This document shows, one piece after another, positions 1-51,625 of a DNA stretch of 51,625 bases. Origin of the DNA: Desulfobacterales bacterium. GTDB taxonomy: Bacteria > Desulfobacterota > Desulfobacteria > Desulfobacterales > C00003060. A program made the translations under genes and the position numbers. The stretch is taken from positions 1-51,625 of the forward strand of contig JAGMBW010000040.1 of the NCBI GenBank assembly GCA_023129535.1, in the 5' to 3' direction. The notes under the pieces are model-generated. The model ran no database searches and was not told where the DNA came from. It saw only the letters and a program-made list of their open reading frames with translations. Positions within the stretch are counted from its first letter, which is position 1. Each line of letters opens with the position of its first letter.

Positions 1-678
1 TGTCCCATGGTCCAGAGCAATTCTTATATGGTCCGTGTGGCCCACGGGATAGACATGTCATGCGTTTTGAGTCCGGTGATTCACCTGAAATACGATCCCG
101 ATACCCTGGCGCTTGAGATTTCAGAGCAAATACAATCGAAACTTGGCGTGGGCAAGGCTGAGATAAAAAAGGCCCTTTATTATGGCCTGGACAGGCAGAA
201 TCGATTTGACAGAGAACTTTACCAGAGAGGGCGAAAGATCCTTGATGATCAGGATCCCGACGAGCCAGTCGTGGTGGTGACAGGCCGGCCGTACAATCTT
301 TATGATGAAAGGTTGAATTTGAGGCTTGGTCAGAATATGGGCAAGATCGGAGTAACCGCGCTCCCCATGGATTTCATTGATGTGTCTTCGGTAGACCTTT
401 CAGATTTTCCGTCCATGTACTGGGGACTTGGCGCTCAAGTCCTGAGGACCGCCAGATTTGTGACGGCCCATCCAAACTATTTTGGTCTCCATTTGACCAA
501 TTTTGGGTGTGGGGCGGACTCTTTTATGGAGCATTTCTACAAGTATGTGATGGGAGACAAGGCATACCTGATCCTGGAGCTTGACGAGCACAGTGGTGTG
601 GCAGGTGTTATGACGAGGCTTGAGGCCTTTAAGAATGTCGTAGAGAATACTATGCAGAAATCATTTTTGGTCGAGTAG
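1..678 (+). CDS. Acyl-CoA dehydratase activase-related protein, DUF2229-type region (5' end outside window)
   Basis: The reading frame is open from base 1 (Cys-Pro precede the first Met at 7), so the gene starts before the window. The visible 225 residues contain the stretch PVVVVTGRPYNLYDERLN followed by a region rich in Phe and Gly. This resembles the DUF2229 part of the large activase-related proteins linked to 2-hydroxyglutaryl-CoA dehydratase and benzoyl-CoA reductase-like systems. Those systems activate or assemble Fe-S enzymes that remove water from, or reduce, CoA thioesters. The TAG stop lies inside the first unit of a GTCGAGTAG repeat array. The next gene, on the same strand, encodes what is normally the C-terminal part of the same large protein. 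Family assignment is from recognition; substrate is unknown. Confidence 0.7.
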   Translation, partial: CPMVQSNSYMVRVAHGIDMSCVLSPVIHLKYDPDTLALEISEQIQSKLGVGKAEIKKALYYGLDRQNRFDRELYQRGRKILDDQDPDEPVVVVTGRPYNLYDERLNLRLGQNMGKIGVTALPMDFIDVSSVDLSDFPSMYWGLGAQVLRTARFVTAHPNYFGLHLTNFGCGADSFMEHFYKYVMGDKAYLILELDEHSGVAGVMTRLEAFKNVVENTMQKSFLVE

Positions 679-847
679 TTAAATGGTCGAGTAGTCGAGT
701 CGTAAGGTCCTTTCGACTAGGGTCGAGTAGTTAAATAGTCGAGTAGTCGAGTCGTAAGGTCCTTAAGCCACTCGACTACTCGACCACTCGACCACTCGAC
801 TACTCGACCACTCGACCACTCGACTACTCGACCAATTGTGGGGCAAA
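670..847. repeat. Word-repeat array, family A (GTCGAGTAG/GTCGAGTGG), with inverted arm
   Basis: Degenerate 8-9-nt units such as GTCGAGTAG run left to right. From about 768 onward the complementary unit CGACTACTCGAC/CGACCACTCGAC repeats, so the RNA could fold into a long imperfect hairpin. The array supplies the stop codon of the upstream gene and reaches to within about 15 nt of the next start. The same family recurs near 22440-22485 and 29768-30055. Confidence 0.9.
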
Positions 848-2200
848 ATGGAATCACAAAGGGCTGCAAATTTTCAATCGCTCACTGAAAATGTGGGCCG
901 GTTCAGTGTTAAGAACAAGACGTTCCTGATTCCTGAAATGGACAGGATAGCTGCGCATCTTATCGCGGCAACATTCAGGGGGTTTGGCATTAATGCAAAG
1001 GTCATGGACACCTATAAGGGCCTTGACCTTGGAAAGGAATACACTTCCGGCAAAGAATGTTACCCCTGCCTGATCACTACAGGAGATATCCTCTATTTTC
1101 TGAAGAAAGAACATGAGAAGCTGGGGGAGGCTTTCAATCCGGAAGATTACATCTACTTCATGCCCGAATCGGACGGACCATGCCGTTTCGGCATGTACAA
1201 CAAGTACCAGCGAATTGTCCTCGATTCTTTTGCAGAGTTCAAGGGTATAAAAATCGGTTCCCTTAGCACAAAGGATGGTTACTCACTGGCCGGCATGATT
1301 GAGAGGGGACGGGTCAGGGATCTCAGGAAAGCAAGCTATTTTTCTATGGTGGTGGCCGACATCCTCGACAGGTTGCTCTGGAAAATCAGGCCTTATGAAA
1401 AGGAATCGGGGATGACGGATGATTTTATCGAGAGATCTATGGGCGTCATGGAAGATACCTTTGAGACGTATGGGGCCAAGAAGGATTTTGATAAGATTCT
1501 TGACAAACTGGACGAGATTATTGAAGAGGGAAAAACAATTATTGATTCCAACATTCCTCCCAAACCACTTATTGGGATCGTTGGCGAGATTTACTTGAGG
1601 ACACACGTCCACGCAAATCAGCATTTGATCAGAGTCCTGGAAAGGCATGGGGCTGAGGTGATAAATGCCTCCATGGCGGAATGGATCAACTATACGACCT
1701 ATGACAGGTTGAGAGAGGCTAAAATAGGATTTCGGTTGAATCTGAAACAGCTCCGACTGGGTCCGATGAAGGAGTATTTGGGAAAAATTCTCGGGTATTG
1801 GGGGGACCTTTTGTATCAGGAATTCAGACAGAAGCAGGCCTACAAGCGGGCGAGATCGCTCATTGACCTGGCCGAAGACCACAAAATAGCACATCTGGAA
1901 GGTATCCTTAAGGAAGATGACCTGTTTACTTTTGATGTGGGCACAGAGGCGTGTTTGAGCATTGCTGGAATCATAGAATATGCCCGTGGCGGATATAACG
2001 GCGTCGTGAATGTTTACCCTTTCACCTGTATGCCCAGCACGACTACTTCAGCCATCGTAATGCCTCTCATGAACAAACTCGGAGTTCCGTATCTGGATAC
2101 TCCCTACGACTCGGGCATCCAGCCCGGAAGGGAGGCGGCCATCAGGACCTTCATGTACCAGGCGTATCAGCACTTCAAACGGCATCCGAGAAAAACCTAA
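848..2200 (+). CDS. Acyl-CoA dehydratase activase-related protein, HgdB-like C-terminal part
   Basis: A 450-residue protein resembling the D-component (HgdB-like) domain of 2-hydroxyglutaryl-CoA dehydratase activase-related proteins. Conserved cysteines are visible in GKECYPCLITTGD, SDGPCRFGMYN and VYPFTCMPSTTTSAIVMP, which in this family bind an Fe-S cluster. I chose ATG 848 because GGGG lies 5 nt upstream; a TTG at 836 would add four residues. In many organisms this domain is fused to the DUF2229 region encoded just upstream; here a repeat array separates them. Likely role is in Fe-S enzyme activation for acyl-CoA metabolism; the partner enzyme is not in the window. Confidence 0.7.
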   Translation: MESQRAANFQSLTENVGRFSVKNKTFLIPEMDRIAAHLIAATFRGFGINAKVMDTYKGLDLGKEYTSGKECYPCLITTGDILYFLKKEHEKLGEAFNPEDYIYFMPESDGPCRFGMYNKYQRIVLDSFAEFKGIKIGSLSTKDGYSLAGMIERGRVRDLRKASYFSMVVADILDRLLWKIRPYEKESGMTDDFIERSMGVMEDTFETYGAKKDFDKILDKLDEIIEEGKTIIDSNIPPKPLIGIVGEIYLRTHVHANQHLIRVLERHGAEVINASMAEWINYTTYDRLREAKIGFRLNLKQLRLGPMKEYLGKILGYWGDLLYQEFRQKQAYKRARSLIDLAEDHKIAHLEGILKEDDLFTFDVGTEACLSIAGIIEYARGGYNGVVNVYPFTCMPSTTTSAIVMPLMNKLGVPYLDTPYDSGIQPGREAAIRTFMYQAYQHFKRHPRKT

Positions 2201-2245
2201 GTTAAGTGGTTCAATCGTAAATCGACAATCAAAAGAGGGTGAACT

Positions 2246-3457
2246 ATGGCTGTCTATCTGTGGAAAGGAGAAGACAGGAAGGGGGCTGTCCAGAAGGGTG
2301 AAATAGAGGCCCCTGATGAGAGTAGCGTGCGTGCACAGTTACGTCGCATGCACATAAGAGCTACGAAGATAAAGAAAAAACCGAAGGATCTTTTTGGAAA
2401 CGTCTCCTTCATGCAGCCCAAGGTGACAACGGTCGATGTGGTGGTGTTTGCAAGGCAATTTGCAACCATGATCAATGCCGGACTCCCGCTGATTCAGAGC
2501 CTCGACATTCTCCAGTCCCAGCAAGAGAACAAGACCTTCAAGAAGGTTTTGAAGGAGATCAAGGAGAGTGTGGAAGAGGGCTCAACCCTTGCAGAGGCTA
2601 TAGGAAAATACCCGAAGATATTTGATGACCTTTTTATTAACATGGTTGCGGCAGGAGAGGTAGGCGGTATCTTAGATACCATTTTGAACCGTCTTTCGGC
2701 TTACATGGAAAAGGCTATGAAGCTCAAGAAACAGGTCAAGGGAGCCATGACCTACCCTATAATCGTCCTGGTTATTGCCTTTATAGTCATCGCTGTGATC
2801 TTAGTCTTTGTAATTCCGGTTTTTGAGAAGATGTTTGCTGATTTTGGGGGGGCCCTTCCAGCCCCCACCCAGATTGTGGTGAACCTGAGCAGGTTTGCCA
2901 AAGGGAATATCCATTACATGATCGGCGCGGTCATTGTCTTTGTTTTTGCATTCAAGAGATTTTATGGCACTGAAAAGGGGCGTGTCATTATGGACGACGT
3001 GATGCTCAAGCTGCCTGTCTTCGGCCCTCTATTGCGCAAGGTCGCTGTGGCCAAATTTACGCGGACCATGGGCACCATGCTCAGCAGCGGAGTGCCCATC
3101 CTGGAGGCGCTGGACATTGTGGCAAAGACGGCAGGAAATAAGACCGTTGAGGCGGCTATCTACAACGTCCGATCCGGTATCACCGAGGGACGCACCATGG
3201 CAGATCCTCTGGGTGAGAGTGGTGTGTTTCCATCCATGGTGGTTCAGATGGTGGCAGTGGGAGAATCGACAGGGGCCCTGGATTCCATGCTGGGAAAGAT
3301 AGCCGATTTTTACGATGATGAGGTGGATGCAGCAGTTGAGAGTCTGACATCCATGATTGAGCCTTTTATGATGGTCTTTTTGGGTACGACTATCGGCGGG
3401 CTGGTTGTTTCCATGTATTTGCCCATCTTCAAGATGGCGGGCATGGTTGGTGGATAG
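2246..3457 (+). CDS. pilC: Type IV pilus inner-membrane platform protein PilC (GspF family)
   Basis: A 403-residue protein with the two T2SSF domains of the PilC/GspF family: the first at about residues 68-190 (FARQFATMINAGLPLIQSLD) and the second at about 270-395 (FTRTMGTMLSSGVPILEALD). Membrane helices lie near 170-195, 222-240 and at the C-terminus. PilC forms the platform through which the assembly ATPases drive pilin polymerisation. The start has an AGAGGG ribosome site 6-7 nt upstream. The pilS gene follows after only 5 nt, so the two are co-transcribed. pilB/pilT are not in the window. A short family-G word (AATCGTAAATCGACAATC) precedes the gene. Confidence 0.93.
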   Translation: MAVYLWKGEDRKGAVQKGEIEAPDESSVRAQLRRMHIRATKIKKKPKDLFGNVSFMQPKVTTVDVVVFARQFATMINAGLPLIQSLDILQSQQENKTFKKVLKEIKESVEEGSTLAEAIGKYPKIFDDLFINMVAAGEVGGILDTILNRLSAYMEKAMKLKKQVKGAMTYPIIVLVIAFIVIAVILVFVIPVFEKMFADFGGALPAPTQIVVNLSRFAKGNIHYMIGAVIVFVFAFKRFYGTEKGRVIMDDVMLKLPVFGPLLRKVAVAKFTRTMGTMLSSGVPILEALDIVAKTAGNKTVEAAIYNVRSGITEGRTMADPLGESGVFPSMVVQMVAVGESTGALDSMLGKIADFYDDEVDAAVESLTSMIEPFMMVFLGTTIGGLVVSMYLPIFKMAGMVGG

Positions 3458-3462
3458 GGCGA

Positions 3463-5136
3463 GTGTATAAAGCAGAAATTTCAGACAAATACTCGCCTGG
3501 AAGAGTCCAGTGGCTGATGTTTTTGCGACTGGTATTTGTCACCGTTCTTCTCGGTTCAAGCATCCTGGTCCAATTCAAGGAACGTGAATCCCTCATTGCC
3601 CCCCCTCTCTTAGTGCTCTATGGCCTGATTGCAAGTGTCTACATCATCACCTTTATCTACATTGTGGTCTTCAAGCTCCTCGGGTCCAGTCTCAGGTTTT
3701 CCTATATCCAAATCGGGCTGGACACCCTGTTTGTCACTCTTCTGATCTATGTGACCGGGAGCATTGCCAGTGTGTTTTCCTTCCTTTACTTAGTGGTTAT
3801 TGTTTACGCCAGTATTTTTCTTTACAAACGGGGGAGCCTGATTATGGCGACCCTTTGCAGCATACAGTACGGAGTCATGATAGATCTGGAATATTATGGC
3901 ATTTTGGAGCCGTTCTATACCTCGGCCAGCACAAGTATACAGGCATACGAGGAACCCTATGTGCTTTTTAAGATCATGATGACGATGGTGGCATGCTTCC
4001 TGGTCGCTTTTTTGAGCAGCTCTCTTGCGCAACAGACGCTCAGGACGGAGAAAGAGCTGAAGGCGAAACAAAAAGATCTGGAACAGTTGGAGGCCATAAA
4101 TGCCAGTATTGTACAGAGCATGGATAGCGGGCTTCTTACATTGAACCCTGCAGGCATCATCAGTACCTTTAACCCAGCCGCTGAGGTGATTACGGGGTTT
4201 GGTCGACAGGACGTGGTGGGAAAGCCCCTGTCAAGCATATTTTCCGATGTGGTTCAGCATATGGCCTCATCGGAGGCTGCCGTGAAAAGGAAACCATACC
4301 GTTATGATGTAGAGTTCAAGAGAAAGGACGGGACGGTGGGTTACCTGGGTTTTTCCACGTCTTCATTGAAGGAGCCTGATGGAAAATCTACAGGTAAGGT
4401 TCTCATTTTTCAAGATTTAACCGCGTTCAAAAACATGGAGGAGCATATCAAGCGGGTGGAGAAGCTGGCCGCGATTGGAGAGATGGCCGCTGGAATTGCC
4501 CATGAGATAAAGAATCCGCTGGCATCCATGAGCGGGTCGATTCAGCTGCTCAGCAAAGGAGTCGACATCACGCCTGTGGCCAGAAAACTCATGGGCATCG
4601 TGCTGAGGGAGGCCGACCGGCTTAACGCCCTGGCTAATGATTTTCTCCTGTTTGCACGTCCCGGTCCTGATAAAGTAGAACCTGTGGATCTGAGTTCAAC
4701 CATTGCCGACACATTGGAGCTTTTTAAGAAAAATAAGATTTGCCAGAACAGGATCACTGTGGACCAGGATCTTGCACCCGACGTGTGGACAGAGATGGAC
4801 CCCAAACATGCACGCCAGGTTCTGTGGAACTTATTTTTGAATGCTGCTCAGGCTATTGATGGAATGGGAACGGTGCAAGCGTCCTCGAGGACAGTTGACA
4901 ATATAGTTCAAGTCACTGTGAAAGACGACGGCTGTGGCATGTCCGAAGAGACGATCAGCAAAATCTTCGATCCCTTTTTTACTACCAAGACCCGTGGAAC
5001 TGGCTTGGGACTTTCTATTGTCCACAGGCTTCTGGAATCCTACAATGGACGACTGGACGTTCAGAGTCGACAGGGCCAGGGGAGCATCTTCACCGTACAC
5101 CTCAAGAGAATAGACCCACCGGGCCTTTTATCTTGA
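3463..5136 (+). CDS. pilS: Sensor histidine kinase PilS
   Basis: A 557-residue membrane histidine kinase starting at GTG, 5 nt after pilC. About six hydrophobic helices occupy residues 18-187. A short coiled linker (190-215), a PAS domain (about 215-325) and the kinase core follow. The phosphoacceptor is His347 in GIAHEIKNP. The N box is NLFLNAAQA (456-464), G1 is DDGCGM (488-493) and G2 is GTGLGLS (512-518), so the kinase looks intact. The six-helix sensor plus PAS and the pilC neighbour fit PilS, which senses pilin levels and controls pilin transcription through PilR. No pilR follows; lysS is next. The regulator must lie elsewhere. Confidence 0.85.
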   Translation: MYKAEISDKYSPGRVQWLMFLRLVFVTVLLGSSILVQFKERESLIAPPLLVLYGLIASVYIITFIYIVVFKLLGSSLRFSYIQIGLDTLFVTLLIYVTGSIASVFSFLYLVVIVYASIFLYKRGSLIMATLCSIQYGVMIDLEYYGILEPFYTSASTSIQAYEEPYVLFKIMMTMVACFLVAFLSSSLAQQTLRTEKELKAKQKDLEQLEAINASIVQSMDSGLLTLNPAGIISTFNPAAEVITGFGRQDVVGKPLSSIFSDVVQHMASSEAAVKRKPYRYDVEFKRKDGTVGYLGFSTSSLKEPDGKSTGKVLIFQDLTAFKNMEEHIKRVEKLAAIGEMAAGIAHEIKNPLASMSGSIQLLSKGVDITPVARKLMGIVLREADRLNALANDFLLFARPGPDKVEPVDLSSTIADTLELFKKNKICQNRITVDQDLAPDVWTEMDPKHARQVLWNLFLNAAQAIDGMGTVQASSRTVDNIVQVTVKDDGCGMSEETISKIFDPFFTTKTRGTGLGLSIVHRLLESYNGRLDVQSRQGQGSIFTVHLKRIDPPGLLS

Positions 5137-5156
5137 CACCTCCAGGCAAATACGTT

Positions 5157-5376
5157 AGCTCAATCGCAAAGCGCAGAGCGCATAGAGCATAGCGCAAAGC
5201 GCATAGAGCAGAGCGCATAGAGCAAAGCGCAAAGCGCAGAGCGCATAGAGCATAGAGCAAAGCGCAGAGCGCATAGAGCGAAGCGAAAGAACAAAGAATT
5301 CCGACGCCATGCGCTATGCGTAAAATAACGAATAACGAATAACGGATAACGAATAACGGATAACGGATACAGCATT
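5157..5376. repeat. Word-repeat arrays, families C (AGCGCATAGAGCAAA) and E (AATAACGGATAACG)
   Basis: From 5164 to about 5290, 7-8-nt units like GCGCATA, GAGCATA and GCGCAAA repeat about 15 times. A short opposite-strand unit (GCCATGCGCTATGCG) at 5306-5321 lets the region fold back. From 5325 to 5370 the unit changes to AACGAAT/AACGGAT repeated about six times and ends six bases before the lysS ATG. No Shine-Dalgarno sequence remains in front of lysS. Any reading frame here is a by-product of the repeat. Confidence 0.9.
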
Positions 5377-6855
5377 ATGGATGAAACGAGTGAAGTAATC
5401 CGCCAGCGACATGAGAAGGCAAGGGCGCTGGCTGATCAGGATATTGAGCTTTATCCCAACGACTTCAAGGTGTCACACACGGTTGATGGACTAAAAAACT
5501 ACATTCATCACCACGCAGGGGCCGTGGACAGCGGGGCTGTCTTTTCCATGGCAGGCCGCATAACGGGGCTCAGGTGTTTTGGAAAGGCGACCTTCATTCA
5601 TTTCAGAGATTATACAGGACAGTTTCAGGCCTACATAAAACAAGACGGGATTGGCAAGGAGGCATACGCCTTATTCAAACAGTTTGATGTTGGCGACTTT
5701 ATTGGCATTAAAGGGAATGTGTTTCAGACCAGGACCGGTGAATGGACCGTTTTGGCCAAGGAGATTCGACTCCTTTGCAAGGCTATCAGGCCTCTTCCCG
5801 AGAAGTTCCATGGATTGAGGGATCCAGAAAAACGTTACCGTCAAAGATACCTTGATCTCATCATGAACCCGAATGTTCGCGACATCTTTATCAAGAGGGC
5901 TCAGATCATTCAAGCCTTCCGGGATTTTCTCTTGGGGCGAGGCTTCTTGGAGGTGGAGACACCTATGATGCAACCCATACCTGGGGGGGCTGAGGCAACC
6001 CCTTTCAACACCTTCCACGATGCCCTGGGGATGGAGCTTTTTTTACGGATTGCACCGGAGCTTTACCTGAAGCGATTAGTGATAGGGGGATTTGATCGAG
6101 TCTTTGAAATTAATCGCAGTTTTAGAAACGAGGGGATTTCAACTCAACACAATCCCGAGTTTACCATGTTGGAGTTCTATCAAGCTTACGCGACCCATAA
6201 GGACCTCATGGTCCTGACCGAGGAGATGTTTAGGTTCGTGACGCGGCAGGTTTTGGGACGGACGCATTTCACGTATCAGGGGAACACGATTGATATGACC
6301 GGGGCGTGGCGTCGGTTAACGCTGCTAAATGCTTTGAGCGAACTGGGCGGCATTGAAGCTTCCATGTTGGATGATCGACATCGTTTACTCGATTTTGCCA
6401 GATCAGAAGGGATTGAGATTAGAAAAACAAGGCGAGTTGGCAAGATCCTGACGAAACTATTTGATGTGTTGGTAGAACCAAAGCTCATTGAACCAACGTT
6501 TGTTGTGGGCTATCCTGTGGAGATTTCACCCCTTGCCAGGAGGAGCAGTTCAGACTCTAACATGACTGAGCGATTTGAGCTCTTTATTGGAGGGCGGGAG
6601 ATTGCTAACGGGTTTTCGGAACTAAACGATCCGGTTGACCAGAAAAGGCGCTTCCTGGATCAAGTCGCAGACAGAGAGGCTGGTGAGCAAGAAGCTCACT
6701 GTATGGATGAAGATTACGTCATGGCACTGGAATACGGGATGCCTCCGACAGCGGGCGAAGGTGTTGGGATTGACCGATTTGTGATGTTGTTGACCAATGC
6801 GGTCTCTATTCGTGAAGTGATCCTCTTTCCACAGTTGAAGAACATTGGTCATTAG
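5377..6855 (+). CDS. lysS: Lysyl-tRNA synthetase (class II)
   Basis: A 492-residue class II aminoacyl-tRNA synthetase that charges tRNA-Lys. The N-terminal OB-fold anticodon-binding domain spans about residues 50-150. The catalytic domain follows, with motif 2 at FRNEGISTQHNPEFTMLEFY and motif 3 at GEGVGIDRFVML near the C-terminus. Length and domain order are normal for LysS. The ATG at 5377 directly follows a repeat array and lacks an obvious ribosome-binding site. lysS commonly sits upstream of lolCD in related genomes (from memory), which fits the next genes. Confidence 0.95.
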   Translation: MDETSEVIRQRHEKARALADQDIELYPNDFKVSHTVDGLKNYIHHHAGAVDSGAVFSMAGRITGLRCFGKATFIHFRDYTGQFQAYIKQDGIGKEAYALFKQFDVGDFIGIKGNVFQTRTGEWTVLAKEIRLLCKAIRPLPEKFHGLRDPEKRYRQRYLDLIMNPNVRDIFIKRAQIIQAFRDFLLGRGFLEVETPMMQPIPGGAEATPFNTFHDALGMELFLRIAPELYLKRLVIGGFDRVFEINRSFRNEGISTQHNPEFTMLEFYQAYATHKDLMVLTEEMFRFVTRQVLGRTHFTYQGNTIDMTGAWRRLTLLNALSELGGIEASMLDDRHRLLDFARSEGIEIRKTRRVGKILTKLFDVLVEPKLIEPTFVVGYPVEISPLARRSSSDSNMTERFELFIGGREIANGFSELNDPVDQKRRFLDQVADREAGEQEAHCMDEDYVMALEYGMPPTAGEGVGIDRFVMLLTNAVSIREVILFPQLKNIGH

Positions 6856-7011
6856 TCATTGGTGAATACTGGTAATTGGAGTATTGGAGTGATGGAGTAC
6901 TGGAGTGATGGGTTTAGAGGAACAGAAAAAACAATTTTTACCGCTTTTACCAGCCACTACTCCAGTACTCCAGTACTCCAATACTCCATTACTCCATCTG
7001 AATGGCATGAA
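6846..7011. repeat. Word-repeat array, family B (TGGAGTACTGGAGTGATGG), inverted arms
   Basis: After a short ATTGGTCATTAGTCATTGG stretch at the lysS stop codon, units such as GGAGTATTGGAGTGATGG occupy 6886-6911. The complementary units CACTACTCCAGTACTCCAG run from 6955 to 6995. The arms are separated by about 45 nt, so the region can form a long stem-loop between lysS and lolC. The same family is present at 8983-9135, 19287-19336, 23598-23672 and 26217-26258. Confidence 0.9.
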
Positions 7012-7072
7012 TCAATCGCCACCGAAAGATCTATAATCTTAATGAATTGTAGAATCTACGAGACATCGAGTT

Positions 7073-8302
7073 ATGTCATTTGAAGTCTTTGTCGGTCTTC
7101 GATATCTTCGGGCCAGACGAAAGCAGGCTTTTATTTCGGTTATCACATTCATTTCCATCGCAGGGGTGATGCTTGGAGTAATGGCTATGATGGTAGTACT
7201 GGCGGTGATGACCGGGTTCGGAGCCGACATCAAGTCCAAGATACTGGGTGCAAATGCCCATATTAGGGTCATGAGCCTCACTGGCAAGTTAGACAAACAT
7301 GATGAGGTCATGACAAGGATTGAGGCCGTGGAGGGTGTGGAAGCCACAGCGCCTTTTATCTACAGCCAGGTCATGCTGCGTTGTGGTTCCCGTGTTTCCG
7401 GGGCAATCTTGAGAGGGATTGATCCTTCGCGGGCCGGACGGGTCGTAGAGCTGGAAAAGAGTGTGAAGGACACAGACTTGCGGGCTTTGGGGGGCCCGGA
7501 TGTGCCACCCGGTATCATTCTGGGAAAGGAGCTTTCCCGGTTATTGATGGCCTTCACAGGAGACGAAGTCTACGTGGTGTCCCCCGTCGGTGGTAGCCTG
7601 ACACCCATGGGAGCACGCATACCCTATATGAAGAAGTTCAGGGTTGTGGGCCTTTTTGATTCAGGCATGTACGACTATGACACATCTTTTGCTTACGTTT
7701 CCATTGAGTCGGCCCGGCAGATTCTAAGACTCGGGCAGTCGGTTCATGGCATAGAGGTTAAGGTGGATGACATTTATAGTGTTACTAAGATCTCAAGGTC
7801 TGTACTCGATCGTCTCGGTACTGGTTATTGGACACAGGACTGGATGGAGATGAACAAGAATTTTTTCTCGGCCTTGAAACTGGAAAAGATCGTGATGTTT
7901 ATCATCCTGGTCTTGATTATTCTGGTAGCCGCCTTCAATATCATTAGTACCTTGATCATGATGGTCATGGAGAAAACCAAAGATATTGCTATCCTAAAAT
8001 CTATGGGTGCCACGAGTAAAAGCGTCATGAAGATTTTTATGCTGGACGGTCTTGTCATAGGCGTTGTAGGCACCATCTTCGGAATCATGGGAGGGAGCGT
8101 GCTTTGTTTCTTGTTGAAGCGTTACGAATTCGTGAAGCTTCCGAGCGATGTTTACTATATTTCTACGCTTCCGGTGAGGGTGCAGGTTTTCGACGTGGCC
8201 CTGATAGCCCTGTCTGCTATAGCTATCAGCTTTTTGGCTACACTCTATCCTTCCTATCAGGCCTCCAGATTGGACCCTGCGGCAGCCATCAGATATGAAT
8301 AG
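7073..8302 (+). CDS. lolC: Lipoprotein-releasing ABC transporter permease (LolC/LolE)
   Basis: A 409-residue inner-membrane permease. It has an N-terminal helix (residues 18-48), a large periplasmic MacB-like domain (about 50-265) and three C-terminal helices (about 272-300, 320-345 and 370-395) of the FtsX domain. It starts with FVGLRYLRARRKQAFISVIT, typical of LolC/E, and ends DPAAAIRYE. With LolD it extracts outer-membrane lipoproteins from the inner membrane and hands them to LolA. Only one permease gene is present, so the transporter may be a homodimer. The stop overlaps the lolD start by 8 nt, which indicates translational coupling. Confidence 0.93.
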   Translation: MSFEVFVGLRYLRARRKQAFISVITFISIAGVMLGVMAMMVVLAVMTGFGADIKSKILGANAHIRVMSLTGKLDKHDEVMTRIEAVEGVEATAPFIYSQVMLRCGSRVSGAILRGIDPSRAGRVVELEKSVKDTDLRALGGPDVPPGIILGKELSRLLMAFTGDEVYVVSPVGGSLTPMGARIPYMKKFRVVGLFDSGMYDYDTSFAYVSIESARQILRLGQSVHGIEVKVDDIYSVTKISRSVLDRLGTGYWTQDWMEMNKNFFSALKLEKIVMFIILVLIILVAAFNIISTLIMMVMEKTKDIAILKSMGATSKSVMKIFMLDGLVIGVVGTIFGIMGGSVLCFLLKRYEFVKLPSDVYYISTLPVRVQVFDVALIALSAIAISFLATLYPSYQASRLDPAAAIRYE

Positions 8303-8984
8303 CCAGCAGCCATTGATAAGTCTGAGAGATGTCAGGAAATCATTTATTACCAATGGTAATCGCCTGGATGTGCTGCAAGGTGTGGACCTCGACATTTATG
8401 AGGGTGAGATGGTCGCTATTGCGGGGGCTTCCGGTGTGGGCAAGTCAACCCTTCTCCATGTGCTGGGTACTCTGGAACGACCAGACCATGGCGAGGTCCT
8501 TTATCAGGGAGAACGAGTTTTCACTTACGATGAGCAAAGGCTTGCCTCTTTTCGCAATGAGACCATCGGTTTTGTGTTTCAATTTCACCACCTGCTGCCA
8601 GAATTCAACGCCCTGGAAAACACTATGATGCCTGCCTTGATTAAGGGTATGAATCCCAAAGAGGCGTGTGAGCTGGCCGAAGCGATCTTAACCTGGGTGG
8701 GCCTGAAGGATCGCCTGAGACATCATGTGGGGAAACTGTCAGGGGGAGAGCAGCAGAGGGTGGCTGTGGCCAGGTCTCTGGTATTGAAACCATCCATCCT
8801 GTTGGCGGATGAGCCCACTGGTAATCTGGATGTCAGGACTGGTGAGTCGATACATGATCTTTTGGTCTCATTGAACCGTGATGAGGGCATTACAGCGGTA
8901 GTCGTTACCCACAATATGAGGTTAGCTGAGAAGTTATCCCGCAGGGTGACACTGGTAGACGGAAAGGTAGTGGGAGTCGATTAA
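8295..8984 (+). CDS. lolD: Lipoprotein-releasing ABC transporter ATP-binding protein LolD
   Basis: A 229-residue ABC ATPase overlapping the end of lolC. The Walker A motif is GASGVGKSTLLHVLG (about residues 39-53), the signature LSGGEQQRVAVARS (about 143-156) and Walker B LLADEPTGNLD (about 164-174). It supplies ATP hydrolysis to LolC for lipoprotein sorting. Length and motifs are those of LolD/MacB-type ATPases. A family-B repeat array begins at its stop codon. Confidence 0.95.
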   Translation: MNSQQPLISLRDVRKSFITNGNRLDVLQGVDLDIYEGEMVAIAGASGVGKSTLLHVLGTLERPDHGEVLYQGERVFTYDEQRLASFRNETIGFVFQFHHLLPEFNALENTMMPALIKGMNPKEACELAEAILTWVGLKDRLRHHVGKLSGGEQQRVAVARSLVLKPSILLADEPTGNLDVRTGESIHDLLVSLNRDEGITAVVVTHNMRLAEKLSRRVTLVDGKVVGVD

Positions 8985-9135
8985 ATGGAGTGTTGGAGTA
9001 CTGGAGTGTTGGAGTACTGGAGTGTTGGAGTACTGGAGTGTTGGAGTACTGGATGGTAAAAGCGGGGAAAATTATTCTTGTTATTGCTCTAAACCCATTA
9101 CTCCATTACTTCATTACTCCATTACTCCAATCGTG
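8983..9135. repeat. Word-repeat array, family B, inverted arms
   Basis: Units of TGGAGTGT/TGGAGTAC are repeated about eight times from 8986 to 9055. After a 40-nt spacer, the reverse-complement units (CCATTACTCCATTACTTCATTAC) run from 9094 to 9130. The left arm creates a false N-terminal extension of bamA beginning at an ATG-like codon in the array; the residues it encodes do not look like protein. Confidence 0.9.
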
Positions 9136-9156
9136 AGCGGAGCGAACAAAGTTCAG

Positions 9157-11808
9157 ATGACTATGTTTAAGAGGTGCTTTTTTTTTGTGTTGATGCTGCT
9201 CTCTTTTCGGGTCAGCGCAATGGCTCAGGAAGGGACTCGTGTCGTTATTGTTCCATTTGAGGTTCACGCACCGGAAAGGCTCGACGATTTGAGGGAGAAT
9301 ATCCAGGATCTTATTGAAAAACAACTAAGAGACCAGGGCATCGTGGTTATGGCGTCTGGCGAACCCCTTGAAGGGGTGGTTAGCATCGAGGAAGTCGGCC
9401 TGAGCCGTCTGCGGACATTGGGACTCAGTCTGGGGGCTGATTTTGTGATATGGGGGACTTTTACAAAGATTGGTCGTCACTTCAGTTTGGATGTCAAGGT
9501 GGTGGAATCTTACGGGGATGCTCCTGCAGAACCCGTGTTTGCGGAAGGTGAGTGCCTTGAAGCCCTGCCCGATTCTGTTCAAAGACTGGCCAGGGACCTT
9601 GGGATCAAGATGCTCAGGCGGGAAAAGGTGGCAGAGGTCATCATCACAGGAAACAAACGGATAGAATCTGAAGCGATCAAGAAAATCCTGAAGACCAGGA
9701 AGGGAGATGTCTATTTAGCAAGACATCTCCGGGATGATATAAAGTCAATCTATAAAATGGGCTATTTTGGTGACGTTCGTGTAGAGGCGTCCAGCACCCC
9801 AAAAGGGAAGGAGGTGAGTTTTCGGGTTACTGAAAACGAAACCATTCGCAACATCAGAATCAAGGGGAACAGAAAGTTCGAGGATAAAAAAATCAAAGAG
9901 GTCATCAGTGTCAGGCCAGGTTCCATCTTGAATATAAAGAAGCTTCAAGGCGACATGAGGCAGATTGAGAATCTTTACAAAGAAAAAGGATATCATCAGG
10001 TCAAGGTGGCCTATGAGACAAACGCTGTGTCAGAAAGTCGCGCTGACCTTGATTTTATCATCAAAGAGGGTGAAAAGGTAATAATCAGGGCCATTCGTTT
10101 CGAAGGGAACAATGCCTTTGAGAGTAAGACATTGAAGAAATTGATGAAGACTGAGGAGAAAGGTTTCTTCTCGTGGCTTACCTCGTCAGGAGATTTAGAT
10201 CGTGAAGTCTTGAGCCAGGACGTGTCTAAGATAGCTGCATACTATCATAATCACGGTTACATTGAGGCAAAAATGGCTGAGCCGGAGCTGACATATGAGG
10301 GAAAATGGATTTATGTGAAGATCAAGATAGATGAAGGGCCTCAGTTCAAGGTTGGCAAGGTAGACATTGAAGGAGATTTGATTGGGCCAAAAAGCGAATT
10401 GCTAAAAGAGATGAAGATTATCAGGGAAAAGGTTTACAATCGTGAACTTATACGAGAAGACATTTTGGTGTTACGAGACATGTACTCAGATGCAGGGCAT
10501 GCCTATTCAGATATTTCTCCACGCATTGACCTGGACCGCGAGAAACTTACGGCTAACGTGACATATCTGATTAACAAAGGGCCGCTGGTTTATTTCGAAA
10601 AGATCATTATAACGGGCAATACCAAAACGCGTGATAAGGTCATACGCAGGGAGCTAATGGTGTATGAGCAGGAATTGTTCAGCGGAAAGCGCTTGAAGCG
10701 TGGTGCACGAAATCTTTACCGTCTCGATTTCTTTGAAGACATCAAGGTAAATACCACAAAGGGCAGCGCTGACGACAAGATGATCCTCAAGGTCGATGTC
10801 ACTGAAAAACTGACAGGCGCCTTTAGCTTTGGCGGCGGATACAGTTCTGTGGACAATGTATTTGTCATGGCTTCGATCTCACAGCGAAACCTGTTTGGGC
10901 GTGGCCAGATCCTGAACTTGAGGGCCCAACTGGGCGGAAGAACCACGCGCTTTACGCTGAGCTTCACTGAGCCATGGCTCTTTGATATTCCCCTGTCGGC
11001 AGGTTTTGATCTCTACAACACGGTCTGGGACTATGACACCTATGACAAGGACAGCATTGGGGGCACCCTTCGGTTTGGGTATCCCGTTCTTGATTACACC
11101 CGGGTATACCTTTCCTATAACTATGACCGGTCTGACATCCAACTTCTTGAGCCTCACGACGCCTCCGAGTGGATCAAGGATATGCAGGGGAAAAACGTTG
11201 GACACACTTTGACTGCCACTATACGCCGTGATTCAAGAGACCGGGTTTTCAACCCTACCGAAGGCTCGGATAACAGCTTTACGATCAAGCATGCAGGAAC
11301 ACCTTTTGGTGGAGATATTGGGTATACCAAGTATATTGTGGATTCTGGATGGTATATTCCCCTTTTCTGGGATACAGTTGGCATGTTACATGGCCGCGGT
11401 GGTTTTATTCACGAAGACACGGTGGGCAAGGTGCCTCTGTGGGAGCGTTTTTACATGGGCGGCCTGGGGTCGATACGGGGTTATGAGTGGCGAGATATCA
11501 GTCCCAGAGATCCTCCGGTGACAGGTGATCAGATAGGGGGAAACAAGATGGTGCAATTTAATGTGGAGTTCATATTTCCCCTTGTAAAAAAGGCGGGTTT
11601 GATAGGACTCCTTTTCTACGATACAGGAAACGTCTATGACAGTGGAGAAAATATCAATGTCGGTGACTTCAGAAAGAGCATAGGGTATGGTATTCGATGG
11701 TATTCGCCCATAGGACCCATTCGTTTGGAATATGGCTACATTCTGGATGATAAAGAGGGGCGGAAAGGCGAAGGGGGCTGGGAGTTCACTATGGGGGCGG
11801 CATTTTAG
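9157..11808 (+). CDS. bamA: Outer membrane protein assembly factor BamA with extra N-terminal TolB/CsgG-like domain
   Basis: An 883-residue protein, longer than the usual 750-810. I chose ATG 9157 because it is followed by a signal peptide (hydrophobic FFFVLMLLSFRVSAMA); upstream codons lie in a repeat array. ATG 9163 is an alternative. Residues about 28-155 do not look like POTRA. They begin TRVVIVPFEVHAPERLDDL and contain LGADFVIWGTFTKIG, resembling the TolB N-terminal/CsgG/FlgO fold. Five POTRA repeats follow (the first begins AEVIITGNKRIESEAI), then a 16-strand Omp85 barrel ending in Phe, with GRGQILNLRAQLGG and GLGSIRGYEWRD visible. It inserts beta-barrel proteins into the outer membrane. 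skp follows. Confidence 0.94.
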   Translation: MTMFKRCFFFVLMLLSFRVSAMAQEGTRVVIVPFEVHAPERLDDLRENIQDLIEKQLRDQGIVVMASGEPLEGVVSIEEVGLSRLRTLGLSLGADFVIWGTFTKIGRHFSLDVKVVESYGDAPAEPVFAEGECLEALPDSVQRLARDLGIKMLRREKVAEVIITGNKRIESEAIKKILKTRKGDVYLARHLRDDIKSIYKMGYFGDVRVEASSTPKGKEVSFRVTENETIRNIRIKGNRKFEDKKIKEVISVRPGSILNIKKLQGDMRQIENLYKEKGYHQVKVAYETNAVSESRADLDFIIKEGEKVIIRAIRFEGNNAFESKTLKKLMKTEEKGFFSWLTSSGDLDREVLSQDVSKIAAYYHNHGYIEAKMAEPELTYEGKWIYVKIKIDEGPQFKVGKVDIEGDLIGPKSELLKEMKIIREKVYNRELIREDILVLRDMYSDAGHAYSDISPRIDLDREKLTANVTYLINKGPLVYFEKIIITGNTKTRDKVIRRELMVYEQELFSGKRLKRGARNLYRLDFFEDIKVNTTKGSADDKMILKVDVTEKLTGAFSFGGGYSSVDNVFVMASISQRNLFGRGQILNLRAQLGGRTTRFTLSFTEPWLFDIPLSAGFDLYNTVWDYDTYDKDSIGGTLRFGYPVLDYTRVYLSYNYDRSDIQLLEPHDASEWIKDMQGKNVGHTLTATIRRDSRDRVFNPTEGSDNSFTIKHAGTPFGGDIGYTKYIVDSGWYIPLFWDTVGMLHGRGGFIHEDTVGKVPLWERFYMGGLGSIRGYEWRDISPRDPPVTGDQIGGNKMVQFNVEFIFPLVKKAGLIGLLFYDTGNVYDSGENINVGDFRKSIGYGIRWYSPIGPIRLEYGYILDDKEGRKGEGGWEFTMGAAF

Positions 11809-11990
11809 TCATTAGTCATTAGTCATTGGTCATTGGTCATTGGTCATTGGTCAGTGGGGAGTCGGGAGTATGCAGTATGCAGTAACCTTCGATTTCGGAT
11901 TTCGGATTTAAAAGAAGCTGAAATCAATAACCAGTATCAAGTATCCAGCAACCAGCAACAAATGACAAATGACTAATGACAAATGACCAA
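11806..11990. repeat. Word-repeat arrays, family D (AATGACCAATGACAA/TTGGTCATTGGTCA) with other words
   Basis: TCATTGG/TCATTAG units start at the bamA stop codon (11806-11850), and the complementary AATGACAAATGAC units appear at 11960-11988, so the ends of the gap can pair. Between them sit short runs of other words (GTATGCAGTATGCAG, TTCGGATTTCGGATT, ACCAGTATCAAGTATCCAGC). Confidence 0.88.
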
Positions 11991-11991
11991 G

Positions 11992-11999
11992 AGAGGAGG
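11992..11999 (+). promoter_or_regulatory. Ribosome-binding site deciding the skp start
   Basis: AGAGGAGG ends 6 nt before ATG 12006. This selects 12006 over the upstream in-frame ATG at 11976, which lies in the repeat array. Confidence 0.85.
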
Positions 12000-12005
12000 T
12001 TCTTC

Positions 12006-12575
12006 ATGAATATGCGCAACTTATTTTTAACGTTAACCCTTTGTTTGTTTGGTCTTAGCGGAATCGTTCATGGGGCGGAGGTGGCAAAGATAGGGATCAT
12101 CGACTTTCAGGAAATCTTCAACAAATCGAATCCTGGCAAGCGGTTAATAGATGAGATCAAGAGCCGGGGAAAAAAGATGGAACAGACTCTCAAGGAAAAG
12201 GGGGCTGAGATTGAAGAGCTAAGGAAGACGCTGGATCAAAAGGCCCTGGTCATCAGTAATGAGGCACGTGAGGCAAAGGAACAGGACCTACGTGCCAAGT
12301 TTAGAGACTTCAAGTCTCTCCAGGAGCGCTATCAAGATATTCTGAGAGAGCTCGAGATTAATAGTGTTAAGCAAGTCAGAAAAGATGTCATTGAGATCGT
12401 TGAAGCCATAGGGAAGCGGGAGGGCTACTCACTGATTGTTGATCGCCGTGTAGGGGGCGTGGTTTACGCACCCAACGCCATTGACATCACCGATAAGGTC
12501 ATAGAAACATATAATACCATGGATGCAAAGCGTGGCAAGAAAGAAGCATCGGCGGAGCCAAAGAAAAAGGAATAG
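12006..12575 (+). CDS. skp: Periplasmic chaperone Skp/OmpH family
   Basis: A 189-residue exported protein. A signal peptide (about residues 1-23, ending SGIVHGA) is followed by the OmpH start VAKIGIIDFQEIFNKSNPGK, then a long charged coiled coil (about 50-125) forming the tentacles of the Skp trimer. The C-terminal strand region is EGYSLIVDRRVGGVVYAPNAIDIT. Skp holds unfolded outer-membrane proteins in the periplasm on their way to BamA, the product of the preceding gene. The last 15 residues are Lys/Glu-rich. A strong AGAGGAGG site fixes the start. Confidence 0.92.
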   Translation: MNMRNLFLTLTLCLFGLSGIVHGAEVAKIGIIDFQEIFNKSNPGKRLIDEIKSRGKKMEQTLKEKGAEIEELRKTLDQKALVISNEAREAKEQDLRAKFRDFKSLQERYQDILRELEINSVKQVRKDVIEIVEAIGKREGYSLIVDRRVGGVVYAPNAIDITDKVIETYNTMDAKRGKKEASAEPKKKE

Positions 12576-12584
12576 GTGGTTAAT

Positions 12585-12820
12585 CGCAAAGCGTGAAAAA
12601 ATTTACCACGAAAACACGAAATAGGGAAAGCACGAAAGTAACATCTCAATCCATTTACCCCAAGTTATTGAGAAGATACGCACGAAAGACCTAACGACCT
12701 AAAGATAAAGCCCTTTTTCGTGCTTTCGTACTTTGCGGCGTTCGCCTTGAGAACAGTACGTGCTTTCGTGATTGGAGTTTAGTGAACGAATAACGAATAA
12801 CGAATAACGAATAACGAAAA
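12585..12820. repeat. Dispersed repeat family H (CACGAAAGCACGAAAG) plus family E words
   Basis: The left arm has CACGAAAACACGAAATAGGGAAAGCACGAAAG pieces (12604-12640). The right arm has the complement (TTTTTCGTGCTTTCGTACTTTG from about 12715, then GTGCTTTCGTGATTGG). Inside the right arm is a non-repetitive core, GCGGCGTTCGCCTTGAGAAC (12737-12756), which recurs in the opposite orientation near 46850. At 12785-12817 the family-E unit AACGAAT is repeated and abuts the lpxD ATG. Confidence 0.9.
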
Positions 12821-13843
12821 ATGGAACTGCCTGTACATAAGATTGCCGAACTGGTCAGGGGTGAGGTTGTGGGTGATGGTGACTTCATCATTAGAGGTAT
12901 TGCTCCCTTTGATCATGCAGGCCCGGATGATATCACCTTTGCTGCAACTGTCAGCTACAAAAAGCGCCTTGATGAGACTGGGGCGGTTGCTGTGATTGTT
13001 TCATCTGAGGTTCGCAAATCTAATAAGATTCTTGTGCGCGTTGAGAATCCCTATTTGGCGTTAGCCAGGGTGTCTACCTTGTTCCATCCGGTTTGCCGCC
13101 CGGTGGTTGGGATCAGTCCGGATGCCCATGTAGGGAAGAATTTCAAATGCGGTATTGATGTTTCTGCATACCCAGGTGTGTTCATTGGAGACGATGTGAC
13201 CTTGGGTGACCGCGTGACCCTGCATCCAGGGGTGGTGATTGATAATCGTGTGGTGGTGGGTGATGATGTCGTAGTATATCCCAATGTATGCATTTTGGAA
13301 CGTTGTGAAATAGGGAGCAGAGTGTTCATCCAGGCAGGTTCTGTGATCGGGAGCGACGGTTTTGGATTTGCTTCCGATGGAGACTGCTATCATAAAATTC
13401 CGCAAAGGGGCATCGTGCGGATCGATGATGACGTAGAGATCGGCGCTTGCAATACGATCGACAGGGCAACCTTCGGGAGCACTTGGATCAAACGGGGCGT
13501 CAAGACAGATAATTTAGTACACATTGCTCACAATGTGGTGGTGGGTGAAGACACTGTGCTGGTTGCACAGGTAGGAATTTCGGGGAGTGTAACGATTGGA
13601 AACCATTCGATCCTTGCTGGCCAGGCCGGGGTAGCACAACATGTCACCATTGGTAACCGTGTAACTGTCGGAGGGCAATCCGGGGTTGGCAAGTCTGTAC
13701 CCGACGGCCAGATTGTCTCCGGGACTCCGGGAATGCCCCACCGACTCTGGTTGAAGGTTTCCAACATCATCCGCAAACTACCGGAGATGAAAAAAGGGAT
13801 AAGAGAATTGGAGAAACGTATCGAGAGACTGGAGAGGTCATAG
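12821..13843 (+). CDS. lpxD: UDP-3-O-acylglucosamine N-acyltransferase LpxD
   Basis: A 340-residue enzyme of the third lipid A step: it transfers a 3-hydroxyacyl chain from ACP to the 2-amino group of UDP-3-O-acyl-GlcN. The N-terminal uridine-binding domain (about 1-100) contains DITFAATVSYKKRL. A left-handed beta-helix of hexapeptide repeats (about 105-300) includes GSDGFGFASDGDCYHKIPQRG and IDRATFGSTWIKRGVKTDNLVHIAHNV, which carries the catalytic His region. A C-terminal helix (RKLPEMKKGIRELEKRIERLE) ends the protein. The ATG directly follows a repeat array and has no clear ribosome site. Cytoplasmic; acts between LpxC (not here) and LpxI. Confidence 0.96.
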   Translation: MELPVHKIAELVRGEVVGDGDFIIRGIAPFDHAGPDDITFAATVSYKKRLDETGAVAVIVSSEVRKSNKILVRVENPYLALARVSTLFHPVCRPVVGISPDAHVGKNFKCGIDVSAYPGVFIGDDVTLGDRVTLHPGVVIDNRVVVGDDVVVYPNVCILERCEIGSRVFIQAGSVIGSDGFGFASDGDCYHKIPQRGIVRIDDDVEIGACNTIDRATFGSTWIKRGVKTDNLVHIAHNVVVGEDTVLVAQVGISGSVTIGNHSILAGQAGVAQHVTIGNRVTVGGQSGVGKSVPDGQIVSGTPGMPHRLWLKVSNIIRKLPEMKKGIRELEKRIERLERS

Positions 13844-13875
13844 GCACTTTAGCTCACTTCTTAAAGGAATGAGAC

Positions 13876-14322
13876 ATGGAAACGGTTTATGACATTCGAA
13901 AGATCATGGAACTCTTGCCCCATCGGTATCCGTTTATTCTGGTCGATCGGATTATAGAAGTGGTTCCCGATGAACGTATTGTTGGCCTGAAGAACGTGAC
14001 TATTAACGAGCCCTTTTTCCAGGGCCATTTTCCAGGGACACCCGTTATGCCAGGGGTATTCATTGTTGAGGCCATGGCCCAGGCGGGAGGGATTCTTGTT
14101 TATGCTTCTCGTTCCGAGGAGGAGAGGAAAGGACTGATGTATTTTATGGGCATCGATAAGGCCCGTTTCAGAAAACCAGTGGTTCCAGGAGACCAGCTCG
14201 TCCTTGAGGTAATCTGGACTAAGAGGCGCGGCAATGTTTCCAAAATGTTTGGCAAGGCTACTGTGGATGAAACCCTGGTTGCAGAGGCTGAGATCCTGGC
14301 CATGACAGGACAAGAACCATGA
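13876..14322 (+). CDS. fabZ: 3-hydroxyacyl-ACP dehydratase FabZ
   Basis: A 148-residue hotdog-fold dehydratase that removes water from 3-hydroxyacyl-ACP in fatty acid elongation. The family signatures [13 protein letters not shown] (about 14-26) and [20 protein letters not shown] (about 53-72) hold the catalytic His and Glu. Clustering with lpxD and lpxA is conserved in Gram-negatives because both pathways compete for 3-hydroxyacyl-ACP. An AAAGGA site lies about 8 nt upstream of ATG. The stop codon overlaps the lpxA start (ATGA). Confidence 0.96.
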
Positions 14323-15092
14323 TACATCCCAGTGCGGTGCTTGATTCCAGGGCCGAGATAGATTCCAATGTTGAGATTGGACCGTATTCGGTGATAGCCC
14401 GCGATGTTCAAATACATAGCGGTACGATCATCGGTTCTCATGTAACAATTGATCAATATACGAGCATTGGACCCGATTGTCACATATTTCAACACGCAGC
14501 CATAGGTGCTGTACCTCAGGCCCTGAAATTTAAGGGAGAGAAGACGCTTGTCAAGATCGGGCGGGGAACTACAGTGCGAGAATTTGTGACAATTCACAGG
14601 GGAACCGAGTTCGGCGGAGGAATCACCGAAATCGGCGACGAGAATTTTTTGATGGCGTACACCCATATTGCCCATGACTGCTTCACCGGGCAAAAGGTCA
14701 TCTTTGCCAATGTTGCCAGCCTTGGCGGCCATATCAAGGTGGGAGATTATGCTACTCTGGGTGCCTTTGTGGCTGTCCACCAATTTGTGCGGATTGGAGC
14801 CTATGCCTTTGTGGGTGCCCTGAGTGGTGTGACAAAGGATATCCCGCCGTACATGCTGGCATCGGGCACTCCTCGCGCCAAACTCCACGGATTGAATAGC
14901 GTAGGCTTGAAGCGGCATGGCTTTTCAACAGACACCCTGCTCGCCCTGAAGAAGACCTACCGAATCCTATTTCGACTGGGATTGACCTTGAACGAAGCGA
15001 TCGAAAGGGTCACTGCGGAGGTCGATCAGGTCCCCGAGGTTGTTAATTTTATAGATTTTGTCAACTCTTCTGAGCGAGGGATAACAAGGTAG
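14319..15092 (+). CDS. lpxA: UDP-N-acetylglucosamine O-acyltransferase LpxA
   Basis: A 257-residue trimeric left-handed beta-helix enzyme, the first step of lipid A synthesis: it transfers a 3-hydroxyacyl chain from ACP to UDP-GlcNAc. Hexapeptide repeats cover residues about 1-185. The motif [14 protein letters not shown] contains the catalytic His, and [12 protein letters not shown] and GLKRHGFS are typical. The C-terminal helical domain covers about 190-257. Coupled to fabZ by a 4-nt ATGA overlap. Whether the acceptor is UDP-GlcNAc or the 3-amino analogue cannot be read from sequence alone; a Gfo/Idh/MocA gene nearby keeps the question open. Confidence 0.96.
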
Positions 15093-15296
15093 AATTTATC
15101 ATTTATCATTTATCATCTATCACTGGTTATTAGTGTCAATAGCCGATACCTGATACCCGATATTTTCTGCTCATATCCGGCATCAGGCATCTGGCATCAG
15201 TCGACTGGAAGTAAACCAATGACCAATGACCAACGACTAATAATAAATGATAAATGACCAATGATAAATGACCAATGACCAATGACCAATGACTAA
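15093..15296. repeat. Word-repeat arrays, family D and others, between lpxA and lpxI
   Basis: TTTATCATTTATCATTTATCA runs from 15098. Different words follow (ATACCTGATACCCGATA and GGCATCAGGCATCTGGCATC). From 15219 to 15292 the family-D unit AATGACCAATGAC is repeated about eight times in the complementary sense. The lpxI start codon is itself one of these units. Confidence 0.88.
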
Positions 15297-16101
15297 CCAA
15301 AAGATTGGACTCATCGCGGGGAGCGGACAGTTCCCCGGCATTTTTGCAGAGACGGCCGGCAAAAAAGGGTTAAAGGTTTATGCAATAGCCCATGTGGATG
15401 AAACCGACACCCGACTGGAAACCCTCGTGGAGGCGATAAGGTGGGTGAAGATCGGTCAATTGAAACAAATTATCGCATTTTTCAAAGAAAATGGGGTCAG
15501 GGATGCAGCAATGGCTGGGGCCATTACCAAGACAAAGATGTTTTCAAAGGTGAGGCCAGATTTGAAGGCCCTGAAGGTCCTCTCTACTGTGGATCACACG
15601 CAGGATGACGGGCTCCTGCGGGCCTTTGCCAGCGAGATGGAAAAAGAGGGAATAACCATTTGCGCTTCTACTTTCTTGCTTCCCGAACTCCTGGCAAAAA
15701 AGGGATGCTTGACACGGCGGAAGCCGACAAAGGCCGAGATGGCCGATGTGCGTTTCGGGTGGGGTATCGTAAAAGAGATTGGAAGGTTAGATATCGGGCA
15801 GTGTGTGGTGGTTCGGGGCGGTTCTGTGATGGCGGTAGAAGCAATAGACGGCACTGATGCGACGATAAGACGAGGAGGAAAACTCGGAAAGGGAAAAGCG
15901 GTGGTGGTAAAAGCCAGCAAACCCAATCAGGATATGCGATTTGATGTGCCTGCCGTCGGGCTCAGGACCATTCGAGTTATGCGCGATGTTCGAGCTTCGG
16001 TTTTGGCGGTTGAAGCCGGCAAAACAGTGGTCTTTGACAGGCAAGAAATGGTTGCACTGGCCGATCAAAGCGGAATTGCGATTATAGGTGTAGAGCAGTG
16101 A
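15289..16101 (+). CDS. lpxI: UDP-2,3-diacylglucosamine diphosphatase LpxI
   Basis: A 270-residue protein of the LpxI (former DUF1009) family, which cleaves UDP-2,3-diacylglucosamine to lipid X and UMP; it replaces LpxH in many bacteria. The N-terminal domain starts KIGLIAGSGQFPGIFAETA, and the C-terminal catalytic domain has TVDHTQDDGLLRAFA, VVVRGGSVMAVEAIDGTD and FDVPAVGLRTI. No lpxH is seen. The ATG at 15289 is part of an AATGACTAACC repeat word and no ribosome site is visible, so the initiation region has been shaped by the array. It supplies the substrate that LpxB joins. Confidence 0.94.
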   Translation: MTNQKIGLIAGSGQFPGIFAETAGKKGLKVYAIAHVDETDTRLETLVEAIRWVKIGQLKQIIAFFKENGVRDAAMAGAITKTKMFSKVRPDLKALKVLSTVDHTQDDGLLRAFASEMEKEGITICASTFLLPELLAKKGCLTRRKPTKAEMADVRFGWGIVKEIGRLDIGQCVVVRGGSVMAVEAIDGTDATIRRGGKLGKGKAVVVKASKPNQDMRFDVPAVGLRTIRVMRDVRASVLAVEAGKTVVFDRQEMVALADQSGIAIIGVEQ

Positions 16102-16390
16102 GCTAAAGTGCCTAAAGTGAGCTAAAGTGAGCTAAAGTTAAGGAGTTTAAGAAACTTTTTTGAAAATTGGTCTTATTCTATTAGCCACTGGTTACATTAG
16201 ATTGGTTGAATTGGTTTCTAATCAATCGAACCAACGGAACCAATAAAACCAAATAAACGGCATTTCATTTTTTTAACTTTAGGCACTTTAGGTCACCCTG
16301 GCCCAGACCTGGATTAACAGCATTATACCTTACAAGAAGCTGAAGCGCCAGGGCGGGCTTTAGCTCACTTTAGGCACTTAGAATGTGAGT
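16100..16390. repeat. Word-repeat array family F (CTAAAGTGAGCTAAAGTGCC), inverted, with a REP-like core
   Basis: AGCTAAAGTGCCTAAAGTG units start at the lpxI stop codon (16101-16140). The reverse-complement units (TTTAACTTTAGGCACTTTAGG, then TTTAGCTCACTTTAGGCAC) lie at 16273-16291 and 16361-16380. Between 16299 and 16361 a different hairpin-like element is embedded (CTGGCCCAGACCTGG to GCGCCAGGGCGGGCT), which recurs near 45.2 and 48.5 kb. A middle stretch also carries GGTTGAATTGGTT/AACCAATAAAACC words. Confidence 0.9.
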
Positions 16391-16395
16391 AAACC

Positions 16396-17373
16396 ATGGA
16401 ACCGATACGTGTAGGAGTCATAGGAGTTGGATATCTGGGGAAGTTTCACGCCGAGAAATATGCGCGGATGGATGGGGTGGAGCTTGCGGGTGTGGTGGAC
16501 ATCATTCCCGAAAGGGCGAAAGGTATTGCAAAACGGCATGGCACAGCACCTTACACAGATTACAGAGATCTCATGGGTCAGGTGGATGCAGTAAGCGTGG
16601 CGGTACCTACCCCCCTTCATTTTCCCATCAGCAGGGATTTCCTGGAAAATGATGTGGATGTCTTGATCGAGAAACCGATGACAGAGACACTTGAAGAGGC
16701 AGATGCTCTCATAAAGATTGCAGATTCCGGCGGACCAATCATCCAGGTGGGGCATTTGGAGCGATTCAATCCTGCGGTGATAGCCCTCACGGAAGTAGTG
16801 ACCTATCCACTGTTCATAGAGTCTCACCGTTTGCATATTTTTAGGGAACGGGGAACGGAAGTGGATGTGGTTTTAGATTTAATGATTCATGACCTTGACA
16901 TCATACTAAACTTTGTGAAGTCCGAGGTTAAGAGCGTTCACGCTGCTGGTGTTCCGGTGGTATCCTCTCGTGTGGATATTGCCAATGCTCGGTTGGTCTT
17001 TAAAAATGGCTGTGTCGCCAATATAACCGCCAGTCGTATTTCGCTGAAAGATATGCGAAAGATACGTATCTTCCAGAAAGATACCTATGTTTCAGTCGAT
17101 TATGCGAATCATGAGATTACGATTATACGAAAAAACGGGAAGGGAATCGAGCTTCCTATCCCTGGCATGTCTTTGCAACGATCAAGTTTCGAGAAAGCGA
17201 ATTCCCTGGAATCTGAGCTGGAGGCATTTGTCCAGTCGGTAAGAAATCGTGAGGCGCCACTGGTATCGGGGAGGGACGGGCGGAATGCCCTGCGGGTTGC
17301 CCTTGACATCATGCAGCAGATCGAGGCAACCAACAAGAAATTTCAGGGAAGTAAGGGATTTAGGGATTATTGA
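16396..17373 (+). CDS. Gfo/Idh/MocA-family NAD(P)-dependent oxidoreductase in the lipid A operon
   Basis: A 325-residue sugar dehydrogenase-like protein. The N-terminal Rossmann fold (about 1-125) has the dinucleotide motif GVIGVGYLGKFHAEKY and the family's IEKPMTETLEEAD. The C-terminal beta-sheet domain (about 125-320) contains VGHLERFNPAV and DLMIHDLDIILNF; the last has the His typical of the active site. This gene sits between lpxI and lpxB in several Desulfobacterota lineages (from memory), so a role in modifying a UDP-sugar intermediate is plausible. GnnA, the UDP-GlcNAc 3-dehydrogenase for diamino lipid A, belongs to this family, but its aminotransferase partner GnnB is not in the window. 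Substrate unknown. Confidence 0.85.
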   Translation: MEPIRVGVIGVGYLGKFHAEKYARMDGVELAGVVDIIPERAKGIAKRHGTAPYTDYRDLMGQVDAVSVAVPTPLHFPISRDFLENDVDVLIEKPMTETLEEADALIKIADSGGPIIQVGHLERFNPAVIALTEVVTYPLFIESHRLHIFRERGTEVDVVLDLMIHDLDIILNFVKSEVKSVHAAGVPVVSSRVDIANARLVFKNGCVANITASRISLKDMRKIRIFQKDTYVSVDYANHEITIIRKNGKGIELPIPGMSLQRSSFEKANSLESELEAFVQSVRNREAPLVSGRDGRNALRVALDIMQQIEATNKKFQGSKGFRDY

Positions 17374-18536
17374 GGGATCAACCTATCAACGGAAAAGCTC
17401 TGGATAGAAAACGAAAAATCATGATCATCGCCGGAGAGGCCTCTGGTGACCTTCACGGGGCAAACCTGGTGAGAGCCATGCGGTCGCTCAACCCGGACCT
17501 TAGTTTCTTTGGCATAGGTGGCAATGCGCTTGGAGAAGCTGGAGTTCAGATAAAGGTTGATAATTCAAAAATAGCTGTTGTCGGACTTTCGGAGGCCCTT
17601 TCAAAGCTTAAAATCCTTCTCAGTGCCCTTCGGATTGCCAAGGAAAACCTGAAAAGAATCCGCCCCGATCTACTTATTGTCATCGATTTCCCGGACTTTA
17701 ATCTGCGCGTCGCCACGGTGGCTAAGAAACTGGGTATCCCGGTCATGTACTACATTAGTCCTCAGATATGGGCATGGCGTACCGGGAGGGTGAAGAAGAT
17801 AAAGAAGGTGGTCGATCATATGGTGGTTATCTTCCCCTTCGAGGTGGATTTTTATAAGAAGCGGAACGTACCGGTCACCTTTGTGGGGCACCCCTTACTG
17901 GACAGCATGCGACCCAGGGGAACTCATGAGAAAGCTGAGGACCTGAGGGGCAATGGTTTTCTCGTAGGCCTTCTGCCTGGTAGTCGGAACGAGGAGGTCA
18001 CACGCCTTCTTCCCACGATGGTAAAGACGGCAGCGATTCTCTCGGAACGGATTCCAGGTATCCGCTTTGCCATACCTGCGGCCTCTTCAGTGGACAGGAC
18101 CCTGGTAGAGACAATCGCACAGGAAGGAGCCGCAAAGTTTTTGGTTCTGTCAGACAGGCTTCGAGACATATTGGATGAGGCCACACTGCTCATAACAGCT
18201 TCGGGGACCGTTACCCTGGAGGCAGCCATAGCGGGTACGCCGATGATCATTGTGTACAAGGTGTCGGGTCTCAGTTACTGGGTTGGAAAGCGTTTGATTC
18301 GGGTAAAACATATTGGTCTGGCCAACCTGGTAGCCGGAAGATCGATTGTGCCAGAGCTGATTCAGCACGAAGTCTCAGCAGAAAAGATTGCCCATCAGGC
18401 ATTACGGATACTTAGAGACGAAAACAAGCTTGCTGAGATGCGGCACGAGCTGCGTCGTGTTGCACAGAGCCTGGGCCCTGCAGGAGCCTCGAAGCGGGCT
18501 GCTGAGGTGGCGATGAGGTTGCTTTCGAGGCAATGA
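17370..18536 (+). CDS. lpxB: Lipid-A-disaccharide synthase LpxB
   Basis: A 388-residue GT19 enzyme that joins UDP-2,3-diacylglucosamine and lipid X into the beta-1,6 disaccharide. Signatures visible are IIAGEASGDLHGANLV (near residue 19), SPQIWAWRTGRVKKI, FVGHPLLDSM and GLLPGSRNEEV. I kept the TTG at 17370, which overlaps the preceding stop (TTGA) and has AGGGA just upstream; ATG 17421 is an alternative that would begin right at the conserved core. Peripheral membrane enzyme. Follows lpxI through one oxidoreductase gene and is probably in the same transcript. Confidence 0.95.
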   Translation: MRDQPINGKALDRKRKIMIIAGEASGDLHGANLVRAMRSLNPDLSFFGIGGNALGEAGVQIKVDNSKIAVVGLSEALSKLKILLSALRIAKENLKRIRPDLLIVIDFPDFNLRVATVAKKLGIPVMYYISPQIWAWRTGRVKKIKKVVDHMVVIFPFEVDFYKKRNVPVTFVGHPLLDSMRPRGTHEKAEDLRGNGFLVGLLPGSRNEEVTRLLPTMVKTAAILSERIPGIRFAIPAASSVDRTLVETIAQEGAAKFLVLSDRLRDILDEATLLITASGTVTLEAAIAGTPMIIVYKVSGLSYWVGKRLIRVKHIGLANLVAGRSIVPELIQHEVSAEKIAHQALRILRDENKLAEMRHELRRVAQSLGPAGASKRAAEVAMRLLSRQ

Positions 18537-18620
18537 ATTGAATATTGAATATTGATAATTGATAATTGAAAGGCAATGAGGAATCAATCTTCAATGGTCA
18601 ATAGACAATCGTCAATCGTA
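18533..18620. repeat. Word-repeat array family G (ATTGAATATTGATAATTGA), inverted
   Basis: TTGAATATTGAATATTGATAATTGATAATTGAAAGG (as successive short units) begins at the lpxB stop. The complementary words (AATCAATCTTCAATGGTC, GACAATCGTCAATCG) lie inside the first codons of the next gene. The array therefore reaches into coding sequence or the true start lies further downstream. Confidence 0.8.
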
Positions 18621-19280
18621 TGGTGGGATAGATTCAAGTGGTGGCTGGTCGGGTGCTTAGGGAAAGGGTTGGTGGACCTGATTTGCAGCACCATGCGTAT
18701 TCAAGTCGTTGACTTTGAGAAGGCGCGGGCGGAGATCGGGTCAAGGAGATTCATCTTTGCCTTTTGGCATTCGAGAATAGTTGTGCTTAGCTACCTTTAC
18801 AGGGGGTTGGGCGCTGCCATCCTCGTCAGTAAATCCAAGGATGGGGAGATTATTGCACAAATACTTCAACGCCAGGGTCAGGAGACCATCCGCGGATCTA
18901 CCTCACGGGACGCTGTTCGAGCTCTGGCAAGGTTAATCAAGACCCTTAAGGAGGAGACTTGTCCTGGAGTTGTGGTTCCGGACGGTCCAAGGGGACCACG
19001 GTTCAAGGTTCAGCCAGGGGTCATTACCCTGGCAAAAAAGACCGGCTATGCTATTGTGCCGGTCAGCTACAGCGCTAACAGATTGAAAATATTTGCCAGT
19101 TGGGACCGTTTTATCCTGCCCTATCCATTCACCGAGGGCCGAGTTATATACGGCACACCTATTTCGGTCCCAGGCGACATTGATCCCGATGAAGAAGATG
19201 CCTATCGCATAAGGCTGGAAGCCGAACTTAATCATATCACAAAAACAGTGGACCGCTACTACGGGCATAGAATAGACTAA
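18576..19280 (+). CDS. DUF374 lysophospholipid acyltransferase-family protein
   Basis: A 234-residue protein of the DUF374 family, related to lysophospholipid/lipid A acyltransferases. The motif FAFWHSRIVVLSYLY holds the conserved Trp-His, SKSKDGEIIAQIL is the second conserved block, and VVPDGPRGPRFKVQPGVITLAKKTG is diagnostic. Such genes often lie next to lpxB, waaA or msbA and are thought to acylate lipid A or a phospholipid at the inner membrane; the acyl donor and acceptor are not known. The first 15 residues are encoded by repeat words, so the true start may be GTG or ATG further in; 18576 has a weak GAAAGG just upstream. Confidence 0.85.
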   Translation: MRNQSSMVNRQSSIVWWDRFKWWLVGCLGKGLVDLICSTMRIQVVDFEKARAEIGSRRFIFAFWHSRIVVLSYLYRGLGAAILVSKSKDGEIIAQILQRQGQETIRGSTSRDAVRALARLIKTLKEETCPGVVVPDGPRGPRFKVQPGVITLAKKTGYAIVPVSYSANRLKIFASWDRFILPYPFTEGRVIYGTPISVPGDIDPDEEDAYRIRLEAELNHITKTVDRYYGHRID

Positions 19281-19286
19281 CATCTC

Positions 19287-19336
19287 ACCTGGAGTGATGG
19301 AGTGATGGTACTCCATTACTCCAACACTCCTTTTTT
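19287..19336. repeat. Short family-B array between the DUF374 gene and msbA
   Basis: TGGAGTGATGGAGTGATGG (19291-19309) is followed at once by CTCCATTACTCCAACACTCC (19310-19329), a compact inverted repeat. Confidence 0.85.
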
Positions 19337-19354
19337 CCCTACTTTGTGTACGGT

Positions 19355-21151
19355 ATGGCTAAGAACCAACGCGACACCGACTTGCCAGAGATATACCGCC
19401 GGATTTTTGCGCTCGTAAAATCCCAGTGGGTACGTATGCTCTGGGCCATGTTTTGCATGATGATGGTGGCGATGCTCACCGCTGGGACGGCCTATCTTGT
19501 AAAGCCCGTACTGGACGAAATTTTTGTCAAAAAAGATGTGACGATGTTGAAACTCCTCCCCCTTGCTATCATTATCATCTACGTGTTGAGAGGGGCTGCC
19601 TACTTTGGACAGGCATATTTGATGAATTATGTGGGGTTCAGCATTATCAAGCGGTTGCGTGACGAGCTGTACAGTCACATTCAGATGTTGCCGTTGTCGT
19701 TTTTCCACAAGAATGACACCGGCGTGCTGATGGCAAGGATTATGAACGACGTTAACATTGTAAAGGGGATGGTATCCGATGCTGTTACAGGGGCGCTAAA
19801 GGATTCTTTCACCATAATAGGCTTGCTATTCGTCATCTTTTACCGGGACTGGGTGCTGGCTTTGATTGCAGTCACTATTTTACCTGTGGCTGTAATCCCC
19901 ATCGTGAAGTTTGGCAGGCGGATGCGCAAATTCAGTACCCGGTGCCAGGAAGCCATGGCCGATATGAGCTTCCTTCTCCATGAGACCCTTACAGGCGGGA
20001 GAATCGTAAAGGCCTTTGGGATGGAGTCGTATGAGAATAAGCGTTTTTTTGAAAAAACGAGTCGGTTGTTTAAGTACGAGATCAGGAAGGCAATCGTCAG
20101 ATCGATGTCTTCACCTGTCATGGAACTGTTGGGAGGCCTTGGTATTACGGCTATTATCTGGTACGGCGGATACAAGGTCATCATGGGGACATCCACACCG
20201 GGCACGTTCTTTTCGTTTATGGCAGCGCTCATAATGCTGTATGCGCCGATCAAGAAGCTCAGTCCACTGAACAACGTTATCCAGGAAGGGATGGCTGCAG
20301 CGGTTCGGGTCTATGATATCCTCGATACCGGCTCGGAAATTGAAGAGCGTCAGGACGCTGTGATGCTTGAGCCGGGGCATCACTCAGTAGTTTTTGAAAA
20401 TGTGTTTTTCAAGTACGAGGAGCAGATGGTCCTGAGAAACATTAATCTTGAGGTTAAGAGCGGGGAGGTCGTTGCCCTGGTGGGCATGAGCGGTGGGGGC
20501 AAGACTACCATGGTGGATTTGATTCCTCGCTTCTATGATGTAACCGAAGGGGCGATCCTCATCGACGGCCGTGATATTCGGGATGTGACACTAAGTTCAC
20601 TTCGGAGCCAGATCGGGATCGTGACCCAGGACCCCATCCTTTTCAATGATACCATTCGAAAGAATATTGCCTATGGCAATCTCGATGCCTCGGAGTCGGA
20701 CATCATTGCGGCTGCTAAGGCCGCCTATGCTTATGATTTCATACAAAGGTTTTCCAACGGGTTCGATACGGTGGTGGGCGAAAAGGGCGTTCGGCTTTCC
20801 GGGGGGGAAAAGCAGCGCATTTGTATTGCCCGCGCGCTTTTGAAGAATGCTCCCATCCTGATCCTGGATGAAGCCACCTCGTCATTGGATACTGAGTCGG
20901 AACTGGCTGTTCAGCGCGGCCTTGACAACCTGATGATGGGTCGTACCACCTTTGTGGTCGCCCACAGGCTTTCAACCATTCGGAATGCCGACCGGATTAT
21001 AGTGATCGTGGATGGGAGGATTGTGGAGGGGGGCAAGCATGAGGAACTTCTGGCCCTTCAGGGAGAATATCATAAGCTTCACCAGATGCAGTTTGACAAC
21101 AAAGCATGGAGCAGGGAGCATGGAGCAGAGAGCATGGAGCATAGGGCATAG
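19355..21151 (+). CDS. msbA: Lipid A export ABC transporter MsbA
   Basis: A 598-residue half-transporter with a six-helix membrane domain (about 20-310) and an ATPase domain (about 335-575). Walker A is GMSGGGKTTMVDLIPRF, the signature LSGGEKQRICIARALL, Walker B ILILDEATSSLD and the H-loop VVAHRLSTI. It flips core-lipid A across the inner membrane. ATG 19355 is preferred; GTG 19346 is an in-frame alternative and neither has a clear ribosome site. The last 15 or so codons (KAWSREHGAESMEHRA) are encoded by a family-C repeat array, so the C-terminal tail is repeat-derived. Substrate assignment follows from the lipid A gene context. Confidence 0.93.
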   Translation: MAKNQRDTDLPEIYRRIFALVKSQWVRMLWAMFCMMMVAMLTAGTAYLVKPVLDEIFVKKDVTMLKLLPLAIIIIYVLRGAAYFGQAYLMNYVGFSIIKRLRDELYSHIQMLPLSFFHKNDTGVLMARIMNDVNIVKGMVSDAVTGALKDSFTIIGLLFVIFYRDWVLALIAVTILPVAVIPIVKFGRRMRKFSTRCQEAMADMSFLLHETLTGGRIVKAFGMESYENKRFFEKTSRLFKYEIRKAIVRSMSSPVMELLGGLGITAIIWYGGYKVIMGTSTPGTFFSFMAALIMLYAPIKKLSPLNNVIQEGMAAAVRVYDILDTGSEIEERQDAVMLEPGHHSVVFENVFFKYEEQMVLRNINLEVKSGEVVALVGMSGGGKTTMVDLIPRFYDVTEGAILIDGRDIRDVTLSSLRSQIGIVTQDPILFNDTIRKNIAYGNLDASESDIIAAAKAAYAYDFIQRFSNGFDTVVGEKGVRLSGGEKQRICIARALLKNAPILILDEATSSLDTESELAVQRGLDNLMMGRTTFVVAHRLSTIRNADRIIVIVDGRIVEGGKHEELLALQGEYHKLHQMQFDNKAWSREHGAESMEHRA

Positions 21152-21240
21152 CGCATGGAGCATAGAGCATGGAGCATGGAGCAGAGAGCATAGGCCAGAG
21201 GGTTGTCGCTATGCGCTATGCGCTCTGCGTTCTGCAATCA
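21105..21240. repeat. Word-repeat array family C (GGAGCATGGAGCAGAGAGCATAG)
   Basis: GAGCATG/GAGCAGA/GAGCATA units are repeated about twelve times from 21107 to 21195. The complement (GCTATGCGCTATGCGCTCTGCG) lies at 21209-21230, giving a stem-loop. The array overlaps the last codons of msbA and provides its stop. Confidence 0.9.
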
Positions 21241-21262
21241 TTCAGCCAGCCTTTGTACATAG

Positions 21263-22441
21263 ATGAAACTCAACGGCCTCATTAACAGATACCTGTTCAG
21301 GGGAATGATACCGCTGTTCGTTATCAGCCTGCTCTTATTTACTGTCATTTTCTTGATGGCCAGGATACTCGATATCACGGATCTGATCGTCAACCATCGA
21401 GTCAGCGTTTCGTCTGTCCTGCTCCTGTTAATGTATTGCATACCCTCGTTCCTTGTTTTTGTTGTGCCCATGTCTATCATGATGGGTGTGCTTCTTGCCT
21501 TCCTGAGATTGTCAGGTGACAATGAGATCACTGCCCTGAAAGCAAGCGGAGTCAGCGTCTACAGTCTTCTTCCTTCGGTATTCGTCTTCTGTCTCATGGG
21601 ATTCCTGATAACCGGTTTTATGTGTATACATGGCTCGCCGTGGGCGAGGCTTTCTTTCAAGGACCTGCTGTTTGAAACGGCGAGGTCGAATATTCACATA
21701 GGGCTGAAAGGGAGGACATTCAACGACAGTTTTGATGATGTCATGCTGTATGTGGATAAAATCGATGCCAAACAAAGGATGGTGACCGATGTATTTGTGG
21801 AAAACAGGCGAAAGCCCGGAATGCTTAGCACAATAGTTGCGCCCATCGGAGAGTTTCTTTGCGATCCGGACAGACTTGCCTTCCAGTTGAGACTGTATAA
21901 CGGGATTATCAATCAGCTCAGCCAGGACAGGAAGACCATACATTCTGTTAGGTTCGACACCTACGATTTTTATCTTGATCTTGCACCGATTCTGTCTTCA
22001 ATAAAACATGGCCGAAAAAGCAGGAAGGAGATGAGTCTGGCAGAATTGCGCCAAAGATTGAATGAGGCCAACCAGAAGGATACCAAATACTATTTGACCT
22101 CGATGGAATATCACAAGAAATTTTCCATTCCCATCGCATGTTTTGTCCTTGGGTTCATGGCTGTCCCATTGGGAATCCAGCCAAAGGGCGCAAAGCCATC
22201 TTTTGGGATCGTTCTCGGCCTGTTCTTCTTTGTCATTTACTACGCATTGATGTCTGCAGGTTGGGTTCTTGGCGAGGCAGGAATGTGTGCGCCTGCGGTT
22301 GCCATTTGGGTTCCAAATTTGGTTATAGGCGTTATTGCCGCCTATCTATTGTTTATGACGGCCAACGAGCGGCCTGTAAAGACAGTCATAGTTTGTCTTC
22401 AGGTCTTCAAATGGTTGAGGTCGATTTGGAAAAAACAATAG
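21263..22441 (+). CDS. lptF: LPS export ABC transporter permease LptF
   Basis: A 392-residue permease of the YjgP/YjgQ family. Three N-terminal helices (about 12-120), a periplasmic beta-jellyroll domain (about 130-265) and three C-terminal helices (about 290-385) are visible. With LptG and the ATPase LptB it extracts LPS from the inner membrane and passes it to the Lpt bridge. The jellyroll contains RTFNDSFDDVMLYVDKID. It directly precedes lptG. LptA, B and C genes are not in the window. Confidence 0.92.
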   Translation: MKLNGLINRYLFRGMIPLFVISLLLFTVIFLMARILDITDLIVNHRVSVSSVLLLLMYCIPSFLVFVVPMSIMMGVLLAFLRLSGDNEITALKASGVSVYSLLPSVFVFCLMGFLITGFMCIHGSPWARLSFKDLLFETARSNIHIGLKGRTFNDSFDDVMLYVDKIDAKQRMVTDVFVENRRKPGMLSTIVAPIGEFLCDPDRLAFQLRLYNGIINQLSQDRKTIHSVRFDTYDFYLDLAPILSSIKHGRKSRKEMSLAELRQRLNEANQKDTKYYLTSMEYHKKFSIPIACFVLGFMAVPLGIQPKGAKPSFGIVLGLFFFVIYYALMSAGWVLGEAGMCAPAVAIWVPNLVIGVIAAYLLFMTANERPVKTVIVCLQVFKWLRSIWKKQ

Positions 22442-22505
22442 ATCGAGTAGTCAAGTGGTCGACCACTCGACTACTCGACCAATTGCGGAGCGAAGCGGAG
22501 CAATT
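22439..22505. repeat. Family-A array between lptF and lptG
   Basis: ATCGAGTAGTCAAGTGGTCG is followed by ACCACTCGACTACTCGACC, a near-perfect inverted repeat. After it, CAATTGCGGAGCGAAGCGGAGCAATTG forms a second palindrome (22479-22505). lptG starts immediately after. Confidence 0.9.
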
Positions 22506-22508
22506 GCT

Positions 22509-23597
22509 GTGCAGATAATCCACAAATCCCTAATCAGAGAAACGCTGAAGATGTTTACGATTGTCCTGGTAGGGGCAATGAGCATCTATTTGGTAGTCGA
22601 CTTTTTTGAAAAAATCGATGATTTCCTTGAGTCCGCCGTGCCGATATCGGAAGCACTCATCTTCTTTCTGTTCAGGCTTCCCTTAATTGTTGTTCAGGTA
22701 ACGCCGGTCGGGGTGCTGTTAGCTGTGCTTCTGGTCCTTGGCCTTATGGCCAGAAATAATGAGGTCGTGGCCTTGCAAAGTGGCGGGATAAGCACCTATT
22801 ATCTTTTGAAACCCCTTCTTGTTCTGGGTTTGGCTTTTGGTCTTTGCCTTTTTTTCTTTGCTGAGGTCGTGGTCCCGATCACCATGGCGAAGGCCAACTA
22901 TATTTGGAAGGTGAAAGTGAAGAGCAAGGAGCAACTGGCGAGCTTTAGACAAAAGGATATCTGGATCAAAGGACATCGGGCCATTTATCATATTGCCTAT
23001 TTCAACCCGGTTGACAATAGCATATCTGGGGTTACTTTCAACTTCTTCGACGACAAGTTCAACATGGCTAAACGCATTGATGCAAAAAAGGGAATCTATG
23101 AAGATGGCCAGTGGCTCCTCCACGATTGTGTTGAACAGATTCGGCTCAAAAATGGAAGTTACCAGGTGGCCTATCCCTCCCAACGCATCCTGAGGATAGA
23201 TCTTGCTCCTGAGAATCTGAAAACGCTTGTCAAGACATCCGAAGAGATGAGCTTCAACGAATTGTCAACCTATATAGAAAAAATAAAACAGGAAGGATAT
23301 GACCCCACTCCCTATCAAGTGGACTGGCAAGCCAAGCTGGCCTTTCCGTCTGTTTGCCTTGTCATGACGCTAATGGGAACGGCCATTGCCCTCCGGAAAA
23401 GGAAAGGGGAAGGACTCGCCACTGGTGTCGCCTATGGTATCGGAGTCGCTTTTTGCTATTGGGTCCTTTACGGTTTTTGCCTGTCACTGGGGTATAATGG
23501 CGTGCTGCGGCCATTTGTGGCAGCCTGGCTCACGAACACGATCTTTGTCCTCCTGGGGATTGTGATGCTGTTTCACTCAGGGGCTTCGCCCCAATAG
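22509..23597 (+). CDS. lptG: LPS export ABC transporter permease LptG
   Basis: A 362-residue permease of the YjgP/YjgQ family, paralogous to LptF. It begins QIIHKSLIRETLKMFTIVL, then has helices to about 115, a periplasmic domain (about 125-260) and three C-terminal helices (about 275-355). I prefer GTG 22509 because upstream in-frame codons, including GTG 22455, lie in the repeat array and encode no plausible protein. With LptF it forms the membrane part of the LPS extractor. It ends GASPQ, with the stop in front of another array. Confidence 0.92.
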   Translation: MQIIHKSLIRETLKMFTIVLVGAMSIYLVVDFFEKIDDFLESAVPISEALIFFLFRLPLIVVQVTPVGVLLAVLLVLGLMARNNEVVALQSGGISTYYLLKPLLVLGLAFGLCLFFFAEVVVPITMAKANYIWKVKVKSKEQLASFRQKDIWIKGHRAIYHIAYFNPVDNSISGVTFNFFDDKFNMAKRIDAKKGIYEDGQWLLHDCVEQIRLKNGSYQVAYPSQRILRIDLAPENLKTLVKTSEEMSFNELSTYIEKIKQEGYDPTPYQVDWQAKLAFPSVCLVMTLMGTAIALRKRKGEGLATGVAYGIGVAFCYWVLYGFCLSLGYNGVLRPFVAAWLTNTIFVLLGIVMLFHSGASPQ

Positions 23598-23742
23598 TAG
23601 TGATGGAGTACTGGAGTGATGGATTGATAGAACCTTGCTTGCTGCCCACTACTCCAATACTCCATTACTCCATCACTCCGTCAACGATTACAACTTTAGG
23701 CACTTTAGTTCACTTTAGGCACTTTAGCTCACTTTCGGTTCC
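23598..23742. repeat. Family-B inverted array followed by family-F words
   Basis: GTGATGGAGTACTGGAGTGATGG (in units) at 23600-23625 pairs with CTACTCCAATACTCCATTACTCC at 23650-23678. TTTAGGCACTTTAGTTCAC units then follow to 23735, just before the waaA start. Confidence 0.88.
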
Positions 23743-23745
23743 AAG

Positions 23746-26190
23746 ATGATCCTCTTATACAATATTTTGTTCTTGCTCGGAAGCCTTGTAATGCTCCCTT
23801 TCTTTGTGGTAAAGGCCCTCACGCTTGAAAAGAGACGAACAACGGTCCTGAAGAGGCTGTATCCAGGCTTCCAGATGCCCCAATTCCCGGGAAAGCCGAT
23901 ATGGATACACACCGTGTCAGTTGGAGAGGTTCTGTCGGCCACCACCTTGATCAAGGGGATCAAAAAGAAATATCCCGATCGGGCTCTTGTCTGTTCGGTT
24001 TCAACCCAGAGCGGCTACCAGATAGCCACCCAATCTTTGTCCAAAGAGGCCGATTTCGTTTTTTTCTTTCCTTATGATTTTTTGTGGGCGGTCAAGGACG
24101 TTTTTCGTAGAATTGACCCTTCCCTTTTTCTTCTTGTGGAGACCGACCTGTGGCCCAATTTCCTGCATGAAATGGCAAAGTTCCGTGTGCCTGCCATTTT
24201 TGTAAACGGCAGATTCTCACCCCGTTCCTACAGGAGATACAAGCGGTTCTCTTTTTTCACAAAGCCACTGGTTTCAAATTTTGCCTGTTGTTGCATGCAG
24301 ACAGAGATAGACGCCAGGCGGATCATATCCCTTGGCGCGGCCAAAGAGAGGGTTGAGGTCACTGGAAACATCAAGTTTGACCAGCCCTTGATGCCTGCAT
24401 GCGAGGAGAATATCAATGAGCTAAAGGCCTCGATGAGAATTGGAGGGGATGCGAGGATATTCCTGGCCGGTAGTACCCATGAGGGGGAAGAGGCAATTCT
24501 CTTGCGTTGCTTTGAAGCCCTGAGGGAAGGTTTTCCTGATCTGGTTCTGGTGATGGCACCGAGAGATCCCGGACGTGCCTCTTCCGTTCAACATATGTTT
24601 AAGAAGGCTGGCCTGGTGGCCCCTTTGAGGACCGAATTAGACAAGATGGATGCTGGCATCACACCCGATGCCATCATTGTGGATACCATGGGGGAACTGA
24701 GGCGGCTATACGCTATTGCTGATGTGGTCTACGTGGGAAAGAGCCTTGTCAATCTCGGCGGGCAAAACCCACTCGAGCCTGCTGTTTTCAAAAAGCCTAT
24801 TCTCTTCGGGCCGTATATGTTTAATTTTGAGCTGATCGCTGAAACGCTTCTCCGAGAAGGTGGGGCTGTTCAGGTGGCAAACGGGGATGGTCTCCTGGAG
24901 GAAGTTGGGGCCCTCCTGCGCGACACCGATCGTTCTCATCTGATGGGACAGAAAGCCTATGAGGTTTTCTGTATGAACCGGGGCGCGGTTAACAGGGTGT
25001 TAGGAGTTGTTGAAAGATTTCTGAGCTGCAATCCGCAATCCCTGCCCGCCAGTCGCCTTCGCTCCAGGCGATGGCAGGCGGGCGCAATCCGTAATGCCAT
25101 ACAAGAGGTGATGATCAGGGGAGATATAACTGATCCAGCGTTTTCATCACCCCTTGAATGTGTGCTTTACGCGTGTTCAAAGATTTACCAGATGGCGGTG
25201 GCAGTTAGAGTTCGCTTGTATGAAAAAGGTGTTCTCAGGTCAAAAAGGCTGCCATGTAAAGTGATATCTATTGGCAATATGACAGTAGGAGGGACGGGAA
25301 AGACCCCCATGGTCCACTACGTGGCAAATTTGTTGAAAGGTCTTGGTCTTGAGGTAGCAATCATCAGCCGGGGCTATAGGGGGTATGCGCAGTACGCAGG
25401 GGGGATCGTTTCAGACGGAAATAAGATTGTCATGGGACCCCGGGCCTCGGGTGATGAGCCCCATCTCATGGCATCAAAACTAAAAGGGATTCCTGTGCTG
25501 GTTGGCAAAGATCGTTATCAGGCCGGGAGACTGGCTATCAGCAGGTTCGGCTCATCGGTGTTGGTTCTTGATGATGGCTTTCAGCACCTCTCCTTAAGAC
25601 GGGACTTGAATTTGTTGCTTTTGGATAGCACGTGTCCCCTTGGCAACGGACATTGTATTCCAAGGGGCACACTCCGGGAGCCAGCGGAAGAGCTGAAGCG
25701 TGCCAGCGCCCTCATCCTGACCCGATGGACGAATGAGAGCGATCTGGCTCAGGTGAGCTCCATGATCGAGGCCCATGCCCGCGGACGTCCGATTTTCAAA
25801 TGCACGCACGTCTGTGACAGTCTGTTTGTGGCCGGACAAAAAGAGTCCCCCGGTTTAGCGATGCTAAAGAGGCGAAGGCTTTTTTTGTTTTCCGGTATTG
25901 CTCGAAATGAGAGTTTCCGTGAAACCATTTCCGGACTTGAAGGCGATATCGTTGGCTTCCTTGAGTTTCCGGACCATCATCGGTATTCTCAACACGATCT
26001 GAGGATTATCTGGAAAAGGGCCAGGGAGTTGAACGTGGACAGCATTATCACCACCGAGAAGGATTACGTGAATATTCTGACTGAGATTCCATCAACGCCG
26101 CAACTCCTCGTCCTGACCATTGGGATTTCCTTTGGCGATGATGCGGAACCCTTTGACAGCTATATCAAAAACTGGGCATTGTGCCCTTAG
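23746..26190 (+). CDS. waaA-lpxK: Fused Kdo transferase (WaaA) and lipid A 4'-kinase (LpxK)
   Basis: One 814-codon frame encodes two complete lipid A enzymes. Residues 1-426 are WaaA/KdtA: an N-terminal membrane anchor (2-22), IHTVSVGEVLSATTLI, LLVETDLWPNFLHE and the family signature SLVNLGGQNPLEPAVF. This domain transfers Kdo from CMP-Kdo to lipid IVA. Residues about 456-814 are LpxK: SIGNMTVGGTGKTPMVHYV (P-loop near 510-520), ISRGYRGY and VLVLDDGFQHLSLRRD. LpxK phosphorylates the 4' position just before the WaaA step. The roughly 30-residue linker is encoded by a hairpin repeat. ATG 25111 (Met456) could be an internal start giving separate LpxK. No stop or frameshift separates the halves. 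Preceded by no ribosome site. Confidence 0.93.
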   Translation: MILLYNILFLLGSLVMLPFFVVKALTLEKRRTTVLKRLYPGFQMPQFPGKPIWIHTVSVGEVLSATTLIKGIKKKYPDRALVCSVSTQSGYQIATQSLSKEADFVFFFPYDFLWAVKDVFRRIDPSLFLLVETDLWPNFLHEMAKFRVPAIFVNGRFSPRSYRRYKRFSFFTKPLVSNFACCCMQTEIDARRIISLGAAKERVEVTGNIKFDQPLMPACEENINELKASMRIGGDARIFLAGSTHEGEEAILLRCFEALREGFPDLVLVMAPRDPGRASSVQHMFKKAGLVAPLRTELDKMDAGITPDAIIVDTMGELRRLYAIADVVYVGKSLVNLGGQNPLEPAVFKKPILFGPYMFNFELIAETLLREGGAVQVANGDGLLEEVGALLRDTDRSHLMGQKAYEVFCMNRGAVNRVLGVVERFLSCNPQSLPASRLRSRRWQAGAIRNAIQEVMIRGDITDPAFSSPLECVLYACSKIYQMAVAVRVRLYEKGVLRSKRLPCKVISIGNMTVGGTGKTPMVHYVANLLKGLGLEVAIISRGYRGYAQYAGGIVSDGNKIVMGPRASGDEPHLMASKLKGIPVLVGKDRYQAGRLAISRFGSSVLVLDDGFQHLSLRRDLNLLLLDSTCPLGNGHCIPRGTLREPAEELKRASALILTRWTNESDLAQVSSMIEAHARGRPIFKCTHVCDSLFVAGQKESPGLAMLKRRRLFLFSGIARNESFRETISGLEGDIVGFLEFPDHHRYSQHDLRIIWKRARELNVDSIITTEKDYVNILTEIPSTPQLLVLTIGISFGDDAEPFDSYIKNWALCP
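25028..25091. repeat. REP-like hairpin inside the waaA-lpxK linker
   Basis: A stem (CCTGCCCGCCAG to TGGCAGGCGGG, 25041-25082) encloses a perfect inner stem TCGCCT/AGGCGA with a 7-nt loop. The 8-bp direct repeat GCAATCCG flanks it at 25028-25035 and 25084-25091. It lies where the waaA-lpxK intergenic gap would be expected. Confidence 0.85.
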
Positions 26191-26216
26191 CCGGCCGAAC
26201 GGACTCAACACGAATT

Positions 26217-26258
26217 AAACCCATCACTCCAGTACTCCATTGCTCCAATGCTCCGGTA
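26217..26258. repeat. Remnant of a family-B array before waaF
   Basis: ACCCATCACTCCAGTACTCC followed by ATTGCTCCAATGCTCC shows one arm only; the second arm is missing. Confidence 0.75.
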
Positions 26259-26283
26259 GGGCGGAGCCCCGGACGTTCGCCTG

Positions 26284-27345
26284 ATGATACAAAGAAGACT
26301 GAATTCTGGCGAGATCAAACGCATCCTCATTCGTTCCACCAACTGGGTTGGAGACGCCATACTGACTACACCAGCAGTTCGCGCGGTTCGAAAAAATTTT
26401 CCGGACGCACGGATCAGCCTCTTGGCCAAGCCATGGGTGGCGCCCGTTTTTTACAATAATCCCTATGTGGATCAAATCATACCGTACGATTTGGCAGGAA
26501 GACATGCGGGATGGTTGGGAAAAGCTCGGCTGATCAAAGAATTGCGCAGGACCAAGTTTGACCTCGTCGTCCTTTTTCAAAACGCCTTTGAGGCGGCCCT
26601 GCTGGCTTATTTGGCCGGGGTCCCGAAGAGGCTTGGGTACGATACCGATGGCCGCCGTTTTCTACTTACACACAGCATTCGTCTTGAGCCAGGTCGTAAG
26701 CTGGGCCACCAAATTGACTACTATCTCGGGATTCTAGAAGGGGCTTCTCTGAAGCTTACCGGCAGGGGTCTTACCCTAATGGTGACTGACCAGGAGCGCA
26801 GCCGGGCAGAAGATATCCTGATGAGACACCACGTAACGGGACAAGGGAGATTAATAGGCATAAATCCTGGGGCTACATATGGATCGGCCAAGCGATGGGC
26901 TCCTGAACGGTATGCAGCTCTCTGTGATAAGATACAGGACTCATGGTCAGCTCACATTATTATCTTTGGCGGACCTGCTGAAAAGGCGATTGGGCGGCGA
27001 ATTTCTGAGCTAATGAAAAAGGACTGCATCAATCTTTGCGGCAAGACTAACCTTCGTGAGGCCGTGGCCTTAATTGAAAGATGTCGACTTTTTGTTACAA
27101 ACGATTCTGGCCTAATGCACGTAGTAGCAGCCCTTGATATTCCACTGGTTGCCATCTTTGGCTCTACTGATCCTGTGGCAACAGGTCCTACCAGTCCGAG
27201 GAGCCACATCGTCAGGGTGCGGGTGCCATGCAGCCCATGTCTCAAACCGGAGTGCCCCACGGACCATAGGTGCATGAGAGAGATTACTGTGGACAAGGTA
27301 TATGCTGTGGTCGACACATTGCTTGGGGAGACCAGTAAGGAATAA
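26284..27345 (+). CDS. waaF: ADP-heptose:LPS heptosyltransferase II (WaaF-like)
   Basis: A 353-residue GT9 enzyme of the WaaF type. It begins with IKRILIRSTNWVGDAILTTPAVRAVRKNFP, and carries GINPGATYGSAKRWAPERYAALCD and FVTNDSGLMHVVAALDIP, the nucleotide-sugar-binding region. The C-terminal Cys-rich block is CSPCLKPECPTDHRCM. It adds the second heptose to the inner core. Together with waaC downstream it indicates a heptose-containing inner core. The ATG at 26284 gives a normal N-terminus; the segment upstream is repeat. Confidence 0.9.
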   Translation: MIQRRLNSGEIKRILIRSTNWVGDAILTTPAVRAVRKNFPDARISLLAKPWVAPVFYNNPYVDQIIPYDLAGRHAGWLGKARLIKELRRTKFDLVVLFQNAFEAALLAYLAGVPKRLGYDTDGRRFLLTHSIRLEPGRKLGHQIDYYLGILEGASLKLTGRGLTLMVTDQERSRAEDILMRHHVTGQGRLIGINPGATYGSAKRWAPERYAALCDKIQDSWSAHIIIFGGPAEKAIGRRISELMKKDCINLCGKTNLREAVALIERCRLFVTNDSGLMHVVAALDIPLVAIFGSTDPVATGPTSPRSHIVRVRVPCSPCLKPECPTDHRCMREITVDKVYAVVDTLLGETSKE

Positions 27346-27546
27346 ACGGAGTGCCTAAAGTGAACTAAAGTGCCTAAAGTGCCTAAAGTTTAATGATGAA
27401 AACATTTGTAATTCAGGAATTGTGAATTGATGAGGTGAAGGAATTCTCTTTGATTTTAAACCCTTAATGCATGAATCCCTAAATTTTGCTCACTTTAGCT
27501 AACTTTAGGCACTTTAGCTCACTTTAGCTCACTTTAGTCACTGGTT
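27346..27546. repeat. Word-repeat array family F between waaF and waaC, inverted arms
   Basis: GTGCCTAAAGTGAACTAAAGTGCC (in units) at 27352-27388 pairs with TTTAGCTAACTTTAGGCACTTTAGC and two more TTTAGCTCAC units at 27494-27538. About 105 nt of unique AT-rich sequence lies between. The right arm ends 12 nt before the waaC ATG. Confidence 0.9.
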
Positions 27547-27548
27547 TT

Positions 27549-28586
27549 ATGAACATACTGGTTGTCAAAATGAGTGCCATCGGAGATGTCATCCATACGC
27601 TCCCGGCAGCGAATGCGCTCAGAAAGCACTTTCCTGACGCCCATATTACCTGGCTGGTGGAGGAGACAGCCTGTGGAATCGTCGAATCCCATGAGGCGGT
27701 GGACCGGGTCCTTATTTTGAAACGGAGATGCTGGCTAAAGGGGCTGCTAAGCCCCTGCTGGCTTGAAAACCTGACAAGCATCTTTCACTTCGTAAAGGAG
27801 ATCCGGGATACGACCTACGACGTGGTGATCGACTTTCAGGGACTACTCAAGAGCGCGGCAATAGTTGGTCTGTGCCGAACGAAGCGCAGCATGGGCTATA
27901 ACAAGACCCGTGAATTCAGCTTTATGGTTCTGAGTGATCGCATGCCCCCCTTTGATATGGACAAGCATGCTATTCTTAGATATTCGAACCTGATCAAATA
28001 TTTGGGTGTTAACTCGAGCGAAATAAAGTTTAATGTCCCCTTTGGCGATAAGGAAAGGTCGGATATCAGGTCCATGCTCCGCCAAAAGGGATGGCACAAG
28101 CAGTCTATCATTGCCATGAGTCCGGTGGCAAAATGGCTTACCAAGCTCTGGGATGTTGACAAGTTTTGCTGGTTGGCAGACAGGCTCATTGAAGAGTTGG
28201 GTGTTTTTGTGGTTTTTACCGGAAGCGACACAGACAAAAAAGAGGTTGCAAAGATCATCTCCAGGATGCGCCATCCATGCACTGACTTTTCGGGCCAAAC
28301 CGATTTGAAGCATCTGGCTGCCCTGTACGAGGAGTGCAAATGTCTGGTATCCACAGATACAGGACCCATGCATCTGGCTGCAGCAGTGGGAACACGCGTA
28401 GTTGCTCTCTTCGGCCCCACAGCCCCCTGGAGAACAGGTCCCTTTGGTGAAGGCCATGAAGTTTTGCGTGTTGACTTGTCTTGCAGTCCGTGCTTCAAGA
28501 AGAAGTGTGATCGTGGTGACTGTATGAGGGATATCTCTGTTGAGCAGGTTTTTGGTTCTGTTGCAAGGATTCTGAGAACACGATAA
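27549..28586 (+). CDS. waaC: ADP-heptose:LPS heptosyltransferase I (WaaC-like)
   Basis: A 345-residue GT9 enzyme starting MNILVVKMSAIGDVIHTLPA, the usual WaaC N-terminus. Further signatures are VIDFQGLLKSAAIVGL, SPVAKWLTKLWDVDKF and CLVSTDTGPMHLAAAVGTRVVALFGPTAP. A Cys-rich tail (CSPCFKKKCDRGDCM) follows. It transfers the first heptose to Kdo, the step after WaaA. The start is 12 nt after a family-F repeat, without a clear ribosome site. Confidence 0.9.
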   Translation: MNILVVKMSAIGDVIHTLPAANALRKHFPDAHITWLVEETACGIVESHEAVDRVLILKRRCWLKGLLSPCWLENLTSIFHFVKEIRDTTYDVVIDFQGLLKSAAIVGLCRTKRSMGYNKTREFSFMVLSDRMPPFDMDKHAILRYSNLIKYLGVNSSEIKFNVPFGDKERSDIRSMLRQKGWHKQSIIAMSPVAKWLTKLWDVDKFCWLADRLIEELGVFVVFTGSDTDKKEVAKIISRMRHPCTDFSGQTDLKHLAALYEECKCLVSTDTGPMHLAAAVGTRVVALFGPTAPWRTGPFGEGHEVLRVDLSCSPCFKKKCDRGDCMRDISVEQVFGSVARILRTR

Positions 28587-28631
28587 ATGGTCAAATTCGC
28601 ATTTTGGTTTTTCCCAAACTTCGCAAGACTC

Positions 28632-28765
28632 TCAAGATGTCATTGCGAGGAGCGGAGCGACGTGGCAATCTCGGTACGCCACAAAGACGGCGGACTTTCA
28701 GCACCTGGAGATTGCTTCGTCCACCTGCGGTGGACTCGCAATGACAGGATTGGTCATGTTTTTCA
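28632..28765. repeat. REP-like dispersed element (CATTGCGAGGAGCG ... CTCGCAATGACA)
   Basis: CATTGCGAGGAGCGGAGCGA at the left and CTCGCAATGACAGG at the right form terminal inverted repeats, with GTGGCAATCTC and GGAGATTGCTTCGTCC forming inner stems. Outer flanks CTTCGCAAG and CTTGCGAA also pair. Related copies occur near 45.2-45.4 and 48.5-48.6 kb, and a fragment at about 30745-30770. Confidence 0.85.
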
Positions 28766-28833
28766 AATGACCTTGCGAAATTCGGGTTCATATCAGTGTA
28801 TACACGAAAGATTGGCATAGTAGGGGTGGCGAT

Positions 28834-29775
28834 TTGAGGATTTTAGTGACAGGGGCAGCAGGGTTTATTGGGTCGCATTTATGTGAATATTTGATTGAGA
28901 AGGGATGCAAGGTTGTTGGGATCGATAATTTTATGGATTACTATCCCAGAACCATAAAGGAATCAAATATTGCTGATTTAAGAAAACACCGAGATTTCGA
29001 CTTTATTGAAGAGAGTCTTCTTGGGGTCGACTTGAAAAAACTTGTATGTGGGGTCGATGTCATTTTTCATCAGGCGGCCCAGGCGGGTGTGCGGGCAAGT
29101 TGGGGTCAGAACTTCAAGATTTACTCTGATAACAATATCCTTGTCACCCAAATGCTGCTTGAGGCATGCAGGCAAAGACCGGTCAAGAAATTCGTTTATG
29201 CCTCCTCGTCTTCGATTTACGGAGATACCGAAGACCTTCCCATGAGAGAGTTCTCGCTCCCTTGTCCTGTTTCTCCCTACGGCGTCTCCAAGTTGGCTGG
29301 TGAACACCTGACCTGGCTTTACTTCAAGAATTTTGGGATACCGACAGTTTCACTGCGATATTTCACGGTTTACGGGGCCAGGCAGCGGCCAGACATGGCC
29401 TTTCATCGCTTTTTCAGATGGGCACTGGAGGACCAACCGATTAAGGTGTATGGCGACGGCAAACAGAGCAGAGACTTCACTCACGTGGACGATATTGTGG
29501 AGGCCAACTGGCTGGGCTTTGAAAACGCCCTGCCAGGAGAAGTATTCAATATCGGCGGAGGCTCGCGGATTACCGTAAATGAAGTCATAAAGATTATAGG
29601 AGAGATCGTGGACCGAGAGCTTAAGGTGGAGTATCAAGCCACCCAAAAGGGGGATGTGCGGCATACCATGGCGGAGATAACCAAGGCAGAAGAGAAACTG
29701 GGATATAAGCCGAAAGTGTCAATTCAAGATGGTCTGCAGACGGAATATGAGTGGATCAAGGAGTTAGTTGAGTAG
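28834..29775 (+). CDS. NAD-dependent epimerase/dehydratase, UDP-sugar 4-epimerase type
   Basis: A 313-residue short-chain dehydrogenase of the extended type. The NAD motif TGAAGFIGSH is at residues 6-15. Catalytic residues are Ser124-126 (YASSSSIYG), Tyr149 and Lys153 (SPYGVSK). RYFTVYGARQRPDMAFHRF resembles UDP-glucuronate/UDP-glucose 4-epimerases (CapI/GalE group). It starts with TTG, with a GGGG site at 28823-28827, and no ATG fits the motif better. It probably supplies a core or O-antigen sugar nucleotide. The stop codon lies in a family-A repeat word. The exact substrate cannot be told. Confidence 0.88.
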   Translation: MRILVTGAAGFIGSHLCEYLIEKGCKVVGIDNFMDYYPRTIKESNIADLRKHRDFDFIEESLLGVDLKKLVCGVDVIFHQAAQAGVRASWGQNFKIYSDNNILVTQMLLEACRQRPVKKFVYASSSSIYGDTEDLPMREFSLPCPVSPYGVSKLAGEHLTWLYFKNFGIPTVSLRYFTVYGARQRPDMAFHRFFRWALEDQPIKVYGDGKQSRDFTHVDDIVEANWLGFENALPGEVFNIGGGSRITVNEVIKIIGEIVDRELKVEYQATQKGDVRHTMAEITKAEEKLGYKPKVSIQDGLQTEYEWIKELVE

Positions 29776-30058
29776 TCGAGTAGTCGAGTGGTCAAATAGT
29801 CAAATAGTCGAGTGGTCGAGTGGTCGAGTAGTTATTTGAGAATGGAGAATGAGACAAATGCGGAGTGCGGAATGCGGGGATGTTCTCAAGCCGACAGGCG
29901 CTATGCGGATCGAAAGCGCAGAGAGCAAAGGGCATAGGGCAGAGCGTAAAAGAAAAAACGCTATGCGCCATGCGCTATGCGGAGCGAAGCTCCAATGACA
30001 AATGACAAATGACAAATGACCACTCGACCATTTAACCAATCGACCACTCGATCGTTTC
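29768..30058. repeat. Composite word-repeat array (families A, C and D) between the epimerase and the Trm112-like gene
   Basis: Family A units (GTCGAGTAGTCGAGTGG) at 29772-29830 pair with GACCACTCGACCATTTAACC and ACCACTCGATCG at 30017-30052. Nested inside are family C words (GCGCAGAGAGCAAAGGGCATAG at 29918-29947 versus CGCTATGCGCCATGCGCTATG at 29958-29980) and family D (AATGACAAATGACAAATGAC, 29995-30018). This nested stem-within-stem is the largest such array here. Confidence 0.9.
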
Positions 30059-30077
30059 TACGAAAGGAGGTAACAGG

Positions 30078-30251
30078 ATGGCAATCAGCCAGGAGTTATT
30101 GGATATCTTGGCCTGTCCCAAGTGCAAAGGGGACATTTATCTGAATGAAACAAAAGATGGACTCATCTGCGACAGATGTAAACTCCTTTATGAAATCAAG
30201 GATGACATTCCCATCATGCTCATCGATGAGGCAAAGCCGATAGAAAAGTGA
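30078..30251 (+). CDS. Trm112-family small zinc-ribbon protein (UPF0434)
   Basis: A 57-residue protein with a strong AAAGGAGG site 7 nt upstream of ATG. The pattern is LLDILACPKCKGDIYLNE then LICDRCKLLYEIKDDIPIML, i.e. two CxxC pairs as in YcaR/Trm112-like proteins. These small proteins activate methyltransferases in eukaryotes and archaea; the bacterial role is unclear. In many Gram-negatives (E. coli ycaR) the gene lies beside lpxK or kdsB, which fits the LPS context. A DUF2283 gene follows after 3 nt, suggesting co-translation. Confidence 0.88.
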   Translation: MAISQELLDILACPKCKGDIYLNETKDGLICDRCKLLYEIKDDIPIMLIDEAKPIEK

Positions 30252-30254
30252 CCG

Positions 30255-30632
30255 GTGAACAAAGAACCGACATATGATTACGATAAAGAAGCAGATGTGT
30301 TGTATATCTCCTTTTCACCGGGAGAGAAAGCAACAACAGCGGTTGAATTGAATGATAACATATTATTACGTTTTAACCGTGCCGAGAAGCGTGCAATTGG
30401 TTTAACCCTCATGGATTTTTCAGTGTTGGTGCAATTAACCAATTTGGGGCCACGTAGCTTTCCCTTAAGTGGGTTAAGTGAACTGGAAACGGAGTGGCAA
30501 GATACAGTTATTGAAATTATCACTAAGCCACGGGTAAACCAAATTTTGAAAGTCTCGGTTTATACCCCATCTTTGGCCGAAACCGTACCGATTGCCCAGG
30601 TCGAGAAACTGCCAACTTCTTTAGCAGCATGA
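30255..30632 (+). CDS. DUF2283 domain protein
   Basis: A 125-residue protein. Residues 5-60 (YDYDKEADVLYISFSPGEK, then GLTLMDFSVLVQL) match the DUF2283 family, small proteins of unknown function often linked to toxin-antitoxin or mobile regions. The rest is of unclear fold. The GTG start lies 3 nt after the previous stop. This gene marks the change from core LPS genes to the accessory segment. Confidence 0.7.
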   Translation: MNKEPTYDYDKEADVLYISFSPGEKATTAVELNDNILLRFNRAEKRAIGLTLMDFSVLVQLTNLGPRSFPLSGLSELETEWQDTVIEIITKPRVNQILKVSVYTPSLAETVPIAQVEKLPTSLAA

Positions 30633-30976
30633 TTTCAATGAGTCTTTGGTGAAAGGTGGACTTCCTCTGACATTCTTGTGCTCTGAATTTCGACTATTGT
30701 AAACGTTCTGTAAGTTGTACATGTTAGCCCAGCAACAGATTTCTCGCTCTGCTCGAAATGACAGGAATGGATGGTTTTCGTTCAGCCACTATAGCCCTTT
30801 TTATATGACATGATACTATATTTCGTATGTGCTATCCAAGAAACCCCTATATGCAGTGCATCTGCATGTTTATTTGAGGTATCAACTCATATGAAAAACT
30901 CTATAGGTAAATCCTGTCTAACCTATAAGGATTAAAGACGTATGGAGCTAAGAGTAAAGGATTAAGGTGAATTATT
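30633..30976. other. 344-nt gap: fragment of a REP-like element, no gene seen
   Basis: TTTCTCGCTCTGCTCGAAATGACAGG at 30741-30766 (as short pieces) resembles one end of the CATTGCGAG element. The rest is AT-rich with no convincing reading frame. An AAGGTG ribosome site at 30964-30969 precedes the next gene. Confidence 0.5.
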
Positions 30977-31189
30977 ATGACGAAGTCGCAAGAATGGATT
31001 ACAGAAAATTTTGAGTCTCTCGTTTCCAAATACGGGGGGAAATACATTGGTGTTCTCGATGAAGAGGTGGTATCAGTTGCTTTAACCCCTCGGGAAGTCC
31101 TGGAAAACGCCAAGAAGGCACACAAAGAAGAGGAGGGAATTTCTCTTTTAAAAGTTCCCACAGAGGAAGAGTTGATATGCATTTTGTAG
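30977..31189 (+). CDS. DUF5678-like small protein
   Basis: A 70-residue protein: EWITENFESLVSKYGGKYIGV, then VVSVALTPREVLENAKKAHK and LLKVPTEEE. This pattern matches DUF5678-type proteins, which are short, of unknown function, and in my recollection often encoded just upstream of a retropepsin-like protease, as here. Its end overlaps the next gene by 13 nt. AAGGTG precedes the ATG. Confidence 0.65.
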   Translation: MTKSQEWITENFESLVSKYGGKYIGVLDEEVVSVALTPREVLENAKKAHKEEEGISLLKVPTEEELICIL

Positions 31190-31572
31190 AGTTCAAGTAT
31201 GCCCTTCATAGGCGGAGAGATGTTCCTCTCATCCCAGTTGGCCTCAGGACGAAAGGAAAGTGGAAAGAAGTTTGGGCCTATGTCGATTCTGGCTGTTTCT
31301 ATAGCATTTTTGATGATAAGGTTGCTGATATATTAGATATTAACCTCACAGCGGGCAAGAAAGTTTTGGCAGTAGTTGGTGATGGTAGCTTTATTCCAAT
31401 CTATTTGCATACGGTGGGTATAAGGATAGGAGAGGATGAATTTGGCATGAAGATAGGCTTTTCCTCAAAATTAGGGGTGGGTTTCAACCTACTTGGGATG
31501 GATATTTTTGACCGATATCGAGTGACATTTGATAACAGAGCGAGGAAAGTTATATTCGAAAGTTACACGTGA
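31177..31572 (+). CDS. Retropepsin-like aspartyl protease domain protein
   Basis: A 131-residue single-domain protein. The catalytic triad is Asp37-Ser38-Gly39 in WAYVDSGCFYSIF, and NLLGMDIFDRYRVTFD is the typical second block near the C-terminus. There is no signal peptide, so it should be cytoplasmic; such proteins work as homodimers. It overlaps the DUF5678 gene by 13 nt. Targets are unknown. Confidence 0.72.
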   Translation: MHFVEFKYALHRRRDVPLIPVGLRTKGKWKEVWAYVDSGCFYSIFDDKVADILDINLTAGKKVLAVVGDGSFIPIYLHTVGIRIGEDEFGMKIGFSSKLGVGFNLLGMDIFDRYRVTFDNRARKVIFESYT

Positions 31573-31602
31573 TGATCTTGCTGACATTGGAGAAGACAAA
31601 TA

Positions 31603-31869
31603 ATGCCGAAAACAAGAAAATGCCCAGAGTGTAAGGGGATAGTAAAGGAAGGGCAGACTCAGCTTAGTTATGAGTTGGAGGGTATTAATATTATCGTGAA
31701 AAACATTCCAGCAAATATTTGTGAAAAGTGTAGGCAGGCTTTTATCACCGGACATGTTGCGGAAGAAGTGAATCGTTTGGTTAACAGGCTGAGTGAGGAC
31801 ATCAATAGTTTTGCTAAAACCCAGCCTCAGATTGGCAAAAGGCAAAGGGAGGTTGCCATTGCAATATAA
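31603..31869 (+). CDS. YgiT-type zinc-finger protein (possible antitoxin)
   Basis: An 88-residue protein with two CxxC motifs, CPECKG at residue 8 and CEKCRQAFITG near residue 40, as in YgiT/MqsA N-terminal domains. The C-terminal part (HVAEEVNRLVNRL) is helical. The usual toxin partner (DUF4258/MqsR-like) is not found upstream. The downstream frame continues after the TAA as the remnant of a different antitoxin family, so this gene may be a leftover of a rearranged module. Confidence 0.68.
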   Translation: MPKTRKCPECKGIVKEGQTQLSYELEGINIIVKNIPANICEKCRQAFITGHVAEEVNRLVNRLSEDINSFAKTQPQIGKRQREVAIAI

Positions 31870-32040
31870 GAAAACATAGCTCCGCTTCAGTACGTCCGCT
31901 ATGGGCACGAACTCTTTGTCAGGGATCAATCTGCAAAAGTGGAATTTGAGACGACTGTCCCGTACAGGTACTTCGATATGAAACCATTCTTGTCTTTGTA
32001 CTATTCATTATTAGAGGAGAAGATAAGAAGCTCAGGCTGA
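31870..32040 (+). pseudogene. 3' remnant of an MNT-type nucleotidyltransferase (MntA-like antitoxin)
   Basis: In frame with the preceding gene after its stop codon, 56 codons read ...YVRYGHELFVRDQSAKVEFE, then YRYFDMKPFLSLYYSLLEEKI. This resembles the C-terminal end of minimal nucleotidyltransferases of the MntA-HepT toxin-antitoxin family (from memory). The nucleotidyltransferase motif (GSxxxGxxxxxSDxD) is missing. The TGA overlaps the next ATG (TGATG), the coupling common in such pairs. Too short to be functional. Confidence 0.5.
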
Positions 32041-32147
32041 TGAAAATACTGAGAAAAGAAAGGATATTAGAATACCTTGACAATCTCCAGCGCCAATTGT
32101 CGGACCTGGAAGCTATGAAGGTGCCTGGGCCGGAAAAAAACTGTTAA
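32040..32147 (+). pseudogene. 5' remnant of a HepT-like toxin gene
   Basis: 35 codons from an ATG overlapping the previous stop: KILRKERILEYLDNLQRQLS, which resembles the first helix of HepT (HEPN) proteins. It stops before the HEPN RNase motif RxxxxH, so any toxin would be inactive. The 160 nt after it hold a 40-codon frame of no recognised family. Confidence 0.42.
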
Positions 32148-32308
32148 GTCGTGAAGAAAGGTGAGTTCGGTCAGGAGAAACGAAACCCGACTTTGAATGT
32201 GACCAAATACTTTAACCTGAAAACGAGAATCTACTCCAGTGGAATGATAGAGTTTCCTTTTGAAGGTCACGCTCGTAATCCCTGAGGATAAGGGCCTGAT
32301 GATGCTGG

Positions 32309-33019
32309 CTATAAGTGTCGGTATTTCTTAGGTTCGCCTCTAAGATCTTTTTTTAGTTTCCGGTAAGCCCGCTTGATCCAGCGTGACACTTTCTCCACCA
32401 CTGTTCTGTTGTAGTATTGCCTGTCTTCATCGACTATATTTTCGAACTTTCGGTTATACTTCAACTTCACCCAGGCGTTGAAATCAAATTTCCTTGCAAG
32501 GTTATAGAGATAGCGATTTAGAGGTGCAAAACCAGGTTTACTGACGATAGCTACGCCAAAATCGATCATACAGGGCGCCCGTCCTTTGACGACGAGAAGG
32601 TTGTCCTTTTTCTTGAGATCGCCATGCGCCACACCCGCCTTGTGCAGCCCTTTGATCAGGTTCAACAGTTTTTCGAAAAACATGCCGCGATCCGTAATCC
32701 GGGATCTTCGTAGCGGAACCCCGTTGATGCATTCAAGCACCAGGTAGCGCCCATCCAGAATGCCGTAACAGCGCGGCACACCGCGTACTTCAGATAACCT
32801 GGAGTAGGCCCTGTACTCGTTGCGCAACATCACCCGCCGGATGAGCCCGCCTAACCCCCACCCCACAGGAGCCTTGAGTATTAGACGCTGACCTTTGCCT
32901 TTATACAGATAGACATGGCCCTGACTACCGCGGCTAAGAATGTTCGATTTGGTTTTGACGCTGCTCCTGACCCACTTAAGGAGCTCGATTTCGGTAAGGT
33001 TATCCAGCTTCTTCAACAT
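32309..33019 (-). CDS. Protein-kinase-fold LPS kinase-like protein
   Basis: A 236-residue kinase of the Kdo kinase/RIO-like group. The glycine-rich loop SRGSQGHVYLYKG is at about residues 29-41, the ATP-binding Lys49 is in LILKAP, the catalytic loop HGDLKKKDNLLVV is at 132-144 (Asp134, Asn140), and the metal site is Asp153 in MIDFGVA. All key residues are present. I chose ATG 33019; upstream in-frame codons lie in the methyltransferase gene in another frame. GTG 33028 is an alternative. It is the last gene of the minus-strand cluster. Phosphorylation of a core sugar is the likely role; a protein substrate cannot be excluded. Confidence 0.75.
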   Translation of the reverse strand: MLKKLDNLTEIELLKWVRSSVKTKSNILSRGSQGHVYLYKGKGQRLILKAPVGWGLGGLIRRVMLRNEYRAYSRLSEVRGVPRCYGILDGRYLVLECINGVPLRRSRITDRGMFFEKLLNLIKGLHKAGVAHGDLKKKDNLLVVKGRAPCMIDFGVAIVSKPGFAPLNRYLYNLARKFDFNAWVKLKYNRKFENIVDEDRQYYNRTVVEKVSRWIKRAYRKLKKDLRGEPKKYRHL

Positions 33020-33035
33020 CGACGGCACGGCGGGT

Positions 33036-33608
33036 TCAATGCAGCCCCATCCAGAGGAAGTAGAGCCAAGACAGTAAAAATAGGGCGATAATGGGCTCAC
33101 CGTTATCCCGCAGGCTTTGCATGAACGACCAACTGCCACGTTGGCCGGGCTGATAGGGGGTAAGGCGTGGAATAAGCCCCTGGGTCTCTTTGCGCCATTG
33201 TTCCCACTCCTCTTTAAATCTGCGATGAAGCTTTTCATCTTCTCGACGGATGGCAGGAGGATAAAAGGCGAGCAACATCCCTATCAACAGTGGGAGACTC
33301 CACCATAAGCTGGAGGCAAGGGCAAAGCCAAATCCCAACGTGAGGTTGCCCACATATAGAGGGTGCCTGACATAGGCGTAAGGCCCGTCGGTGGCAAGGA
33401 TCTTGTTCTTTTTAATATGCCCTGATGCCCACAGGCGCGCTGCAATACCCAGGATAACCAGCGCTGCACCAGCAACGAACAACATTTCCTTTGGTTCGCC
33501 TGCAACACTGGCCAGGATGATAAAGGCGATGCCAAGGAATTGGCGGAAGCGTTCCCGGTGGTATCGGAGATCGTGAAGAAATCGTTGCAACCCGAAAGCT
33601 GTTGCCAT
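33036..33608 (-). CDS. Isoprenylcysteine/phospholipid methyltransferase-like membrane protein
   Basis: A 190-residue protein with about four hydrophobic helices (22-36, 40-60, 88-115 and 170-187). The motif DGPYAYVRHPLYVGNLTLG at about 73-91 and the later REDEKLHRRFKEEWEQW are the S-adenosylmethionine-binding signature of the ICMT/PEMT family. It methylates a carboxyl or amino group of a membrane-embedded substrate, which is not identified. It lies between two LPS-kinase genes (19 nt after one, 16 nt before the other), so the substrate could be an LPS or lipid headgroup. Confidence 0.78.
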   Translation of the reverse strand: MATAFGLQRFLHDLRYHRERFRQFLGIAFIILASVAGEPKEMLFVAGAALVILGIAARLWASGHIKKNKILATDGPYAYVRHPLYVGNLTLGFGFALASSLWWSLPLLIGMLLAFYPPAIRREDEKLHRRFKEEWEQWRKETQGLIPRLTPYQPGQRGSWSFMQSLRDNGEPIIALFLLSWLYFLWMGLH

Positions 33609-33627
33609 TGATTCAGTCCTCCTCTGT

Positions 33628-34335
33628 TCACCCCACTTCGTAATCCTTCCGAAGCCCTGCGCACATCATGTCGCAGAGCATCTCCGGCAACCGATGCTTG
33701 ATTACAGCACGTCGCCAACGACTAAGGTAATGATCTCGTAACTTATTTTTATTGTGCCGAGGAAGACGGGCCTTGTCAAAATCAACGAGAAATACCCGGT
33801 CACGACTGTCCACTAACACATTGCCAGGATGCAAATCGACATGAAAGATATTGTTATTGATAAGAGTGGAGACCTGATCGACGACCTTTTTCATCGCAAT
33901 GTGAGCATGTTCCTCATCTGCACAACTGAGTTCAGCAAGTGTTTGTTTCTGTTTAATCTCTCTGGTTACCAGCCACGCTTTATAGAACAAACTGCCCTGG
34001 GAAGCATAGGCAATCGGCTCGGGGGCATTTACACCGAGGCTCCTTACTTTCTGCAATATCTCATACTCAATCTGACAACGCGTTTTGCCCCACTTCAGGT
34101 ACCTTCGTTTGACCAGGTATCGAATAAGCCCTCCACGGGTATAATATTTGATGACTACCGATCCTACCCCTTCAAGCTGAGCAATAGTAACCGAGCTTCT
34201 TCCGCCAAGGACCGAATCAACAGTATTTGTAGGGGTATTAAAGAGTCTGATGAGTTGCTCCAATTGTCGGGCAGTAAGATCAGATGACGATCCGAAATGA
34301 TACGAATCATATATTTTGGTTAGTGCCTTACTCAT
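33628..34335 (-). CDS. Kdo kinase-like protein (KdkA/InaA family)
   Basis: A 235-residue protein with a Kdo/heptose kinase fold. The ATP-binding Lys63 is in VVIKYYTRGG, followed by the typical arginine-rich segment. The catalytic loop FHVDLHPGNVLVD has Asp167 and Asn172, and the metal-binding Asp185 is in FLVDFDKARL. It fits KdkA or related core kinases that phosphorylate Kdo or heptose with ATP on the cytoplasmic side. Its start overlaps the stop of the upstream glycosyltransferase by 4 nt (ATGA). Confidence 0.82.
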   Translation of the reverse strand: MSKALTKIYDSYHFGSSSDLTARQLEQLIRLFNTPTNTVDSVLGGRSSVTIAQLEGVGSVVIKYYTRGGLIRYLVKRRYLKWGKTRCQIEYEILQKVRSLGVNAPEPIAYASQGSLFYKAWLVTREIKQKQTLAELSCADEEHAHIAMKKVVDQVSTLINNNIFHVDLHPGNVLVDSRDRVFLVDFDKARLPRHNKNKLRDHYLSRWRRAVIKHRLPEMLCDMMCAGLRKDYEVG

Positions 34336-35339
34336 TGAATATCTAGCAATTTCTCAGTCGCGCTTATTACTTCAAGATGTGAAAGTTCCTTCATGCAAGC
34401 CTCAGTCCCTGTCGGGCACGTTTTTCCCCCGTGTCGGCTGCAAGGCCTGCAAGGAAGGTCCTTCTCCACCACAACTGCCTTATTCTTCCAGGGATAGAAG
34501 CCAAATTGCGGGGATGTCGCACAAAAAATCGCAACGTTCGGAACCTTAAATGCAGAAGCAATATGAAGGACCATGCTGTCGTTACACACAACCAGCCTTG
34601 CATTTTTTATGATGTACATCGTGTCTGGAATACTCGTTTTTCCTGCAAAATTGCTGACTTCAAGTCCCTGAGCCACCATGGCGTTTACCTTTTCATCTGA
34701 CGGCGCTCCCAGGAGAACGACCGCAAAGCCTCGTTTGAGCAAGAACTGAGCTACCTCACGATACCCCTTCCAGTGCCACATCTTGGTTTTCCAAACACTT
34801 CCGGGCACAAGTACCACATAACCACCAGGCTGAGGCAACATTCTGTTAACCTCATTGTCAAGCTCGTTTCTCAAAGGCGGGAATAAACGCAGCTCCGCTT
34901 CCAGTGACTCGAGAGGAACCTCCCCGGAAAGCAATGACAGGTTGCGAACCACGTCATGGTCGCCAGAATTTCGTTCTCGTATCTCATGATAGAGAAAGTT
35001 AAGCTTGGCATTCGCAAATCCGATGCGAACAGGAATGCCGCAAAGCCAGAGCAAAACCGATGTGCGGGGAGAACGATGAAGCGAATACACCCTGTCAAAC
35101 CTCATCGCCATGATTCGACGTTTCATTCGCAACAGACCGGAGAATCCTGCATCCTTCCCTCGTTTATTGTATGTAAGAACTCCAGCAAGAAGTGGATCGC
35201 GCATCACCAGCGACGAGGCAAGTGGCGTTGTCATCATCCAGAGCTCAGCATCGGGATAAATCTTTTTGATGCCAGAGATAACAGGAGTAGAAAGAATTGT
35301 ATCTCCCAGGAAACTTGTCTGAACGAGAAGTATCTTCAT
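34332..35339 (-). CDS. GT9 heptosyltransferase-family protein
   Basis: A 335-residue GT9 enzyme: MKILLVQTSFLGDTILSTPV at the start, VVLVPGSVWKTKMWHWKGY in the middle and LVVCNDSMVLHIASAFKVP with the nucleotide-sugar contacts. Usual ADP-heptose transferases carry NDSGxMH; here NDSMVLH varies, so the donor may differ. It is separate from waaC/waaF and probably adds an outer-core heptose. Coupled to the kinase gene downstream by an ATGA overlap. Confidence 0.85.
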   Translation of the reverse strand: MKILLVQTSFLGDTILSTPVISGIKKIYPDAELWMMTTPLASSLVMRDPLLAGVLTYNKRGKDAGFSGLLRMKRRIMAMRFDRVYSLHRSPRTSVLLWLCGIPVRIGFANAKLNFLYHEIRERNSGDHDVVRNLSLLSGEVPLESLEAELRLFPPLRNELDNEVNRMLPQPGGYVVLVPGSVWKTKMWHWKGYREVAQFLLKRGFAVVLLGAPSDEKVNAMVAQGLEVSNFAGKTSIPDTMYIIKNARLVVCNDSMVLHIASAFKVPNVAIFCATSPQFGFYPWKNKAVVVEKDLPCRPCSRHGGKTCPTGTEACMKELSHLEVISATEKLLDIQ

Positions 35340-35364
35340 TTTGTGAGCAGGTTATCCATCCATT

Positions 35365-36441
35365 CTATTTCATTCGTGCAAGGAGTCTCTCAACGGCACC
35401 CAAAACATCCTCCACCTCAACCGCTGCCATGCACGTCCGAACCCGGCATCCCATTTTCCGGCAGGGGCTGCAATCGACACTTCTCCGCACGACCTCGTGG
35501 GGGGAGTAGGGACCGGGTTCGTTCTCGGTAGGATCCGTTGGCCCCCAAATTGCCACCACAGGGGTACCGACAAGGGTTGCCATGTGCATGGCGCCCGTAT
35601 CTGATCCGATATAGACATCGCTCTGAGAAAGAATGTACGCCAAATGCAGCGGCGTTTCCGTCTTTGGCGCGATGCGCACATCCTCCCTGCTTATCTCAGC
35701 TATCTTGGATACGAAGTCGAGTTCGTCCGGTGCCCAGGTGAATAATATCCTCCCGTTGAAACGTATCACAATTTGGTCGGCAAGACTTGCATAGCGGTCT
35801 GAAAACCACCTCTTGTAGATGGCCCGGGCACTGGTCCCGGGATGAATCGCGAAGATATGACCCCCTGGGGGAAGTTGATCGAAGAAAGGCGAAAGCTCAC
35901 CTACAATACGGGATGGGAAGTGAATAAGCGCTTTCGGATTCGGCTTGCATCCGCCGAGATACTCCGCAAGCGCCATATTCCTCTTGTACCTGGAAAGTTT
36001 CCCCTCCGGGAGACTCACCTTCTCGGTGTTGGCCAGGTGGCTGAACTCCTTCGTGCCTGTTGCGTCGTAACCGATTCTGCGTCCAGTTTTTGCAAGCAGA
36101 GATACGGCGGCGCTCTTCAGCACCCCGTGGAAGTCAACGACCATATCGTAGTCGGTAGACCTGAGCCTCTTGACAAAGGAGCGAAACTGACGCGCGGTGC
36201 GTATAAATCCCGCAGGAGTGAGGAAAATCCTGCGCCACAGCCGGGTTGCAAAAACGAGGACCTGATGTATGGCAGGGTGTCCGTTGAGGAAAGATGCCCC
36301 AAGGGTCTCGGTTACCCACGTGATCTTGCTTCCCGGGAAGGCATTGGATATGGAAACCACGGCAGGCAGCGTACGGACAACGTCTCCAAGCGCGCTTAGC
36401 CTGATCACCAGGATCTTTACCGCGTCATCGCCATTTTTCAT
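35365..36441 (-). CDS. GT9 heptosyltransferase-family protein
   Basis: A 358-residue GT9 enzyme with VKILVIRLSALGDVVRTLPA, VVDFHGVLKSAAVSLL, IHPGTSARAIYKRWF and VYIGSDTGAMHMATLVGTPVVAIWGPTDP, close in type to WaaC. I chose ATG 36441 because it overlaps the stop of a 52-codon frame upstream (ATGA); a longer frame from 36579 has no support. A Cys-rich tail (CSPCRKMGCRVRTC) ends the protein. A core heptose or related sugar transferase. Confidence 0.86.
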   Translation of the reverse strand: MKNGDDAVKILVIRLSALGDVVRTLPAVVSISNAFPGSKITWVTETLGASFLNGHPAIHQVLVFATRLWRRIFLTPAGFIRTARQFRSFVKRLRSTDYDMVVDFHGVLKSAAVSLLAKTGRRIGYDATGTKEFSHLANTEKVSLPEGKLSRYKRNMALAEYLGGCKPNPKALIHFPSRIVGELSPFFDQLPPGGHIFAIHPGTSARAIYKRWFSDRYASLADQIVIRFNGRILFTWAPDELDFVSKIAEISREDVRIAPKTETPLHLAYILSQSDVYIGSDTGAMHMATLVGTPVVAIWGPTDPTENEPGPYSPHEVVRRSVDCSPCRKMGCRVRTCMAAVEVEDVLGAVERLLARMK

Positions 36442-36596
36442 ATCAGTATGTAATTGAGCTTGTCGCAAATACAGTCGTCGAGGAGTTTCTTGAATGTCTC
36501 CATCTCCATCAATTGAATCTTGCTTGTCAGCTTCTCGCGGGGGCAGATCGTGCAGCGCGCTGGGACGATCCCGTAGCATTTCGGGAGTTTGTTCAT
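36438..36596 (-). pseudogene. 52-codon remnant resembling a radical SAM N-terminus, coupled to the GT9 gene
   Basis: Starts at ATG with AAGGAG 10 nt upstream and ends with a TGA overlapping the next ATG. The residues PARCTICPREKLTSKIQL and METFKKLLDDC resemble the beginning of radical SAM enzymes, but the first Cys of CxxxCxxC is missing and the protein ends before the barrel. Either a deleted gene whose start and stop signals were retained, or a leader peptide that couples translation. I favour the deleted gene. Confidence 0.5.
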
Positions 36597-36643
36597 TTAT
36601 GTACTGCTCCTTGGCTTTTTTCAGTTGTAGAAATCCCGAAACG

Positions 36644-38083
36644 TTAAATTAAGTTCAACTGCTTAAATTTTTTACGAAAAAGCATGTTAACATCTGAGTC
36701 GTTATCCCATCCCTGCAAGAACTCCAAAACCCCCTTGGCCACGCTGGAACGGCTGAAAAATGCCGCCTGGTTCAATTGCACGACATCTAGAAATATGGGC
36801 TCTAGATCTGAAATAAGAATATTTGTGCTGTGCACCCCGCGAACGGCGATACCGGTTTGTTTCATCGCAAGAAAAACTTTTGCAATCCGCTCCGTTACAG
36901 AGTCCTTATCGTCGTCCGACACAGAATCAGACGCGAAAAAATCCCGCGCAAGGATTCCATCGCAGGATTTCACTATCAAAAAAGCACGCCATATTCTACT
37001 ATTTTCCCGTTTCTCAATCAGGGCAATCGGACGAGGGGTATGTATTCCGAGCCGGTTGAGCCGCAGTGCGTTTCGCCATCTTCGGGAAATAATACCGTGT
37101 CGCCTAAACAAACGATTGCCGAAAACACGGACCGAATACAAGGTAATCGGTACGGCGTCAATCGACAGATGGCAACAATGATTACTATCCAACTGCTGGC
37201 CATTAGTGTCGGATATAAATCGTTCTGGATTCTCGCAAACCAACGTGAATTCATCGTTCCAAACTCTACGATCACGCACTGAAAAATAATCGGGCGCTTT
37301 GCATACCAAGAACGGATCCCGTGAGCGAAATATCTTTCTCATGTATGTCGCCAGGTGGCGCTTCCGCATGCGTTTGACTATTCCAATTAGCTTTTGGGTA
37401 TCCCCTCCAGTCACGTGCCACCCTCTTACCGAACAATAAGCCTGGTAATGCTCAGCAATCGCGGCATCATGGATTGGCGAAAAATAGGATAAGAATGCGG
37501 CCAGATTTGCCAGTGAGGGGCGTTTACTTAAGGGGTGCAAATAGATACGTACCTGGTCCCCATCAAGCGAGTAAATTTCCTTGCCTTGCAACAAGAAATT
37601 TCCCATGTGTACATCATTTTGAACTATCCCTTGTTCATGCTGTCTGGCCAAACATGCCATGAGCTGATCAAGCAATTGTTGCCTTTGAGCCTCATCAGGA
37701 GCGTCGGCTAAAGCTGTATCAAACCGAACGGCATTTTCAATATACTCGAATACCATCACGTAGAGGTCATGTTCAGAAAGATACCCGGAAAACAGTATCT
37801 TCGGGGCAGTGAGGGAGCACTCAACAAATACTCGACAACCCCTATCACTTCGCTGCCAGTGGATCTTCGCTCGTCGAGGATCGAAATAGAGTTTTACGAC
37901 GACTTCATTGCCGCCAATCTCACCCAGACAAACAATCCGCTTACCTCGGATGGCTCGAAAAACCCGAGTACAGGTGATAGTCCCGATGGATGGTACGTCG
38001 AAGGCGAATGACGCTGCCCTCCCGGTTCGAACATGGTCCTGGGTTACGTTGGCAAGGGCGCTCTTTATGGACATAACTGCCAT
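36644..38083 (-). CDS. Tandem LPS-kinase protein: active-type kinase plus degenerate kinase
   Basis: A 479-residue protein with two Kdo/heptose-kinase-fold domains. Domain 1 (about 20-240) has Lys64 in VVVKLYFDP, the catalytic loop QNDVHMGNFLL (Asp157, Asn162) and Asp174 in SLDGDQV; Gln replaces the usual His, but the chemistry residues remain. Domain 2 (about 270-479) resembles the separate kinase at 40145-40900. Arg replaces the ATP-binding Lys (YSVRVFG), Gly replaces the catalytic Asp (VRGVHSTNILI), and only the later Asp (IFLDVVQL) remains, so it should be a pseudokinase. ATG 38083 is preferred (38074 and TTG 38128 are alternatives). Membrane-associated cytoplasmic LPS core kinase is likely. 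Confidence 0.78.
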   Translation of the reverse strand: MAVMSIKSALANVTQDHVRTGRAASFAFDVPSIGTITCTRVFRAIRGKRIVCLGEIGGNEVVVKLYFDPRRAKIHWQRSDRGCRVFVECSLTAPKILFSGYLSEHDLYVMVFEYIENAVRFDTALADAPDEAQRQQLLDQLMACLARQHEQGIVQNDVHMGNFLLQGKEIYSLDGDQVRIYLHPLSKRPSLANLAAFLSYFSPIHDAAIAEHYQAYCSVRGWHVTGGDTQKLIGIVKRMRKRHLATYMRKIFRSRDPFLVCKAPDYFSVRDRRVWNDEFTLVCENPERFISDTNGQQLDSNHCCHLSIDAVPITLYSVRVFGNRLFRRHGIISRRWRNALRLNRLGIHTPRPIALIEKRENSRIWRAFLIVKSCDGILARDFFASDSVSDDDKDSVTERIAKVFLAMKQTGIAVRGVHSTNILISDLEPIFLDVVQLNQAAFFSRSSVAKGVLEFLQGWDNDSDVNMLFRKKFKQLNLI

Positions 38084-38152
38084 TCCACTGTTGCAATTGT
38101 GAGCAAAGCGAACTAAGTTTTCGAGCAAGTCAATCTGACACTCGCCGGTACT

Positions 38153-39205
38153 TTACTGGTAAGGTCGGGTTAACTTGCGATATACATGATCATAAGCCTT
38201 GGCCATTAAAGGGACATTAAAGTCTCGTTCCACTAGACTATAAGCCTGTGTGGTACAACGACGACGCAAATCCGGATTGTCCAACATTCGAAGCAAATCT
38301 TGCGCAACCTTCTGCGGGTTTTTCACCGGGGCTAATAATCCTGTTTGCTCATTTACAACGAGCTCGGGTATTCCGCCGGCCGCAGTCGCGACAACTGGTA
38401 CACGATAGAAAAATGCATCCAGAATGGCGCTACCCAACCCCTCTGCCTTGGACGTCATCAGAAAAACGCCAAAAATCGGATAATAGGAGTAAGGATCATC
38501 CTGGTAACCTTCGAATACAACGTTATCAAGGCCCAGTTCTTTGGCCTGAGCCTCCAGCTTTACTCGAAGAACGCCGTCTCCGATCAATACAAAGACGACG
38601 TCATTACGCTGTTTATTAACAAGGGCCGCGGCATCCAATAACGTAGTATGATCCTTACGGCCTTCTAGTGACGCTATACATCCCACAACCTTGCGGCCTG
38701 AAAACCTTTTTTTTAACTCCTGCACCTTAGCAGGTTCGGCCTTGTTTTCTAAACTGATCGCACTATGAATTACAGTGATAAGGGCGGGATCAAAACCCCA
38801 ATCAACCATGACCGACCGGATCTTCCTGGAGATCGCGATTAGTCGGTCCGCTTGTTTGTATATAAAACGCGTGAACGCGTGATGACTCGGCATATTATCA
38901 ACGCGCCGCGTAAGAACGAGGGGTCGCCCGTGGAAAAATTTCCAGAACGCGGCAAGTTGAAGACCCCGGACTTCATGAAGTTGAATAATATCAAAATGGC
39001 GGAGGAAAGGGCCGTGCAACAAGAATGGCTTATTGATGCTTTTTACGCTAAAGCCGCATTTTAATGCCCGTTGCACGAACAAATCGTTTTTGCGCGCTAG
39101 TAGATGGTTTTCATAGCCTATATCTCTAAGGCCCTTCATTAGATACAAGGTTTGTCTTTCGCCGCCTCGCCAACCACGCTCGAGATTGATGTGCAGGATT
39201 CGCAT
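38153..39205 (-). CDS. GT4 glycosyltransferase
   Basis: A 350-residue GT-B enzyme. It starts MRILHINLERGWRGGERQTLYLM (a common start in LPS-core glycosyltransferases). DRLIAISRKIRSVMV precedes the linker, GCIASLEGRKDHTTLLDAA is the donor-binding start, and MTSKAEGLGSAILDAFFYRVPVVATAAGGIPE contains the acidic catalytic/binding residues (EGLGxxxxE-like). It starts 5 nt after the GT2 gene stop; an earlier in-frame ATG at 39232 overlaps it. It transfers an unknown core sugar. Confidence 0.88.
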   Translation of the reverse strand: MRILHINLERGWRGGERQTLYLMKGLRDIGYENHLLARKNDLFVQRALKCGFSVKSINKPFLLHGPFLRHFDIIQLHEVRGLQLAAFWKFFHGRPLVLTRRVDNMPSHHAFTRFIYKQADRLIAISRKIRSVMVDWGFDPALITVIHSAISLENKAEPAKVQELKKRFSGRKVVGCIASLEGRKDHTTLLDAAALVNKQRNDVVFVLIGDGVLRVKLEAQAKELGLDNVVFEGYQDDPYSYYPIFGVFLMTSKAEGLGSAILDAFFYRVPVVATAAGGIPELVVNEQTGLLAPVKNPQKVAQDLLRMLDNPDLRRRCTTQAYSLVERDFNVPLMAKAYDHVYRKLTRPYQ

Positions 39206-39209
39206 CGGA

Positions 39210-39989
39210 CTATCGATTACGTCGATTTTCAATTGTTATTTGAGTTAATTTTGCCGCCATTACCAGCTCAGCAAATGAAGACATGGCCGCGATCAGGAAG
39301 CCGCGCCACCCATCGAGTATACCCAAACGGAGCACGAAATCCTTAAAAAAACGATACGGGGGACGCAACACCAGGTGCAGAACCGGCGCCGTCACTCCTT
39401 TCTCAAACTTATCTTCCGCCTTCCACGACGAATAACGGTTGATCTTGGCTACCCAGGCTGCCATGGAAGAAACGGTATGGTGATCAAGACGAGCCGTGAG
39501 CACTCCCGTATTTTCGAGTTCTACCTTGGCGTGGACACGCTTCTTCTGATAGCGCCCAAGACCCCTACGAAATAAACGGAGCACACTGTCATCGCCCCAA
39601 CCAGAATGTTTGATGCACTTACCCATGAGATGATTATTTCGCCTGATCAAATATCCGTCCTTATCCGGGCCTCGCCGCAATAGTTCCTGAATCTCATCGC
39701 GCAGTGCCGGGGTTACCCGTTCGTCACTGTCCACGATCAAAACCCACTCGTGTTTCGCTTGGGGAATCGCCCAGGTATTCTGTGCGGCGTAATTGATATA
39801 TTCATGCTGTAAGATTCGATCGGTATATTTCCGGGCAATATTCAAAGTCTGGTCAGTGCTGAAGGAATCTACTACGAGGATCTCGTCCGCCCACATCACA
39901 CTTTGAAGACAGACTTCGATGTTTTTTCCCTCGTTGTAACACGGGGTAATCACCGTGAGCTTTTGCTGCTGATTCTTTTTAACGCTCAT
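39210..39989 (-). CDS. GT2 core glycosyltransferase, WaaE/KdtX-like
   Basis: A 259-residue GT-A enzyme: LTVITPCYNEGKNIEVCLQSV at the start, DEILVVDSFSTDQTLNIARK, then the metal-binding motif VLIVDSDERVTPALRDEI and FRRGLGRYQKKRVHAKVE. These match the WaaE/KdtX group, which add a glucose to the first heptose of the core. The last third has a hydrophobic, arginine-rich membrane-facing segment (RPPYRFFKDFVLRLG). The start overlaps the stop of a deacetylase remnant (ATGA). Confidence 0.88.
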   Translation of the reverse strand: MSVKKNQQQKLTVITPCYNEGKNIEVCLQSVMWADEILVVDSFSTDQTLNIARKYTDRILQHEYINYAAQNTWAIPQAKHEWVLIVDSDERVTPALRDEIQELLRRGPDKDGYLIRRNNHLMGKCIKHSGWGDDSVLRLFRRGLGRYQKKRVHAKVELENTGVLTARLDHHTVSSMAAWVAKINRYSSWKAEDKFEKGVTAPVLHLVLRPPYRFFKDFVLRLGILDGWRGFLIAAMSSFAELVMAAKLTQITIENRRNR

Positions 39990-40144
39990 AAAGTGGTCTT
40001 AACCTCTGTATTTGTCTTTCCTCTGGGATAGCAGAAATGGTGAACAGGGCATCCTGTTCGTTCTTCTATCTCGGCCTTTGATAAGGAAAGCTCCTCGCGC
40101 AACTGATGCCCTGGGAGCCTGTCGAGGTTCCCAATTTTCTGAAA
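39986..40144 (-). pseudogene. 3' remnant of a polysaccharide deacetylase gene
   Basis: Directly after the kinase TAG and in its frame, 52 codons include LREELSLSKAEIEERTGC and PVHHFCYPRGKTN. This matches the end of the NodB-type deacetylase motif (SKxxLExxxGxxVxxFxYPxG). The TGA overlaps the next ATG (ATGA), so the original deacetylase gene was probably coupled to the GT2 gene and lost all but its 3' end. No start codon with a ribosome site is seen. Confidence 0.6.
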
Positions 40145-40900
40145 CTAATCTCGATAATTGATGCCTACATCTTTCAATAGGCCCCGAAACAAAGCATCAG
40201 CCTCAGGATAACGTTGCCAACTTTTCATTAACGGTCGCCAACAATTCCGGTAAGCACGTCTAAACGTGAACAACCACCGATGTACTTGGATAGCATCCAA
40301 GTCTATCATCACAGGTCCCTGCGGCGATATGATGAAATTCTTTGCTTTTGTATCCCGCTGAACAATACGGGCCTGCCCCATTCGAACGATGAGATCTACC
40401 AACGCCTGCCCCATAACTTCCTGTTGATCAGGGTCAAGCTCAGGTGACGTGAAATATGTCAATGCGTCCGGCCCGGCTACCTCCTCAGCGAGAAAATAAG
40501 CACGTGAACGCAAAGGGCCGTAGCGTTCCTCAATCATGCCGACTGGAGGTGCGGTGGGAACGCCTATGAATTGTAATAAGTGGGAATTACGCCAAGAAAT
40601 CGCAGCACGCGTGGGTTGTATTGCTCGTTTCAGTCCATGCCCGAAATTCTTTATATTGTATCGTTTCAAAACCAAGCGACGACCATCCACCTCCACGAGC
40701 GCCACTGTTGCCGAATGTCCCCGCTTCAACCTTGCTATCGCCACTTGCATATGCGCATCCGGGTCTGTCAACAAGGAGCTTAATGCGTCGGATTCATATT
40801 CTCGCCGGTAAAGAGTCAGGCGACCAAAAGACTGACTACAAGCAACAGATGCACTTTCTCTGAAGACTTCGCTGAGATAATTCTGCACCAGGTCAGTCAT
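40145..40900 (-). CDS. LPS core kinase (RfaP/InaA-like)
   Basis: A 251-residue Kdo/heptose kinase-fold protein. Lys79 is in LVLKRYNIKN, the arginine-rich segment RAAISWRNSHLLQFIGVPTA follows, the catalytic loop is VQRDTKAKNFIIS (Asp183, Asn188) and the metal site is MIDLDAI (Asp200). It resembles WaaP/InaA kinases that phosphorylate inner-core heptose. It is the first gene of the minus-strand cluster; ATG 40900 is preferred to GTG 40909. A consensus promoter lies about 90 nt upstream. Confidence 0.82.
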   Translation of the reverse strand: MTDLVQNYLSEVFRESASVACSQSFGRLTLYRREYESDALSSLLTDPDAHMQVAIARLKRGHSATVALVEVDGRRLVLKRYNIKNFGHGLKRAIQPTRAAISWRNSHLLQFIGVPTAPPVGMIEERYGPLRSRAYFLAEEVAGPDALTYFTSPELDPDQQEVMGQALVDLIVRMGQARIVQRDTKAKNFIISPQGPVMIDLDAIQVHRWLFTFRRAYRNCWRPLMKSWQRYPEADALFRGLLKDVGINYRD

Positions 40901-40986
40901 GGATATCACGGATACGCTTCGTCGTCACCACCAATAATCGCATTAATGATAAATGAAATGATAAGAATTCCCTTTTGGGTCATATG

Positions 40987-41015
40987 ATTATAGACAAATA
41001 AGGCTTGTGTGTCAA
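40987..41015 (-). promoter_or_regulatory. Consensus sigma70 promoter for the minus-strand kinase/glycosyltransferase cluster
   Basis: Read on the minus strand: TTGACA (41015-41010), exactly 17 nt, then TATAAT (40992-40987). Both boxes match consensus perfectly. Transcription should begin near 40980, giving a leader of about 80 nt to ATG 40900. Confidence 0.85.
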
Positions 41016-41058
41016 GCAGGTAATCGCCTGTTGTAAAGCTGTTTCACTTGACACACAA
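41005..41058. promoter_or_regulatory. 12-bp inverted repeat holding both -35 boxes (possible operator)
   Basis: TTGTGTGTCAAG (41005-41016) and CTTGACACACAA (41047-41058) are exact reverse complements with 30 nt between. The spacer contains a smaller repeat, CAGG-N6-CCTG (41017-41030). Each arm supplies one -35 box and the extended sequence TTGACACACAA. Confidence 0.85.
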
Positions 41059-41076
41059 ACAACTTTATCCTATAAA
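41048..41076 (+). promoter_or_regulatory. Consensus-like sigma70 promoter for the plus-strand membrane protein
   Basis: TTGACA (41048-41053), 17 nt, then TATAAA (41071-41076). Five of six -10 bases and all -35 bases match. The predicted start near 41083 lies downstream of the TTG codon at 41048, which favours ATG 41144 as the gene start. Confidence 0.8.
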
Positions 41077-41143
41077 GCCTTTGCCAAAAAGAAAATTCTT
41101 ATCACTAATAATCAACATAAGCCAATTTCCGAGCAGATTGTCA

Positions 41144-42676
41144 ATGAAAGATTTTATGCAACGCGGTATTTACTTTATTAGTCAGCTTAAAGATGTTCGT
41201 CCCGTTGCGGCGCTATTGGCCGTGGTAACATTGTTCATCGCTGTCAGCATCCGAAATCCCTTGAACAGTGATGGCATACTCTATTTACAAACTGCCGATG
41301 CATTCACCCACTCTGGGTGGCAAGCAGCCATGAAACTCTATTGCTGGCCGTTTTATTCCGTACTGATCGCCTGGTTAGGCAAACTGGCCCATTTATCTTT
41401 CGAGCATAGTGCTTATGTATTGAACGCCGCTCTGTTAGTTGTCATCGTCACAACCTTCATTACTCTGATCAAGGAATTAGGCGGTTCTCGCACCGTGCAA
41501 TTTTTTGGCGCTATCATCATTCTCAGCCACCCACGCCTAAACCACTATCAAAACTACATAATTCGTGATTTTGGCTATTGGGCATTCAGTTTGTTATCGG
41601 TATTATACTTCATCCGCTACTATCGCAATCTACGCTGGCGCTATGCCTTAGGCTGGGGTATATGTATTAGCTTTGCCACATTGTTTCGAATTGAGGGTGC
41701 CGTGCTGTGCTGCTTGAGCCCTCTCGTGTTACTAGTTCGCTCGAACACAGGGCTATGGAGCAGATTAGGATATACACTCAAAGCATATACTGTCAACATC
41801 ATAACTCTAGCTATTCTATTGACTTGGTGGTTCTGTATGCCACATGAGTCAAGCGAGCAACTTGGCCGACTCAGCGAGTTCTGGAATCAGTTGCAAAATG
41901 GCTTAATGTTGTTAAGTAACAATCTGCATAACAAAGCAGCACTCATTAGCCAAACTGTACTTGATGACGCGTCAAAAAAGTGGGGCTTAATCATGACCAT
42001 CTCTGGGCTTGCTGGAATATATCTCTACAGATTGGTTACCACCCTTTGGCCACTCCATATCTTACTTTGTGCCTATGGTGTTTGCAAAAAGCTGATGCCA
42101 ATAGAGGATGGTGCCAAAAAGGTGCTGATGTACTTTACATTATTAAATCTACTGATTCCAGCCATATTCTTAGGGCAACAGTTTTTCATCTCACACCGTT
42201 TTTTGATGCTATCAAGCCTATTACTTCTCCTTTGGTCGCCCTTCAGCTTACACACGATTTATCAGCACTGGCGAGATAAAAAAACAGTGCTAACAGGTAA
42301 CTCTTTATTATTTCCTTTCCTCTCACTTGTGTTTCTAATCATGTTTGTCTATGCCTTTATTCCACCTAAACAATCCAAGATATACGTGGTCTCAGCTGGT
42401 ATATGGCTAAAAGAGAACATGCCTGAGCAGGCAAAACTCTATAGCAATAAGCGGCAAATTGCTTTTTACGCACAACGACAATTTATGTCATGGGATATTT
42501 CTGAAAACCTCAGTATACCGGAGTGGGCATCTGATGATGTTGTTGCTTTAAGAGTGCGTAAAAAGAATTATGAAAAGGTTAGAAAATGCTTAATACCGTT
42601 AAAACTCAAGCCTGTCAAAGTTTTTGCAGATCAAAAAGGTGATAGAGTTATCATTTTTAAAGTTTCTGAAAGCTAA
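41144..42676 (+). CDS. Polytopic membrane protein, GT39/ArnT-like glycosyltransferase candidate
   Basis: A 510-residue protein with about 10-12 hydrophobic helices and a soluble C-terminal tail (about 400-510). After the first helix comes NPLNSDGILYLQTADAFTHSG, an acidic loop like that of GT39-type, polyprenol-phosphate-sugar-using transferases, in which an Asp is catalytic. RNLRWRYALGWGICISFATLFRIEGA resembles the membrane core of that superfamily. The gene is more AT-rich than its neighbours by eye, and its codon use differs. It would act on the periplasmic face and add a sugar to LPS or protein. The promoter position supports ATG 41144. No close family could be named. Confidence 0.6.
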   Translation: MKDFMQRGIYFISQLKDVRPVAALLAVVTLFIAVSIRNPLNSDGILYLQTADAFTHSGWQAAMKLYCWPFYSVLIAWLGKLAHLSFEHSAYVLNAALLVVIVTTFITLIKELGGSRTVQFFGAIIILSHPRLNHYQNYIIRDFGYWAFSLLSVLYFIRYYRNLRWRYALGWGICISFATLFRIEGAVLCCLSPLVLLVRSNTGLWSRLGYTLKAYTVNIITLAILLTWWFCMPHESSEQLGRLSEFWNQLQNGLMLLSNNLHNKAALISQTVLDDASKKWGLIMTISGLAGIYLYRLVTTLWPLHILLCAYGVCKKLMPIEDGAKKVLMYFTLLNLLIPAIFLGQQFFISHRFLMLSSLLLLLWSPFSLHTIYQHWRDKKTVLTGNSLLFPFLSLVFLIMFVYAFIPPKQSKIYVVSAGIWLKENMPEQAKLYSNKRQIAFYAQRQFMSWDISENLSIPEWASDDVVALRVRKKNYEKVRKCLIPLKLKPVKVFADQKGDRVIIFKVSES

Positions 42677-42797
42677 AATCAACCAGGTAAGAAATTCTTT
42701 CGTGGTAGACATTTTTTGAAGACAGCTCTCGTTGAAATATTTTGTTTTATAGAGTGAACATATTACAGATTGGTAGTATAGGAATTCCCTTTTTTTA

Positions 42798-42838
42798 GCG
42801 GCGTAGCCGCATTATATAAAATCGCTTCGCGATTTTAT
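42798..42838. other. Two adjacent hairpins upstream of the LpxL-like gene
   Basis: GCGGCGTAGCCGC (42798-42810) and ATAAAATCGC-TTC-GCGATTTTAT (42816-42838, 10-bp stem) follow a run of seven T. The second stem ends over the ATG at 42837. They may end the upstream transcript or restrict initiation; neither has the standard T-tract after it. Confidence 0.5.
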
Positions 42839-42857
42839 GACAAAGTTGAGGATATGT

Positions 42858-43841
42858 ATGGCAGGGAAAGGAGAAGAACAGGGACAACAGAGATCGAGGA
42901 AACCACATGGCTTTTTCGGCACATTTACAGCTTTCATTGCAAGTATGCCACAAAAGCATATTGCCGGTGTTGGCAAGTTAGTAGGGACACTTGCATATAT
43001 CCTGGATAGACGTCATCGGCGCATCGTGAAGCGCAACTTGCAATTCACCCATCCTGAATGGTCCCGGGACCGCATCCAGAGACTCTACAAACGTGTTTTC
43101 CAAAACATGGGGGTTACTGTTCTGGAAATCTGTCAGATGATGTGCTTTTCCAGGGAGGATATACTGCGCAAAGTCCGAATCAGGGGAAAAGAGAATCTGC
43201 TTAATGCTATGAAAAGTCCAAAAGGCATTATCATGATTTCAGCTCACCTGGGGAACTGGGAAATGGCTCACCTATTTATTTCTTGCTATCTCCAGAAGCC
43301 CTTATTATTGGTGGTTAGACAGATTCAGCCCAAGGTTCTTAATCGGTGGATTCACAGACTTCGGAGTAATTTTGGGAATATTCTCGTATATAAGAAACGG
43401 GCATTACCCAAAATGGCTCGGACGCTACTCCAGGGGAAAACGCTGGGATTATTGATCGACCAGGGAACCAAACTCTCACGAGGAGTTGAGGTTACTTTTT
43501 TCGGCCGTGCCGCTAATACGACTCCCGCCGCTGCTTTACTGGCAAGACGATACGACAGCCCAGTCCTGCCAGTTTTCTGTATCAGGGAAGCAGACGCCGG
43601 GCTTACCCTGATTGTAGAACCACCTCTTACCCTGAAGAGAACAGACGACCTGGGTGCTGACTTGAAAGTAAATACACAGATTATGACTTCGGCTGTCGAA
43701 AAAGCAGTGAGGGCATATCCAGAGCAGTGGTTTTGGTTTCACAAACGCTGGAAACGGCACTATCCATATCTGTACCCCGAAGATCTGGCCAGGCGACAAC
43801 GTCGCAGAGAAAAAAAGAGAGCGCGATTGAGAAAGGTGTAA
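42858..43841 (+). CDS. Lipid A late acyltransferase, LpxL/HtrB family
   Basis: A 327-residue protein of the LpxL/LpxM lysophospholipid acyltransferase family. The catalytic HxxxxE is in MISAHLGNWEMAHLF. LGLLIDQGTKLSRGVEVTFFGR is the conserved Asp-Gln block, and PEQWFWFHKRWKRHYP is the C-terminal signature. The usual N-terminal membrane helix is weak here. It adds a secondary acyl chain to Kdo-lipid A. ATG 42858 has GAGG 7 nt upstream; ATG 42837 is inside a hairpin. Which position is acylated is unknown. Confidence 0.88.
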   Translation: MAGKGEEQGQQRSRKPHGFFGTFTAFIASMPQKHIAGVGKLVGTLAYILDRRHRRIVKRNLQFTHPEWSRDRIQRLYKRVFQNMGVTVLEICQMMCFSREDILRKVRIRGKENLLNAMKSPKGIIMISAHLGNWEMAHLFISCYLQKPLLLVVRQIQPKVLNRWIHRLRSNFGNILVYKKRALPKMARTLLQGKTLGLLIDQGTKLSRGVEVTFFGRAANTTPAAALLARRYDSPVLPVFCIREADAGLTLIVEPPLTLKRTDDLGADLKVNTQIMTSAVEKAVRAYPEQWFWFHKRWKRHYPYLYPEDLARRQRRREKKRARLRKV

Positions 43842-43859
43842 GACTGGTGTCTATGTAGC

Positions 43860-43895
43860 ATTTCGGATTTTGGATTGCGGATTGCGGATTTAGTC
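43860..43895. repeat. Short word run, family I (GGATTGCGGATT)
   Basis: TTCGGATTTTGGATTGCGG followed by ATTGCGGATT. Related words occur at 11893-11910, in complement at 25028-25040 and at 51273-51303. Confidence 0.7.
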
Positions 43896-43961
43896 TGAAA
43901 TTGTTTATCTGAAAATCTATAAAAGGCCCTAATTGGGGGTTGTGGCTGCGAAGTAGCATAT

Positions 43962-45125
43962 ATGGCCATGAAGATTTTACATCTGCTCAGCAATCGGAGG
44001 TGGACCGAACGATCTGAGCCCGCGGTGGACCTGGCTCTTGCGGAAAGAGTGCTGGGGGCGGAGGTCACATTCGTGTGCGGGCGGTCGCCTGAAGGGTCTG
44101 AACCGGGTGTGGCGTTTCATGCACGGCGCAAGGGACTCGATCCAGTAGTAGCGCTTGAGATGCCGAAGCATTTCCGGGTGCTTTCCGCCTTTCGGGATGT
44201 CGGCAAGCTGCACGAACTTATGGCAGACTTCAATCCAGAGGTTATTCATTGTCACATGCCGAACGCCCACCTGCTGGGAAGCATGGCCAGAGGCAGGCCG
44301 AAGCCTCCATTCGTTGTTAGAAGTTGTTATGATCCAGACGGACCCAAGGGTGATCTCAGGTCGAGATTTCTATACAGACGCTGTACCGATGGACTCGTTG
44401 TCATCAGCAGGGCGGCCAAGAACAAAGCAATGAGGAGATACAGGTTCCGTTCGGATGCGATCCAGGTGGCAGAGCCGGGAATAGACCTGGGCCGATTTTC
44501 CCGTGACAGGAAAATATCCGAAGCCAGGAAAGATTTTGGGTTGAAGGAAGAAGTCTTCGTGGTTGGAATGGTGAGCAGAATACGGGAGAGTCGGCGTATC
44601 GACATTCCGTTGACCGCTGTGCAAGCTCTTTCAAAGGAATTTCCGCAATTACGTTTGCTATTGGTCGGGCGCGGGCGCAAAAACGCTATGCAGGAGGTGG
44701 TGAAAAAACCCTCGACGGAAATGGGAATTGCTGACAGAGTGATCCTAGCAGGATACTGCCGCAATGATGGGCTTGTCGCGGCCTACCGGGCGATGGATGT
44801 GCTGGTCTATCCTATGCCGGGAACGGATAAATCGTGTCGGACAGTGAGGGAAGCTATGGCGTCGGGAGTGCCGGTAATCGCATCGAGAATTGGATTCCTG
44901 CCGGAACTGATAGAAAACGGCGTGAATGGCCGTCTCATGGATTTGTCGCCAGAGAGTCTGGCGCACATTCTTTCGGACCTGATGAGAGATCACGACAAAC
45001 TGGACAGAATGGCAGGCCGCGCATCCGAAACAGCGAAAAAAAGGTTCCCCACAACTCTCCAGGCAGAGAGAACGTTGTCGTTTTATAGGAGACTGCTGGG
45101 TGCGAAAGAGGATCACGTTCTTTAA
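43962..45125 (+). CDS. GT4 glycosyltransferase
   Basis: A 387-residue GT-B enzyme. It opens AMKILHLLSNRRWTERSEPAVD, has VIHCHMPNAHLLGS and GLVVISRAAKN in the first domain, and VFVVGMVSRIRESRRIDIPL, LRLLLVGRGRKNAMQEV and the donor block CRTVREAMASGVPVIASRIGFLPELIENG in the second. Probably an LPS or polysaccharide glycosyltransferase; donor and acceptor unknown. It follows the LpxL-like gene on the plus strand with a 120-nt gap holding family-I words. Confidence 0.86.
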   Translation: MAMKILHLLSNRRWTERSEPAVDLALAERVLGAEVTFVCGRSPEGSEPGVAFHARRKGLDPVVALEMPKHFRVLSAFRDVGKLHELMADFNPEVIHCHMPNAHLLGSMARGRPKPPFVVRSCYDPDGPKGDLRSRFLYRRCTDGLVVISRAAKNKAMRRYRFRSDAIQVAEPGIDLGRFSRDRKISEARKDFGLKEEVFVVGMVSRIRESRRIDIPLTAVQALSKEFPQLRLLLVGRGRKNAMQEVVKKPSTEMGIADRVILAGYCRNDGLVAAYRAMDVLVYPMPGTDKSCRTVREAMASGVPVIASRIGFLPELIENGVNGRLMDLSPESLAHILSDLMRDHDKLDRMAGRASETAKKRFPTTLQAERTLSFYRRLLGAKEDHVL

Positions 45126-45194
45126 TTCATTAGATCAACAAGCAAGCGTCGAGTCTTTATGAAAATCCTTATTCCCTGATAAAAAGCCGGGCAG

Positions 45195-45362
45195 GTAGAG
45201 GCCGCACAATGAATAGCATATTGAAAGCAGCGTCGCGCCCGTGGCCCAGACCCTGGCCCAGACCCGGATCATAGGCTTGGCAGATTAATTCAAGCACGTC
45301 GCGCCAGGGCGGGCTCCAGGCGATGAGATTGCCACGTCGCTTCGCTCCTCGCAATGACAGCA
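45195..45362. repeat. REP-like dispersed element (copy 2 of the GGCCCAGACC...CGCAATGACAG element)
   Basis: GTGGCCCAGACCCTGGCCCAG at 45240, GCTTGGCAGATTAATTCAAG at 45273-45292, GCGCCAGGGCGGGCTCCAG at 45301-45319, then GAGATTGCCACGTCGC and CTCGCAATGACAGCAAACG to 45366. About 130 nt are nearly the same as 48508-48626. The 300-nt gap between the GT4 gene and the next has no other recognisable content. Confidence 0.85.
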
Positions 45363-45425
45363 AACGAACTACCCGGACTTATTGGGAACTTACTCTTCAA
45401 CCGGGAACCGTGAACGTTGAACCGC

Positions 45426-45896
45426 TCAATCTAGGTTATAAGACGGCATCACTTCAAGGGCCTGTTCATTCACTGCATCTACGATCCCCTGGAGCCATTT
45501 GGTTCCCATAGCTGACCAGATCTTGTCCAATCCCTGGATGACTGCCACATAGCCAGTCCCTTTTTCCTTAATATGTTTGTTGAGCCGCTCCAAAAAAGGT
45601 TCCCGGACAGAGGGATCACCCGGGTTCTCCAGGCTGCTTGACAAAACGGCCTCCACGTCCTGCCACCTGTCAAACAATTCCTGCTTTTGCCTCAGGAGTT
45701 TCTCGTTTGCTTGCTCCTTCACGATCGCTCGGTATCTCCTGGCCGATTCAGGCATCTTCTGGGCCAGTGCCTTAAAGCGCTCGATGCGTTCCCTAATGGC
45801 CATGTCTAGGAGCGTGTCCGAGAATGGGAGACCCTCTTTTTCGTATACAACATAGAGTGTATCTCCTGCCAGATTGGCACAACATAATGTGGTCAA
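45426..45896 (-). CDS. Probable C-terminal part of a split beta-helix (GlmU-like) protein
   Basis: A 156-codon frame starting with TTG overlapping the stop of the preceding gene (TTGA). Residues 32-156 are helical: MAIRERIERFKALAQKMPES, then LRQKQELFDRWQDVEAVL and WLQGIVDAVNEQALEVM. From memory this resembles the C-terminal helical region of Desulfobacterota 'UDP-GlcNAc pyrophosphorylase-like' beta-helix proteins, the product expected from the gene immediately upstream. ATG 45803 is an alternative start. Split from the upstream gene either naturally or by decay; unsure. Confidence 0.5.
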   Translation of the reverse strand: MTTLCCANLAGDTLYVVYEKEGLPFSDTLLDMAIRERIERFKALAQKMPESARRYRAIVKEQANEKLLRQKQELFDRWQDVEAVLSSSLENPGDPSVREPFLERLNKHIKEKGTGYVAVIQGLDKIWSAMGTKWLQGIVDAVNEQALEVMPSYNLD

Positions 45897-46660
45897 AATC
45901 TCGAAACCTCTATTCTCGGACAGCCTCCTAGCTTGTCCAGGACACCTTCATACAACATCTCAGCCATGGAGTCGCCTCTGAAAAACAGGGAGCGAACCTC
46001 CAAATACCAGCGCCTGAGTGCCACGAGGTTCGCAATGTAATTGATGTTGTTGATTGCCCGCCTTTTAATGTGCCAATAAATACCTGGGGAAAAACTCGTA
46101 AACCCCGCAGCCTCCGGCCCATAGGGGCCTACGCACTCTCCGAGGCGTAGGCTCGTGCCTCTACGAGCCGGAGGCCGGAGGGCAAGCTGCGGGGAATGCG
46201 CTCGTTTTTGCGGTTCAACACACTGGCGAGACGGGTCTTGGGCCAGTATGAGGTTGCTGCCATTAAGGAGGTCTGTTCGACAAACAATCCCTGCCGGAAT
46301 GACCATGCCGTATTCCACCCGTACAGGCCCAACCAGGCCCCCCTGACCTCCCAGAAAGATGGGGGGCTGATTCAGCATCACGCCCCGAGGGACGTCGCCA
46401 ATCAAAGAAGGGGTGGCTTTATCCTGGTTCGGTCCTATCTGGCAATCTTCGACCGTCACCGGTCCCTCATAGCCGAGTCTGGCCCCAGGCATGATCAGGG
46501 TCTTTTGGCCCAAGATCTTGCAGCCCGGATAAATAACCACGCCATCGCCTGCAATGCGATCCAGGCTAACCTTTTCTCCGATGAACACACTGTGGGGATT
46601 AGGTATGGCGACCCCTTTTTGAACAAGCCGCTTTACTCTGGCCCTGGATTCAGAATGCAT
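45893..46660 (-). CDS. Left-handed beta-helix protein (GlmU/UDP-GlcNAc pyrophosphorylase-like), possibly degraded
   Basis: A 255-residue protein starting at ATG 46660 with GGAGGGGG about 8 nt upstream. GVAIPNPHSVFIGEKVSLDRI and GDGVVIYPGCKILGQKTLIM are hexapeptide-type turns. The block KATPSLIGDVPRGVMLNQPP and FLGGQGGLVGPVRVEYG is strongly conserved in this family. Two oddities: a large palindrome (46103-46194) interrupts the frame at residues about 156-186, and the jump from VEDCQIGP to NQDKATPS appears to skip several beta-helix turns found in relatives (from memory). It may be inactive. The next frame looks like its C-terminal part. Confidence 0.58.
   Translation of the reverse strand: MHSESRARVKRLVQKGVAIPNPHSVFIGEKVSLDRIAGDGVVIYPGCKILGQKTLIMPGARLGYEGPVTVEDCQIGPNQDKATPSLIGDVPRGVMLNQPPIFLGGQGGLVGPVRVEYGMVIPAGIVCRTDLLNGSNLILAQDPSRQCVEPQKRAHSPQLALRPPARRGTSLRLGECVGPYGPEAAGFTSFSPGIYWHIKRRAINNINYIANLVALRRWYLEVRSLFFRGDSMAEMLYEGVLDKLGGCPRIEVSRF
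46103..46194. repeat. Y-shaped palindrome inserted in the beta-helix gene
   Basis: An outer stem pairs CCCCGCAGC (46103-46111) with GCTGCGGGG (46186-46194), then CTCCGGCC (46112-46119) with GGCCGGAG (46173-46180), leaving a GGCAA bulge. Inside are two hairpins: GCCTACGC/GCGTAGGC (46127-46134 and 46145-46152) and CTCGT/ACGAG (46152-46156 and 46163-46167). The shape is a three-way junction about 92 nt long. Confidence 0.9.
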
Positions 46661-46794
46661 TCGAGTAACCCCCTCCGCGATCACGTATACTGCGCACGGC
46701 CATAAATTGAAATCGACCCGTTGTCAAGCGCTTTCAGGAACGCAGGCCGCGTCTTAAGGTTGACACTTTGCGAAACGTTCTGTTAAAAGTTTTC

Positions 46795-47300
46795 GAGCTG
46801 TGCGATTAGGACTATTCAAATCAATCACGAAAACACGAAAGTACGTAATGTTCTCAAGGCAAACGCCGCAAAACACGAAATGAACCATACCAAAAAGATA
46901 TTCGGAATTCTGTTTGTCAAACAAGTACTGATTTATCAGCAGCTTAGCATCCTGAGAGATGAGCATAAGAATGAACCTGCAAGAATCTAACAATCAAGCA
47001 AGTCTTTAGGGCCTTTTTCGTGCTTTCGTCTTTTCGTGCTTTCGTGATAGTTCTTTTGAGCGCTTTTGCTTAGAATTCAATATGTAACCGTACAGATCGA
47101 AAGTTTTGGAGCTGTGCAGTTACGAAACTAGTCAAAATTAATCACGAAAACACGAAAGTACGAAAACACGAAATAAGACCCGGAAACTAAGTTGCTAACG
47201 TTCTTTTTCGTGCTTTCAATCTTTCGTGCTTTCGTGATAGTTCTTTTTTTTGCTTCTCTGAGACTAAATCCAATATCTAACCGCACAGGTCGAAAGTTTT
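46795..47300. repeat. Two or more copies of dispersed family H (CACGAAAGTACG) with inverted arms
   Basis: Copy 1: ATCACGAAAACACGAAAGTACG at 46821-46842 pairs with CGTGCTTTCGTCTTTTCGTGC and CTTTCGTGATAG at about 47019-47050. It carries the core GTTCTCAAGGCAAACGCCGC (46849-46868), which is the complement of the core at 12737-12756. Copy 2: ATCACGAAAACACGAAAG at 47140-47157 pairs with CGTGCTTTCAATCTTTCG at 47211-47240. Both copies are flanked by TTCGAGCTGTGCGATTAGGAC or TTTTGGAGCTGTGCAGTTACG. No gene is convincing here; a 36-codon frame at 46880 has no support. Confidence 0.88.
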
Positions 47301-47310
47301 TAAGAGGTGT

Positions 47311-48414
47311 GTGATTTTGGGAGAGACGACACGTAACCGGCTGGCAAGATTCAGGGCACGCCTCCACGACCAGGCCCTTGATACCTTCTTGGTATTACAG
47401 GACGAGAACCGTCGTTATTTGAGCGGCTTTACCGGCGAGGATGGTCAGTTTAACGAATCTGCCGGCGCCCTTTTTGTCACGTCCGAGCGGCACTTGCTTG
47501 CCACCGACTCTCGATACGAAACCCAGGCCCAGATTGAAGCGCCTGAATTTGAGATCTATCGCTACAAAGATGGCCTGGCTTCATCGTTGCCGGAAATCCT
47601 GACAATGCTCGGAGCCGAGCGTCTTGGTTTTGAAAGCGCCCGGCTATCGTATGTGCAGTTTGAGAAATTCCAGGAGCATCTGAAGAAGAAGGCCCTGGCG
47701 GTGTCTCTGGTTCCCACTGAGAACTTGATCGAAGAGCTCCGTATGACAAAGGAGCCCGGAGAGATAGAGGCGATCCAGGAATCGCTTGGTCTTTGCGAAT
47801 CAGTATTTGAAACAATTATTAACAGCCTCCGTGTTGGAGCCAGTGAGAAAGATCTGGCCTGGGCCATAGAAAAGGGTCTGCGGGAAAGTGGGGCAGAATC
47901 TGTCGCCTTCCCGCCCATTGTGGCCTCGGGGCCCAACGCTGCCCTGCCCCATGCCATCCCCACAGATCGAGCTGTGAGAGAGGGTGAGCCGATCCTGTTT
48001 GACTGGGGGGCACGCCTGAACGGCTACTGTTCGGATATTTCCCGCACCATTGTGCTTGGCCCCCCTGATGACACTTTCAAAGACGTCTATCAGGTGGTGC
48101 GCGACGCGCAATTGATGGCAACAGAAGCGATCAAGCCTGGAATAAGCACACAGGTTGTGGATAAGATTGCACGAGATCATATTGCTGCCAAGGGGTTTGG
48201 CGACCACTTTGGACACGGTCTTGGACACGGCGTGGGATTGGCGGTCCATGAAAAACCGAATCTGAGTCCACTCCGGCCGATGAATCTGGAAATAGGAATG
48301 GTTACCACTGTGGAACCAGGTATCTACCTGCCTGGATGGGGCGGCGTGCGCCTGGAAAATATGGTGGTTGTAAAAGAAGATGGAGCGGTCGTCTTGAACA
48401 GGTATCCGGTTTAA
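47311..48414 (+). CDS. M24-family aminopeptidase (Xaa-Pro aminopeptidase type)
   Basis: A 367-residue pita-bread metallopeptidase. The N-terminal creatinase-like domain spans about 1-140 (YLSGFTGEDGQFNES). The catalytic domain carries the metal ligands Asp231 (LFDWGARLNG), Asp242 (CSDISRTI), His306 (FGHGLGHGVGL), Glu335 (VTTVEPGIYLP) and Glu349 (VRLENMVVV). It removes N-terminal residues before proline and is cytoplasmic. The GTG at 47311 follows AAGAGG by three bases; TTG 47317 would give a better distance. Followed by a repeat region and xerD. Confidence 0.9.
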   Translation: MILGETTRNRLARFRARLHDQALDTFLVLQDENRRYLSGFTGEDGQFNESAGALFVTSERHLLATDSRYETQAQIEAPEFEIYRYKDGLASSLPEILTMLGAERLGFESARLSYVQFEKFQEHLKKKALAVSLVPTENLIEELRMTKEPGEIEAIQESLGLCESVFETIINSLRVGASEKDLAWAIEKGLRESGAESVAFPPIVASGPNAALPHAIPTDRAVREGEPILFDWGARLNGYCSDISRTIVLGPPDDTFKDVYQVVRDAQLMATEAIKPGISTQVVDKIARDHIAAKGFGDHFGHGLGHGVGLAVHEKPNLSPLRPMNLEIGMVTTVEPGIYLPGWGGVRLENMVVVKEDGAVVLNRYPV

Positions 48415-48417
48415 TGG

Positions 48418-48755
48418 ACATAACATTTATCATTTAACATTTATCATCGATCATTGTAAGTTCTCAAAAGGCTCGGTTTTTTTCGTCATTGCGAGCAGAG
48501 CGAAGCAATCCCTGGCCCAGACCGGGCTTCATAGGTTTGGCAGATTAATTCAAGCACATCGCGCCAGGGCGGGCTCCAGACCATAAGATTGCCACGTCGC
48601 TTCGCTCCTCGCAATGACAGCAAACGCCAGTGTCAAGGAATTACCCGAACTTTTTGAGAAGTTACCGATCATTCCCCATTGAGTATATACGACGGGAAAT
48701 TTACCAGTACCCAATGACAAATGACAAATGACAAATGATAAATGATAAATGATAA
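48418..48755. repeat. Family-D word arrays flanking a MITE-like element
   Basis: ACATTTATCATTTAACATTTATC begins at the peptidase stop and ends at about 48452. AATGACAAATGACAAATGAC followed by AAATGATAAATGATAAATG runs from 48713 to 48755. The two outer arms are complementary. They enclose the element at 48456-48665. The right array contains the xerD start codon. Confidence 0.88.
48456..48665. mobile_element. MITE-like inverted-repeat element
   Basis: About 210 nt bounded by GTAAGTTCTCAAAA and TTTTGAGAAGTTAC, which are inverted repeats with one mismatch. Just inside are GTCATTGCGAGCAGAGCGAA and CTTCGCTCCTCGCAATGACA, a second inverted pair. The core (CTGGCCCAGACC ... GCGCCAGGGCGGGCTCCAG) matches 45240-45320 and 16299-16361. 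No transposase is encoded, so it would need one in trans. Confidence 0.7.
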
Positions 48756-49648
48756 ATTCCCTGGATCAGCTGGCAGACCAGTTCATCAACTACCTGGTGG
48801 TGGAAAAAGGGCTTTCAAGAAATACCGTTGTTGCTTACAGCAGAGACTTGATCTTGTATCTGGATTTGTTGAGGGCACATGGTATTTCCAATATCGTCCA
48901 TGCTGACACCACCCTTGTTCTGAAGCACCTGATTGACTTAAGAGATGCAGGGCTTGGGCCCAGGAGCAGAGCCAGGCATCTGGTGACGCTGAGGGGGTTC
49001 TATCGTTTCTTGCTTCAGGAAAAGGTGCTTGAGACCAATCCGGCTCGGGTGGTGGACATTCCAAAGTCCGGACGAAGACTACCTGCTGTTCTAAAGGTGG
49101 AAGAAGTGGTAAGGCTTCTCGAGGGACCTGATACTTCGAAACCTCTGGGGGTGCGAGATGCAGCCATGCTGGAACTTTTGTATGCAGCGGGTCTTCGGGT
49201 CTCAGAGCTTATCAAAGTGGGAATGGCAGACATCAATCTGGAGGCCTGTTTTGTCCTTGTTCTCGGCAAGGGGTCTAAGGAGCGAGTGGTGCCCATTGGC
49301 CAGATTGCTAAGGAAAAGGTCAATGTGTACCTTGCATCAGGACGTCCGGTTCTATTGAAGGCTCGGCCGAGCCGGTATCTCTTTGTAACGCGTTCGGCGA
49401 CCCCCATGACACGCCAGGGATTCTGGAAACTGCTGAAGAAATATGCCCTAATGGTGGGGATTTCCTGCAAAATTGCCCCACACACCCTTCGACATTCCTT
49501 TGCTACTCACCTTTTGGAACGGGGAGCAGATCTCCGCTCAGTACAAGTGATGTTGGGCCATGTGGATATTAGCACCACCCAAATTTATACCCATGTTGCC
49601 CAGGAGAAACTGAAAGCGGTTCACACCCAGTATCATCCCAGGGGATAG
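48749..49648 (+). CDS. xerD: Site-specific tyrosine recombinase XerD
   Basis: A 299-residue tyrosine recombinase of XerC/XerD size. The N-terminal SAM-like domain (about 5-95) has FINYLVVEKGLSRNTVVAYSR. Catalytic residues are Arg150 (AAGLRVSEL), Lys174 (GKGSKERVVP), His245 and Arg248 (PHTLRHSFATHLL), His271 (LGHVDISTTQ) and Tyr280 (IYTHV). With its partner it resolves chromosome dimers at dif. The HSF and LLERGADLRSVQ sequence looks more like XerD than XerC, but the two are hard to tell apart. The ATG is part of the AAATGATA repeat. Confidence 0.88.
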   Translation: MINSLDQLADQFINYLVVEKGLSRNTVVAYSRDLILYLDLLRAHGISNIVHADTTLVLKHLIDLRDAGLGPRSRARHLVTLRGFYRFLLQEKVLETNPARVVDIPKSGRRLPAVLKVEEVVRLLEGPDTSKPLGVRDAAMLELLYAAGLRVSELIKVGMADINLEACFVLVLGKGSKERVVPIGQIAKEKVNVYLASGRPVLLKARPSRYLFVTRSATPMTRQGFWKLLKKYALMVGISCKIAPHTLRHSFATHLLERGADLRSVQVMLGHVDISTTQIYTHVAQEKLKAVHTQYHPRG

Positions 49649-49654
49649 GGGTTT

Positions 49655-51193
<1,539 letters not shown>

Positions 51194-51314
51194 CTCAACC
51201 GGCTCAACGGATTCACATGCACCTTGACAGCCTAAAGCAACTGGCGTAAAAGAGTTATGATAGTTTTGGTTAAATCCGAAATCCGAATTCTAAAATCCGA
51301 AATGTCGTTGGTGT

Positions 51315-51391
51315 CGGGACGTGGCTCAGTCTGGTAGAGCACAGCGTTCGGGACGCTGGGGTCGCTGGTTCAAATCCAGTCGTCCCGACCA
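51315..51391 (+). tRNA. tRNA-Pro (anticodon CGG)
   Basis: 77 nt with encoded CCA. Acceptor stem CGGGACG/CGTCCCG, D arm GCTC/GAGC, anticodon stem CAGCG/CGCTG with loop TTCGGGA giving anticodon CGG, and T arm with loop TTCAAAT. It reads CCG proline codons. It lies 120 nt after purA, in the same direction; short family-I words (AATCCGAAATCCGAA) precede it. Confidence 0.97.
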
Positions 51392-51625
51392 CCTTATATA
51401 AAATCGCACTAAGTACAGGGCAAAAAAATTAGACAGAATACACAGGATGAACAAGATTATTTTTATTTTAAATTCCTGTTCATCATTAATCTTTAATTTT
51501 AGCAACTTAGATATCGTTACGATTTGACATGACTGGTGCCGGCGAGTGTTACTTTACTGAAGACGCGATTGAATCACACCTGTCTCCCATACCGTCAAAA
51601 TCCTGCAGGTTATTAATTTTATTGA
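51392..51625. other. Terminal gap with no gene recognised
   Basis: AT-rich sequence. ACAGGATGAACAAGATTA and TAAATTCCTGTTCATCATTA form a possible inverted repeat (51445-51492). I see no reading frame or RNA gene here; it may belong to a gene starting beyond the window. Confidence 0.45.

Follow-up and report, generated by a model that had tools for sequence, protein, structure and literature searches.

The window analysed is a stretch of 51,625 nucleotides from a Desulfobacterales bacterium (genome G000), and positions 32309–40909 of its minus strand hold nine co-directional ORFs, all of them confirmed. In the order of transcription these are K4, GT2, GT4, K3, GT9b, GT9a, K2, a methyltransferase and K1. 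The initial annotation had described five kinase folds in four proteins, one of them with two domains, together with four glycosyltransferases (two GT9, GT4 and GT2) and a membrane methyltransferase; the ORFs and their Pfam and NCBIfam matches, all on one strand, bear out this inventory. Two gene starts were redefined. The listed K1 ORF (32309–33238) runs about 200 bases into the methyltransferase gene, which means that K1 must start near 33019, and the start of K3 was moved from a TTG to the ATG at 38083, which matches its ortholog. A perfect σ70-like promoter, recognized by its consensus alone (TTGACA-17-TATAAT, 12 of 12 positions, 41015–40987, minus strand), stands directly upstream of K4 and is consistent with a single transcription unit. 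Internal promoters could still lie in two gaps, which measure 155 and about 200 bases. Throughout the 2.9 Mb genome there are three matches to PF06293, and all three lie inside this stretch; the clustering of the kinases is therefore not a matter of chance.

The flanks carry lpx genes, waaA-lpxK, waaC, waaF and lpxL. On the plus strand, a waaA-lpxK fusion and two GT9 genes (WaaF- and WaaC-like) occupy 23746–28586, and an LpxL-type lipid A acyltransferase (PF03279, E 2e-56) is encoded at 42837–43841. Because of these neighboring lipid A and LPS genes and an ADP-heptose synthase domain encoded elsewhere in the genome, an LPS-core context for the cluster is well supported. The fusion itself is a single ORF of 814 amino acids (23746–26190) that joins WaaA/KdtA to LpxK; the congener G017 encodes the two proteins in separate genes, and LpxK likewise stands alone in G020 and G021.

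K2 (33628–34335) is a KdkA-like Kdo kinase. It matches PF06293 well above the cut-off (E 3e-19, 69.8 bits against 21.3) and PRK01723, the NCBIfam equivalog for Kdo kinase, below it (99.4 bits against 142). Its homologs adjoin homologs of waaA/waaC in five relatives (G017, G001, G018, G011 and G037), which gives K2 the genomic association with Kdo transferase and heptosyltransferase I expected of a KdkA. The two GT9 enzymes resemble heptosyltransferases and fall below the respective equivalog cut-offs: GT9a (34332–35339; PF01075, E 3e-39) is heptosyltransferase II-like, with 132.9 bits to TIGR02195 and so just short of 134.6, and GT9b (35365 to about 36441; PF01075, E 3e-33) is heptosyltransferase I-like, with 147 bits to TIGR02193 against 185. 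GT4 (38153–39232; PF00534, E 7e-34) is 48–58% identical to proteins beside or near K3 homologs in G061, G463 and G677, and GT2 (39210–39989; PF00535, E 3e-15) is 53–67% identical to proteins in the same position in G061 and G677.

These similarities extend to gene order. G061, which belongs to another family of the same order, shares the arrangement K2-GT9a-K3-GT4-GT2-K4 with proteins 41–59% identical, and the search for the gene set elsewhere that had been proposed returned similar kinase sets in relatives. The K2-GT9a adjacency is found in G055 as well as in G061, the neighbors GT2-GT4-K3 recur in G677, and GT4-K3 recurs in G463. Other families conserve the block of GT2, GT4 and the two-domain kinase. 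The locus varies within the genus of the window, where G017 and G002 alone have the two-domain kinase in common with it.

K3 is this two-domain kinase. Its N-terminal domain (37373–38083) retains intact catalytic motifs (VVKLYF, QNDVHMGN and SLDGD) and scores above the cut-off of the WaaY family PF06176 (23.3 bits against 20.3), as does its homolog in G363 with 28.8 bits; against the NCBIfam RfaY equivalog it reaches 30 bits, far below the cut-off of 248. The C-terminal domain (36644–37372) matches PF06293 (E 2e-11), and both its β-3 Lys and its HRD Asp are gone, in the window as well as in the G002 ortholog. Defined as a kinase-family domain that lacks at least one of the β-3 Lys, HRD Asp and DFG Asp, a pseudokinase is what this domain is. 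Modeling of K3 with AlphaFold2 from a three-row alignment yielded a poor model (pLDDT 49), with which Foldseek returned kinases, none of them at E < 0.001, and K1 modeled from a single sequence fared no better (pLDDT 40); predicted structures were excluded from the evidence because of the quality of these models.

It is very improbable that every one of the five kinase domains is active and that each phosphorylates a different position of the core. All five regions are kinase-fold-like, as such a scheme needs, but it must account for a K3 C-domain stripped of its β-3 Lys and catalytic Asp in two species, for the absence of at least two of four key residues from every member of its clade (5/5: G000, G002, G061, G463 and G677), and for the failure of the equivalent change in WaaP, K51A, to support growth (PMC6147952). 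The C-domain is very probably non-catalytic, which leaves four of the five folds as likely catalysts. Other activities are known for some pseudokinases, SelO and SidJ among them (PMC10870513), and "non-catalytic" therefore stands here for an inferred property of the domain.

A comparison of K3 with its relatives places this loss in context. With a profile built from them, two-domain kinases were recovered from many genomes within the order and also from other classes of its phylum; most of the genomes are fragmented assemblies, in which absence counts for less than presence. Four positions (the β-3 Lys, the HRD Asp, the Asn five residues on and the DFG Asp) were scored in 57 two-domain kinases, 37 from an alignment and 20 more. 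The C-domain residues are intact in 50 of the 57 and degenerate in seven, and the K, D, N, D set of the N-domain is retained nearly throughout, the exceptions being G166 and G665, where the HRD Asp is replaced by Asn, and G773, which is cut by the end of its contig. The degenerate C-domains differ in what they have lost: the Lys, Asn and DFG Asp in G061, the HRD Asp, Asn and DFG Asp in G463, and all four residues in G677, while those of G363 and G365 end before the catalytic loop and have lost the C-lobe. They fall into two lineages, one of them spread over several families. In the N-domain tree G000, G002, G061, G463 and G677 form one clade (support 100/99), and G363 and G365 form a second (100/100). 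A topology with a single origin of all seven dead C-domains was rejected (p-AU 0.021), and catalysis by the C-domain was therefore lost at least twice.

Several observations accompany this survey. An assembly frameshift was considered for the truncation in G363 and was rejected, as G365 carries the same truncation. In both genomes the truncated two-domain kinase is followed by a gene of 583–592 amino acids (L097:2789–4540 in G363 and L138:1706–3484 in G365) whose start is carbamoyltransferase-like and recalls wapO beside the Pseudomonas kinases. In G166 (L079) and G665 (L160) the C-domain is intact, so that these proteins display the opposite loss. G600 carries two full two-domain kinases (L145 and L167), both with intact motifs.

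K4 (40145–40909) aligns to the linker and C-domain of the two-domain kinases of relatives (G017, G057, G037, G040 and G024) at 36–39% identity, all its catalytic residues are present (VLKRYN, QRDTKAKN and IDLDAI), and it thus has the catalytic Lys, HRD Asp and DFG Asp looked for in a WaaP. Judged from its sequence, K4 is the intact stand-alone counterpart of the K3 C-domain. It scores 24.6 bits against the APH family PF01636 (cut-off 23.2) and 13.2 bits against the RfaP model (cut-off 170), and it has Asn in place of His168 of Pseudomonas aeruginosa WaaP (PMC6147952). Searches of the PDB with single sequences returned mostly generic protein kinases, and the best LPS-kinase structure matched by the K4 family profile, among many generic protein kinases, is WaaP (6dfl, E 1.8e-7). 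Of the four proteins to which a Kdo/heptose-kinase fold was first assigned, K2 and K3 match the Kdo and WaaY families, and K1 and K4 are only distant from WaaP and KdkA in their sequences.

Stand-alone C-kinases with full motifs occur in G000, G061 and G363, and in each of these genomes the fused C-domain is dead or truncated. The G061 protein groups with K4 in the tree (support 99), and that of G363 has a separate origin. This co-occurrence, and the C-lobe already missing from G363 and G365, would be expected if the dead domain were a decaying relic that K4 has simply replaced. Such a reading is improbable in light of how the domain is preserved. Between G000 and G002, the single species pair on which these estimates rest, ω is 0.28 for the C-domain (bootstrap 0.17–0.43), equal to that of the active N-domain (0.26) and like that of K2 (about 0.22), a value by which the C-domain counts as maintained by purifying selection. 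The dead domain also has its full length in each of the five members of an old clade, and it is retained in G463 and G677, two genomes 98–99% complete in which a search for a solo C-kinase found none. A rule that a dead fused C-domain is always accompanied by a stand-alone C-kinase was rejected on account of these two genomes. They also limit replacement as a general explanation: solo C-kinases may have taken over from the dead domain in G000, G061 and G363, but not throughout. The low ω and the full length favor a maintained role for the dead domain, presumably structural or allosteric.

The remaining two genes form a pair. K1 (32309 to about 33019) falls below every curated family cut-off, with 24.4 bits against Pkinase (cut-off 31.7) and 33.4 bits against arch_bud32 (cut-off 125); its nearest relatives are RIO/Bud32-type kinases, a homolog in G363 passes the RIO1 cut-off, and its family conserves the K, E, HxD, N and DF(G) positions. 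The adjoining gene (33036–33608) encodes an ICMT/PEMT-type integral-membrane methyltransferase with matches above the cut-off to PF04191 and PF04140. In all 11 loci with a K1 homolog above 250 bits, the methyltransferase adjoins K1 on the same strand, down to 23–28% identity for both proteins; three of these methyltransferases had seeded the methyltransferase profile, and BLAST had found all three beforehand. The constant partner of K1 is this methyltransferase and not a glycosyltransferase. This constant adjacency suggests a step in which a group is phosphorylated and then methylated, which is the preferred hypothesis.

Alternatively, K1 and the methyltransferase could be a separate module, dedicated for instance to phospholipid modification or to the regulation of membrane proteins, and mere neighbors of the core operon. 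This is a serious contender, if on balance a doubtful one. In G042, G037 and G040 the pair is located at a distance from the kinase and glycosyltransferase genes, and the closeness of K1 to RIO/Bud32-type protein kinases points the same way; yet the pair lies within or beside LPS gene sets in G000, G017, G020, G021 and G363, and the closest functional LPS model of the methyltransferase, and its best NCBIfam match, is LmtA, though weakly (37.7 bits, cut-off 325). LmtA is the lipid A 1-phosphate methyltransferase of Leptospira, and WbdD is a kinase-methyltransferase; what either has in common with the pair is the idea of a phosphate that is then methylated. Here the two activities would reside in two separate proteins and, in contrast to WbdD, the methyltransferase is a membrane protein.

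These results present a probable model in which the locus is an operon for the assembly and phosphorylation of the LPS inner core, with a maintained pseudokinase and a K1-methyltransferase pair. Assembly and phosphorylation of the inner core would take place at the cytoplasmic face. Heptoses are probably added by the two GT9 enzymes, and other sugars would come from GT4 and GT2. The most likely acceptor of K2 is Kdo, and the K3 N-domain and K4 would phosphorylate core sugars, with heptose as the likeliest acceptor. The K3 C-domain, devoid of phosphotransfer, would be retained to serve the N-domain kinase structurally or allosterically, with substrate, membrane or acyl-carrier binding as possible tasks, and its former catalytic job would be performed here by K4. 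K1 and the membrane methyltransferase would act as a pair; most likely a phosphate is added first, and this phosphate or a group close by is then methylated. Putative in this model are the acceptors, the order in which the steps occur, and what the pseudokinase and the methyltransferase do. A bolder version, in which a conserved pseudokinase partner domain that arose twice in Desulfobacterota allosterically controls or scaffolds the active domain of an LPS core kinase and the kinase-methyltransferase pair methyl-caps a core phosphate, is a speculative proposal and rather unlikely to hold in full. The multi-kinase set from which a heavily phosphorylated core was first proposed is real and recurs in relatives, but five steps are too many for a set in which one domain is very probably inactive; separate acceptor sugars for the individual kinases are plausible.

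A comparison with Pseudomonas is instructive. The integrity of its outer membrane depends on inner-core phosphates, and both WaaP and WapP are essential (PMC6147952). There too, several LPS kinases and heptosyltransferases share one operon (waaF-waaC-wapG-waaP-wapP-wapQ-PA5006), and the number of one to three kinases given as usual in the initial annotation was an understatement, as waaP, wapP, wapQ and PA5006 are four adjacent kinase genes to which PA4998 is added (PMC8005017, PMC8707732). With about 493 amino acids, PA5006 is as long as a two-domain kinase (PMC8005017, PMC8707732). Among the relatives, G017 has K1 and K2 on the same contig as a two-domain kinase and a WaaP-like kinase, and G363 has K1-like, K2, WaaP-like and solo C-kinase genes and one further Pkinase-like gene within 9 kb. 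Kinase density by itself is not new. Unlike the Pseudomonas cluster, the present locus has kinases alternating with glycosyltransferases, a pseudokinase domain, and the kinase-methyltransferase pair. What appears to be new, and is unusual, is a maintained pseudokinase domain in an LPS kinase together with its predicted active stand-alone form in the same operon. A recent review of bacterial pseudokinase families (PMC12599244) was searched for mention of LPS and none was found, and literature searches on Desulfovibrio core structure, LmtA, and pseudokinases with heptose yielded nothing usable. The series of two-domain kinases, mostly intact and dead in two lineages, offers a direct way to probe the role of the second kinase fold and to ask whether pseudokinase regulation exists in LPS biosynthesis, and the kinase-methyltransferase pair points to an uncommon LPS modification in an uncultured lineage of sulfate reducers.

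Two further ORFs were noted. A membrane protein of 542 amino acids (41048–42676) matches nothing in Pfam or NCBIfam; weak homologs, with 22–32% identity, are encoded near the two-domain kinases of G017, G024 and G040 and near the solo C-kinase of G363. Finally, a small ORF between the LPS gene blocks (31177–31572) is aspartyl-protease-like, with a weak match to PF09668.

Follow-up and report, generated by a model that had tools for sequence, protein, structure and literature searches.

A tandem kinase of a lipopolysaccharide-core gene cluster with a predicted pseudokinase as its second domain

Introduction

Why would a protein that carries one apparently competent kinase domain retain a second from which the catalytic residues have gone? 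The question is raised by a gene in the window analyzed here, a stretch of 51,625 nucleotides from a Desulfobacterales bacterium (contig JAGMBW010000040.1). The original prediction described its product as a kinase-pseudokinase tandem. That architecture is borne out: the catalytic set of the first domain (D1) is complete, and the second (D2) is without glycine loop, ATP lysine, and catalytic aspartate. The gene sits in a lipopolysaccharide (LPS) inner-core cluster, flanked downstream by two heptosyltransferases and a Kdo-kinase-like gene and upstream by a GT4 glycosyltransferase, a GT2 glycosyltransferase, and a separate kinase. The relevant features, all on the reverse strand, are as follows.

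36644..38083 (-): tandem kinase-pseudokinase coding sequence (D2 predicted inactive), 479 aa from ATG 38083, or 494 aa if TTG 38128
37352..38080 (-): D1, first kinase domain, aa 17-259; 311.8 bits on the D1 profile; motif KDND
37271..37408 (-): inter-domain helix and linker, aa 241-286; DSSP of the AlphaFold2 model gives H241-265, E273-278, E281-286
36650..37345 (-): D2, degenerate kinase domain, aa 262-493; 251.1 bits on the D2 profile; motif N-GND
36959..37093 (-): alphaC-beta4-beta5 segment of D2, aa 346-390, where the degenerate domain is most conserved
38153..39232 (-): GT4 glycosyltransferase directly upstream of the kinase tandem; Pfam PF00534
39210..39989 (-): GT2 glycosyltransferase, a conserved neighbor in the window's tandem branch; Pfam PF00535
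40148..40909 (-): stand-alone D2-type kinase, about 2 kb upstream; 241.5 bits on the D2 profile, 318 bits with A2; GKDND, all catalytic residues present
35365..36579 (-): heptosyltransferase (GT9) downstream, LPS-core context; PF01075 at 3.3e-33; TIGR02193 147 bits, below the cut-off of 185
34332..35339 (-): second heptosyltransferase; TIGR02195 132.9 bits, just under the cut-off of 134.6
33628..34335 (-): single-domain kinase resembling Kdo kinase, also in this cluster; PF06293 69.8 bits; NF002475 99.4 bits, cut-off 142

The stop codon occupies 36644-36646, and the frame is open back to ATG 38083 or TTG 38128. The ATG start originally proposed is the likelier one, since the sister gene in genome G002 (74% identical) begins at the same residue and residues 1-15 of the 494-aa form are predicted to be disordered. 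Residue numbers nevertheless refer to the 494-aa form (P0001, TTG 38128 start). Further downstream in the cluster lie a fourth kinase-like gene (32309-33022; PRK12274-like, 45 bits against a cut-off of 372) and, paired with it, an adjoining gene for a small membrane protein (33036-33608); a similar pair occurs in locus L067.

Catalytic residues of the two domains

In a 67-row alignment the catalytic set of D1 is complete, as had been claimed, and consists of K79, D172, N177, and D189; the profile alignment likewise reads KDND. The alignment also agrees with the original reading of D2 at two positions, namely that glycine (Gly431) stands in place of the catalytic aspartate and that the later metal-binding aspartate is retained (Asp448). 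Asn436 is retained as well, and in the profile alignment the glycine loop is gone. One detail of that reading fails. The arginine of the motif YSVRVF had been taken as the substitute for the ATP lysine, an assignment rejected on alignment register: in the window the column of this lysine (Lys in 65 of the 67 rows) is occupied by Thr329, and R334, the arginine in question, aligns to the second lysine of a KRYNIK motif. In the profile alignment the ATP-lysine position is a gap, and the G002 sister gene is without arginine there. With both the catalytic lysine and the HRD aspartate lost (Thr329, Gly431), a state common to the window's branch of the family, D2 is a predicted pseudokinase, catalytically dead as judged from its residues.

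The resemblance of D2 to the separate kinase at 40145, also part of the original prediction, is confirmed by a whole-genome search (24% identity over D2 residues 322-491, E = 1.4e-11) and is far above chance; both score above 240 bits on one D2 profile.

Intact and degenerate tandems among homologs

Seven of 60 relatives carry tandem homologs, the window's own genome being tallied separately, and further tandems were collected from searches of 297 and 389 genomes. Motifs were read in 53 tandems: both domains are intact in 42, D2 is degenerate in seven, the D2 C-lobe is absent from two, and the remaining two have an intact D2 together with asparagine in place of the D1 catalytic aspartate. In the named genome_contigs scan a tandem is present at 76 of 80 loci and fully intact at 73 of the 76, counts that are biased because the scan looked for intact D2 motifs. 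The other three are L102, with a degenerate D2, L164, with Asn in D1, and L125, where the contig edge truncates D1; the four loci without a tandem (L115, L129, L154, and L159) have D2 alone, and three of these four lie at contig edges. The 53-tandem and 76-locus counts are not independent, as some genomes occur in both (for example L102 and L068). Excluded from the tandem counts were L094, L095, and L096, whose D1 or D2 score lies outside the tandem family, and the contig-edge fragments L090, L092, L093, L184, and L185. In the GTDB genus of Pseudomonas lopnurensis the tandem is present in 56 of 56 genomes, with both domains intact in all 30 examined. An intact D2 is the common state of the tandem family as far as motifs tell.

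In the window's own genus just 3 of 22 genomes have the tandem, and the copy in G017 is intact and comes from another branch. The gene is thus patchy in this genus, probably through exchange of core loci.

Several variants of the architecture were encountered. The reciprocal case, with the D1 catalytic aspartate replaced by asparagine and D2 intact, is found at L052:549-1979 (G434, also L164) and L089:9106-10554 (G335), so that either module can be lost. In L065:480-1709 (G561) and L066:1554-2780 (G549) D2 stops after the N-lobe. Tandems with an extra N-terminal part, 706-985 aa in total, occur at L139, L144, L150, L152, L155, and L171, and in L139 this part matches the D2 profile at 60 bits. 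An LPS-type tandem kinase at L148:9299-10753 comes from a record bearing the title Candidatus Nitrosopumilus salaria; since the tandem groups with a Methylophilaceae sequence, that contig is probably contaminating bacterial DNA.

A single branch with degenerate D2

The window's branch has 11 members (the window, G002, G363, G128, G347, G680, G681, G682, G251, G295, and G696) spread over four families; four of the 11 were added by searching the G128 and G251 families. D1 reads KDND in all 11, and none has an intact D2 set. The D2 states are diverse, among them N-GND, D-SND, G-DDN, GKGHN, GSREA, and G-REG. In trees built from D1 only, where decay of D2 cannot pull the degenerate tandems together, these tandems form one group (7 of 7 at 98/98 and, in a larger tree, 10 of 10 at 100/100). 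For the larger tree 17 near-copy names were removed by hand, and G696, the D2 match columns of which equal those of G295, was left out. Midpoint rooting places the root adjoining the degenerate group, so that the 10-row D1 tree alone is silent on which state came first; loss in D2 would be the derived state on the argument that the intact residues are those of active kinases.

According to the original prediction, homologs with a fully catalytic second domain would reduce the window's degeneracy to a local mutation. Such homologs exist and are the majority (42 of 53), and that part of the claim stands. The conclusion drawn from it does not, since degeneracy is common to 11 tandems, 10 of which form one branch of the D1 tree. 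A local mutation is rejected on that branch, and a sequencing or assembly error is rejected because the D2 loss is common to the 74%-identical sister and nine further tandems. All 11 branch tandems are single open frames through D2.

Part of the neighborhood is also shared. The order GT2-GT4-tandem is found in G363 and G681, both glycosyltransferase genes lie near the tandem in G347, and GT4-tandem is found in G680, G682, and G128. The GT4 homologs are 48-59% identical (beside the tandem in G363, G128, G680, G681, and G682, near it in G347), and the GT2 homologs, 53-68% identical, adjoin the tandem or lie close to it in G363, G681, and G347.

Selection, conservation, and predicted structure

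Between the window and the G002 sister dN/dS is 0.25 (0.17-0.38) for D1 and 0.27 (95% interval 0.18-0.41) for D2; for the pair G251/G295 it is 0.17 for D1 and 0.31 (0.19-0.43) for D2. The D2 values of 0.27 and 0.31 indicate that D2 is conserved as protein under purifying selection. Amino acid identity of the window to its sister is 0.70 in D2 and 0.79 in D1, and in the alphaC-beta4-beta5 segment of D2 it is 0.85. Among the dead D2s of nine branch tandems the mean pairwise identity is lowest in the P-loop/beta3 region (0.16), highest in alphaC-beta4-beta5 (0.33), and 0.20-0.23 in the C-lobe, whereas intact D2s have 0.54 in both of the former regions. Both C-lobe-deleted tandems (L065, L066) retain the D2 N-lobe.

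The AlphaFold2 model of the window protein is confident and has two domains (pLDDT 89.9, pTM 0.87; an intact relative gives 94.1 and 0.90). In this model D2 is without the lysine-bearing beta3 strand, but its other elements follow one another as in a kinase. The D1 half can be aligned to the heptose kinase WaaP (6dfl; Z 16.5 over 206 residues, rmsd 4.0) and was grouped with PRPK/Bud32. The structure comparison with the PDB mostly covered D1, and a kinase fold for D2 is supported by the D2 profile score of 251 bits together with the model. A search of the PDB with the D2-family profile gave 6dfl as best match (E 8e-8); when the window protein by itself was searched against PDB sequences, the matches were weak ones to eukaryotic kinases only (best E 0.035).

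The stand-alone D2-type kinase

The intact kinase at 40148-40909 suggests that the reaction once performed by D2 may have been taken over by a separate gene in some lineages, a possibility that the original prediction did not raise. In whole-genome searches run with a D2 alignment, a stand-alone D2-type kinase was found in 3 of the 13 genomes whose D2 is dead or cut (the window, G363, and G549) versus 0 of the 44 with an intact D2 (Fisher p 0.01, a value that ignores relatedness, the window and G363 sharing ancestry). A smaller table of 3/9 versus 0/43 gives p 0.004. The 13 genomes are G000, G002, G128, G347, G251, G295, G363, G549, G561, G680, G681, G682, and G696, and the 44 comprise 43 from the first whole-genome search plus G689; G369, G627, and G634, where one half of the tandem was seen, were left out of the Fisher table, and a D2 fragment of 103 aa that abuts a contig edge in G450 was not counted as a stand-alone gene. 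The whole-genome searches detected no stand-alone copy in 10 of the 13 genomes, of which G002, G561, G681, and G696 are at most 90% complete and could conceal one. With 10 of 13 showing no detected copy, compensation by a stand-alone kinase is not general; as a general explanation it is partly supported at most (3 of 13).

Nor are the stand-alone copies one lineage, an idea rejected because the D2 tree needs at least three changes. Among them just the window and G363 are sisters (100/99) in this tree, the bootstrap of which is not fully settled; it was built from 75 of 84 D2 rows, with the degenerate D2s omitted. The complete stand-alone kinase of G549 (L067:7981-8682) lies among core genes on a contig other than that of the tandem. 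Another stand-alone D2-type kinase occurs at L091:9347-10138 in G369, a genome in which D1 was not found.

Family membership and relation to known systems

The whole tandem protein belongs to the Kdo/WaaP kinase family PF06293 (44.1 bits, cut-off 21.3; by stretch, D2 26.1 and D1 20.2 bits), and an LPS-core sugar is its putative substrate from gene context and family. NCBIfam equivalog cut-offs were not reached in comparisons with RfaP (18.7 against 170 bits), RfaY (30 against 248), and KdkA (25.8 against 142). The protein thus falls in the family of the Kdo kinases but outside the KdkA model; with WaaP/RfaP, the heptose(I) kinase, it has in common the kinase fold of D1, but WaaP is single-domain and the window protein is a tandem falling far below the RfaP model.

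We define as PA5006-type the family with D1 and D2 in one open reading frame of about 450-550 aa, located in an LPS-core cluster and usually, though not universally, intact in both domains. The window protein has the two domains (311.8 and 251.1 bits) and the location, and departs from the usual state in D2 (D1 KDND, D2 N-GND). The likeness to PA5006 of PAO1, a two-domain architecture in an LPS-core cluster, is drawn by gene order. The excerpt of PMC8005017 gives the PAO1 order as waaP-wapP-wapQ-PA5006-wapO, with PA5006 a putative kinase. In P. lopnurensis, where genes were identified by eye from translations, the tandem is flanked by three single kinases on one side and a carbamoyltransferase on the other, the same order as in that excerpt. 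Unlike the window protein with its dead D2, the 30 tandems from the P. lopnurensis genus are intact in both domains. Two-hybrid data in the portion of PMC8707732 consulted report that PA5006 self-associates and that its fragment aa 300-493 binds the membrane protein PA2576; the fragment is a single clone, and its start inside D2 is judged from related tandems.

Bacterial Ser/Thr pseudokinases, reviewed in PMC12599244, are likewise protein-kinase-fold domains with catalytic residues lost, but D2 belongs to a sugar-kinase lineage; the terms lipopolysaccharide, WaaP, Kdo, and tandem are absent from the main text of that review. The JAK family and plant TKPs also have one competent and one degenerate kinase domain per chain. 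The comparison extends to the way of working only, as the window tandem is probably, judging from the families, of separate origin within bacterial LPS kinases. In the open-access literature searched, no biochemical data or report of activity was found for any member of the tandem family, and no description of a pseudokinase within an LPS-core kinase.

The role of the degenerate domain

The reading we prefer, at a probability of roughly 60%, is that of a two-site LPS-core kinase whose D2 has become a pseudokinase and been kept in a non-catalytic role, most likely structural or docking. Architecture, motif states, single-branch origin, purifying selection, and the stand-alone kinase were computed directly; the structural or docking role is inferred. 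The gene would belong to a widespread two-domain inner-core kinase family (PA5006 type, by gene order). Because both modules have a full catalytic set in the common form, this family is probably bifunctional and would phosphorylate two core positions. In the window's branch D1 would remain a competent kinase, to judge by its residues, and D2 would have turned pseudokinase, leaving a kinase with one site and a pseudokinase module that has been kept. The former reaction of D2 may be performed by a stand-alone D2-type kinase (the window, G363) or may have been abandoned (most other members). D2 would be kept as a folded, non-catalytic module most likely since D1 needs it for stability, for positioning, or for docking on the core-synthesis machinery. 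A precedent for a stabilizing partner of an LPS kinase is WaaP, which the excerpt of PMC6147952 describes as unstable without its tightly bound acyl-ACP partner.

A more specific form of docking starts from the PA5006 self-association reported in the consulted portion of PMC8707732. Dead D2 might serve as a platform that recruits the active kinase 40148-40909, a former D2-D2 self-association having become a pseudokinase-kinase heterocomplex and a bifunctional enzyme having been split over two genes; we consider this improbable. That D2 instead holds the lipid A-core for phosphorylation by D1 is unlikely. The kinase from which D2 derives presumably bound this core too, and the alphaC-beta4-beta5 segment is kept, yet the substrate and acyl-ACP contacts of WaaP are in the C-lobe according to the excerpt of PMC6147952, the C-lobe of dead D2s is less conserved, and L065 and L066 are without it altogether. 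Allosteric control, in which D2 would switch D1 on and off as JH2 does in JAK kinases, is rather unlikely despite the covalent pairing with an intact kinase and the retention under purifying selection. The nucleotide-binding part is the least conserved of D2, with no conserved ligand site; Foldseek matched the TYK2 kinase/pseudokinase (4oli) at an rmsd of 20.6 and a TM of 0.25, leaving a shared arrangement unsupported; and constitutive core biosynthesis would have no obvious need of a switch. The domain order of JAK differs from that of the window tandem, which counts against this reading as well.

It is quite improbable that D2 is a functionless, decaying relic heading for deletion. Two tandems have lost the D2 C-lobe, the intact stand-alone copy would make the window's D2 redundant, and the window and its sister differ more in D2 than in D1; but the dN/dS of D2 has an upper bound of 0.41, all 11 frames are open through D2, and the state is old, extending over four families with D2 still at about 200 residues. 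AMPylation- or glutamylation-like activities are known in pseudokinase-fold proteins (cf. SidJ), and the window keeps Asn436 and Asp448, but no catalytic column is conserved across the branch, which makes a non-canonical catalyst extremely improbable. Overall the data favor some non-catalytic role of D2, be it structural, docking, substrate-binding, or regulatory; the intramolecular regulator and the acceptor-binding module of the original prediction would be candidates among these.

Conclusions

The window tandem is a real, conserved, and under-studied variant, neither an isolated mutation nor proof of regulation. Forms with both domains intact, with D1 dead, with D2 dead, with D2 truncated, and with the two modules split coexist and constitute a natural experiment, in which comparing core phosphates would assign the target of each module. 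In the window's branch we would have a clear example of an LPS-core sugar kinase that holds on to a pseudokinase domain, and with it a test of whether a dead kinase domain must support a live one in core assembly.
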